Assembly: GCA_017433615.1 (NCBI GenBank)
Contig: JAFRGW010000080.1
Coordinates: forward strand, 1-39,806
DNA: 39,806 nt
DNA from: Eubacterium sp.
GTDB lineage: Bacteria; Bacillota; Clostridia; Lachnospirales; Lachnospiraceae
Direction: 5' to 3'
The notes below the pieces were generated by a model. It worked only from the letters and a program-made list of their open reading frames with translations. It was not told where the DNA came from and did not search any database. Of this stretch, positions 1 to 39,806 are shown piece after piece. The translations under genes and the position numbers were made by a program. The number at the start of each line of letters is the position of its first letter. Positions within the stretch are counted from its first letter, which is position 1.

Positions 1-84
1 CCGAGCATCCAAAATGAATAATAACGTCATCCATCGTTGATGACGCTGACAACATCTGAAAAAGACCTTCTTTCTTTTTTGACG

Positions 85-119
85 GGGCAGGCTAATAACA
101 CAGCTTGCCCTTTTTTATT
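85..119 (+). terminator. Rho-independent terminator
   Basis: A 9-bp stem (85-93 with 102-110, one G-U pair) and an 8-nt loop are followed directly by six T and then ATTT. It would end transcription of a gene lying to the left of the window. Confidence 0.8.
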
Positions 120-508
120 TGCCCAACAAAAAAAGAGCCTGCACCGATCGGAACAGACCCTGATTTTGAAAGGAATTTGAAAATGAAATGGAAAATCCGA
201 AACGTTACAAACACAAAAGAAGCGTGTTTACAGTTTCTAACACCGTGTGCATTCTGGACGCGCCGCACATCACGACAGCACGCCCAGAGGTAAGGTGTTT
301 CTATGGTGTTATTGTAAAGTGATTTTGAAGATACGTCAATCTATGGTGGAGAATATTAATTGAAAGTAGAGAACAATTTTGTTGTGTTTGTTGTTGTGGA
401 ATAGTATAATGAAGGTGTAACAATCAAGTGGGCTTAAGGCATTTGGCAATAAATAAAAGGCTAGAAAAACCTCATAAATACAGGACATTTTAAACTATCG
501 CATTTTTA
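120..508. other. Gene-free AT-rich tract, probable end of an integrated element
   Basis: I see no credible coding region here. The only open frame (105-293) begins inside the terminator, lacks a ribosome binding site and resembles no protein I know. The tract is visibly richer in A and T than the genes to its right and stops exactly where the tRNA-Leu fragment begins. That fits the outer end of an integrative element, but no integrase is visible in the window. Confidence 0.5.
382..410 (+). promoter_or_regulatory. Candidate sigma-A promoter
   Basis: A perfect -10 hexamer TATAAT (405-410) lies 17 bp after a weak -35, TTGTGT (382-387). Transcription would start near 417 and run through the tRNA-Leu fragment to the hairpin at 580-615, and possibly into the GH73 gene at 648. 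Confidence 0.5.
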
Positions 509-567
509 GGGGACTTAAAATCCCGTGGGTAGTGATACCCGTGTCGGTTCGACCCCGACCTGCGGCA
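509..567 (+). pseudogene. 3' fragment of tRNA-Leu(UAA), probable attachment-site remnant
   Basis: The right half of a class II tRNA is present: anticodon loop CTTAAAA (anticodon TAA), the 3' strand of the anticodon stem, and a long variable arm with stem 527-530/537-540. It continues with a T-arm (543-559, loop TTCGACC), the acceptor 3' strand (560-566) and discriminator A567. The D-arm and 5' acceptor strand (expected GCCGCAG) are absent from the sequence before 509, so this cannot be a working tRNA. Tyrosine recombinases often integrate between the anticodon loop and the 3' end of tRNA-Leu genes and leave such a displaced 3' end. The native-looking terminator follows on the right, so the element should lie to the left. 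Confidence 0.8.
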
Positions 568-579
568 GGTTCATGAGGT

Positions 580-624
580 AAGCACGTTTGAGATAGTATT
601 ATCTTGCGCGTGCTTATTTTATTC
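580..624 (+). terminator. Hairpin terminator after the tRNA-Leu fragment
   Basis: The arms AAGCACG (580-586) and CGTGCTT (609-615), with an inner AGATA/TATCT stem, form a long hairpin followed by ATTTTATT. It probably served the original tRNA-Leu gene, which supports reading 509-567 as its displaced 3' end. Confidence 0.65.
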
Positions 625-647
625 TATATGAGACAAGGAGCAATACC

Positions 648-1682
648 ATGAAACATTTGATCAAAAAGACTTTTATACTGATCCTGACCCTGACGGTATT
701 TCTGTCATCTGTTTCGGTTGTCCGTGCAGAACCGCTGAACGGATGGAACAAAGATCATACCCTGTATTATAAAAACGGCGCACCTTACACCGGCCAGAAA
801 AAAATCGACGGAAAGAAATATCTTTTTGCGAACGGGAAACTGAAAAAAGGATTTCAGACAATTGTTTATAAGGGAAAAACAATCCGTGTTTTCTATGATA
901 AGAAAACCGGTGCGATGGTGACCGGCGCGAAGAAAATCAAGGGGTATTATTACTACTTCAACAAAAAGACCGGCGCGATGAAAACCGGCTGGCGCAAGGC
1001 CAAAGGCAAGAAATATTACTATGACAAAGACGGGCACATGCTCACGGATCACCACATCATGAAGAAGACGCTCTATGTGTTTGACAGCGACGGCGTCCTG
1101 ACGAAGAAGGTGACGCGCAGCAAGGCAAAGAATGCCACAAAGAAGGGCAAGGGAACCAAGACCTGGACGCTCATGGGCCTGTCAGAGGCTGAGATTGTAG
1201 AAAAAATGGGACCGCTCTTTACAGAAGATCAGGAGAAAACCGGTGTGCTCGCATCTCTGAGCATGGCCCAGTTTATCCTGGAGAGCTGGTACGGCCGCTC
1301 CGAGCTTGCACTGATGGCAAATAACTGTTTCGGGATGAAGACCTATCTCTCCGGCAATACCTGGCCGGGTTCAGCCTGGAACGGCAGTTCGTCTTATACC
1401 AAGAAAACGAAGGAAGAGTATACACCGGGTGTCGAGACGGTCATCACAGCGGACTTCCGGAAATATCCCAGCATTGAGAAGTCGATCGAAGACCACAGTG
1501 CCTATCTGCTGGGTGCCAGGAACGAATCCGGAAATCTGCGTTATGAAGGCCTGAAAGGCTGCACGAATTATAAAAAAGCTGCTAAAATCATCTGGAAAGG
1601 CGGCTACGCGACTTCGCGTTCCTATGTGAAGGAAATCTGCACGATCATCCGCAACTGGGATCTGACGCGGTTTGATGCGTGA
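648..1682 (+). CDS. Secreted cell-wall-binding GH73 endo-beta-N-acetylglucosaminidase
   Basis: A predicted peptidoglycan hydrolase that would cut the glycan backbone outside the cell, in wall turnover or cell separation. Residues 1-27 form a signal peptide (basic start, hydrophobic core, cleavage near VRA-EP). Residues about 30-150 hold aromatic/glycine cell-wall-binding repeats (GYYYYFNKKTGAMKTGW and relatives) of the choline-binding-like class. Residues about 175-344 form the glucosaminidase domain; LASLSMAQFILESWYGRS and NCFGMK are typical of GH73, and the Glu in FILES is the likely catalytic acid. The start at 648 has AAGGAG upstream. The gene ends just before yfbR and may be co-transcribed with it. 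The substrate bond is inferred from the family. Confidence 0.85.
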   Translation: MKHLIKKTFILILTLTVFLSSVSVVRAEPLNGWNKDHTLYYKNGAPYTGQKKIDGKKYLFANGKLKKGFQTIVYKGKTIRVFYDKKTGAMVTGAKKIKGYYYYFNKKTGAMKTGWRKAKGKKYYYDKDGHMLTDHHIMKKTLYVFDSDGVLTKKVTRSKAKNATKKGKGTKTWTLMGLSEAEIVEKMGPLFTEDQEKTGVLASLSMAQFILESWYGRSELALMANNCFGMKTYLSGNTWPGSAWNGSSSYTKKTKEEYTPGVETVITADFRKYPSIEKSIEDHSAYLLGARNESGNLRYEGLKGCTNYKKAAKIIWKGGYATSRSYVKEICTIIRNWDLTRFDA

Positions 1683-1695
1683 GAAAGGAAATAAA

Positions 1696-2358
1696 ATGTC
1701 ACCATTCTTTGCGACAATATCAAGAATGAAATATATCGAGCGCTGGGCGCTGATGCGCAATTCCAGACCAGAGAATCTGAGCGAACATGCCGCAGAAGTG
1801 GCGATGATCGCGCATGCGCTCTGTGTGATCGGAAATGTGCGGTACAACCGCGGGCTGAATGCCGAGCGGGCGGCGCTGATCGGCCTCTACCATGACGCAT
1901 CAGAGATCATCACCGGCGACATGCCGACACCGGTCAAATACTACAATGACGACCTGAAAAAAGCATACAAGGAAGTAGAAAATGCAGCGGAGCAGCGGCT
2001 TCTGGACAAGCTGCCGGACGATCTCCGTCCGTCTTACGAAGCAATCTTCCATCCTCTGTACGAATCCGATCCGGAAGACATGAGCGACGAGGCGGCGGCC
2101 AATCCCATGATCGCCGCAGCGATGGAGAAGCTCTACGAGCAGGATGCCTACGCCAGACGCCTCGTCAAAGCGGCCGACAAACTCTCCGCACTCATCAAAT
2201 GCATCGAAGAATCCCGGGCCGGCAACACCGAATTCCGGACCGCCGAAGAGAGCACCCGCAGCGCCATTGATGCACTCTCGGAAGAACTCCCTGAGGTGCG
2301 CGACTTCGTCCGCGAATTCCTCCCATCCTACGGTAAGACCCTGGATGAATTGTTGTAG
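1696..2358 (+). CDS. yfbR: 5'-deoxynucleotidase, YfbR/HD family
   Basis: Predicted cytoplasmic HD-domain phosphohydrolase that removes the 5' phosphate from deoxyribonucleoside monophosphates. The sequence follows E. coli YfbR closely at the N-terminus ([19 protein letters not shown], then NLSEH, then [20 protein letters not shown]-like). It keeps metal-binding His31, the His66-Asp67 pair and the Asp in TGDMPTP. At 220 residues it is longer than the E. coli protein (199), mainly from an extra Glu/Ala-rich stretch around residues 110-140. I chose ATG 1696, preceded by GAAAGGAAATAAA. An earlier in-frame ATG at 1672 would overlap the GH73 gene and adds eight residues not seen in the family. Confidence 0.9.
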   Translation: [220 protein letters not shown]

Positions 2359-2404
2359 ATAATGAAATACGAAGTTGTTTGTTGTGCGACGTATAAAATC
2401 TGGC

Positions 2405-2552
2405 GCGGATTGTGAGACGTAACAATTCCGTGAGCAGACCGTCCGGAGACCGCCGGTGCTTTACGATCCGCGAAAGCGGGAGTATTAGCACCGCTGCGAG
2501 TCGGAGCGAGCGGGAGCGTGTCTGCGATGGAATGTTACGTCTCACAATCCGC
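2405..2552. repeat. Large inverted-repeat intergenic element (copy A)
   Basis: Arms 2405-2429 and 2529-2552 are complementary over 24 bases with one extra base in the left arm. Inside are CAGAC/GTCTG, then CGGTGCT/AGCACCG, and a core with CCGCTGCGAG (2491-2500) and GAGCGGGAGCG (2508-2518). The core resembles the element at 36593-36729 and shares an 11-base string with the reverse complement of 13350-13526. The outer arms differ in sequence between copies but stay self-complementary. The right arm ends about 25 bp before the flavoprotein start. Confidence 0.75.
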
Positions 2553-2577
2553 TCATATGAAAGAAAGGAAAAACCCT

Positions 2578-3111
2578 ATGAAAGTACTTGCAATCAGCTC
2601 CAGCCCGCGCAAGGGCGGCAACAGTGATCTTCTCGTCGACCAGTTCTTAAAAGGTGCGGCAGAGGCCGGCCACACGACGGAAAAAGTCCGTTTTGACAAT
2701 CTGATGATCTGGCCGTGTAAGGCCTGTGATTACTGCAAGACCAATGTCAGATGTTCCCACATCGATGATATGGCGAAGATCCAGCATCAGATGCTGATGG
2801 CCGATGTGATTGTGCTGGCAACGCCGATTTATTTCTTCTCTATGTCCGGCCAGCTGAAGGTCATGATCGACCGCTGCCGTCCGAAATATGCAGAAATGAA
2901 GGATAAACAGTTCTATTTCATCATGACATCAGCGAACCCGAATCCGGATGCGGTCGACGGAACGGTTGCGGGACTGCGCGGTTTCCTGCGCTGTCTGCCG
3001 GGATCTCAGGAGAAGGGAATCATCCATGGGGCAGGCATTAATGACAAGGGTGCCGTGACGGAAAAGGATGTATTTCAGCAGGCATACGAGATGGGCAAAG
3101 CTGTTTCATAA
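2578..3111 (+). CDS. Flavodoxin-fold NAD(P)H/FMN reductase with Cys cluster (iron-sulfur flavoprotein-like)
   Basis: Predicted cytoplasmic flavoprotein of the NADPH-dependent FMN reductase superfamily, 177 residues. The FMN phosphate loop is SSSPRKGGNSD near the N-terminus. A cysteine cluster CKACDYCKTNVRC (spacing CX2CX2CX5C, residues about 43-55) matches the compact motif of Isf-type iron-sulfur flavoproteins, which carry a [4Fe-4S] cluster. Many plain reductases have a similar but shorter set, so the cluster is an inference. ATG 2578 is preceded by AAAGGA; earlier in-frame starts fall in the inverted repeat and lack family similarity. It is followed by a MATE exporter after 28 bp, so the two probably share a transcript. 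Substrate unknown. Confidence 0.8.
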   Translation: MKVLAISSSPRKGGNSDLLVDQFLKGAAEAGHTTEKVRFDNLMIWPCKACDYCKTNVRCSHIDDMAKIQHQMLMADVIVLATPIYFFSMSGQLKVMIDRCRPKYAEMKDKQFYFIMTSANPNPDAVDGTVAGLRGFLRCLPGSQEKGIIHGAGINDKGAVTEKDVFQQAYEMGKAVS

Positions 3112-3139
3112 TCAGAAACGCATGCGTTGGGGATAAACA

Positions 3140-4519
3140 ATGGAAGTATACAGACGAGGGATCCCCGGATTCACAAGAAACAAGATATTTTATAAGACAT
3201 TTTTCTCGCTGCTGGCAGTGGTTGCACTCCAGCAGCTTGCCACGTTTGCGGTCAACATGGTGGACAACATTATGCTCGGCCGCTATGCGGAGGCCGCGCT
3301 CTCCGGCGCGACGCTGGTCAATCAGTACCAGAATATTCTCATGAACCTCACGGCGGGTGCCGGCATGGGGATTGTCGTGCTGGCCGGCCAGTACTGGGGC
3401 AAGGGCCGGACAACGGAGATCAAGAAAATCATTTCACTGGGCGTCAAGCTGAATCTGACGGTCGGTATTGTTTTCTTTATTCTTGGTATGACGGTGCCGG
3501 AGCAGATGCTGCGGCTTCTGACTTCGGATGACGCAATCATCCGGGAGGGGATCCGCTATATCCGGATTCTGTGCTTTACCTATCCCATTTACACGATTTC
3601 CAGTTCTCTGATGTATGCGCTGCAGAGTGTGGAGACGGTATTTATCGGGACGATCATGTCGCTCTCGACCGTCTGCATCAATTTCTGCCTGAACAGCCTG
3701 CTGATCTACGGCCGGTTCGGATTTCCGGAAATGGGTGTTGCCGGCGCGGCGGTCGCGACGCTGATCAGCCGGTGCATCGAGCTTTTGATTGTGTTGATTT
3801 ATATCCTGAAAATCGACAAAAAGCTGCAGACAAAGCCGATGGAGCTGATCCGGACGGATTTCTCGTTCTTCGGCGATTACATGAAGGTGTCCACGCCGCT
3901 GATGATCAGCGGATTTTTCTGGGGAATTGCGCAGACGGTACAGACGGCGATTCTCGGTCATATGTCGGCGCCGGCGATTGCGGCGACCAGTATTGCGACG
4001 ATTACATTTGCGGTATTATCGGTCGTCGGCATGGCGTGCGCGAATGTCTCAAATGTTGTGATTTCCAAAGAGATCGGCACCAATGGTCTGAAGAATATCA
4101 GGGAATACAGCATCACGATGCAACTGATTTTCATTATCATCGGGCTGATTTCCGGCACGCTGATCTATCTGTGCCGCGGTCTGATCATCGGCATTTATTC
4201 GACGGGACTCTCGCCGGAGGCGAAGGACATCACCTGGCAGTTTCTGACCGTGCTGGCATTTACCGTGCCGTTCAGCTGTTATGAATATCCGGTGCAGTCC
4301 GGCATCATCGCCGGCGGCGGTGACACGAAGTATCCTGCGATTGTCGAGAACCTGTTCAACTGGCTCTGGGTGCTGCCGATGTCCGCGCTGTGTGCATTTG
4401 TCCTGCATCTGTCGCCGACCTGGGTGTATCTGATGCTGAAAAGTGATCAGATTTTAAAATGTATCCCGAACGGGATTAAATGCAATCGCTTCCGCTGGGC
4501 GCGGGAGCTGACGCGGTAG
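3140..4519 (+). CDS. MATE family efflux transporter
   Basis: Predicted inner-membrane, cation-coupled drug or metabolite exporter with about twelve membrane segments over 459 residues. MATE signatures include VNMVDNIMLGRYAEAALSGA near residue 40, GAGMGIVVLAGQYWGKG, a second-half repeat with ISGFFWGIAQTVQTAILGHMS, and a C-terminal SDQILKCIPNGIKCNRFRW. The length is normal. It lies 28 bp after the flavoprotein gene, so co-expression is likely. Its last 44 bp overlap the 3' end of the convergent AraC gene. The exported compound cannot be read from the sequence. Confidence 0.9.
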   Translation: MEVYRRGIPGFTRNKIFYKTFFSLLAVVALQQLATFAVNMVDNIMLGRYAEAALSGATLVNQYQNILMNLTAGAGMGIVVLAGQYWGKGRTTEIKKIISLGVKLNLTVGIVFFILGMTVPEQMLRLLTSDDAIIREGIRYIRILCFTYPIYTISSSLMYALQSVETVFIGTIMSLSTVCINFCLNSLLIYGRFGFPEMGVAGAAVATLISRCIELLIVLIYILKIDKKLQTKPMELIRTDFSFFGDYMKVSTPLMISGFFWGIAQTVQTAILGHMSAPAIAATSIATITFAVLSVVGMACANVSNVVISKEIGTNGLKNIREYSITMQLIFIIIGLISGTLIYLCRGLIIGIYSTGLSPEAKDITWQFLTVLAFTVPFSCYEYPVQSGIIAGGGDTKYPAIVENLFNWLWVLPMSALCAFVLHLSPTWVYLMLKSDQILKCIPNGIKCNRFRWARELTR

Positions 4520-5426
4520 TGCGGACACTGCGGAATTCCGTCGGACTGCAGCCGTAGTTCTGGCGGAAGATCCGGCTGAATGCAAGTGCATCCGGATAAC
4601 CGCACTGCGCGGCTGCAGAGGAGACAGGCATAGTTGTGTTCTGCAGAAGTTCTGCAGCTTTCCGCATTCGCAGTTTCATAAGATATTCCTGCGGGGACAT
4701 GTGATATTCCTCGCGAAAACTTTTGCTTAGATAACTTCTGTCAACTCCGACATAATCTGCTATGTCGGAGATTTTTATTTTCTGCATATAATGATTGGTC
4801 AGATACTGCATCGTGACCTTTGCATAGGCGGATTTTGCGTGCAGGTGACCACTTGTTTTTACCGGCTGTTCTTCAATAACGGATGCAAAAAAACGGAGCA
4901 GAAGGGAAACGCGGTAAAGTTCATTTGCGAGATTAATCTTGTGTGTATCCAGCATTTCATGAATACATTCAGTCAAAACCTGCATATTTTTCACTTTTAT
5001 AACATGTTGTTCCGCGGAAAATCCCATCTGAGACAGAATATAGTCTGACTGGTATCCGGAGAAACCGATCCAGCAGTAACTCCAGGGGTCTTTTTGATCT
5101 GCCCGGTAAATGGTGACGTCACCCGGGTAGATGATAAAAAGATCCCCTTTTTCTAATCCATATGTTTTCTTTCCGACCCGGTAAATCCCTTTTCCGGATG
5201 TAATCAAATGCAGCAGGAAGGAACGCCGCACAGACGGGCCAAACTGGTAGCCGGGTCCGCAGTGCTCGAAGCCGCAGTAATTCAGGTGATAAGGTGACGG
5301 ACCGTGATAATCAGTCTGAATATCGGCAATGTTGCTGGTAGGGAAATTTGCAATATTCTTCTGCAGATCATCCGGAATGACTTTAAGAACCATTCCTTCT
5401 TTTGTCTTTTGAATTTTTGTATTCAT
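4476..5426 (-). CDS. AraC family regulator, MsmR-like, of the alpha-galactoside locus
   Basis: Predicted cytoplasmic sugar-responsive transcription activator of 316 residues. Residues about 50-150 form a cupin-type sensor domain (LHLITSGKGIYRVGKKTYGLEKGDLFIIYPG). Residues about 205-300 form the double helix-turn-helix AraC domain (ISDIADYVGVDRSYLSKSFREEYHMSPQEYL and ALAFSRIFRQNYGCSPTEFR). The start has CTGGAG eight bases upstream. It is divergent from the binding-protein gene at 5773 across a 346-bp region with a 13-bp inverted repeat, as with MsmR/RafR activators of raffinose and multiple-sugar operons. Control of 5773-19114 is inferred from this arrangement. Confidence 0.85.
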   Translation of the reverse strand: MNTKIQKTKEGMVLKVIPDDLQKNIANFPTSNIADIQTDYHGPSPYHLNYCGFEHCGPGYQFGPSVRRSFLLHLITSGKGIYRVGKKTYGLEKGDLFIIYPGDVTIYRADQKDPWSYCWIGFSGYQSDYILSQMGFSAEQHVIKVKNMQVLTECIHEMLDTHKINLANELYRVSLLLRFFASVIEEQPVKTSGHLHAKSAYAKVTMQYLTNHYMQKIKISDIADYVGVDRSYLSKSFREEYHMSPQEYLMKLRMRKAAELLQNTTMPVSSAAAQCGYPDALAFSRIFRQNYGCSPTEFRSVRTTASAPAPSGSDCI

Positions 5427-5557
5427 GTATTTTCTCCAGAGTTTGTAAAAAGGCTGCTGTAAAAGGGACGGTTGTGTGCATCCGGGGCGCTGTCACCTGG
5501 ATATGAAAAAATGTGCCGGTGGATGACCGGACCCGGATACCGTTCCGAAGGCATATT

Positions 5558-5626
5558 CGGCAAAAACAGCCGGAATATGCAAAGATATAACAAATATCCA
5601 TGTATTATCTTATGCTGTTTTCGGCG
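5558..5626. promoter_or_regulatory. Inverted repeat in araC/ABC divergent region, candidate operator
   Basis: CGGCAAAAACAGC (5558-5570) and GCTGTTTTCGGCG (5614-5626) are imperfect complements (11 of 13) separated by 43 bp of AT-rich DNA. This is the clearest dyad in the 346-bp gap between the divergent genes and could be two half-sites for the AraC protein. A possible -10, TATACT (5687-5692), lies downstream on the plus strand, but I find no good -35 for it. Confidence 0.4.
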
Positions 5627-5772
5627 AAAAGGAAATAGAAACACCAAAACTTGGACACATTTTTCCATGTAGTAACCGCATCAGGATATACTGCCGGAAA
5701 ACCCGCTGTGCTAGACTAAAACCGAAAACAGGGAAAGGCGATTTTCGCAATACCAAGAAGGAGGATTTTTCA

Positions 5773-7137
5773 ATGAAATTGAAACAGTTGACAGCAGGTG
5801 TTCTTGCGACTCTGATGACAGCCGGACTGCTTGCAGGCTGCGGCGGAAGCTCTTCCGGAAGTTCTTCGCAGGCTTCTTCAGCGGGAAGTGCAGCAGGAAG
5901 TGCAGCGGAAAGTACAGCTGAAAACAGCGGCGGAAGCACAGATGCCATTGATCTGAAGATCTGGGATTCGAAACAGAAAGACGGTATTCAGACGATTTGT
6001 GATGAGTGGACAGAACAGTCCGGCGTCAAAGTAAATGTTGAAGTTGTTGACTGGGATAATTACTGGACACTGCTTGAAGCAGGTGCATCAGGCGGAGAAA
6101 TGCCGGATGTTTTCTGGATGCATTCCAATTATGCACAGAAATACATGGATGCGGAGCTGCTTCTGAAGCTGAATGATTACATCGACAAGGATGATGCGAT
6201 TGATCTCGGAAATTACTATGAGGATATTGTAAAGCTTTATCAGCAGGAAGACGGAACACAGTATGCAATCCCGAAGGATTACGACACAATTGCACTGTGG
6301 TACAACAAAAAAATGTTTGATGATGCAGGAATCGATTATCCGGATAATACCTGGACCTGGGAAAAAATGCATGAGGTCGGGCAGAAGCTGAACAAAGAAG
6401 ACGGATCCCAGTACGGTCTGGTCGGAAATACAGACGCCAATCAGGAAGGCTACTACAATATTATCTACAGCTATGGCGGCTATGTTATCAACGATGCGCA
6501 CGACAAGTCCGGCTATGATGATCCGAAGACGATTGAGGCGATGAACATGTACGGACAGATTATCAAAGACTGTATGGCACCGCAGTCCGTTATGGCAGAG
6601 ACCGGCAATGCAGATCTGTTCACATCCAATACAGCAGCAATGGGAATGTTCGGTTCCTGGTATGTCGCATCCTTCAAGGAAAATGAAGGCGCATCCAACT
6701 GGGGCATTGCAGAACTTCCGTATCATGATGCAAACGGCAACGGACAGGCTGATGAGGGAGAACGTGTATCCATTTACAACGGCCTCGGATGGGCTGCTTC
6801 TGCAGATACAGAAGATCCGGATACGGTTTATTCCCTGCTTTCCTACCTTGGTTCTAAAGAGGGACAGACTCGTCAGGCAGAGCTCGGCGTTACAATGAGT
6901 GCATACGAAGGAACTTCTGATGCGTGGAAGAGCAGCACAGATGTGGTTGATCTTGCGCCGTATCTTGATGAGGCGACTGGCGATGCGACACTGGTAATTA
7001 TGCCTTACTCACGTTCCACAACATGGGCAGAGGATGCAAAACAGCAGTTTGTTGCGGCATGGCAGGATCCCTCTCAGATGGAGAGCGTCTGCAAATCCAT
7101 TGCTGAAACCATGAATGCCCAGCTTGCACAGGAATAA
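5773..7137 (+). CDS. Sugar-binding lipoprotein of ABC importer (family 1, MsmE-like)
   Basis: Predicted extracellular substrate-binding protein anchored by lipid on the outer face of the membrane. Residues 1-23 are a lipoprotein signal with lipobox LLAGC (Cys22-23 region), followed by a Ser/Gly/Ala linker to about residue 55 and then a family 1 solute-binding fold (IDLKIWDSKQKDGIQTICDEW; GLGWAASADTEDPDTVYSLLSYLG). Length 454 residues is usual. A strong AGAAGGAGG precedes the ATG. It is the first gene of the plus-strand alpha-galactoside operon, and its neighbours (GH36, galT, galK) suggest raffinose, melibiose or stachyose as ligands. The ligand is inference. Confidence 0.88.
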   Translation: MKLKQLTAGVLATLMTAGLLAGCGGSSSGSSSQASSAGSAAGSAAESTAENSGGSTDAIDLKIWDSKQKDGIQTICDEWTEQSGVKVNVEVVDWDNYWTLLEAGASGGEMPDVFWMHSNYAQKYMDAELLLKLNDYIDKDDAIDLGNYYEDIVKLYQQEDGTQYAIPKDYDTIALWYNKKMFDDAGIDYPDNTWTWEKMHEVGQKLNKEDGSQYGLVGNTDANQEGYYNIIYSYGGYVINDAHDKSGYDDPKTIEAMNMYGQIIKDCMAPQSVMAETGNADLFTSNTAAMGMFGSWYVASFKENEGASNWGIAELPYHDANGNGQADEGERVSIYNGLGWAASADTEDPDTVYSLLSYLGSKEGQTRQAELGVTMSAYEGTSDAWKSSTDVVDLAPYLDEATGDATLVIMPYSRSTTWAEDAKQQFVAAWQDPSQMESVCKSIAETMNAQLAQE

Positions 7138-7155
7138 GAACAGCTCCGGCATTCT

Positions 7156-7207
7156 TTCCGCGGCAGATCATCTGAGCCATCGTGTTCAGAGAAAATCTGC
7201 CGCGGAA
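7156..7207 (+). promoter_or_regulatory. Intercistronic hairpin after binding-protein gene
   Basis: A 13-bp perfect inverted repeat (7156-7168 with 7195-7207) encloses a 26-nt loop containing a further CTGA/TCAG pair. No T-run follows, so it is not a full terminator. It more likely protects the 3' end of the upstream message or damps transcription into the permeases. Confidence 0.6.
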
Positions 7208-7227
7208 TCATAATAAAAAGGGGGTGA

Positions 7228-8124
7228 ATGTTTTTGGCAAAACGAAAGATGACGAAGGCGGAAAAAACAGAAGCGAAATGGGGGCTTGCCTTTGTAACGC
7301 CGACAATCATTGGTCTGATCGTACTCAATTTTTATCCGATTATCAGGACAATTTATATGTCATTCTTTAAGACCGGTGATTTCGGGAAGGGCAATACATT
7401 TGTCGGGCTGCAGAATTACTCTGCTGTCCTGACCAGCTCTGAATTCTGGGGATCGTTGGTCAATACGATTAAGTACGCAGTCATAGAAGTTCCGTTTTCG
7501 ATCGTAATTGCAATGATACTCGCAGTACTTTTAAACAGAAAGATGAAATTCCGCTCAGGCTACAGGACAATTTTCTTCCTGCCGATGGTTGCGGCGCCGG
7601 CGGCGGTCGCGATGGTCTGGAAGTGGCTGTATAACCAGCAGTACGGACTGCTGAATCATGTCCTCGGAAGAAACATTTCGTGGATTTCTGATCCGAAACA
7701 CGCCTGGATTGCAGTCGGCGTAGTCGGTGTCTGGTCGATCATCGGCTATAATATGGTCCTGTTTCTGGGCGGTCTGCAGGAAATTCCGCACGACTATTAT
7801 GAGGCGGCCGTGATTGACGGCGCATCCGGACTGAGACAGTTTTTCCACATTACAATTCCACTGGTCAGTCCGACGACGTTCTTTATCGTACAGACCAGAA
7901 TCATCGCGGCGCTGCAGGTGTTCGATCTGATCTACATGATGATCGACAAGACAAACGTGGCACTCAAGCAGACACAATCCGTCGTATATGTCTTCTACCA
8001 ATACGTGTTTACTTATGACAATAAGGGATATGGTTCAACCATGATTGTGCTGCTGCTGATTTTCATCATGGCGATTACAGTTGTTCTGCAGCGCGCGGAA
8101 AAACGATTCGTATTTTACAATTGA
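7228..8124 (+). CDS. Sugar ABC transporter permease (MsmF/MalF-type)
   Basis: Predicted membrane subunit of the alpha-galactoside importer, with about six transmembrane segments and 298 residues. The cytoplasmic coupling loop carries the EAA motif (YYEAAVIDGASGLRQFFHI), which contacts the ATPase. The given ATG is only about 3 bases from the AGGGGGTGA ribosome binding site. A TTG at 7234 has better spacing (9 nt) and would shorten the protein by two residues. It is followed by the partner permease, whose Shine-Dalgarno sequence overlaps this stop codon. The ATP supplier is probably the MsmK-type ATPase at 12174. Confidence 0.88.
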   Translation: MFLAKRKMTKAEKTEAKWGLAFVTPTIIGLIVLNFYPIIRTIYMSFFKTGDFGKGNTFVGLQNYSAVLTSSEFWGSLVNTIKYAVIEVPFSIVIAMILAVLLNRKMKFRSGYRTIFFLPMVAAPAAVAMVWKWLYNQQYGLLNHVLGRNISWISDPKHAWIAVGVVGVWSIIGYNMVLFLGGLQEIPHDYYEAAVIDGASGLRQFFHITIPLVSPTTFFIVQTRIIAALQVFDLIYMMIDKTNVALKQTQSVVYVFYQYVFTYDNKGYGSTMIVLLLIFIMAITVVLQRAEKRFVFYN

Positions 8125-8138
8125 GGAGGATGGTGAAC

Positions 8139-8978
8139 ATGGAAAGTGCAAGGACAAAAGACCGGATCACACGTGTCGTCATCCATATTTTTCTGATTGT
8201 CATGGCGGTCATTATGATCGTACCGTTCCTGTGGATGGCGCTGACGGCATTTAAAACTGTACAGGAATCGACTTCAATCAATCCGTTTGTCATATTCCCT
8301 TCCAGCTGGAAGTTTGACAACTTTGCGTATGTGTGGGAAAACTACAATTTTCTCGTACTGTATAAGAATACACTGCTGATGATTTTTTTCCGTGTTGTCT
8401 GCGCGGTACTGACAGCCACAATGGCCGGATACGCATTCGGACGGCTGAAATTTCCGGGAAAAAACTTGCTGTTCAGCCTGGTGCTGCTGCAGATGATGGT
8501 GCCGCCGCAGATTTTCCTGCTGCCGCAGTACCTGATGGTTTCAAATATGAAGATGCTGAATACGGAATTTGCACTGGTCTTTCCGGGTCTGGTTACAGCA
8601 TTCGGCACGTATCTTCTGAAAACATCCTATCAGGCACTGCCAAAAGATCTGGAGGAAGCAGCGGCCATAGACGGATGCAATATCGGGCAGCGGTTCCTCT
8701 TTGTCATGGCGCCGCTTGCACGCTCCGGCATGGTTTCGCTGGGAATCTTTACAGCGGTTATCGCATTTAAAGAACTGATGTGGCCGATGATCGCGGCAAC
8801 CAACACGGCGAACACATCGCTGTCGGCTGCGCTGGCAAAAATGCAGGGCCAGTTCAGTACAAATTACCCACAGCTGATGGCGGCAGCGCTATTTGCAATT
8901 CTTCCGATGATTGTGATCTATCTGATTTTCCAGAAACAGTTTGTGGAAGGTATTGCGACATCCGGCGGTAAATTGTAA
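8139..8978 (+). CDS. Sugar ABC transporter permease (MsmG/MalG-type)
   Basis: Second membrane subunit of the importer, predicted to pair with the product of 7228-8124. It has about six membrane segments, including the N-terminal VVIHIFLIVMAVIMIVPFLW. The EAA loop is LEEAAAIDGCNIGQRFLFVM near residue 185. ATG 8139 sits nine bases after GAGGAGG. Earlier in-frame TTG 8121 and ATG 8130 overlap that ribosome binding site and are unlikely starts. The ribosome binding site covers the end of the upstream gene, so translation is probably coupled. Confidence 0.88.
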   Translation: MESARTKDRITRVVIHIFLIVMAVIMIVPFLWMALTAFKTVQESTSINPFVIFPSSWKFDNFAYVWENYNFLVLYKNTLLMIFFRVVCAVLTATMAGYAFGRLKFPGKNLLFSLVLLQMMVPPQIFLLPQYLMVSNMKMLNTEFALVFPGLVTAFGTYLLKTSYQALPKDLEEAAAIDGCNIGQRFLFVMAPLARSGMVSLGIFTAVIAFKELMWPMIAATNTANTSLSAALAKMQGQFSTNYPQLMAAALFAILPMIVIYLIFQKQFVEGIATSGGKL

Positions 8979-9008
8979 ATCCTGTTTCTTAGCGATAATA
9001 CAGGATTT
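8977..9008 (+). promoter_or_regulatory. Hairpin between permease and yesL-like gene
   Basis: AAATCCTGT (8977-8985) and ACAGGATTT (9000-9008) are perfect 9-bp complements starting at the permease stop codon. There is no T-tract, so I read it as an mRNA 3'-end or attenuating hairpin. The DNA after it (9010-9040) holds a GC-rich hairpin and no gene. Confidence 0.5.
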
Positions 9009-9078
9009 GCGCAGCTCGCGCGCGATCGGAGATCGCGGTTGAATATGAGAGAAATGCCGTTAAACGGGAGGATTTACC

Positions 9079-9786
9079 ATGTTATTTTCGGGATTTATGA
9101 ATCCGGACAGCAGGTTCGGAAGAGTATGCGGCTTCCTCGCAAATTTAATAATTGTAAATCTTTGCTTTTTGCTTACACTGGTGCCGGTCATTACGGCCGG
9201 CGCCGGTATCGCTGCTATGTACTATGCGGTGATGAAGCTGATGAGACAGCGTGAAATCCGTCCGGCATCAGATTTCTGGAAAGGATTTCGCGATAACTTT
9301 AAACGTGCGACACTGGTGTGGATCGTTCTGTTATGTCTGGCGGTGATTTTGATTATGGATTTCCGCATTGCGGCTTTTATGGGTGTCTGGGCACACGGAA
9401 TGTGGATCGGACTTGCAGGCACGGCACTGGTTATTTTATTAACAGCAATGTATCTGTTTCCGGTTATGGCGTGTTTTTACGGGACACTTAAGGAACAGAT
9501 CCGAAACAGCTTTTTGTTTATCGGGAAAAATATTTTGACTGCAGCTGCCGTTTTCTGTATCAATGTGATTCCTATGTATCTCACGTACCGTTATGCGGCA
9601 TATCTTCCGCTGTTTGCATTTCTCTGGTGTATGTGCGGTTTCTCACTGACGGCGTTTCTGAATGCACGTTTGCTTCTGGGGATTTTTATTCCTTATCTGA
9701 AGCCGGCTGCACCTGCGGGGAGTGTTGCTGCAGAAGAGGAAAAAGATGAGCAGGCATGGGAAGCAGAGATGAAGTATCTGCAGTAG
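9079..9786 (+). CDS. YesL family (DUF624) membrane protein
   Basis: Predicted integral membrane protein of 235 residues with about five hydrophobic segments. It opens with the DUF624/YesL pattern MNPDSRFGRVCGFLANLIIVNLCFLLTLVPVI-like (FMNP, GRV, LLTLVPVITAGA). Family members are usually found beside family 1 sugar ABC importers and glycoside hydrolases, as here. Their biochemical role is not established; a helper in uptake or assembly is only a guess. GGGAGG lies ten bases before the ATG. Only 19 bp separate it from the alpha-galactosidase gene, so it belongs to the operon. The tail is charged and Ala/Glu-rich. Confidence 0.8.
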   Translation: MLFSGFMNPDSRFGRVCGFLANLIIVNLCFLLTLVPVITAGAGIAAMYYAVMKLMRQREIRPASDFWKGFRDNFKRATLVWIVLLCLAVILIMDFRIAAFMGVWAHGMWIGLAGTALVILLTAMYLFPVMACFYGTLKEQIRNSFLFIGKNILTAAAVFCINVIPMYLTYRYAAYLPLFAFLWCMCGFSLTAFLNARLLLGIFIPYLKPAAPAGSVAAEEEKDEQAWEAEMKYLQ

Positions 9787-9805
9787 ACAGCCTGTCGGAG
9801 GTTCT

Positions 9806-12139
9806 ATGACCATACAATATGATCAGGTGACACGGACGTTTCACCTGAAAAATCAATCGATCAGCTATATTATGAAAATACTGCCGGACGGTCAGATCGG
9901 TCAGCTGTATTTCGGAGAAAGTGTGCGCAGGGAAGGAGGATTTGATCACCTTCTGGAACCTGCCTATCGTCCGATGTCTTCCTATGTTTTTGAGGGAGAC
10001 CGCAGCTTTTCACTGGAACATGTCCGTCAGGAGTACCCGGTATACGGGACAGGTGATTACCGGCATCCCGCAATTGTTATATGTGAAAAAAACGGGAGCA
10101 GAATTTCTGAATTTCACTATGTGCGGCATGAGATCACAGACGGAAAACCGGGGCTGGAGGGCCTGCCGGCGATCTACTGCGATCACGATTCAGAAGCGCA
10201 GACGCTGCAGCTTATTCTGCAGGACAGTGTTTCCGGTGTCGAGATTGTGTTATGTTATACGATCTTTGAAGCCGAACCGGCGATCGCCAGATCCGTAAAG
10301 ATTCGGAACGGCGGCAGTTCGGCAGTCAGTGTTGAGCAGGCAATGAGCCTGTGCCTGGATCTTCCGGATGCCGTATACGAATGGGTTCAGCTCTCGGGTG
10401 CCTGGGGAAGAGAGCGCCATATTTACAGACGGAAACTGTGCCAGGGAATTCAAAGCGTCGAAAGTACGCGCGGGAATTCTTCGCATATGCACAATCCGTT
10501 CGTTGCTTTAAAAAGACCTGAAACCACGGAGTTTTCGGGAGAGGTAATCGGATTCAGTCTTATTTATTCCGGAAATTTTCTCGCACAGGCAGAAGTGGAT
10601 ACCTATGATGTTACGCGGATGATGATCGGAATCAATCCGTTTGGATTTTCCTGGAAGCTGGAACCGCAGGAGACACTGCAGCTGCCGGAGGCAGTTATGG
10701 TGTTCTCACGGGACGGCCTTAACGGTATGAGTCAGGTTTATCACAAACTGTTCCGGGATCGTCTTGTGCGCGGGTGCTGGCGCAATCGTGTAAGACCCAT
10801 TCTGATTAACAGCTGGGAGTCCATGGGGTACAACCTCAGCGAGGAAAAACTGCTGGCATTTGCCCGGAAGGCAAAGGACTGCGGAATCGAGATGCTGGTG
10901 CTGGATGACGGATGGTTCGGAAACCGGACCAGTGACAAAGTGGGGCTGGGCGACTGGGATGAAGTGCGTTCCTGCTTTCCTTCCGGGATTTCAGGGCTTG
11001 CTGAAAAAATAAAGAAGACCGGATTGCAGTTTGGAATCTGGATTGAGCCGGAAATGGTCAACAGAGATTCGAACCTGTACAGAAAGCATCCCGACTGGCT
11101 GCTGCAGGCACCTGGCAGACGTCTTTCGCATGGCCGGAACGAACTGGTTCTGGATTTCACAAGGAAAGATGTTGTGGATTATCTGTATGATGTGCTGAAA
11201 CAGTTAATCGAACATGCGGATATTTCCTACATCAAGTGGGATATGAACCGCAGCATTACCGGGGCGTACGCCTGCTTGCTGGAAGCGAGCCGGCAGGGAG
11301 AGGTGTTTCACAGGTATATATTGGGCGTATATGAGCTATATGAACGTCTGATCCGTACATTCCCCGGGATTCTGTTTGAATCCTGTGCGTCAGGCGGCGG
11401 CAGATTTGATCCCGGAATGCTTTACTATGCGCCGCAGTGCTGGCTGAGTGACGATACAGATGCAATTGAGCGCATTTATATGCAGTACGGGACGTCGCTC
11501 TGTTATCCGGTCAGCAGCTTCGGAACGCATGTTTCGGCATCACCGAATCAGCAGGTATACCGGAGTACTTCGCTGCGTACACGTGCAAATGTCGCATACT
11601 TCGGAACATTTGGCTATGAACTGGATCTGGGAGAATTGACAGAGGATGAGATCTGTCAGATCCGTGGCCAGGTGACCCTGATGAAACAATACCGTGCTTT
11701 GTTTCAGTTTGGCACATTTTACAGACTGATCAGTCCGTTTGAGAACAGGCAGTTTGCCGCATGGATGACGGTAAGCGCTGACAGAAAGACGGCAATCGTC
11801 GGCTGGTATAAAATCATGAATGAAGTAAATGGTCCGTTTCACCGTGTCAGGCTGCAGGGACTTAATCCGGCGGAAAATTATAAGATCTCTGTCATCGGGG
11901 CATGCGGTGAAATCAAACCGCTGAAGAGTTTTAGTGCAGATGTACCGGAACAGGAAGCGGACAGCATTGAAGTTCTCGAGAACAATTGTAAAAAAGAGAG
12001 TGTATACGGCGGTGACGAACTGCTGAAGATCGGCCTGGTGACGACAGACAGCGCCGCAGGTGAACTGCGGAATGGAGTAAAACCGTCTTGTGATTTTGAT
12101 TCGCAGTTGTATCTGATTCAGACTGCAGAAAGAATGTAA
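9806..12139 (+). CDS. GH36 alpha-galactosidase
   Basis: Predicted cytoplasmic enzyme that hydrolyses terminal alpha-1,6-galactose from melibiose, raffinose or stachyose, yielding galactose for the gal genes. The 777 residues comprise an N-terminal beta-sandwich (to about 325), a TIM barrel ([31 protein letters not shown]) and a C-terminal beta domain. The catalytic nucleophile is Asp479 in IKWDMNRS, and the acid/base is Asp549 in CWLSDDTDA after [10 protein letters not shown]. These motifs match bacterial AgaA/RafA enzymes. It has no signal peptide, so whole sugars must be imported first. GGAGG precedes the ATG. It sits between the YesL gene and the ATPase of the same importer. Confidence 0.95.
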
Positions 12140-12173
12140 AACTGGTTTGTACGGGCAGCAGAAAGGGAAAAAA

Positions 12174-13328
12174 ATGTCAGAAGTTTTGATTAAAGATATG
12201 AAAAAGGTTTACGACAATAAGGTTACGGCAGTACATGATTTCAATCTCCATATAAAAGATAAGGAGTTTATTGTGCTGGTCGGACCGTCGGGCTGTGGAA
12301 AGTCTACATCGCTGCGCATGGTAGCAGGGCTGGAGGACATTTCTGCCGGAGAACTGTATATCGACGGAAAACTGGTCAATGATATCGCGGCAAAGGACCG
12401 TGACATCGCGATGGTGTTCCAGAACTATGCATTGTATCCACATATGTCGGTTTATGATAATATGGCGTTCGCGCTGAAACTCAAGAAGACGCCGAAAAGC
12501 GAAATTGACAAAAAAGTCCGTGAAGTTGCGGAAATTCTGGATATTACACAGTATCTGGAGCGCAAACCGAAAGCGCTCTCCGGCGGCCAGCGTCAGCGTG
12601 TCGCGATCGGCCGGGCAATGGTTCGTGACCCGAAAGTATTCCTGATGGATGAGCCGCTGTCAAATCTGGACGCGAAGCTGCGCAACCAGATGCGTGCGGA
12701 GATTATCAAGCTTCGTAAACGTATCAATACAACCTTTATGTATGTAACGCATGATCAGACAGAAGCGATGACGCTCGGCGATCGTATTGTCATTATGAAA
12801 GACGGGTATGTAAATCAGATCGGGACGCCGCAGGATCTGTTTGACCGTCCAGTTAACCTGTTTGTTGCGGGATTTATCGGTATGCCGGTTATGAATTTCT
12901 TTGACAATTGTTCACTTACCGTGAAAGAAGGCAAGTATTATGCGAATATAAAGGGTGTGGAATATCTGCTCAGCGATTTCCAGCAAAAAGCGCTCAGTCA
13001 GAATCAGCAGAAGCCATGCGAGATGATCTGCGGTATCCGTCCGCAGCATATCCGCATCGGAGAAGGTGAGCTGAAGGGAGAAATAGAAGTTTCTGAGATG
13101 CTCGGTTCAGAGGTTGATCTGCATGTGAACTGCGGCGGAGATGATGTCGTAATGGTTCTGCAGACAGCAGATCTGGAAATGGATGTTTCCACGGGCAATG
13201 AAGTGAATTTTACAGCGCAGCCGAGATTGATCCAGCTGTTTGATAAAGAATCCGGCAACAATCTGATCTGGTATGATGCAGAATCTGTGGCTGCACATTC
13301 ACCGAAGTGCAGGGATTACGATTTCTAA
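12174..13328 (+). CDS. msmK: Multiple-sugar ABC importer ATPase (MsmK/UgpC-type)
   Basis: Predicted ATP-hydrolysing subunit that energises CUT1 sugar importers, here most likely the permease pair at 7228-8978. All motifs are intact: Walker [10 protein letters not shown] (residues about 37-45), signature LSGGQRQR, Walker B VFLMDEP and the switch His in [11 protein letters not shown]-terminal regulatory OB/TOBE domain follows from about residue 240. Length 384 is typical. ATG 12174 has GAAAGGG upstream; an in-frame TTG at 12147 has no ribosome binding site. MsmK-type ATPases often serve several importers in Bacillota, so it may not be exclusive to this one. The symbol reflects subtype resemblance. 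Confidence 0.92.
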
Positions 13329-13349
13329 GATTGCGATTTTATAAATAAT

Positions 13350-13526
13350 GGGGGCTGTCGCGTTAAGCACCTTCATGCATAAATATACATCACCGGGACC
13401 GCTCCCGCTCCGGTCCTCGTGCAACGGTACTAAACTCGCACTGCTGTGCTCGTTAAGGAGCGGCACTGCGGATGTCCCTTTGATGTACATTATGCATTGG
13501 ATGCTTAGTGCGGCAGCCCCCTTTTT
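13350..13526. repeat. Large inverted-repeat element (copy C), possible terminator
   Basis: Arms 13350-13392 and 13481-13521 are imperfectly complementary along about 41 bases; the outer eight (GGGGGCTG/CAGCCCCC) are perfect. TTTTT (13522-13526) follows, so the RNA could act as a terminator after the ATPase gene. Read on the minus strand, the core holds AGTACCG(T)TGC and GAGCGGGAGCG, strings also found in copies B and A. The element ends just before the ribosome binding site of the next gene. Confidence 0.65.
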
Positions 13527-13536
13527 CAGGAGATGA

Positions 13537-15456
13537 ATGGAAAATTATTATAAAAACGCCGTAAAACGCGGACAGAAATACAACCGGCAGCGTCTGGCAA
13601 AGGGTGCATACCCGAATCTTCCTGTGCTGGATGAGATTCTTCCGGAGAATAAACAGATGACGGGCAGGGATCTCGGACTGGTACAGATTCCGTCTGAATG
13701 GATTGTCGGAACGGTTTCTTCTGCGCGGGCGGTTTCGTTTGCGGGCAATTTTATGCCTGCGGCGGATGAGAAGTCCGAGTTTGCCATGAAGTGGAAACGC
13801 CTGTGTGCCAGTCATCTGGAGGAGGGAATCCGGGAGCCGGTCCGTGTCTGTGAGTACATGAATCGTTTTTATGTACTGGAGGGCAATAAGCGCGTCAGTG
13901 TTCTCAAATATTTTGAGGCGCCGGTGGTTTCCGGTTATGTCAGACGAATCCTGCCGGACCGTGACGGGGATGAAGCGGCGGAGCGCTATTATGAACTGAT
14001 CGATTTTCAGGCGCGCTCCGGGATCAACTTTATCGAGTTTTCCAGACGCGGTTCCTGCAGGCAGCTGCAAAATGCTGTGGGTAAGCTTGAGGATGCCATC
14101 TGGACGGACGAAGAGGTCCGGAAATTCAGCGCCGCATATTATACATTCCGGAAGGTATATCTGGCGTGCGGCGGTGACAGGCTGACATCTACAACCGGAG
14201 ATGCTTTTCTGGCATTCATCCGGATTTATGGATATGACATCCTCTGGAGAAGCGGGGAGAGTCAGATCAGAAAAATCCTCACAAAAGCATGGGGAGAGAT
14301 TGCGATCCAGCAGGAAGAAAGCATGATTGAGATCCGGACGGAACCGGAAGCAGACGGGAAAGGCCTTCTGCAGCGTGTAATTGGTACTCCGCGGAAAAAA
14401 GTAGCCTTTCTGTATGATGAAGAACCGGTTTCTTCAAGCTGGAGTTATTACCATGAGCTTGGAAGAAGACATGCACAGAATGTCTTTTCTGAAAAAATCA
14501 GTACAAAGGCATATATTCTGGAGCGGGATGAAGCCATTGACGGCATGATGGAGCAGATGATCCGGGACGGTGCGGATGTGATCTTTACGGCATTTCCGCG
14601 TCTGCTGCCCGGAATTGTGAAGGCTGCACTGGAGCACCCGGAAATTGACGTGCTGAACTGTTCGCTGAATGAGTCCCACCGCAGTATAAGAACGTATTAT
14701 CCGCGGATGTATGAGGCAAAGTTTGTTACAGGCGCAATCGCAGGTTCACTTTGCCGCAGTCATAAACTGGGATACATCTGCAAGTATCCGGTCTATGGGG
14801 CGATTGCCGAGATCAATGCGTTTGCGAGAGGTGCACAGCTTACGGATCCGGATGCAGAAGTATATCTGGAATGGTCGTCCGTCGGCGGAATGGACGCAGC
14901 TGAGAACCGTCTGCTGGAAAAAGGAGCAGAACTGGTTTCGTTCCGTGAATTTGCTGCTTCAGAAGGGAAGAAACGCTATCTGCATGGCCTGAAGTGGATG
15001 CAGGACGACAGGTCTTCGCCGCTGGTGCTTCCGGTCTGGAACTGGGGCGTCTATTATGAGCGGATTCTGCGTGCTGTTCTGAATGGAACATTCCGCACGG
15101 AGGAGGGAAGAAATCCCCGCTCTTTAAATTATTACTGGGGTATGTCCGCCGGCGTAGTGGATATGATTTATGCGGACCGGCTTCCTGACAGTGCGAGATA
15201 TCTGGGGGATGTGCTGTGCCGTGCAATCCGGGACGGGAGCTGCCAGCCGTTTTACCGGATTGAAAGGGCAACCGGAAGAATTGTGATTCCGGAAGAAGGC
15301 GGACAGCAGATCAGCATGGAGGATATTATCCGGATGGACTATCTGGAAGACAATGTACAGGGCGAAATTCCGGCTTACGAGGAACTCGAAGAGAAGGCGA
15401 AGATTCTGGTGAATCATCAGGGTGTGGAACTGCCGAAGAAAGAAGCAGACCGATGA
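13537..15456 (+). CDS. ParB-like domain fused to BMP-type nucleoside-binding domain, function unknown
   Basis: A 639-residue protein without signal peptide or membrane segment, so probably cytoplasmic. Residues about 45-130 look like a ParB/sulfiredoxin-like domain, with FYVLEGNKRVSVLKYF at 111-126 resembling the ParB G-[HNE]-[RK]-R box. Residues about 180-280 form an alpha-helical linker. From about 290 (KKVAFLYDEEP) the rest resembles BMP/PnrA-type periplasmic nucleoside-binding proteins: GRRHAQNVF, ADVIFTAFPRLLPGIVKAA, YEAKFVTGAIAG, and KLGYICKYPVYGAIAEINAFARGA. Such domains usually sit outside the cell; an intracellular one suggests a ligand sensor. Its stop overlaps the phosphoesterase start by 4 bp, so the two are translationally coupled. 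I do not know its function. Confidence 0.7.
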   Translation: MENYYKNAVKRGQKYNRQRLAKGAYPNLPVLDEILPENKQMTGRDLGLVQIPSEWIVGTVSSARAVSFAGNFMPAADEKSEFAMKWKRLCASHLEEGIREPVRVCEYMNRFYVLEGNKRVSVLKYFEAPVVSGYVRRILPDRDGDEAAERYYELIDFQARSGINFIEFSRRGSCRQLQNAVGKLEDAIWTDEEVRKFSAAYYTFRKVYLACGGDRLTSTTGDAFLAFIRIYGYDILWRSGESQIRKILTKAWGEIAIQQEESMIEIRTEPEADGKGLLQRVIGTPRKKVAFLYDEEPVSSSWSYYHELGRRHAQNVFSEKISTKAYILERDEAIDGMMEQMIRDGADVIFTAFPRLLPGIVKAALEHPEIDVLNCSLNESHRSIRTYYPRMYEAKFVTGAIAGSLCRSHKLGYICKYPVYGAIAEINAFARGAQLTDPDAEVYLEWSSVGGMDAAENRLLEKGAELVSFREFAASEGKKRYLHGLKWMQDDRSSPLVLPVWNWGVYYERILRAVLNGTFRTEEGRNPRSLNYYWGMSAGVVDMIYADRLPDSARYLGDVLCRAIRDGSCQPFYRIERATGRIVIPEEGGQQISMEDIIRMDYLEDNVQGEIPAYEELEEKAKILVNHQGVELPKKEADR

Positions 15457-16061
15457 AGATATTAGTCGTAGCGGATGAAGAATCCAGATATTATTACGAT
15501 CACTATCAGCCGGGAAGGCTGGACGGGGTTGATCTGATTGTATCCTGCGGGGATCTGCACCGCTCCTATCTGGAGTTTCTGGTTACGCTTGGAAACTGCC
15601 CGCTGCTTTATGTCCGCGGGAATCACGATGATGCCTTTGCCGAACAGCCGCCGGAAGGCTGTACCTGTATTGACGGCGATGTATTTGTATATCAGGGAAT
15701 CCGGTTTGCCGGCCTCGGCGGATCAAACCGGTACCGGCCGGACGGCGTCAATATGTACACAGAGCGGCAGATGCGTTGGAGATGTCTGAAACTCCGGCGG
15801 AAACTCTGGAAATATGGCGGAGTTGACGTGCTGGTGACGCATGCACCTGCATTTGGGCAGGGGGATCTCGACACGATTCCGCACAGAGGATTCCGCTGTT
15901 TTCTGAAACTGATGGAAAAATACAGACCCCGCTACATGCTGCACGGGCATGTGCACCGCAATTACGGGTTCAAAATACCGGTAACCAGAAAATACATGGA
16001 TACGACGATTGTCAACGCGTGTGGGGCATATCTGCTGGAAGTGCAGTCCGGCAAACCATGA
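15453..16061 (+). CDS. Calcineurin-like metallophosphoesterase
   Basis: Predicted cytoplasmic phosphoesterase of 202 residues in the small YfcE/MJ0936-like class. Visible metal motifs are SCGDLH (about 31-36), RGNHDD (about 55-60), VTHAP (about 130-134) and LHGHVHR (about 164-170). The usual first motif Asp-X-His is replaced by ADEES (residues 8-12), keeping the Asp but lacking the His. Family members cleave phosphodiesters, nucleotides or phosphoproteins; the substrate here is unknown. The start overlaps the ParB/BMP gene by ATGA, which points to a shared job, perhaps cleaving a nucleotide ligand sensed by that protein (inference). galT follows after 22 bp. Confidence 0.8.
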   Translation: MKILVVADEESRYYYDHYQPGRLDGVDLIVSCGDLHRSYLEFLVTLGNCPLLYVRGNHDDAFAEQPPEGCTCIDGDVFVYQGIRFAGLGGSNRYRPDGVNMYTERQMRWRCLKLRRKLWKYGGVDVLVTHAPAFGQGDLDTIPHRGFRCFLKLMEKYRPRYMLHGHVHRNYGFKIPVTRKYMDTTIVNACGAYLLEVQSGKP

Positions 16062-16083
16062 ACAATGCACAGAGGGTTAAAAT

Positions 16084-17631
16084 ATGAGCGATAGAAGAAT
16101 TGAAAATCTGATTGATTATGGAATCAGGAAAAACCTGCTGGAAGAAGCAGACAGGATCTGGGCGTACAACCAGATTCTTATGATTCTGCATGCAGACAGT
16201 GATGAAGCATTGGCAGCGGCAGAAGAAGCAGATGGCAGCGGCAGTCTGGGTTCCGGGCAAAACGAACAGGATGCAGACGAGATCGCAGTGATTCTGGACC
16301 GGCTCTGTGCACTGGCACGCAAAACCGGAGCACTGACCGATGACGGTGTGGTCAGCCATGACCTGTTTGACACGAAGCTGATGGGCGTGCTGACGCCGCG
16401 TCCGTCACAGATCCGGTCGGAGTTTTCTCTCCGGTATGACATTTCTCCGGAGAATGCCACAAGCTGGTTTTATGATTTCTCAGGAAATACCAACTATATC
16501 CGGCGGGACCGGATCAGAAAAGATGTGAAATGGGTGACCAGTACAGAGTACGGCGATCTGGATATCACCATCAATCTGTCCAAGCCGGAAAAAGATCCCA
16601 AAGCGATCGCGGCCGCGAGGAATATGCCGCAGTCAGCGTATCCAAAGTGTCAGCTGTGTGCGGAAAATGAAGGATATGCCGGCAGGGTGAATCACCCGGC
16701 GAGGGAAAATCACAGGATTATTCCGGTTACCATTAATGGAAGTGACTGGTATTTTCAGTACTCGCCTTATGTCTATTATAATGAGCACTGTATTGTATTT
16801 AACAGTCATCATGTGCCGATGCGGATTGATGCGGCAGCGTTCCGGAAACTGCTGGATTTTGTGAAGCAGTTCCCGCATTATTTTGTGGGATCCAATGCGG
16901 ATCTGCCGATTGTCGGCGGATCAATCCTTTCACATGATCATTTCCAGGGCGGGCATTATACATTTGCCATGGAAAAGGCATTTGTGGAGACACCGCTTGT
17001 CTGCAGCGGATACCCGGAGGTGGAGGCCGGCATCGTGAAGTGGCCGCTCTCCGTCATCCGGCTGCGGTCACTGGATGATACGGCACTGGTCAATCTGGCA
17101 GATGAAATTCTGACTTGCTGGCGCGGTTATTCCGATCCGGAAGCATTTATTTTTGCAGAGACAGGCGGCGTGCCGCACAATACGATTACGCCGATCGCAC
17201 GTCGAAGGGGCGCGGTGTATGAGCTGGATCTCGTGCTGCGCAACAATATCACGACAGAGGAACATCCGCTGGGCGTGTATCATCCGCATGCAGAGCTGCA
17301 TCACATCAAGAAAGAAAACATCGGCCTGATTGAGGTGATGGGTCTTGCTGTTCTGCCGGCGCGTCTGAAGGAAGAAATGAGTCTTCTGGCGGATGCACTG
17401 GTTTCCGGTGCGAATATCCGCAGCGATGCGCGGATTGCCGCACATGCAGACTGGGCGGAGGCATTGCAGAAGCAGTACCGGTTTGACAAAGAAAATGCAG
17501 ATATGATATTAAGAGATGAGATCGGCAAAGTGTTTATGCAGGTTTTGGAGGATGCCGGCGTGTACAAGCGCACCCCTGAGGGAAAAGCGGCGTTCCTGCG
17601 GTTCTGCAGGCAGGCGGGATTGGTTCTGTGA
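16084..17631 (+). CDS. galT: UDP-glucose--hexose-1-phosphate uridylyltransferase, class II GalT
   Basis: Leloir pathway enzyme that swaps UMP between UDP-glucose and galactose-1-phosphate. It belongs to the Bacillota GalT class, about 500 residues. Signatures include HDLFDTKLMG, TPRPSQI, YPKCQLCAENEGY, EHCIVFNSHH and the active-site SHDHFQGGHY, with the nucleophilic His in HDH(F)QGGH. Residues about 40-65 form an Ala/Glu/Gly/Ser-rich stretch (GSGSLGSGQNEQ) that looks inserted relative to the usual helix. galK lies 103 bp downstream; that gap contains only a 6-bp hairpin (17660-17687). It lies downstream of the alpha-galactosidase, which supplies the galactose. Confidence 0.95.
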   Translation: MSDRRIENLIDYGIRKNLLEEADRIWAYNQILMILHADSDEALAAAEEADGSGSLGSGQNEQDADEIAVILDRLCALARKTGALTDDGVVSHDLFDTKLMGVLTPRPSQIRSEFSLRYDISPENATSWFYDFSGNTNYIRRDRIRKDVKWVTSTEYGDLDITINLSKPEKDPKAIAAARNMPQSAYPKCQLCAENEGYAGRVNHPARENHRIIPVTINGSDWYFQYSPYVYYNEHCIVFNSHHVPMRIDAAAFRKLLDFVKQFPHYFVGSNADLPIVGGSILSHDHFQGGHYTFAMEKAFVETPLVCSGYPEVEAGIVKWPLSVIRLRSLDDTALVNLADEILTCWRGYSDPEAFIFAETGGVPHNTITPIARRRGAVYELDLVLRNNITTEEHPLGVYHPHAELHHIKKENIGLIEVMGLAVLPARLKEEMSLLADALVSGANIRSDARIAAHADWAEALQKQYRFDKENADMILRDEIGKVFMQVLEDAGVYKRTPEGKAAFLRFCRQAGLVL

Positions 17632-17734
17632 AAAACTGCTTTACTGCTTTTAAAATGTGACGGGCGAACAGACATCGCACAGCCCGTGCGGGGTCGGAGA
17701 TCGATATTTATATTTAAAATAACTGGAGGGGACT

Positions 17735-19114
17735 ATGGGAACAGAGAAGCTGCGGAAGCAGTTGGAGAGCGGCGCACTGGACGGGCGTCTGCAGGAGATT
17801 TATCTGACGGAGGACCCGGCCGAGCAGCGTGCGCGCGCCGGAAAAGTGCTGGATATGTATGACGCGCGGTTTGCGGCAGAAGCGGGGGCAGATATTGAAA
17901 TGTCCGGATCGGTCGGTGTGCCGTCCGGTTCTGCCGGCACGGAGGCCGGCGGGAAAGCTGCGCAGGACAATGCACCGGCCTGCGGACCGGTTGAATTGTT
18001 CAGCGCGCCGGGCCGCACGGAACTCGGCGGCAACCACACGGATCACCAGCGCGGCTGTGTCCTTGCGGCCAGTGTCAGTCTGGATCTGATGGCAGCAGCG
18101 GCACCGAATGGAACCAGTATGGTTGTACTGGAATCAGAAGGTTATGAAGTGCTGCGTGTTGATGTCTCTGATGAAACAGTACACCCGGAGGAAGTCAATC
18201 AGACAGCATCGCTGATTCGCGGCATCGCGGCGGCAATCCGGCAGCGCGGCTATCAGCCGGAAGGCTTCAATGCGTGTGTCACCTCAGATGTGCCGGGCGG
18301 CTCAGGCCTGTCATCATCGGCGGCATTTGAGACGCTGATTGGGGTGATCTTCAACCACATGTTCTGCGGCGATGCGCTGGATGCAGTTGAAATTGCAAAG
18401 ATCGGACAGTATGCAGAAAATGTGTATTTCGGAAAACCCTGCGGGCTTATGGATCAGATGGCATGTTCGGTCGGCGGCGCCATTGCCATTGATTTTGAAA
18501 AGCAGGAGGAGCCGCAGATCACAAAAATTCCGTTTTCCTTTGCGGACAGCGGCTATCAGCTCTGTATCATTAACTCCGGTGCGGACCATGCGGATCTGAC
18601 CGAAGATTATGCTGCAGTTCCGGCTGAGATGAAGTCCGTTGCGCAGTATTTCGGGAAAGAGGTACTACGCGAAGTGCCGGAAGAACAGTTCCGCGGCAGT
18701 ATTGCATCGCTCCGGAAGGCATGCGGTGACCGCGCAGTCCTGCGCGCGGCACATTTCTACAGAGAGAACGACCGGGTGGAAGCTGAGAGTGCGGCACTTC
18801 GGGCGGGTGATTTTCAGGCGTATCTGCGTACTGCAAAAGAATCAGGATATTCTTCCTTCATGTATTTGCAGAATGTCTACAGCAGCCGCTTCCCGGAGCA
18901 GCAGGCCGTGGCAGTCGCACTGATGACGGCGGAACACATCCTCGGCGGGGAAGGTGCCTGCCGCGTACATGGCGGCGGTTTCGCCGGAACGATCCAGGCA
19001 TTTGTTCCGGCAGATCAGGTGGAAGCATTCCGGCACGAAATGGAACGTGTGCTCGGCAAGGGGTGTTGCAACGTGCTGCAGATCCGGCCGTACGGCGGGA
19101 TTGTGATTGCTTAG
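17735..19114 (+). CDS. galK: Galactokinase
   Basis: Phosphorylates galactose at C1 with ATP, the entry step of the Leloir pathway. GHMP-kinase motifs are present: the galactokinase signature GRTELGGNHTDHQRG (residues about 93-107), ATP loop PGGSGLSSSAAFE (about 188-200) and C-terminal GEGACRVHGGGFAGTIQAF. The length of 459 residues exceeds the usual 390-430. The excess is largely a Gly/Ser/Ala-rich segment at about 50-84, just before the conserved LFSAPGR start of the catalytic fold. ATG 17735 has CTGGAGGGG upstream. It ends the alpha-galactoside cluster; galE comes only after an intervening ATPase gene. Confidence 0.95.
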   Translation: MGTEKLRKQLESGALDGRLQEIYLTEDPAEQRARAGKVLDMYDARFAAEAGADIEMSGSVGVPSGSAGTEAGGKAAQDNAPACGPVELFSAPGRTELGGNHTDHQRGCVLAASVSLDLMAAAAPNGTSMVVLESEGYEVLRVDVSDETVHPEEVNQTASLIRGIAAAIRQRGYQPEGFNACVTSDVPGGSGLSSSAAFETLIGVIFNHMFCGDALDAVEIAKIGQYAENVYFGKPCGLMDQMACSVGGAIAIDFEKQEEPQITKIPFSFADSGYQLCIINSGADHADLTEDYAAVPAEMKSVAQYFGKEVLREVPEEQFRGSIASLRKACGDRAVLRAAHFYRENDRVEAESAALRAGDFQAYLRTAKESGYSSFMYLQNVYSSRFPEQQAVAVALMTAEHILGGEGACRVHGGGFAGTIQAFVPADQVEAFRHEMERVLGKGCCNVLQIRPYGGIVIA

Positions 19115-19168
19115 GTAAAGAGATTAAGATTAATGGCAGGCAGATTGAAATGTCCGACAGACGGGATT

Positions 19169-19231
19169 TCTAAAGATTCTAAAAAGTTCTAAGAAATCTA
19201 AAATGTTCTAAAATTGCAAAAAAGTTCTAAA
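19169..19231 (+). repeat. Helically phased TCTAAA repeats upstream of ATPase gene
   Basis: TCTAAA occurs at 19169, 19178, 19197, 19207 and 19226, with TCTAAG at 19188. Spacings are 9, 10, 9, 10 and 19 bp, so every copy falls on nearly the same face of the helix. The last copies overlap a candidate promoter. This looks like an operator array for a protein that binds cooperatively. Confidence 0.6.
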
Positions 19232-19242
19232 AGTGATATCCT
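19214..19242 (+). promoter_or_regulatory. Candidate promoter of the ATPase gene
   Basis: TTGCAA (19214-19219) and TATCCT (19237-19242) are 17 bp apart, each matching the sigma-A consensus at four of six positions. The phased TCTAAA array runs through the -35 and spacer, so a repressor bound there would block it. Confidence 0.45.
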
Positions 19243-19281
19243 GATAACAGGAAAGATATGGATATAAAGGAGGAATGTCAT

Positions 19282-20370
19282 ATGAATCCTTTCACACCAA
19301 CTTTTGGAATGGTGCCGCCATATCTGGCAGGCAGACAATCATTGATAACATCAATGAGGCGGGCATTTCAGAATGGACCCGGAGATCCGAATTTGTCAAG
19401 CGTTCTGGTCGGTCCGCGCGGATCCGGAAAAACAGCATTGCTGTCCTGCATTGGGGATGAGGCAATGAAGGAGGGCTGGCTTGTAGCGGATACAGTTGCG
19501 GCAGATAACATGCTTGATGATATTTTGCAGAGAACGCAGGTAGTAGGCAGAGAATTGCTGAAAAATAATGAAAAGAAGCAGCTGACAGGTATCGGAGTCG
19601 GACAGATGGTCAGCCTGACATGGGAATCTGACCAGGCGGAAACGAAGAACTGGCGCACCAAAATGAGTGCGCTGCTGAATGAATTAAATAAAACGCAGAC
19701 AGGATTGCTGATTACAGTTGATGAAGTACGTGCGGATATTCCGGAAATGATACAGCTGGCTTCTATGTATCAGCTGTTTATCAGGGAGCATGCAAAAATA
19801 GCACTGGTAATGGCTGGCCTCCCTGTGAATATCAACCAGCTGATCAGTCATAAGGAAGTATCATTTCTCAGAAGAGCAAGACAGCATTATGTTGGAAGAA
19901 TTGCGGACAGAGATATTCGAAGTGCCTTCAGAAAAACCATTGAATCGGCAGGTAAGAGAATCGAAGATGATGCATTAAGTCTGGCCGTTGAGGCGGCCGG
20001 AGGATTTGCCTATATGATGCAGCTTGTAGGGTATGCTGTCTGGGAAGAAAGCGGAGAGAAAGAACTGATTGATACCCCCGCAGCAAAGCAGGGGATTGAA
20101 GAGGCAAAAGAAGATTTTAAACGCGGCGTTCTGGACAGTACATGGCGAGAATTGTCTAAAGGCGACAAAAAAATTCTGGAAGCAATGTTGAAGGATCAGG
20201 AGTACAGTACTGTTACAGACATTGCAAAGCGGATTGGAAAAACGCCCGGTTATGTATCTACTTACAAAACAAGACTGCTTATGGCCGGCGTGATCGAGGA
20301 ACTGGAGGGTGCTGTATTTACAATTGCAATTCCTTCTTTCAGAGAATACATCAAAAACCAGAGTCTCTGA
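19282..20370 (+). CDS. AAA-type ATPase with C-terminal winged helix
   Basis: Predicted cytoplasmic STAND/AAA_16-like ATP-binding protein of 362 residues. Walker A is GPRGSGKT (about 41-48), and Walker B-like GLLITVDEV lies near residue 145. A helical lid with GGFAYMMQLVGYAVW follows. Residues about 285-355 form a winged helix (STVTDIAKRIGKTPGYVSTYKTRLLMAGVIEE), suggesting DNA binding or a degenerate form of it. Proteins like this are common in Clostridia with no fixed role. ATG 19282 follows AAAGGAGG with good spacing; an in-frame ATG at 19258 lies before that ribosome binding site. It separates galK from galE and has its own promoter and AT-rich repeat array, so it may be a late insertion. 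Self-regulation through the array is inference. Confidence 0.8.
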   Translation: MNPFTPTFGMVPPYLAGRQSLITSMRRAFQNGPGDPNLSSVLVGPRGSGKTALLSCIGDEAMKEGWLVADTVAADNMLDDILQRTQVVGRELLKNNEKKQLTGIGVGQMVSLTWESDQAETKNWRTKMSALLNELNKTQTGLLITVDEVRADIPEMIQLASMYQLFIREHAKIALVMAGLPVNINQLISHKEVSFLRRARQHYVGRIADRDIRSAFRKTIESAGKRIEDDALSLAVEAAGGFAYMMQLVGYAVWEESGEKELIDTPAAKQGIEEAKEDFKRGVLDSTWRELSKGDKKILEAMLKDQEYSTVTDIAKRIGKTPGYVSTYKTRLLMAGVIEELEGAVFTIAIPSFREYIKNQSL

Positions 20371-20442
20371 GCAAATCTGCCGGAGCGATCTTGAATCTGA
20401 TACGAAAATAAATGAATAAAACCAGCAGGAAGGAAATGAGTG

Positions 20443-21459
20443 ATGAGAATTTTAGTGACAGGCGGCGCCGGCTACATCGGCAGCCATACATGCGTGGAAC
20501 TGTTGAATGAAGGACATGAGGTGATCATTCTGGATAACCTGTACAACTCCAGCCGGAAGGCAGTGGACAGGATCGAAGAGATCACCGGGAAAAAAGTAAC
20601 CTTCTACGAGGCGGATATCCGGGATCGGGCCGGTATTCAGGCAGTGTTTGATCAGGAACAGATTGACGCGGTGATTCATTTCGCAGGCCTGAAGGCTGTC
20701 GGTGAATCGGTTGCGAAGCCGATTGAATATTATGAGAATAACATCGGCGGGACGCTGACACTTTGTGATGAGATGCGGAAGCACGGCGTGAAGAATATCA
20801 TTTTCAGTTCTTCCGCGACGGTCTACGGCGATCCGGCGGAGATTCCGATTACCGAGAGCTGCCCGAAGGGTGTCTGCACCAATCCGTACGGCTGGACGAA
20901 ATCCATGCTGGAGCAGATCCTGACAGATATTCACACCTCTGATAACGAGTGGAATGTCGTGCTGCTACGCTACTTTAATCCGATCGGCGCGCATAAGAGC
21001 GGCATGATCGGCGAGGATCCGAAGGGAATTCCGAACAATCTGCTGCCGTACGTCGCGCAGGTGGCGATCGGCAAACTGCCGCAGATTGGCGTTTTCGGAA
21101 ATGACTATGACACACCGGACGGCACTGGCGTGCGTGACTACATCCATGTCGTGGATCTGGCGCGCGGACATGTCAAGGCACTGGCGAAACTGACGGCAGG
21201 AAGCGGCGTCAATGTATACAATCTCGGTACAGGCAACGGCTACAGCGTACTGGATGTCATCCATGCATTCGAAAAGGCGTGCGGTCATGAGCTGAAATAT
21301 GAAATCAAGCCGCGCCGACCCGGCGATATCGCGGCATGCTATGCAAAATGCGACAAGGCGAAAGAGGAACTCGGCTGGGAGGCGGAATTCGGCATTGAGG
21401 AAATGTGTGCGGATTCCTGGCGCTGGCAGAGCCAGAACCCGAACGGGTATGCGGATTAA
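20443..21459 (+). CDS. galE: UDP-glucose 4-epimerase
   Basis: Interconverts UDP-galactose and UDP-glucose with bound NAD, completing the Leloir pathway started by galK and galT. It is an extended short-chain dehydrogenase of 338 residues. The NAD loop is [10 protein letters not shown] at the N-terminus. The catalytic Ser lies in FSSSATVYG, the YxxxK pair is in [12 protein letters not shown], and [14 protein letters not shown] and RRPGDIA are typical of GalE. ATG 20443 has AAGGA upstream; the overlapping GTG at 20440 adds one Met. A terminator follows directly at 21466. A weak TTGAAT at 20391 may be part of its own promoter. Confidence 0.97.
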
Positions 21460-21465
21460 TATGGA

Positions 21466-21496
21466 GGAGACAGGGGACAGTTCTCTGTCTCCTTTT
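21466..21496 (+). terminator. Terminator after galE
   Basis: GGAGACAG (21466-21473) pairs with CTGTCTCC (21485-21492), can extend with G-U pairs, and is followed by TTTT. It separates galE from the mazEF promoter four bases on. Confidence 0.7.
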
Positions 21497-21499
21497 ATG

Positions 21500-21528
21500 T
21501 TGACATGATATTAAAAAGCTGTTAGCAT
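21500..21528 (+). promoter_or_regulatory. Promoter of mazEF
   Basis: A perfect -35 TTGACA (21500-21505) lies 17 bp before TAGCAT (21523-21528). The transcript would begin about 40 bp before the mazE start codon. Confidence 0.65.
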
Positions 21529-21576
21529 ATGGATATACAAAGTAAATACAATACAGATATAGAAAGAGGAATTTGA

Positions 21577-21819
21577 ATGACTGCGCAGATTACAAGATGG
21601 GGTAATAGTCAGGGAGTCCGGCTTTCAAAAAAAGTATTAGAACTGGCAGGCATGCAGATGAATGAAGAGGTTGATGTGTTAGTTGAAAACGGAAGAATTA
21701 TGCTGGAAAAAATACATCGTCATCAGACGCTTGAAGAAAGGGCGGCAGCCTATGGAGGAAAGCTCGGACCTTATGAGGAATATGACTGGGGAGAACCGGT
21801 CGGCCGCGAGGTATGGTGA
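21577..21819 (+). CDS. mazE: MazE-like antitoxin (AbrB/MazE family)
   Basis: Predicted antitoxin of 80 residues. The N-terminal half is a SpoVT/AbrB-type swapped-hairpin DNA-binding domain (TRWGNSQGVRLSKKVLELAG, then VDVLVENGRIMLEKI). The acidic and aromatic C-terminal tail (LEERAAAYGGKLGPYEEYDWGEPV) is what usually wraps and blocks the toxin. The stop codon abuts the toxin's ATG with no gap, as expected for a coupled toxin-antitoxin pair. GAAAGAGGAA precedes the ATG. It probably represses its own promoter at 21500 together with the toxin; that is family knowledge, not seen here. Confidence 0.88.
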   Translation: MTAQITRWGNSQGVRLSKKVLELAGMQMNEEVDVLVENGRIMLEKIHRHQTLEERAAAYGGKLGPYEEYDWGEPVGREVW

Positions 21820-22128
21820 ATGGTCAGTTCAGTGAAACAGGGAGATATCATTGAACTTAGCAGAGAGGAGTTTCCGGCTCTTGTATTAAGCAAAGATTTT
21901 TTTAACGAGTCGGGACTGGCGATTGTCTGCCCTGTAGTACAGAAAGCCGGAAGAGATGCACTTCACGTACTGGTTGAAACAGATCAGACTGTCGGGATCG
22001 CTCTGTGCGAACAGTTGAAAACGATGGATTTGCATAAGCGATATTATAGAACGATCGGACGGATATCATTTTCCAGTATACAGGAAATCACCGATATTGT
22101 TCAAAGTATCTTCGATTATTATCCATAA
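21820..22128 (+). CDS. mazF: MazF/PemK-type mRNA interferase toxin
   Basis: Predicted sequence-specific endoribonuclease toxin of 102 residues with the PemK/MazF beta-barrel pattern: KQGDIIELSREEF (usually GDIxxVdf), ALVLSKDFFNES in place of the usual PalVlS, IVCPVVQ, and the helix region ALCEQLKTMDLHKR. The common basic residue after GDI is not obvious, and the N-terminal loop is Glu-rich, so cleavage specificity cannot be guessed. Its start directly follows the mazE stop. nudC follows 36 bp later. The pair stands alone on the chromosome here and is not next to a plasmid or phage gene. Confidence 0.87.
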   Translation: MVSSVKQGDIIELSREEFPALVLSKDFFNESGLAIVCPVVQKAGRDALHVLVETDQTVGIALCEQLKTMDLHKRYYRTIGRISFSSIQEITDIVQSIFDYYP

Positions 22129-22164
22129 AGTTTATAATTGAATTCGGAAAGTGAGACAAACAAA

Positions 22165-22998
22165 ATGATTCAGGACATTGCCCCCAATGTATTTCACAAT
22201 GAATTTCATGACCGCCAGCCGCAGGCGCACGAACATGTGCTGGTCTACGACGGCGGACAGGCACTGACGGGATATGATGAAGACGGCAGGCTGATCTTCC
22301 CTACAGTTGATGATTTCAACGGTGTGGAGATCAAATACACGTATCTGTTTTCAGTCGACAATCTGGAGTATTTTCTGGGCGAACTGCAGGAAAACTTTAC
22401 GCCGGAAGGATTTTCCTATGAACCGGTGGATCACTTCCGGATGGTACGGCCGCTGAACCGCGCATTTGCCGGGATTACCGGACACTCGCTTTACGACTGG
22501 TATGAGGGACATACCTTCTGCGGCAAGTGCGGGACGCCAACCATAAAAGACCACAAAGAGCGCATGATCAAGTGCCCGAAATGTGGTCTGATGAATTATC
22601 CGCGGATCAGTCCGGGCGTCATCATCGCTGTCATTCACAACGGAAAGCTGCTGATGAGTAAGTATGCAGGCCGCGGCTATACCCGGTTTGCGCTGCTCGC
22701 CGGATTTACCGAGATTGGAGAAACTGTCGAGGAGACGGTTCACCGGGAAGTGATGGAGGAGGTCGGCATCAAAGTAAAGAATCTACGCTTCTACAAAAGT
22801 CAGCCGTGGCCGTTTTCCAATTCGCTGCTGATGGGATTTTTCTGCGATCTGGACGGGGACGATGAGGACCTGACGCTGGATCACGAGGAGCTCGCGATGG
22901 CAGACTGGTTTTCACCAGAGGAAGTGCCGGAGGACGACGGGATCTCGCTGACGCGGGAGATGATGCGGATGTTTAAGGAAGGTAATTATCCTCGTTGA
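22165..22998 (+). CDS. nudC: NADH pyrophosphatase NudC
   Basis: Nudix hydrolase predicted to split NAD(H) to NMN(H) and AMP and, in characterised relatives, to remove NAD caps from RNA. It has 277 residues. The middle carries a zinc ribbon (CGKCG near residue 125 and CPKCG near 143). The Nudix box GFTEIGETVEETVHREVMEEVG (two residues vary by family) sits near 180-202, and the NudC hallmark SQPWPF follows near residue 214. I chose ATG 22165; an in-frame TTG at 22138 has no ribosome binding site. It closely follows mazEF and may be read from the same transcript. The link between an RNase toxin and a decapping enzyme may be chance. Confidence 0.93.
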   Translation: MIQDIAPNVFHNEFHDRQPQAHEHVLVYDGGQALTGYDEDGRLIFPTVDDFNGVEIKYTYLFSVDNLEYFLGELQENFTPEGFSYEPVDHFRMVRPLNRAFAGITGHSLYDWYEGHTFCGKCGTPTIKDHKERMIKCPKCGLMNYPRISPGVIIAVIHNGKLLMSKYAGRGYTRFALLAGFTEIGETVEETVHREVMEEVGIKVKNLRFYKSQPWPFSNSLLMGFFCDLDGDDEDLTLDHEELAMADWFSPEEVPEDDGISLTREMMRMFKEGNYPR

Positions 22999-23022
22999 AA
23001 AGAGGAGACAAGATCAGGATGC

Positions 23023-23151
23023 ATTTCCACTTCCGTGCGCGGTGCGCGATGAGCCTGCGAACGCGTGATGATCTGTCCGAATCTTTGATTCGGGTAACAG
23101 ATCACATACACAGTAGTGCGCGCGCGACTCCTACGCAGCTCAGGTGGAATT
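23023..23151. repeat. Structured GC-rich inverted-repeat region, possible divergent element copy
   Basis: The 200-bp gap between nudC and the AIM24 gene holds an outer pair ATTTCCAC (23023-23030)/GTGGAATT (23144-23151). An inner 15-bp hairpin spans 23069-23104 with a 3-nt bulge and a TTT loop. The stretch GATGAGCCTGCGAACGCG partly resembles the core of copy B. The sequence is more divergent than copies A to C, so membership is uncertain. Confidence 0.4.
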
Positions 23152-23198
23152 CGCAGTAGACAAAATACAGTCCCTGCATGAGATGAAAGGAGAATGAT

Positions 23199-23804
23199 AT
23201 GAGGTACAAAATTTCTAATCAGCCGTTTACAGTTCTGACCCTGCAGATGGAGCGGGGGGAGTCGATTAAGTGCCAGAGCGGCGCCATGGCCTGGATGTCT
23301 CCGGGAATTAAGATGGAGACGAAGATGGGCGGCCTTGGCGGTATGTTCAAGAAGGCGATTGTCGGTGAGTCGCTTGGTCTGAACCATTACAGCGCGGAGC
23401 AGGCGGGAGAGCTGACGCTCGCAAAGCACTGCCCGGGCGATATTCTCGCATTTAACATCGGTGAGACGCCCATCATCGCCCAGAAGACATCATTTCTTGC
23501 ATCCACAGAGGATGTCAATATGGATGTCTATCTGCAGAAAAAGATTTCTTCCGGTTTCTTTGGCGGCGAGGGTTTTCTGATGCAGAAATATTCCGGCTCC
23601 GGTCTCGCGTGGCTGGAGATTGACGGTTCTGTGCAGGAGCGTGTGCTGGCACCTGGCGAGAGACTGATCATAGACAGCGGATATGTCGCTGCGATGGAGG
23701 CAACCTGCAGCATGGAAATCGAGATGGTCAAGGGCGTCAAGAATGTTGTGTTCGGCGGCGAGGGTCTGTTCAACACGGTTGTAACCGGCCCGGGTAAGGT
23801 CTGA
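23199..23804 (+). CDS. AIM24/TIGR00266 family protein, truncated by an in-frame TGA
   Basis: A beta-rich protein of the AIM24 family (MRYKISNQPFTVLTLQMERGE, KCQSGAMAWMSPGI, GGLGGMFKKAIVGE, VFGGEGLFNTVVTGPGKV). Bacterial members have no agreed function. The frame stops at TGA (23802-23804), exactly where the family has a conserved Trp (GPGKVWLQ). After that TGA the same frame continues with LQTMPVNSLAMALYNYMPHSN, the normal family ending, up to a second TGA at 23868-23870. One base change (TGG to TGA) therefore removes the last 22 residues. It may be a nonsense mutation, a sequencing error or a still functional short form. A strong GGAGAATGAT ribosome binding site precedes the ATG. Confidence 0.85.
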   Translation: MRYKISNQPFTVLTLQMERGESIKCQSGAMAWMSPGIKMETKMGGLGGMFKKAIVGESLGLNHYSAEQAGELTLAKHCPGDILAFNIGETPIIAQKTSFLASTEDVNMDVYLQKKISSGFFGGEGFLMQKYSGSGLAWLEIDGSVQERVLAPGERLIIDSGYVAAMEATCSMEIEMVKGVKNVVFGGEGLFNTVVTGPGKV

Positions 23805-23930
23805 CTGCAGACCATGCCGGTTAATTCGCTGGCGATGGCACTGTACAACTATATGCCGCATTCGAATTGAGGACCATGTTTGAAAAAAGTGTTTTTGCAC
23901 ATGCATCATGATATTTGTATGACGCGTACA

Positions 23931-23954
23931 GGGGCTGCTCCGGCAGCTCCTTTT
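23931..23954 (+). terminator. Terminator after AIM24 gene
   Basis: GGGGCTGC (23931-23938), loop TCCG and GCAGCTCC (23943-23950) form an 8-bp stem with one G-U pair, followed by TTTT. It lies 60 bp past the extended end of the AIM24 frame. Confidence 0.75.
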
Positions 23955-24039
23955 GCTTGAAAAATGCCTGTCGGCAATATAAAATGTCTCTATGTCAGTG
24001 TGAAAAAGGAGTTATTTCACATAGAACAGGGGGAATTAC

Positions 24040-24630
24040 GTGAAAGAGAAGAATAGAGAGCTGCGGATCCTGATTGCGGAGGATGAGCCGCTTGTATTGA
24101 TGGGATTTGAGGAGATGATCTCCGATGCGGGCTATATTGTTGCCGATGCAGTGTCGGACGGCGAGACAGCCGTATCACGCGCACTGGAACTGCAGCCGGA
24201 TCTGATTGTCATGGACATCAATATGCCGGGTGTTGACGGACTGACAGCAGCGGAACGGATTAAAGAGAAGGCCGACATCCCGATCATTATCGTCACCGGC
24301 TACCGGAGTGAAAAATTCATTGACCGCGCTTCTGGTGCGTATGTCAGTGCATATCTGCAGAAACCTGTGGACGAGTATGAGCTGAAATCCGCAATCAAGC
24401 TGGCACTGGCACAGATGGATAAATTCCGGGCTGTTTCACAGGAGCGCGATGAAGCTGAGCGGAAACTCTCAGAGCGGAAAGTGATCGAGCGTGCCAAGGG
24501 ATTTATGATGGATACCTTCGGACTCAGTGAGGCGCAGGCGATGAAGGCCCTGCAGAAGAAAAGTGCCAACGAAAATAAAAAGCTCTATGAAGTTGCAAAA
24601 GATATTATAGAGGCGGGCAGTAAAATATAA
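24040..24630 (+). CDS. ANTAR-domain response regulator (transcription antiterminator)
   Basis: Predicted cytoplasmic two-component regulator of 196 residues that acts on RNA. The receiver domain spans about 8-125, with acidic pocket AEDE, phospho-acceptor Asp59 in LIVMDINMPG and Lys in LQKPVD. A coiled linker (residues about 125-150) leads to the ANTAR domain (about 140-192; VIERAKGFMMDTFGLSEAQAMKALQKKS). Phosphorylated EutV/NasR relatives dimerise and bind tandem hairpins that stop a terminator from forming. The start is GTG with CAGGGGG upstream. Its stop overlaps the kinase start (TAATG). A TATAAA at 23978 and a TGTGAAA dyad (23999-24021) precede it. Likely target: the leader at 26534-26607 (inference). 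Confidence 0.92.
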   Translation: MKEKNRELRILIAEDEPLVLMGFEEMISDAGYIVADAVSDGETAVSRALELQPDLIVMDINMPGVDGLTAAERIKEKADIPIIIVTGYRSEKFIDRASGAYVSAYLQKPVDEYELKSAIKLALAQMDKFRAVSQERDEAERKLSERKVIERAKGFMMDTFGLSEAQAMKALQKKSANENKKLYEVAKDIIEAGSKI

Positions 24631-26465
24631 TGAGTGAACAGATACCGGTTCTCAGATTCAAAGATGTCAGCATTCAGACACACAACAATGTGCAGCTGAC
24701 GAATATCAATTTTCAGGTAAATGCAGGTGAGACGCATGCAGTGATCGCGATGTCCGGGCTGGAGATTCAGGCGCTGATCAGCGCAATCTACAAAGATGTG
24801 CGTATTTTCAGGGGTGAGCACATGCTGGCCGGGAAGACGTATGATAAAAAGCAGGTAAGCGAACTGTATGACAGAGTGGATCTGATTGATTCCACCACAG
24901 GCATTTATCCGTCGCTGAGTGTCTTTGACAATGTGAATGTTAAGAAGAAAACAGGCGGCTTTTTTATCCGGGAAGAGATCAGAAGGAAGATCCAGGAGCT
25001 TTTCGACGAATTCTCAATTCCGATCGATGTGAACCAGCGGATGCAGACACTTACCAGAGAGGAACAGGGTCTGGTCCAGCTGATGGGCGCATATGTCAGC
25101 GGAAAGCCGCTGGTGGTGATCAATGAACTGGAATCGAGATATGGGCGGCAGTATCAGGATATCCGCTGGAATATTATCAAAAAAATCAAGGAGCAGGGGC
25201 GGGGCATTATTTACCTGACCTCCATGCTGGAATCTGCGTTGATGATTTCGGACCGCATCTCTGTGCTGAGCGAAGGCAGGATCCGCATGACGAAGGAGAC
25301 AAAGCAGGTAATTGAGGATCCGCGCGAGATTATTTATCTGCTGGCGGGGTGGTCTCCCATCTCTGAGACAGACCAGCAGGATGATATGAGTATCCTCTCG
25401 ACACTGATTACTGCACGTGATCTGCTGACCAGCACATCAGAGCTGAAAAATGAACTGGCTTACCTGGCAGATGATATCGCGAAAGTATTTCAGGCCCGCT
25501 GCTGCAGCATTTATCTGATCGACAGCGAGGCAGGCAGATGGATCAGCACCAGCAGTAATGAAGTGTACCGCGCTTCTGAGGAACTGGTCCTGAAACTGAT
25601 ACAACAGCAGGATCGGCAGGACAGCTGGGTCGAGATCACCAAAGATACAGAGGTGTACCAGCAGTTTTTTGCAGGCAGCCAGATCCAGTCCATTATCTGC
25701 GTCCCCGTTAATTCGCGAAATAATTTTCAGGGGATCATACAGCTGATGTTTGAGAAGCCATATCAGCCGGATGACCGCGACCGGTTCTATATGGATTCGT
25801 TCTGCAAGGAAATCTCGATTGCGATCGAGACCTCCCGCCTGATCGGCCGCTCCATGCTTCTGCAGGAGAGCCACCACAGAATCAAGAACAATCTGCAGAT
25901 GATCAATTCCCTGATTTATCTGCAGAAATCAGCAGTCCGGAAGCATAAGACCGACCCGGACGAGGCCTTTGATGCGATTACCAGAATGGTATCGAGCATT
26001 GCGGCTGTGCATGATATCCTGGCAAAGGATACCAGCAATAACAGCATCATCAATCTGAAGCATATTATTGCTGAAATTGTCAGCTTCTACAGAATGTCGG
26101 ATCTCACAGTCAGTGTGGAGACCCAGAATATCAGCATTCCGTACAACAAAGCTGTAAACATCGCGCTGATTGTGAATGAGATTATCAACAACAGTGTCAA
26201 GCATGCATTCGACCGGACGGATGAAAAGCATGTCAGAATTATCTGCGAGAGTGACGGCCTGCAGATTACGATCCGGATTCAGGACAACGGATCCGGTTTC
26301 CGGATGGACCAGGCCGCAGTTGAAAAAAAGAGCATCGGGATGGGAATTGTCAGAAATCTGGTTTCTTCGATGAAGGGTGATATGCAGATGCGGAACGACG
26401 GCGGGGCCTGCGTGGACATCACCATACCGGTCTCACATGTCTATGACGGAACAAACAGTGCCTGA
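24630..26465 (+). CDS. Histidine kinase with dead RbsA-like ABC ATPase domain, GAF and HisKA_2
   Basis: A 611-residue soluble sensor kinase. Residues about 5-240 align end to end with the first ATPase half of RbsA/MglA (VLRFKDVSIQ, PSLSVFDNV, GIIYLTSMLESALMISDRISVLSEGRI). All catalytic motifs are lost: Walker A is AMSGLEIQA, the signature is TREEQGL, Walker B is LVVINELES, and the switch His is replaced by Ser198. Residues about 255-400 look like a GAF sensor. The kinase core is HisKA_2 (ESHHRIKNNLQ, His415/416) plus HATPase (NEIINNSVKHAF, DNGSGF, GMGIVRNLV). It is coupled by overlap to the ANTAR gene and followed by an RbsA-type importer. It may dock on the importer's permeases and report transport; that is inference. 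Confidence 0.88.
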   Translation: MSEQIPVLRFKDVSIQTHNNVQLTNINFQVNAGETHAVIAMSGLEIQALISAIYKDVRIFRGEHMLAGKTYDKKQVSELYDRVDLIDSTTGIYPSLSVFDNVNVKKKTGGFFIREEIRRKIQELFDEFSIPIDVNQRMQTLTREEQGLVQLMGAYVSGKPLVVINELESRYGRQYQDIRWNIIKKIKEQGRGIIYLTSMLESALMISDRISVLSEGRIRMTKETKQVIEDPREIIYLLAGWSPISETDQQDDMSILSTLITARDLLTSTSELKNELAYLADDIAKVFQARCCSIYLIDSEAGRWISTSSNEVYRASEELVLKLIQQQDRQDSWVEITKDTEVYQQFFAGSQIQSIICVPVNSRNNFQGIIQLMFEKPYQPDDRDRFYMDSFCKEISIAIETSRLIGRSMLLQESHHRIKNNLQMINSLIYLQKSAVRKHKTDPDEAFDAITRMVSSIAAVHDILAKDTSNNSIINLKHIIAEIVSFYRMSDLTVSVETQNISIPYNKAVNIALIVNEIINNSVKHAFDRTDEKHVRIICESDGLQITIRIQDNGSGFRMDQAAVEKKSIGMGIVRNLVSSMKGDMQMRNDGGACVDITIPVSHVYDGTNSA

Positions 26466-26486
26466 ACAAAAGAGTGATTTTTGTTA

Positions 26487-26515
26487 TTGACAAGTTACCG
26501 GACAGAAATTATAAT
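26487..26515 (+). promoter_or_regulatory. Consensus sigma-A promoter of the RbsA-type ABC operon
   Basis: TTGACA (26487-26492), 17 bp, TATAAT (26510-26515): a perfect match to the housekeeping consensus, the best promoter in the window. Transcription should start near 26522, giving a leader of about 165 nt before the binding-protein gene. So strong a promoter suggests that control comes later, at the leader terminator. Confidence 0.85.
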
Positions 26516-26533
26516 GACTTCAGTTGAATAAAG

Positions 26534-26584
26534 TGTTCTCATGGCGTGGAACAATTCTGATTGAAGAGAGTTACGAGTGCTTTC
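26534..26584 (+). promoter_or_regulatory. Candidate ANTAR-responsive antiterminator hairpins
   Basis: Hairpin 1: TGTTCT (26534-26539) with GGAACA (26548-26553), a C-U mismatch and hexaloop ATGGCG (26541-26546), which fits the A1/G4 rule for ANTAR loops. Hairpin 2: GAGAG (26566-26570) with CTTTC (26580-26584); a T-G pair would leave loop ACGAGT, which has A1 but not G4. Hairpin 2 uses bases of the terminator's left arm, so the two structures exclude each other, as in EutV targets. The second loop is imperfect, so this is a proposal. Confidence 0.5.
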
Positions 26585-26607
26585 GCTTATTGCGGGAGCA
26601 CTTTTTT
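26576..26607 (+). terminator. Leader terminator upstream of the binding-protein gene
   Basis: An 11-bp stem (26576-26586 with 26592-26602) and a TTATT loop run into TTTTTTCTTTTT. It lies between the consensus promoter and the first structural gene, so it must be bypassed for the operon to be expressed: an attenuator. Confidence 0.85.
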
Positions 26608-26685
26608 CTTTTTCAGAAAATGTCCCTTCGATCAGAAACAACCTGTGAGACACAAACTGTGGGGAAAAGGAAAGGAGTAACAAAA

Positions 26686-27819
26686 ATGAGATTAACGAAA
26701 AAGATTCTGGCACTTGCCATGACAGGCGTGATGACGCTTGGCCTTGCAGCCTGCGGCGGCGGAAGCAGTTCTTCCTCTTCAGCAGCACCTGAGGCAGCGG
26801 CTTCATCCGCAGCAGAGAGCACAGCAGCCAGCAGTGCTGCAGCTGCATCCTCCGCGGCAGCAGAGACAACCGGCAGCGGCGACAAGATCGTGATCGGCGC
26901 TTCCTACAACAGCCTGATGAACGATGTCTTTACCGTCACACAGACACTGATGGAACTGTGGGCAGAGCAGCCGCTTGAGGCTGACGATCCGCAGGTTGAT
27001 CTGACCATCGTTGTTGCTGACGGCGACACAACCAAGCAGATTTCCGACGTAAATGACCTGATCAACAAGGGCTGCGATGTCATCTGCATCGACCCGGTAG
27101 ATTCCACAGCGGTTGAGCCGGCAATCCAGGCCTGCAAAGACAAAGGAATTCCGGTTATTACATTTAACAGACCGGTTGCAGAATCAGTTAAGACACGCCC
27201 GGACGTTGAAGTAGATATCGCTGCATACGATCAGGGATATGACACCGCAAAGACAACCTTCGAGAAAATGAAAAATGACGGCGTAGAGGAGATCAATGTG
27301 GTCCTCTGCAACGGCGAGACCCGTGACGACAACTCCATCCGCCGTGCAAAGGGCGTGCAGGCTGCAGCAGAAGAATATGGCGCAACAGTCGTTGCTGAGC
27401 TTCCGTGTGACTGGGATCCGACCAAGGTTACAGAGCTGCTTCCGCCGGCTCTGAAGGGCAACGAGAATGTCAACTGTGTATATGTTGCAACAGACGGAAT
27501 GCTCTCCGGTGTACAGAGCTGCCTTGAAGATATCGGCAAGTGGGCACCGTACGGCGATGAGAATCATATGTACGTTGCATGCTGTGACGTATTTGAAGAA
27601 GGTTACAACTATGTTGCTGACGGCTATGTGGATTCCGATTCTCTGATGGATGTCTACGGCATGATCAAGGGCGTTTTCCAGAGTGCTTTCGCAATGAACA
27701 ACGGCGAAACAGTAGAACCTCTCATTGAGATCAAGGGTGCTGTTTATACCTCTGACAACTATGACAGTGCAGAGATGACAAGTGATGAGCTTCTGTGGTG
27801 GAAGTGGAAAGATAAATAA
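26686..27819 (+). CDS. Sugar-binding lipoprotein of RbsB/YtfQ-type ABC importer
   Basis: Predicted lipid-anchored extracellular receptor of 377 residues. Signal and lipobox are TLGLAAC at about residues 17-23, followed by a Ser/Ala linker to about 62 and then a periplasmic-binding type 4 fold of the ribose/galactose class (KIVIGASYNSLMNDVF, QISDVNDLINKGCDVICIDP, IPVITFNRP). ATG 26686 follows AAAGGAGTAACAAA; an in-frame upstream start at 26524 would run through the attenuator and is rejected. The permease, ATPase and second permease follow. A monosaccharide ligand is likely, but which one is not visible. Confidence 0.9.
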   Translation: MRLTKKILALAMTGVMTLGLAACGGGSSSSSSAAPEAAASSAAESTAASSAAAASSAAAETTGSGDKIVIGASYNSLMNDVFTVTQTLMELWAEQPLEADDPQVDLTIVVADGDTTKQISDVNDLINKGCDVICIDPVDSTAVEPAIQACKDKGIPVITFNRPVAESVKTRPDVEVDIAAYDQGYDTAKTTFEKMKNDGVEEINVVLCNGETRDDNSIRRAKGVQAAAEEYGATVVAELPCDWDPTKVTELLPPALKGNENVNCVYVATDGMLSGVQSCLEDIGKWAPYGDENHMYVACCDVFEEGYNYVADGYVDSDSLMDVYGMIKGVFQSAFAMNNGETVEPLIEIKGAVYTSDNYDSAEMTSDELLWWKWKDK

Positions 27820-27857
27820 TCTGCTTTGAAAATTCGTGCTGCGAACGGATTAAAATA

Positions 27858-27891
27858 CGGGGCTGGCGCATTGACAGATGCGTCAGCCCCG
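27858..27891 (+). promoter_or_regulatory. Strong intercistronic hairpin after binding-protein gene
   Basis: A 14-bp stem (27858-27871 with 27878-27891, one G-U) has loop TGACAG. No T-tract follows, so complete termination is unlikely. It probably raises binding-protein output relative to the permeases, like the hairpin at 7156-7207 in the other importer operon. Confidence 0.65.
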
Positions 27892-27946
27892 TCTGGCGGG
27901 TTCTGCTAAAACGATTGTGAGTTAACAGCAGAAGAAGGAGAGATAT

Positions 27947-28924
27947 ATGGGTACACAAAGTAAAGCACTTCCGGCCGGATTTCTGGCATCCATCCGGGAG
28001 GATAATAAAAAGCGGGTAAATGCTCTGGTGGGCGTTGTCGCGGTTATTATTCTGATCATTCTTGCCCTGACGGTACCGAACTTTTTCAGTATGCAGAATA
28101 TCGTAAATGTTCTGGAACAGGTGAGTTCGGTCGGCTTCTATGCCCTGGGCCTTACAATTGTTCTGGTTTGCGGCGGAATCGATCTTTCTGTTCCGGGCGT
28201 TATCATGGCAGCTGCATGTCTCGGCGGCAGTTACATGGTAAACGGCGGCAGCTGGTTTGTTGCAGTCCTCATGATGCTCGGGATGGGACTTCTGTTTGGG
28301 TTTATCAATGGAATTGCAGTAGCTAAGGGAAAGATGATCCCGTTTATCGTAACCCTGTCAACGCTGGTACTTTCACAGGGTATCGCTGAGTATCTATCGG
28401 CAGCACAGACAATTTACGGACTGCCGGATATTTTCCTTGCATTTAACACCAAGATCGGAATTGTACCGGTTGGCGTTATCGTCTTCATCATTGTTGCATT
28501 GATTCTCATGGTACTTCTGACGAGAACCAGACTCGGAAGAACGTTCTTTATGGTTGGTGAAAATATCGAGACAGCCAGAGTCTCCGGTATTAAAACGGAC
28601 AGAGTTCTGTTTCTGTCTTATCTGATTTCCGGACTGCTTGCCGGGATCGGCGCCATCTTCCTGACTGCACGTCTTGGTTCGGCAACAGCGACGATGGTTG
28701 GCGACACCGTAACAAACGACACAATTGCCTCCTGCATTATCGGCGGCGCAAGCCTCCGCGGCGGACAGGGCAATATTATCGGCTCAGTTTTCGGACTGAT
28801 TTTCATTACCATTGTTGGAAACTGTTTCAATCTGCTGGGTATCAGCTATTACGTCGGTATGGTTATCAAAGGACTGATTGTTGCGCTTGTCATTTATATC
28901 GATGTACTGCGGGCAAGGGGGTAA
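27947..28924 (+). CDS. RbsC/YtfT-type sugar ABC permease
   Basis: Predicted membrane subunit of 325 residues, mostly hydrophobic, of the CUT2 sugar importer. RbsC-family signatures are GLTIVLVCGGIDLSVPGVIMAAA (shared by the family with small changes), GFINGIAVAKGKMIPFIVTL and TIASCIIGGASLRGGQGNIIGSVFG. AGAAGGAGA precedes the ATG. It is one of two different permeases flanking the ATPase gene, so the membrane channel is probably a heterodimer, as in the E. coli galactofuranose importer YtfQRT-YjfF. Confidence 0.9.
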   Translation: MGTQSKALPAGFLASIREDNKKRVNALVGVVAVIILIILALTVPNFFSMQNIVNVLEQVSSVGFYALGLTIVLVCGGIDLSVPGVIMAAACLGGSYMVNGGSWFVAVLMMLGMGLLFGFINGIAVAKGKMIPFIVTLSTLVLSQGIAEYLSAAQTIYGLPDIFLAFNTKIGIVPVGVIVFIIVALILMVLLTRTRLGRTFFMVGENIETARVSGIKTDRVLFLSYLISGLLAGIGAIFLTARLGSATATMVGDTVTNDTIASCIIGGASLRGGQGNIIGSVFGLIFITIVGNCFNLLGISYYVGMVIKGLIVALVIYIDVLRARG

Positions 28925-28930
28925 TGAAAA

Positions 28931-30424
28931 ATGCTGACTATGACGAATATTACGAAACAATTTACAGGTGTAAAGGCCCTTGATAATGTCTCAATCCATG
29001 CAGAAGAAGGGCGTGTTCTGGGACTCATCGGCATTAACGGTGCCGGAAAAAGTACACTGATGAATGTACTTGGCGGCGTTTTTCAGCCGGATGAAGGAAA
29101 AATTGAATTAAACGGGAAAGAACTGAAGTTCCATTCACCGATTGATGCCTATAATGAGGGCATTGCGTTTATTCACCAGGAACCACAGTTTTTCCTTTCT
29201 CTGACGGTTGCAGAAAACATTTTCATATCCGACCTCTATATGAAAAACAAAGTTGTTACGGATAAGAAGAAGATGATGGAGCAGGCAGAAAAATATCTTT
29301 CGATTATCGCGTCAAACATCAAACCAAACCAGCTGCTTGAAGACGTGGCAATCGGACAGCGGCAGGTCATTGAGATTGTCCGCGCGCTGACTTCCGGCGC
29401 ACAGGTAATTATATTTGATGAACCGACATCTTCTCTGGGTATTCATGAAAAAGAGAATCTGTTTAAGACGATCGAAAAGCTGAAATCCGAGGGCAAGATT
29501 ATCATCTACATCTCGCATTTTCTGGATGAGATCATGGAAGTATGCGATGACTATGTCGTTCTCCGTGACGGAAAGCTGGTGAACCAGGGGCTGATCAGTG
29601 AAACGGACAAGAGTGGACTTTCTGACATGATCATCGGCCAGAAACTTGAGAAGCTGAAAAAAGAGGAAGTTGACACAAGCGACCGGGAAATTGTCCTGAA
29701 AGTTGAAGACATTCATCATGGCAATCTGCTTCACGGTGTCGGATTCGAGCTGCGGAAAGGCGAAGTACTCGGCATCTGGGGACTGATGGGAGCTGGCAGA
29801 ACTGAGATGATCCGTGCAATGCTCGGACTCGACCGTGTGCCGGGCGGAAAAGCTTATATCAATGAAAACGGCGAGATGCGTCCGATTAAGAAGCATGAGC
29901 TTCTGGAGCGTGTCGGCTATGTCACAGAAGGCAGACATTTTGACGGTCTGTTCCTTTCCAAGCCTGTATGGATGAATGTTACATCTGCAAACCTGGATGC
30001 TTATTCCTCAAAGGGCATTCACATGCTGGATATGAAGAAAGAGCATGAAGATACCGAAAAGTACATTGATATGCTGAATATCAAAGTTCCGAATGCAGAC
30101 GTTAAGGTTTCAAACCTGTCGGGCGGCAATCAGCAGAAGGTTATCTTTGCAAAATGGATCGACAAGGGTGCCAATATCTTCATTCTGGATGAGCCGACAC
30201 GCGGTGTTGATGTCGGTGCGAAGCTGGGAATTCACAAGATTATCCGCGAACTTGCCAGCCAGGGCAGCAGCGTCATTCTGATCACATCCGAGGCGGATGA
30301 GATGGTAGATCTCGCAGACAGAGTGCTGATCCTGCGGGGCGGTGAAATAATATCCGAGCAGACAGGTGCTGATATCAATCAGACAAACTTGATGCGCATC
30401 GCATTGGAAGGAGTGAGTGCCTGA
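28931..30424 (+). CDS. RbsA/MglA-type sugar ABC ATPase (two ATPase halves)
   Basis: Predicted energising subunit of 497 residues with two ATPase domains. The first half is complete: Walker A GINGAGKST (about 33-41), FIHQEPQFFLSLTVAENIF, IGQRQVIEI and VIIFDEPTSSL with switch His in YISHFLDE. The second half has the usual degenerate Walker A GLMGAGRTE but a good LSGGNQQK and FILDEPTRGVDVGAK. This is normal for the family. It starts seven bases after the permease stop and overlaps the next permease by one base. It is the intact relative of the dead ATPase domain in the kinase at 24630, and the two might compete for the permeases (inference). Confidence 0.93.
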   Translation: MLTMTNITKQFTGVKALDNVSIHAEEGRVLGLIGINGAGKSTLMNVLGGVFQPDEGKIELNGKELKFHSPIDAYNEGIAFIHQEPQFFLSLTVAENIFISDLYMKNKVVTDKKKMMEQAEKYLSIIASNIKPNQLLEDVAIGQRQVIEIVRALTSGAQVIIFDEPTSSLGIHEKENLFKTIEKLKSEGKIIIYISHFLDEIMEVCDDYVVLRDGKLVNQGLISETDKSGLSDMIIGQKLEKLKKEEVDTSDREIVLKVEDIHHGNLLHGVGFELRKGEVLGIWGLMGAGRTEMIRAMLGLDRVPGGKAYINENGEMRPIKKHELLERVGYVTEGRHFDGLFLSKPVWMNVTSANLDAYSSKGIHMLDMKKEHEDTEKYIDMLNIKVPNADVKVSNLSGGNQQKVIFAKWIDKGANIFILDEPTRGVDVGAKLGIHKIIRELASQGSSVILITSEADEMVDLADRVLILRGGEIISEQTGADINQTNLMRIALEGVSA

Positions 30425-31374
30425 TGACGAAAAAAATTAATACAAAAGATTTTCTGCTGTCCAATGGTTTTTACCTTCTGTGCATTGCTGTCATTGTGAT
30501 ATTCAGTATCCTGAACCGGTCGTTTCTGACAGTACAGAACTTTTTCGCAATCCTGCTGGCATCTGCTTTTCTGTGTGCGACAACGGCAGGTGTCACACCG
30601 GTTATCATTTCCGGCAATATGGATCTGTCAGTCGGTTCAACTGCGCTGCTCTGTGTCGGCGTCATGTATCAGTCATTTCACAGCGGACTGCCGGACGGCG
30701 TAACGCTGCTGCTGGGGATTTTGTCCGGATGTATCGTGGGTCTGATCAACGGCATTCTGGTGGCAAAACTGAAATTCAATGCGATGGTCCTGACACTGGG
30801 ACTGCAAATCGGATACAGGGGTCTCGGTCTGATGTTGATTGGCGGCACACAGGTCAAACTTCCGGAAGCATTCAGTAATTTCGGTAAGAAAACAATTTTC
30901 GGCGGCCTGAATGTCACCGTTGTGATCTGTCTGCTGGTTATGCTCGTGCTGCATCTGATCCTGAAACGGACCCGCTTCGGCACATACTGCTATGCAATCG
31001 GCTGTAATGAGATGGCTTCCGAGCGTGTCGGTATTCCGATTGATAAAGTAAAGATTGCAACATTCATTATCTCCGGTGCATGCGCAGCACTTGCGGGATT
31101 TGTAGTAATTTCCAGATTGGGCATCGCGCATTCCTACATCGGAAAAGAGATGGAATTTGACGCGATTGAGGCAGCTGTTATCGGCGGCATCAGCCTGAAC
31201 GGCGGACGCGGTAATCTTCTGCCGGGTGCCCTGCTTGGCGTGTTCCTGATCTATGTCATCAACAACGGACTTTCCATCATGGGTGCTTCCGAGTATGTGT
31301 ATCCGTTTGCACAGGGAATTATCGTTTTCGTTGCGATGTATTTGGATGCGTTGAAGAACTTTAAGAACAAATAA
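30424..31374 (+). CDS. RbsC/YjfF-type sugar ABC permease
   Basis: Second membrane subunit of the CUT2 importer, 316 residues. It shows GVTPVIISGNMDLSVGSTALLC, GLINGILVAKLKFNAMVLTLGL and EAAVIGGISLNGGRGNLLPGALLG, typical of RbsC-like permeases, and closes with a short basic tail. Its ATG overlaps the ATPase stop (TGATG), so translation is coupled. It is clearly different in sequence from the permease at 27947. A strong terminator closes the operon at 31388. Confidence 0.9.
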   Translation: MTKKINTKDFLLSNGFYLLCIAVIVIFSILNRSFLTVQNFFAILLASAFLCATTAGVTPVIISGNMDLSVGSTALLCVGVMYQSFHSGLPDGVTLLLGILSGCIVGLINGILVAKLKFNAMVLTLGLQIGYRGLGLMLIGGTQVKLPEAFSNFGKKTIFGGLNVTVVICLLVMLVLHLILKRTRFGTYCYAIGCNEMASERVGIPIDKVKIATFIISGACAALAGFVVISRLGIAHSYIGKEMEFDAIEAAVIGGISLNGGRGNLLPGALLGVFLIYVINNGLSIMGASEYVYPFAQGIIVFVAMYLDALKNFKNK

Positions 31375-31387
31375 GAATCAATGCGGA

Positions 31388-31431
31388 CAATCCCTGTGAA
31401 CGAAGTGATTTCGCTTCACGGGGATTGTTTT
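31388..31431 (+). terminator. Terminator of the RbsA-type ABC operon
   Basis: CAATCCCTGTGAA (31388-31400) pairs with TTCACGGGGATTG (31415-31427) over 13 bp with one G-U, with CGAA/TTCG inside and TTTT after. It separates the importer from the oxidoreductase gene. Confidence 0.88.
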
Positions 31432-31481
31432 GCATTAAGCTGGTCAGGATTTCGCGCGCGGATTCTGACGGGAGGACGAAC

Positions 31482-32612
31482 ATGGAAAAACTGAAATTCG
31501 GAATGATCGGCGGCGGGAAAGGTTCCTTTATTGCAGACCTGCATCTGAAAGGTGCACTGTTTGACGGTCTGGGAGAACTGACGGCCGGATGCTTCTCCAG
31601 GAACAGGGAGAAATCGTTGGAATTCGGAAGAGCAATGGGGATTGCAGAGGAGAGAATTTACGGAAGTTTCCGCGAAATGGCTGAACGAGAGGCAAAGCGG
31701 GAGGATCCGATTGACTTTGTGATCATAGCCGCACCGAACAATGTACATTATGCCTGTGCAAAGGTATTTCTGGAGAACGGGATCAATGTTGTATGTGATA
31801 AGCCGCTGACACATTATCTGTATGAAGCAGAAGAACTGAAAAGGCTTGCAGAAGAGAAAGATCTGCTGTTCGGTGTGACGTATACATATTCTGCATATCC
31901 GGCTGTTTCGTTTATGAAAAAAATGATCGCGGACGGGAAGGTTGGAGAGATCCGGCTTGTAAAAGCAGAATTTCTGACAGATAATTTTGCAATTCCGAAT
32001 GAGCAGCTCGGAAAAAGTATGCTCTGGCGTCTGGACCCGGAAGTGGCGGGCAGATCAACCTGCTGTGGTGATATCGGTGTGCATGCCCAGAATCTGATCT
32101 CGTCCGTGACCGGGCTGGAGATGGAGGAACTCTCCGCGGATCTGAATGTGATCGGGGAAAATAGAGTGCTGGATACGAACTTTACTGCGACAGTCCGTTA
32201 TAAATCTGGCGCGAAAGGACATATCTGGTGCTCAAATGTTGCAATGGGAAAATGCAACGATCTGAACATTGCTATTTACGGAGATAAAGGAAGTCTGTCC
32301 TGGTCAGAGGAGACAGCGGATATTGTTGTATTTAATGAGCTGTCAGGCTGTTCGGTACACTACCGGATGGGAACGAGTTTCAGTTCGATCGGCGGCAGTC
32401 AGATGTTCCGGCTTCCGGCAGGTGTCTCTGAAGGATATTATGAGGCCTTTGCAAACATTTACAGAAATTATATGACGGCACTGCGAAACAAAAAAGCAGG
32501 GAAGCCTTATGAAGTGAATTATCCGGATGTTAACTGTGGAATTGAGAGCCTTCGGTTTGTTGAGGCATGCCTTGCCAGTTCCGAACAGAATGCCGGGTGG
32601 GTTACAGTATAA
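31482..32612 (+). CDS. Gfo/Idh/MocA family NAD(P)-dependent oxidoreductase
   Basis: Predicted cytoplasmic sugar or polyol dehydrogenase of 376 residues. The Rossmann loop is GMIGGGKGSFIADLH at the N-terminus. VCDKPLTHYLYEAEEL holds the conserved Lys of the EKP-like motif (here DKP). The C-terminal catalytic domain carries GDIGVHAQNLISSVTG, where the His is the likely catalytic residue. The N-terminal KGS in place of the usual GxGxxG end marks a distinct subgroup. ATG 31482 follows GGGAGG; a TTG at 31425 lies inside the previous terminator. The substrate is unknown; the neighbouring importer suggests it may process the imported sugar. A 27-nt imperfect palindrome (31443-31469) precedes the ribosome binding site. 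Confidence 0.88.
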   Translation: MEKLKFGMIGGGKGSFIADLHLKGALFDGLGELTAGCFSRNREKSLEFGRAMGIAEERIYGSFREMAEREAKREDPIDFVIIAAPNNVHYACAKVFLENGINVVCDKPLTHYLYEAEELKRLAEEKDLLFGVTYTYSAYPAVSFMKKMIADGKVGEIRLVKAEFLTDNFAIPNEQLGKSMLWRLDPEVAGRSTCCGDIGVHAQNLISSVTGLEMEELSADLNVIGENRVLDTNFTATVRYKSGAKGHIWCSNVAMGKCNDLNIAIYGDKGSLSWSEETADIVVFNELSGCSVHYRMGTSFSSIGGSQMFRLPAGVSEGYYEAFANIYRNYMTALRNKKAGKPYEVNYPDVNCGIESLRFVEACLASSEQNAGWVTV

Positions 32613-32667
32613 CAATACGCCGCGTAGGAAACGTGGTTCTTGAAAAATGAAGGAAAGGACTGAAAAT

Positions 32668-33126
32668 ATGGCAAAAGTGGCTGGAATCGGTCATATGAGC
32701 TTTACGGTCATGGACATGCAGAAAACGCTGGACTTTTACTGCGGAATCCTCGGCGGGAAGGTGCTGACTGAGACAATTGACGAGACACCGGATCTTGCGC
32801 GCTGCTGTATGGGCGAGATTGCAGAAGATCCGTACGGGAAACTGAAAGTTGCGATGGTGGAACTTGGCGGCCTGGAGATTGAATTTCTGCAGTACCTGGT
32901 TCCGGAGACAACGCCGTTCCACGGAGATCCGTCCCGCGCCGGATCCGCACATATCGCAGTTAACGTGGATGACATTGATGAGATGTACCGGACAATGAAA
33001 GAGAAGGGTATCAAATTTCACTCAGAGGTGAAGGAATGTATCCGGGACGGCGTGCTGGTCTGGAAATGGGTCTATGCCAGAGATCCAAACGGAATCTGCT
33101 GCGAAATTGTGCAGCGGTATGACTGA
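32668..33126 (+). CDS. VOC superfamily (glyoxalase-like) protein
   Basis: Small cytoplasmic metalloenzyme-fold protein of 152 residues with paired beta-alpha-beta-beta-beta modules (IGHMSFTVMDMQKTLDFYCGILGGKV; AHIAVNVDDIDEMYRTMKEKGIKF; VYARDPNGICCEIVQ). His near the start, His in AHIAV and Glu in CCEIVQ are plausible metal ligands. Relatives include lactoylglutathione lyases, epimerases and dioxygenases, so the reaction cannot be named. ATG 32668 has AAAGGA eight bases before; the earlier ATG 32647 lies ahead of it. It follows the oxidoreductase by 55 bp without a terminator, so the two probably form an operon and may act on one sugar-acid substrate. Confidence 0.82.
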   Translation: MAKVAGIGHMSFTVMDMQKTLDFYCGILGGKVLTETIDETPDLARCCMGEIAEDPYGKLKVAMVELGGLEIEFLQYLVPETTPFHGDPSRAGSAHIAVNVDDIDEMYRTMKEKGIKFHSEVKECIRDGVLVWKWVYARDPNGICCEIVQRYD

Positions 33127-33143
33127 AATCTGAAAAGAAATAA

Positions 33144-33197
33144 AAAAGAAACCGCACGGATTATCCCTGGAATACAGAAAGTCGTGCGGTTTCTTTT
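33144..33197. terminator. Bidirectional terminator between VOC gene and luxS
   Basis: AAAAGAAACCGCACG (33144-33158) and CGTGCGGTTTCTTTT (33183-33197) are perfect 15-bp complements. The A-run on the left and T-run on the right let it serve both converging genes. Confidence 0.88.
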
Positions 33198-33214
33198 ATT
33201 ATCGGGGTAATAAT

Positions 33215-33685
33215 TCAGTAGCTCAGCCGGTCCGGTGTGAGGTTGTAGAGCACATCCAGATAGCGGCGCGCGTAATATTTTGCCATAAAAATATTCATGT
33301 CCAGGTAGTTGCCGCAGTCACGCGGGGATGCGCCGGGAATATCGCCCTCAAAATCACGGATATACTCGAACGTCCGGGTAATCAGGGATACGATATCTTC
33401 TGAAGCGAGATCGCCGCGGAGCAGCAGATAGAAGCCTGTGCGGCAGCCCATCGGCCCGAAGTAAATAATGCGGTCTTTCCAGATCTGATCGTTGCGCAGA
33501 AAAGTCGCGCCGACATGCTCGATGGCGTGTACTTCTGCTGTGTTCATAACCGGCTCTTCATTCGGGGAAGTGATGCGCAGGTCGAAGGTCGTTACGGTGT
33601 CGCCGCCGACTGCATCCTTGCGGGAGACATAGATGCCCGGCTGAAGTTTAAAATGATCGATCGTAAAGCTTGCAATTTTTTCCAT
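33215..33685 (-). CDS. luxS: S-ribosylhomocysteine lyase LuxS
   Basis: Splits S-ribosylhomocysteine into homocysteine and DPD, the precursor of autoinducer-2; it also recycles the by-product of methylation. It is a 156-residue metalloenzyme. The metal site is HAIEH (His53, His57) plus Cys in PRDCGNY near residue 124. SRKDAVGGDTVTTFDLR and GPMGCRTGFYL, with its Cys, are classic LuxS strings. GAGGAG precedes the start on the minus strand. It is transcribed alone, convergent to the VOC gene; the partner nucleosidase gene is not in the window. Confidence 0.97.
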   Translation of the reverse strand: MEKIASFTIDHFKLQPGIYVSRKDAVGGDTVTTFDLRITSPNEEPVMNTAEVHAIEHVGATFLRNDQIWKDRIIYFGPMGCRTGFYLLLRGDLASEDIVSLITRTFEYIRDFEGDIPGASPRDCGNYLDMNIFMAKYYARRYLDVLYNLTPDRLSY

Positions 33686-33736
33686 GCTGTTTTCTCCTCA
33701 TGATCAATAAATTTATCCAATTCATGTGTGAGGTAC

Positions 33737-33745
33737 AGTATAACA
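33737..33745 (-). promoter_or_regulatory. Candidate luxS promoter (extended -10)
   Basis: On the minus strand TGTTATACT gives a TG-extended -10 (TATACT at 33742-33737) about 50 bp before the luxS start. No good -35 is visible, which is tolerable for extended -10 promoters. The rest of 33746-33850 shows nothing else I can name. Confidence 0.45.
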
Positions 33746-33856
33746 TGGATTCTGCGGTTTTGGGAATATTCTGTGTATCTGTGCTGCGTGCTCGTACTGC
33801 GGAACGTGTGCAGGCCGGACATCTTTGTGTCAGAATGATCCTGGATGTATGGGCGG

Positions 33857-33886
33857 TTGACATATCGTTACTGATAATGGTATCAT
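33857..33886 (+). promoter_or_regulatory. Promoter of the DUF3990/XRE pair
   Basis: A perfect TTGACA (33857-33862) lies 18 bp before TATCAT (33881-33886). The short dyad TGATA/TATCA overlaps the -10. Transcription would start near 33893, inside the palindrome that follows. Confidence 0.7.
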
Positions 33887-33912
33887 AAAACTACGTCTAT
33901 GGACGTAGTTTT
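33887..33912. promoter_or_regulatory. Perfect 11-bp palindrome at the transcription start, candidate operator
   Basis: AAAACTACGTC (33887-33897), spacer TATG, and GACGTAGTTTT (33902-33912) are exact complements, placed directly after the -10. It could be read as a hairpin terminator, but its place at the start point of a toxin-antitoxin-like pair fits an operator for the XRE protein better. Confidence 0.6.
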
Positions 33913-33967
33913 ATTTGAAAATGTCATGCCGAAGCTGCAGAGAATGGATAAAAGGGAGTTTTGGTTT

Positions 33968-34627
33968 ATGCGATATATCTATCATGGGTCGAAAGAAATT
34001 GTTCCGGTCCCGGTGTTTGGAAAGGGGCGTCCGGATAATGATTACGGAACAGGATTTTACTGTACGGAAGATATAGAATTGGCGAAGGAGTGGGCAGCAG
34101 TAGATGAAAAGGGCGGGTTCCTGAACTGTTATGAAGTAGACGAAACAGATATGCTGCGGTTTGATCTGATCCTTTCTGAGCAGAAGGATTCATCGGCACA
34201 GATTCTGCAATGGCTGGCGGTACTGCTGGCAAATCGGAATATACGTCTGGGCAGCCCGGTTGAGAAGCGCGGGCGAGAATACATTCTTGCACATTTTCTG
34301 CCGGATCTTTCTGATGCGGATTTTCTTGTCGGTTACCGGGCGGACGATTCTTATTTTTCTTTCGCACGGGCATTCCTGAGTAATACCATCACGCTGGGAC
34401 AGCTTTCACATGCAATGTTTTTTGGAGAACTCGGTCTTCAATATGTCATTAAGAGCCGGCGGATGTTTACAAGAATTCATTTTCTGGAAGCAGTTCCTGT
34501 AGATGGGGTACTATATTATCCAAAACGAAGAAAACGGGATCTTGCTGCAAGAGAGAAATACAGAAAAATGCTGGAGCAGGAGTCAGAGGACGGTTTCTAT
34601 CTGAATCAGATTATGCGGGAGAAGTAA
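33968..34627 (+). CDS. DUF3990 protein, ADP-ribosyltransferase-like putative toxin
   Basis: A 219-residue cytoplasmic protein. The N-terminus has the DUF3990 pattern YIYHGS (His6), then GRPDNDYGTGFYCTEDIELAKEWA (shared positions: Gly-Phe-Tyr31, Ala-Trp), resembling the H-Y part of ADP-ribosyltransferase folds. The middle is Leu-rich. The C-terminal 40 residues are strongly basic (YPKRRKRDLAAREKYRK). No enzyme activity is proven for this family as far as I know. ATG 33968 follows AAGGGAG at good spacing. Earlier in-frame ATGs at 33899 and 33944 lie in the palindrome or lack a site. The XRE gene starts two bases after its stop, suggesting a toxin-antitoxin pair (inference). Confidence 0.75.
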   Translation: MRYIYHGSKEIVPVPVFGKGRPDNDYGTGFYCTEDIELAKEWAAVDEKGGFLNCYEVDETDMLRFDLILSEQKDSSAQILQWLAVLLANRNIRLGSPVEKRGREYILAHFLPDLSDADFLVGYRADDSYFSFARAFLSNTITLGQLSHAMFFGELGLQYVIKSRRMFTRIHFLEAVPVDGVLYYPKRRKRDLAAREKYRKMLEQESEDGFYLNQIMREK

Positions 34628-34628
34628 A

Positions 34629-35282
34629 ATGCAGGGATCATATGCGGAAGTATATCTGGATGATGCGATGCGGAATATGGGTGAAATGACAGAATATGCC
34701 GCGGAAGTCTGTCATATCAGTCTTGACCTGCTGTTTCACATGTTTATTGTCAGTGGATATGCGAGGCGATGGGAACAGGGAGACCCCGCTGTTTTGTGCG
34801 GGCTGTCCGGGACGGAGCTCTGCGGGCGGATTCTGGAGAAATGTGGAATGGATGGCGGGAGCAGACAACCGGCGCTGATACGCTACGATACAGAGCGGAA
34901 TTACTGGTGCGGATGGTTTGTGGCATTCTATCAGTGGAAAAAAAGGATTTCCTTTGGACAGTTGTTTCCGTCAGTCAGGGAACAGGATTTGTTCCGTTTG
35001 TATCCTGCACTGCATACAGCATCGGAAGAAAAGGGAGCAGAGGTGCTGGATCAGTTACAGCGGGAGCGAAGTCAAATCACAAGACTGCAGACATATCGGA
35101 AGAAGCTTGGTCTCTCACAGCAGGAACTGGCGGAACGTTCGGGCGTGAATTTAAGAACACTGCAGGAATATGAAGTGCGGAGAAAAGACATCAACCGTGC
35201 GGCAGCTGAGAAGCTGATTGCACTGGCAAATGTATTGCTCTGCAGACCGGAATCCCTGCTCGAAATCAGTATTCCGGAATAA
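34629..35282 (+). CDS. XRE helix-turn-helix protein, putative antitoxin/autorepressor
   Basis: A 217-residue protein. The N-terminal 150 residues form a helical domain I do not recognise by name (AEVYLDDAMRNMGEMTEYAAEV; the RYDTERNYWCGWFVAFYQW region is aromatic). It is followed by a clear Cro/C1-type HTH at about 152-207 (LQTYRKKLGLSQQELAERSGVNLRTLQEYEVRRKDINRAAAEKL, given by family spacing). It is separated from the DUF3990 gene by one base, so both come from the promoter at 33857. The N-terminal part likely binds the partner while the HTH binds the palindrome at 33887 (inference). No terminator is visible before the galM promoter. Confidence 0.8.
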   Translation: MQGSYAEVYLDDAMRNMGEMTEYAAEVCHISLDLLFHMFIVSGYARRWEQGDPAVLCGLSGTELCGRILEKCGMDGGSRQPALIRYDTERNYWCGWFVAFYQWKKRISFGQLFPSVREQDLFRLYPALHTASEEKGAEVLDQLQRERSQITRLQTYRKKLGLSQQELAERSGVNLRTLQEYEVRRKDINRAAAEKLIALANVLLCRPESLLEISIPE

Positions 35283-35328
35283 GTAAAATCGTTGAGAAAA
35301 ATATTCAAAAGTACTTTTATAAAATAAA

Positions 35329-35357
35329 TTGACAAAAGTAGTGCCGGGGTGTATGCT
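35329..35357 (+). promoter_or_regulatory. Promoter of galM
   Basis: A perfect TTGACA (35329-35334) lies 17 bp before TATGCT (35352-35357), leaving a leader of about 120 nt before galM. Confidence 0.75.
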
Positions 35358-35379
35358 TTCTATATATAGAGAAGAAACA

Positions 35380-35416
35380 CTTCGGTTTTTGTGTGTAAAA
35401 ACAGAAAAACCAGAAG
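35380..35416 (+). promoter_or_regulatory. Hairpin in the galM leader
   Basis: CTTCGGTTTTT (35380-35390) pairs with AAAAACC and GAAG (35405-35416) with a one-base bulge. It lies soon after the predicted start point. There is no T-tract, so it may stabilise the message rather than terminate it. Confidence 0.35.
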
Positions 35417-35484
35417 AGACTGACGTGGAGCTGAGAGGCAGAATACCGGATCATTAGAAGGAAACGCAAAACGGAGGAAAGCGA

Positions 35485-36555
35485 ATGATGGGAATGTCAA
35501 GCAGATCATTTGGAACAACAAAAGACGGTACAGAAGTAACAGAGTATACCCTTACCAATGCAAATGGAACTTCATGCTCCTTTATTGATATGGGGGCGGC
35601 CTGGGTGACTATGAATGTGAAGGACAAAAACGGTGTATTCGCAGATGTGGTCATGGGCTATGACAATCCGGATGCATATTATATGAATCCCACCAGCTGC
35701 GGCGAATGTGTCGGACGCAATGCGAACCGCATCGCGCACGCAAAGTTCACGCTGGAGGGGAAGGAATACCAGCTCGGCAAGAACAACAATGACAACAATC
35801 TGCATTCCGGCCCGGACAAGTGGTTCACACATATGTTCAAAGGAGAACTGCAGGAAACAGCGGAAGGCAGCAGTGTCCGTTTTACGAAATTTTCCAAAGA
35901 CGGCGAGCAGGGCTTCCCGGGAAATCTGGAATTTGCGGTTACCTATACTTTGACGGAAGATGATGCGCTGAAGATCGAATACGAGGCATGCGCAGACCAG
36001 ACGACAATTATCAATCCGACCAATCATGCGTATTTCAATCTGGCCGGCGACGGCAGCGGTGATGTTTTCGGACATGTGCTGTGCATGAAGGCGGACCGTT
36101 TCACACCGACAGATGAATATTCCATTCCTTATGGAGAACTATGGGATGTTGCGGGCACGCCGTTTGATTTCAGAGAGCCGAAGACAATCGGGCGGGATAT
36201 CAAAGCGGACTATGAGCAGCTGCAGTTTGTCGGCGGTTATGACCACAACATGGTGCTGAACGATCAGGATGGCACCGTCCGCCTGGCAGCAGTATTTACA
36301 GATCCGGAGAGCGGCCGGACCATGCAGGTATTCACAGATCTTCCGGGCATGCAGCTCTACACCGGCAATAATATCAAGAATACGTGTGTCGGAAAAAATG
36401 GCGCGGATTATCAGCCGTGGATGGGCGTCTGCTTTGAGACGCAGTACTATCCGGATGCGATGAACCATCAGGATACTGACTGGCCGCAGCCAATCTTTAA
36501 GGCCGGCGAGAAATATCACTCCGTGACGATCTACAAGTTTGGAGTTGTGGATTAA
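35485..36555 (+). CDS. galM: Aldose 1-epimerase (galactose mutarotase)
   Basis: Interconverts alpha and beta forms of aldohexoses and supplies alpha-galactose to galactokinase. It is a 356-residue cytoplasmic beta-sandwich. Typical strings are CGECVGRNANRIAHAKFTL, NNLHSGPDKWF, INPTNHAYFNLAGDG (catalytic His), GGYDHNMVL and GVCFETQYYPDAMNH (catalytic Glu). GGAGG lies seven bases before ATG 35485; ATG 35488 is an equally good alternative. It is expressed from its own promoter, away from the gal cluster at 16084-21459, and lies next to the ROK regulator and xylB. Confidence 0.95.
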   Translation: MMGMSSRSFGTTKDGTEVTEYTLTNANGTSCSFIDMGAAWVTMNVKDKNGVFADVVMGYDNPDAYYMNPTSCGECVGRNANRIAHAKFTLEGKEYQLGKNNNDNNLHSGPDKWFTHMFKGELQETAEGSSVRFTKFSKDGEQGFPGNLEFAVTYTLTEDDALKIEYEACADQTTIINPTNHAYFNLAGDGSGDVFGHVLCMKADRFTPTDEYSIPYGELWDVAGTPFDFREPKTIGRDIKADYEQLQFVGGYDHNMVLNDQDGTVRLAAVFTDPESGRTMQVFTDLPGMQLYTGNNIKNTCVGKNGADYQPWMGVCFETQYYPDAMNHQDTDWPQPIFKAGEKYHSVTIYKFGVVD

Positions 36556-36570
36556 GATCCGGAGATTATG

Positions 36571-36590
36571 ATAGCCTGAGATAGCCTGAG
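36571..36590 (+). repeat. Tandem 10-bp duplication
   Basis: ATAGCCTGAG occurs twice head to tail just before the inverted-repeat element at 36593. It may mark a small duplication made when that element arrived, or simple slippage. Confidence 0.5.
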
Positions 36591-36592
36591 CA

Positions 36593-36729
36593 GGTCCTGC
36601 GGAAGTAAGCAATCCATGCGCAGGTGCTCGAAACCCGCCGGTACTTGCTGAACGAAGTGAAGCTTAGTACCGCTGCGAGGATGAGGCGGCGAGAGCGTGC
36701 CTGTGCAGGATTCCTACTTCCGCAGGACC
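36593..36729. repeat. Large inverted-repeat intergenic element (copy B)
   Basis: Arms 36593-36615 and 36708-36729 are complementary: 15 bases perfect, then a small internal loop, then five more. Inside are TGCGCAGG/CCTGTGCA and CGGTACT/AGTACCG. The core (CCGCCGGTACT, AGTACCGCTGCGAG, GAGAGCGTG) closely follows copy A at 2405-2552, while the outer arms are unrelated. The right arm ends about 13 bp before the ribosome binding site of the ROK gene. Confidence 0.75.
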
Positions 36730-36757
36730 GATGATAACAAGAAAGGAGGAGCGCCAT

Positions 36758-37897
36758 ATGAAGCAAATCAAACCGGTTGCGACGGACCGCAGAAAAAAAA
36801 CGCGAAATGATGTTTACCGCTTCATCTATCATGCGCCGTCCTCTGTTACGAAGCAGGATGTTGCCAGGGAATTGAAGCTGAGCCTGCCGACGGTTTATCA
36901 GAATCTGTCGGAGCTGGAGGAAGCCGGGCTGATCCACGCGGCGGAACTGCAGAAACCGGCCGGTGGCCGTCCGCCGGTAGGCTATGAAGTGTGCGCTGAT
37001 GCACACTTTGCAGTCGGTGTTTCCATTTCGGCGACAGAGATTTCTATGGTTGCGCTGGATATGAAACGCAATGAAATTGCTGCTGCTTCAGAACCTGTCC
37101 GATCACTGGAAAAAGAGGCATTGCTGGTACAGTTTACGGATGCAATGTTCCGGTTCGGAGAACGTGCAAAGCTGGACAGCGAGAAACTGCTGGGCATCGG
37201 CCTGACGGTTCCGGGTGTGCTGGACCCCGATTCCGATACGATTCTCCTTTCGCCGACACTTCATCTGGGAAAAGTTCCTGTAAGGCAGATTCAGGAGAAA
37301 TTTTCCTGCCCTGTTTCCGTTGAAAATGACAGCACAAGTGCGGGGATCGCGGAATACTCTGTCCTGCCGAAAGAAGAACGGAAAAAAAGTTTTGCCTGCC
37401 TTTATCTGGCATACGGCGTCGGCGGCGCGGTATTTTTTGAGGGGAAACCCTGGTATGGCGAGAATCACAGAAGCGCTGAATTCGGACACATGTGTATTGT
37501 TCCGGACGGTCTTCCCTGCAGCTGCGGGAAAAAAGGATGTCTGGAAGCTTATATCGGCGCATTCCGGTTCAGCCGTGATCTGGGAATTTCCATTGATACC
37601 TTCTTTGAAGAGCGGGACAGCGGAAACAAAGAATACCAGGATCTCTGGGAGGATGGAATCGCACATCTGGCAATTGCCCTCAGCAACATCAGACGGGCAT
37701 TCGACTGTGATGTGATCCTGGGCGGATTTATGAGCGAACAGATCGCTGTCTCGCTGGAATTGCTGCAGCAGAAGATCGCGGAACGGGATATTTTCGGAGA
37801 GGATACATCCTGGCTGAAGATCGGGAAATATCCCCGGAAAGCCGGAATTTATGGTGCGGCATGGAGCTGGATTGAACGGTTTATTGATGAGATTTGA
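36758..37897 (+). CDS. ROK family transcriptional regulator (XylR/NagC-type)
   Basis: Predicted sugar-responsive repressor of 379 residues. An N-terminal winged helix (about 15-75; VTKQDVARELKLSLPTVYQNLSELEEAGLI) is followed by a ROK kinase-like fold (IGLTVPGVLD, VENDSTSAGIAEY, YGVGGAVFFEG). The zinc-site string is EFGHMCIVPDG then CSCGKKGCLEAYIG. ATG 36758 follows AAAGGAGG; the earlier in-frame ATG at 36731 abuts the repeat and lacks a site. It stands directly before xylB in the same direction, so it most likely controls xylB and perhaps galM. The ligand (xylose or another sugar) is inference. Confidence 0.9.
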   Translation: MKQIKPVATDRRKKTRNDVYRFIYHAPSSVTKQDVARELKLSLPTVYQNLSELEEAGLIHAAELQKPAGGRPPVGYEVCADAHFAVGVSISATEISMVALDMKRNEIAAASEPVRSLEKEALLVQFTDAMFRFGERAKLDSEKLLGIGLTVPGVLDPDSDTILLSPTLHLGKVPVRQIQEKFSCPVSVENDSTSAGIAEYSVLPKEERKKSFACLYLAYGVGGAVFFEGKPWYGENHRSAEFGHMCIVPDGLPCSCGKKGCLEAYIGAFRFSRDLGISIDTFFEERDSGNKEYQDLWEDGIAHLAIALSNIRRAFDCDVILGGFMSEQIAVSLELLQQKIAERDIFGEDTSWLKIGKYPRKAGIYGAAWSWIERFIDEI

Positions 37898-37973
37898 CAA
37901 CAGTGCGATGCAGGATTCGTACAAAATGAAATATGTCCGGGCGGACGGTAAATAAGTAAAGGAGGAGATGCCG

Positions 37974-39449
37974 GTGCTGTATATAGGAGTTGATCTCGGA
38001 ACTTCGGCAGTGAAGCTGCTGCTGATGGATGAAAATGGCGTGATTCAGAATATCACCTCACGCGACTACCCGCTGTATTTTCCGAAGCCGGGCTGGTCAG
38101 AGCAGAATCCGGAAGACTGGCTGAACGCCGTGCTTGACGGCCTGCAGGAACTGACAGAGGACTGTGACAAAACACAGATTGCCGGGATCGGCGCCGGCGG
38201 CCAGATGCACGGTCTGGTTGTGCTGGATGCAGATGACAAGGTGATCCGGCCGACCATCCTCTGGAATGATGGCAGAACGCAGAAGGAAACCGACTGGCTG
38301 AACAATGAGATCGGAACAAAACAGCTGTCATCATGGACCGGGAACATTGCATTTGCGGGATTTACCGCACCGAAGCTTCTGTGGATGCGTGAGAACGAGC
38401 CGGCGCTTTTTGCAAAGATTGATAAAGTAATGCTCCCGAAGGATTATATCAATTACATGCTTTCGGGCGTGCACTGCACTGATTATTCGGATGCGTCCGG
38501 CATGCTGCTGCTGGATGTGGCACACAAATGCTGGAGCAGAGAAATGCTGGAGATCTGCGGCATTACAGAGGCGCAGATGCCGAAGCTGTTCGAGAGTTAT
38601 GATGCAGTCGGAACACTGAAGGCTGACATCGCGGAACGACTCGGCTTCCCGGAGAACGTCGTGATAGCAGCAGGCGCCGGAGACAATGCGGCAGCAGCTG
38701 TCGGAACGGACACCGTTGCGGAAGGAAGCTGCAACATCAGTCTCGGAACATCCGGTACCATATTTATTCCGAGTGCAGAATTCAAATCAGACGATGCAAA
38801 CGCGCTGCATGCATTTGCGCATTCCAATGGTCAATTCCATCTGATGGGATGTATGCTCTCCGCGGCATCCTGCAACAAGTGGTGGCTGGAGACGGTTCTC
38901 GACACAGATCAATATGCAGAGGAACAGGCGCCGATTACCGACGAGATGCTCGGAAAGAATCATGTATTTTTCCTGCCGTATCTGATGGGTGAGCGGGCAC
39001 CGCATAATGACCCGTCCGCGCGCGGCTGTTTTATCGGTCTGACGATGGATTCCACACGGGCCGATATGACACAGGCAGTTCTCGAAGGCATTTCCTTCGG
39101 TTTGCGTGATTCGCTTGAGGCGGCAAGAGCCATGGGTATCGAGATCCGCTCAAGCATGCTCTGCGGCGGGGGCGCGAAGAGTCCGCTTTGGAAGAAGATG
39201 CTGGCGAACATTATGAATATAGAATTGACCATCCCGGAGACCGAACAGGGACCTGGCTACGGCGGCGCGATGCTTGCGGGTGTTGCGTGCGGGAAATATG
39301 CAACTGTTGAGGAGGCGGCCCATTCGCTTGTCCGTGTGACAGAAACCGTGAAGCCGGACCCGGAGCTGGCGGCATTGTACGAAGAGCGCTATCAGCAGTT
39401 CCGGAAAATGTATCCGGCACTGAAAGGTGTGTTTAAGGGACTTTCCTGA
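37974..39449 (+). CDS. xylB: Xylulokinase
   Basis: Phosphorylates D-xylulose to xylulose-5-phosphate for the pentose phosphate pathway. It is an FGGY-family kinase of about 491 residues. The N-terminal ATP loop is GVDLGTSAVKLLL, and the xylulokinase hallmark AGGQMHGLV lies near residue 75, with LWNDGRTQ and KLLWMRENEP. The C-terminal half holds SLGTSGTIF and LCGGGAKSPLWKKMLANI. GTG 37974 is eight bases after AAAGGAGG and gives the usual family start MLYIGVD. The ATG at 37968 is only two bases from that site but remains possible (two more residues). No xylose isomerase gene is in the window. Confidence 0.94.
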   Translation: MLYIGVDLGTSAVKLLLMDENGVIQNITSRDYPLYFPKPGWSEQNPEDWLNAVLDGLQELTEDCDKTQIAGIGAGGQMHGLVVLDADDKVIRPTILWNDGRTQKETDWLNNEIGTKQLSSWTGNIAFAGFTAPKLLWMRENEPALFAKIDKVMLPKDYINYMLSGVHCTDYSDASGMLLLDVAHKCWSREMLEICGITEAQMPKLFESYDAVGTLKADIAERLGFPENVVIAAGAGDNAAAAVGTDTVAEGSCNISLGTSGTIFIPSAEFKSDDANALHAFAHSNGQFHLMGCMLSAASCNKWWLETVLDTDQYAEEQAPITDEMLGKNHVFFLPYLMGERAPHNDPSARGCFIGLTMDSTRADMTQAVLEGISFGLRDSLEAARAMGIEIRSSMLCGGGAKSPLWKKMLANIMNIELTIPETEQGPGYGGAMLAGVACGKYATVEEAAHSLVRVTETVKPDPELAALYEERYQQFRKMYPALKGVFKGLS

Positions 39450-39551
39450 TCATTTTCCCAAAAAACTTGAGAAAGGGCTGGCCCCTGTGTTTCTTGACGC
39501 AGGTTTGATTTGCCTGTAGCGATTGAATCATCCGTTTTTTTCGGACCGGGA

Positions 39552-39806
39552 AAACGCGCTGCCCCGGAAGGGATTTGGAGCGCGTCAGGGGCGGCCTGAA
39601 CAGGCGAAAGCAAGAAACGCGCGGTCCCGGAAGGGATTTGGAGCGCGTCAGGGGCGGCCTGAACAGGCGAAAGTAAGAAACGCACTGCCCCGGAATGGAT
39701 TTGGAGCGCGTCAGGGGCAGCCTGAACAGGCAAAAGCAAGAAACGCGCTGCCCCGGAAGGGATTTGGAGCGCGTCAGGGGCGGCCTGAACAGGCGAAAGT
39801 AAGAAA
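39552..39806. repeat. 63-bp tandem repeat array running off the right edge
   Basis: Four full copies start at 39552, 39615, 39678 and 39741, and a fifth begins at 39804. Copies differ at a few bases. Most contain a GC[CT]GCCCC/GGGGC[GA]GC hairpin and a GCCTG/CAGGC hairpin. The third has a CTGCCCC/GGGGCAG match where others have a G-U pair, hinting at maintained pairing. On the minus strand the period (21 codons) keeps one frame open, with peptide unit FLLSPVQAAPDALQIPSGAAR-like. The DNA from 39450 to 39551 shows no gene. Confidence 0.85.

Follow-up and report, generated by a model that had tools for sequence, protein, structure and literature searches.

The locus examined here raises the question of why a soluble histidine kinase would carry a copy of an importer ATPase and be encoded next to a complete sugar importer. 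ABC transporters inform histidine kinases in PstSCAB-PhoU-PhoR and BceAB-BceS, and for several systems it is still debated by which route an ABC importer signals to its kinase. The Pst and Bce kinases are membrane proteins that use PhoU or domains of the transporter itself, and to our knowledge none of them carries an ATPase copy.

The window, a stretch of 39,806 nucleotides from a Eubacterium sp. contig, carries all features described below on its + strand. A gene for a response regulator with receiver and ANTAR RNA-binding domains (24040-24630; Pfam Response_reg 1e-26, ANTAR 1.2e-17), one of two ANTAR proteins in its own genome, lies upstream of the kinase gene (24630-26465, 611 aa). A CUT2 importer is encoded downstream up to position 31374, and the coordinates of kinase and importer in the original prediction were correct. 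The importer operon is a complete CUT2 (RbsABC) set. It encodes an RbsB-like sugar-binding protein (26686-27819; Peripla_BP_4, Pfam 5.6e-38), two RbsC-like permeases (BPD_transp_2; permease 1 at 27947-28924, Pfam 3.1e-34, and permease 2 at 30424-31374, Pfam 1.3e-35) and the double ATPase RbsA (28931-30424). The latter matches NCBIfam AraG/RbsA models over its full length, and the P-loop, Asp-Glu and His of its N-half are intact. The sensor kinase consists of an ABC-like domain (residues 1-245; 24630-25364), a GAF domain (residues 277-400; 25458-25829; Pfam GAF_3/GAF) and a HisKA_2 dimerisation and phosphorylation domain followed by a HATPase catalytic domain (25866-26435; Pfam HisKA_2 3.1e-14, HATPase_c_2 2e-11). 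HisKA_2 spans residues 413-485 according to Pfam, and H416, R417, I418, K419, N420, N421, L422 and Q423 are invariant in an alignment of eight members; both the phospho-His motif and the HATPase domain are present. The maximal 19-residue hydropathy of the kinase is 1.37 vs 3.35 in permease 1, and no membrane helix was found.

The proposal that the N-terminal ca. 240 residues of the kinase align with a whole RbsA-type ATPase half was borne out by profile-profile alignment. Comparison of six kinase ABC domains with six RbsA N-halves by hhalign covered 240 columns with an E-value of 3.8e-55, which is far beyond chance, and the same six domains aligned to six RbsA C-halves with an E-value of 8.8e-33. 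Pfam ABC_tran matched above its cut-off at residues 23-165 of the window kinase (27.3 bits vs 25) and in six of seven further members scanned, with G214 below. Among NCBIfam models, the N-terminal part matched best to the N-halves of YtfR, MglA, XylG and AraG (E-values down to 3e-18), with scores that do not come near the whole-protein cut-offs of these models.

A contig-level search for relatives gave four proteins matching kinase residues 407-601 only, and the family was recovered by genome search instead. It comprises at least 25 fused kinase copies in at least 23 genomes; the scans scored three candidates per genome (five in one scan), and members may have been missed. The original prediction was to fail if relatives of the kinase were not linked to RbsA-type importers, and it withstood this check: CUT2 genes adjoin 24 of the 25 fused kinases, the remaining copy being located at a contig end. 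By contrast, CUT2 genes were next to none of 16 HisKA_2 kinases that lack an ABC domain and pair with similar regulators. Genome G1348 encodes three fused kinases, each close to its own CUT2 operon. RbsA was found in 22 of the 25 loci; the exceptions are G1166 and G1349, both with short contigs, and G1343, where it is missing from the kinase contig. A regulator resembling that of the window adjoins 24 of the 25 kinases, the regulators of relatives being identified by similarity to the window protein (23 of 24 further copies); no similar regulator was seen next to the degraded copy G1348c. The parts of the open-access PMC literature covered by our search gave no description of such a kinase, which is not proof of novelty.

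The ABC domain of the window kinase lacks the P-loop, the Q-loop Gln, the Walker B Asp and the switch His, and the corresponding sites read AMSGLEIQA (Walker A), VINE (Walker B) and TS (switch His). The claim that all motifs had been replaced holds for Walker A, the Walker B Asp (NE for DE) and the switch His, but not for the catalytic Glu after Walker B. The window kinase retains this Glu, as do 23 of the 24 copies in the motif alignment (G1283 left out). The claimed replacement of the signature says little because the neighbouring RbsA N-halves also lack LSGGQ (17 shown). The stretch PSLSVFDNV following the Q-loop (24909-24935) is conserved as claimed, with Asn101 invariant in all 24 kinase copies. 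Unlike RbsA, MglA and XylG, which are CUT2 double ATPases, the kinases carry one half only, a whole N-half, fused to GAF and kinase domains, and catalytic residues are missing in 23 of the 24 copies. The exception, G1087, keeps Walker A, the Walker B Asp-Glu and the switch His, and looks like a working ATPase half. The P-loop Lys is present in 13 copies and lost in eleven (window, G296, G214, G857, G1166, G561, G461, G517, G1386, G1387 and G1388), so that, together with the state of G1087, some family members may still make use of a nucleotide. These 13 copies and the full motif set of G1087 would also suit an ABC domain acting as an ATP/ADP sensor of cell energy. We consider such a sensor very improbable, since the eleven Lys-less copies keep the importer linkage and, save G1166, the leader described below, and sensing energy would not call for a cognate importer.

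Selective erasure of the active site was rejected as an explanation of the motif losses: taken as a class, catalytic columns were retained at 0.40 vs 0.44 for other RbsA-invariant columns (p 0.41; 20 of the 24 kinase copies, near-duplicates G517, G1388, G1357 and G1356 left out). Repeated copying of the neighbouring RbsA by each kinase was likewise rejected, because a branch (SH-aLRT 98) sets the RbsA N-halves apart in a tree that contains 22 of the 24 kinase copies. A single kinase clade was not rejected (p-AU 0.78); the window, G296 and G214 have long branches, and G1087 and G1330 remained unplaced at the base. The dN/dS of the kinase ABC domain was ca. 0.08-0.20 in five pairs, which indicates purifying selection. 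Its dN exceeded that of the RbsA N-half in five of six pairs, showing that the ABC domain changes faster.

Co-divergence with the importer was examined by Mantel-type tests on 16 loci, the significance of which is overstated for related sequences. With GAF and kinase distances removed, ABC domain distances correlated with those of the permease (partial r 0.37, p 5e-4), RbsA (0.43, p 5e-4) and the binding protein (0.35, p 1e-3). The values for the GAF domain against the importer proteins were 0.13-0.16 (p 0.06-0.10), and the kinase domain correlation was negative against permease and binding protein. In a 12-row set the GAF domain too reached p 0.04-0.05. The co-divergence thus appears to be carried by the pseudo-ATPase more than by the GAF or kinase domain. 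Alternatively, the GAF domain could sense a cytosolic sugar or sugar phosphate, with the dead ABC domain only aiding dimerisation or membrane proximity. A GAF match (Pfam, E<=0.01) was indeed found in seven of eight members scanned, some under the GAF cut-offs and none in G296, ABC-less relatives pair with similar regulators although they have no ABC domain, and with fast rows removed the GAF domain also weakly tracks the permease (p 0.04). Nevertheless this sensor role for GAF is improbable in our view, as the ABC-less kinases have no CUT2 linkage, the importer is tracked better by the ABC domain than by GAF, and nothing would oblige a pure dimerisation module to follow the divergence of permease and binding protein.

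The ABC domain correlates to a similar degree with the permease and with RbsA, and either of them may be the contact partner. The kinase might read a working importer, its pseudo-ATPase touching RbsA without taking the RbsA seat and sensing transport turnover, as has been proposed for PstSCAB-PhoU-PhoR. The correlation with RbsA, which is at least as strong as that with the permease (0.43 vs 0.37), and the occurrence of RbsA in most loci speak for such contact. Against it, RbsA already provides both ATPase halves, leaving no seat free, and the Pst route works through PhoU. We regard this variant as unlikely, if somewhat less so than sensing by GAF; it overlaps with the preferred explanation of coupling to the importer, and the probabilities of the readings do not sum to one.

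The leader of the importer operon, absent from the original prediction, appears to be the output of the kinase/regulator pair. An exact consensus promoter, TTGACA-N17-TATAAT with a 17-base spacer (26487-26515), precedes a candidate ANTAR-type hairpin P1 with loop AUGGCG (26535-26552), a second hairpin P2 with loop ACGAGU (26567-26583) and an intrinsic terminator (26573-26607) that P2 overlaps and with which it is mutually exclusive. This P2 is the one shared with relatives, whose leaders led us to discard another P2 candidate initially selected in the window. Leader model R2 matches the window at 26532-26584. Rfam gave no match in the window at the gathering threshold; below it, the leader had two matches that we do not consider credible.

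The hairpins showed two-sided changes in 11 of 13 pairs, and pairing was 87.7% vs 38-46% when slid. Model R1, built including the window leader, had no further match in its own genome at E<=5. On 15 loci outside its training it gave ten matches at E<=0.5, of which five were weak (E 0.08-0.39); every one of the ten lies between the regulator gene and the operon, and seven of the 15 loci had none. The R2 model matched 20 of 22 member genomes, a figure that is partly by construction because most member genomes supplied leaders to R2, and none of 56 non-members at E<=1e-3 (78 of the 103 genomes first listed were scanned, with stricter filters). Weak R2 matches in the non-members G1364, G480 and G525 (E 0.008-0.016) were taken as chance, there being no CUT2, regulator or kinase match nearby. 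Each of the 23 leaders examined (23 of 27 R2 matches, four left out) has a double hairpin with P2 overlapping a terminator, two of the 23 being weak. The terminator arm beginning in P2 scored >=18 in 21 of these 23 leaders vs 1 of 1000 random positions. In the leader alignment A12 (21 leaders; copies in L069, L150 and L155, the P2-only L144 and two weak second matches left out) loop position 1 is A in 21/21 (P1) and 20/21 (P2) and position 3 is G in 21/21, with position 4 being G in 16/21 (P1) and 10/21 (P2) and otherwise A.

This arrangement resembles eut-type leaders, which are described as two small hairpins whose loops begin with A and of which the second overlaps an intrinsic terminator (PMC3369931, PMC8934654). 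As far as those accounts go, the locus shares with EutW/EutV a kinase paired with a REC-ANTAR regulator and a double leader hairpin with P2 on the terminator. The loops here are A-N-G-R rather than the strict A1/G4 of that system, and the targets are sugar importer operons, ANTAR targets in the available part of PMC3369931 being mostly nitrogen genes. The RbsA-like pseudo-ATPase as input and an unpaired pyrimidine below the closing pair are further differences from EutW/EutV. The EutVW-type kinase and regulator domains would also fit an ordinary pair of this kind with an accidental neighbourhood and ABC domain. This is hardly credible and the least probable of the readings: it is contradicted by the linkage in 24 of 25 loci, and both the purifying selection on the ABC domain and the leader element, which occurs in member genomes but not in near non-members, speak against it.

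The whole is best explained by a pseudo-ATPase that links the kinase to the CUT2 importer and a regulator that antiterminates the importer operon, a reading to which we assign a probability of roughly 0.7. Sequence analysis supports its domain make-up, linkage, leader, covariation, terminator overlap and the co-divergence of pseudo-ATPase and importer; the physical docking, stoichiometry, signal direction, phosphotransfer and RNA binding are inferred. HisKA_2 kinases are dimers, and the soluble kinase dimer would use its dead RbsA N-half copy as input domain. In the simplest form the two pseudo-ATPases of the dimer would meet the cytoplasmic side of the permease dimer, where they would replace RbsA or exchange with it, so that binding protein and permease would serve as the receptor. 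Pairing of the kinase with an intact ATPase half, as suggested earlier, found nothing in its favour. When the sugar-loaded binding protein engages the permease, kinase activity would change and the REC-ANTAR regulator would become phosphorylated. The active regulator would then bind both hairpins in the nascent importer leader and keep P2 out of the terminator, allowing transcription to read into the importer genes. The kinase thus appears to turn on the importer genes by blocking an RNA stop signal.

A more specific version is that the permease takes either RbsA, for transport, or the kinase dimer with its two dead ATPase halves, for signalling; exchanging the subunit would make the importer a transmembrane receptor. 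An early state, a kinase with a working or nearly working ATPase, would then survive in G1087 and G1330. We offer this version tentatively, at somewhat less than even odds. As in PstSCAB-PhoU-PhoR and BceAB-BceS, the signal would pass from an ABC transporter to a histidine kinase, here a soluble one unlike the membrane-bound Pst and Bce kinases. Transporter folds are reused for signalling in CbrA, UhpBC and S-component-type receptors; those reuse the membrane part, whereas here the soluble ATPase subunit would be reused.

These results suggest that a transporter may serve cells as a receptor when a kinase is plugged into it. Contact appears to be made through a copy of the transporter ATPase that is built into a soluble kinase, and ANTAR-type antitermination would be extended to sugar import. 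The RNA output is defined, and natural variants are numerous, with ATPase copies that range from intact to fully dead; a few genes and a leader-reporter are therefore enough to test the concept of a transporter as receptor.

In the window, the gene for an ANTAR response regulator (24040-24630), whose ANTAR domain is predicted to bind RNA, overlaps by 1 base the gene for a 611-residue sensor kinase (24630-26465), in which an ABC-ATPase-like domain precedes GAF, HisKA_2 and HATPase domains. Downstream of the kinase lie the genes of an RbsABC-type (CUT2) sugar importer: a binding protein (26686-27819), permease 1 (27947-28924), the double ATPase RbsA (28931-30424) between the two permeases, and the second permease (30424-31374). 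Hydropathy indicated no membrane segment in the window kinase, the top 19-residue mean being 1.37 versus 3.35 in permease 1. Other window genes include a galactoside cluster (9806-20370 and 35485-36555) with a GH36 alpha-galactosidase, an aldose 1-epimerase, sugar ABC genes and genes read by eye as galT, galK and galE. LuxS is encoded at 33215-33685 on the minus strand, and the genes for a DUF3990 protein and, next, a helix-turn-helix protein (33899-35282) possibly form a two-gene module.

Single-sequence searches matched the ABC domain of the window kinase to a solved ABC ATPase (E 2e-10) and to YtfR (E 3e-18). Aligned as a family of six members, the domain matched six RbsA N-halves with E 3.8e-55 over 240 columns and six RbsA C-halves with E 8.8e-33. 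Missing from the window domain are its P-loop, Walker B Asp, switch His and Q-loop Gln; PSLSVFDNV, the segment after the Q-loop, is retained, as is the catalytic Glu. Among 24 aligned fused-kinase copies (the copy of genome G1283, broken by a stop, was omitted), all 24 have the Asn that follows the Q-loop, 23 the catalytic Glu, 13 the P-loop Lys and five the Q-loop Gln; the Walker B Asp is present in three (G1087, G1330 and G296) and the switch His in one (G1087). The G1087 protein (L122:8976-10907, on a stretch of that genome) carries the P-loop, Q-loop Gln, Walker B Asp-Glu and switch His. By these motifs its ABC domain looks like an intact ATPase half, and the protein is a candidate bifunctional ATPase-kinase.

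An excess loss of catalytic columns as a class was not seen in 20 copies (0.40 versus 0.44 for other RbsA-invariant columns, p 0.41), and new family-specific residues around the lost His are well conserved (Thr 90%, Trp 80%), so the domain looks remodelled, not merely decaying. The His position itself is most often Lys (50%). The dN/dS of the ABC domain was about 0.08-0.20 in five pairs, of which three share genomes and two have dS above 1; a sixth pair was nearly identical. The RbsA N-half evolves more slowly: dN was higher in the ABC domain in five of six pairs. In a tree the RbsA N-halves all fall on one side of a branch with support 98 and a single kinase clade was not rejected (p-AU 0.78); the window, G296 and G214 form long branches, and G1087 and G1330 are unplaced at the base.

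All scans together gave 25 fused-kinase copies in 23 genomes, the window's own genome being counted wherever it belonged to the scanned set. Copies occurred in 3/397 genomes of the window's family, 4/392 of its order (3 new), 2/391 of its class (1 new) and 4/249 of its phylum (3 new), frequencies that are lower bounds because just three candidates per genome, or five in the phylum scan, were scored. The class of G1087 contributed 2/17 genomes (1 new) and that of G1283 13/59 (12 new), and the family of G561 (3/22) and the class of G1166 (1/2) held no new copies. Seven aligned relatives share 26-33% identity with the window protein.

CUT2 genes occur in the same fetched stretch for 24 of the 25 copies, with permeases only on the short contigs of G1166 (3.9 kb) and G1349 (10.6 kb). 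For the 25th, in G1343, the contig border directly follows the regulator; a CUT2 operon, together with the leader element and a regulator tail (read from DNA by eye), lies at another contig end of that genome. A regulator similar to that of the window adjoins 24 of 25 copies, window included. None was seen beside G1348c, a degraded copy in a genome with several kinase copies, where the distance to the upstream CUT2 genes is about 5-8 kb. The control set comprised every kinase-only match listed in the family, order and phylum scans (7, 5 and 4; 16 in total). All 16 have a similar regulator nearby and lack the ABC domain, and no CUT2 permease, binding protein or double RbsA was found in their fetched flanks, the shorter of which was about 8.7 kb or more for 12 and less for four. 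Other ABC ATPases lie near two of them. At locus L154:8296-10255, two different CUT2 permeases are encoded one after the other, next to a kinase, a glycyl-radical-enzyme-like gene and a regulator, and the contig stops before any RbsA.

Co-divergence was examined over 16 loci by partial correlation of distances, with GAF and kinase distances removed for the ABC domain. ABC-domain distances correlated with those of permease (r 0.37, p 5e-4), RbsA (0.43, p 5e-4) and binding protein (0.35, p 1e-3), significance being overstated for related sequences. The GAF values were 0.16, 0.13 and 0.15 (p 0.06, 0.10 and 0.08), and the kinase domain correlated negatively with permease and binding protein. Leaving out the four fast rows preserves the ABC-domain result (p 0.007, 0.003), although GAF then attains p 0.04-0.05; leaving out three near kin preserves it as well (p 0.003, 0.002). 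The original prediction had the kinase docking on the permeases; these tests do not separate permease from RbsA as the partner.

The stretch between the kinase and binding protein genes holds a consensus promoter (TTGACA-N17-TATAAT, 26487-26515) and, after it, a short leader that contains an intrinsic terminator. A double hairpin (P1 and P2) with loop consensus A-N-G-R recurs in the leaders of relatives. Two-sided changes affect 9/12 pairs on 10 leaders and 11/13 on 21, and on the latter 87.7% of cells pair versus 38-46% with partners slid, a comparison biased in favour of the structure since it was defined by eye from the same sequences. The terminator arm begins within P2 in 23/23 leaders, scoring at least 18 in 21 (1/1000 random positions) and 12 in the other two (57/1000). 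A model from 10 leaders (R1) gave ten matches at E<=0.5 in 8 of 15 unseen loci, all ten lying after the regulator and before the operon that follows it, five of them weak (E 0.08-0.39). In its own genome, which encodes two ANTAR proteins, the window leader, itself in R1, was the one match at E<=5. G561 has three leader matches, including an R1 copy before an epimerase-like gene (L067:8430-8475), upstream of the kinase and outside the importer operon. Over 78 genomes a second leader model, R2, matched 20 of 22 member genomes, the two without a match being G1330 and G1166 (3.9-kb contig), and gave three weak matches in 56 non-members, none at E<=1e-3. Since most matched members had supplied leaders to R2, the telling results are the 0/56, the match positions and the G1343 leader, which was matched though part of neither model. 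In G1292 a weak match (L123:7948-7991, E 0.75) lies behind an ANTAR-type regulator; the ABC-less kinase there has a regulator on either side.

A leader architecture of this kind is reported for ANTAR targets in PMC3369931 and PMC8934654. According to the former these targets are mostly linked to nitrogen genes, and the word 'sugar' occurs 0 times in its main text.

Most likely the pseudo-ATPase would link the kinase with the importer, and the regulator, once phosphorylated, would allow transcription past the leader terminator. We assign the importer-facing input a probability of roughly 0.7 and regard regulator-dependent passage of the terminator as highly probable. A kinase dimer would present two pseudo-ATPases, equal in number to the permease subunits of a CUT2 importer, so exchange of these domains with RbsA on the importer would be the simplest geometry, a step that we infer and consider tentative. 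Two-component systems listening to ABC transporters are known, as are ANTAR systems; to our knowledge there is no known kinase with a dead transporter ATPase as input domain, and searches among open-access PMC papers turned up no description of one. The adjacent catabolic genes, with ORFs read by eye, vary by locus (pentose kinases, epimerases, glycyl-radical enzymes, dehydrogenases and others), and therefore the sugars probably differ between fused-kinase loci.
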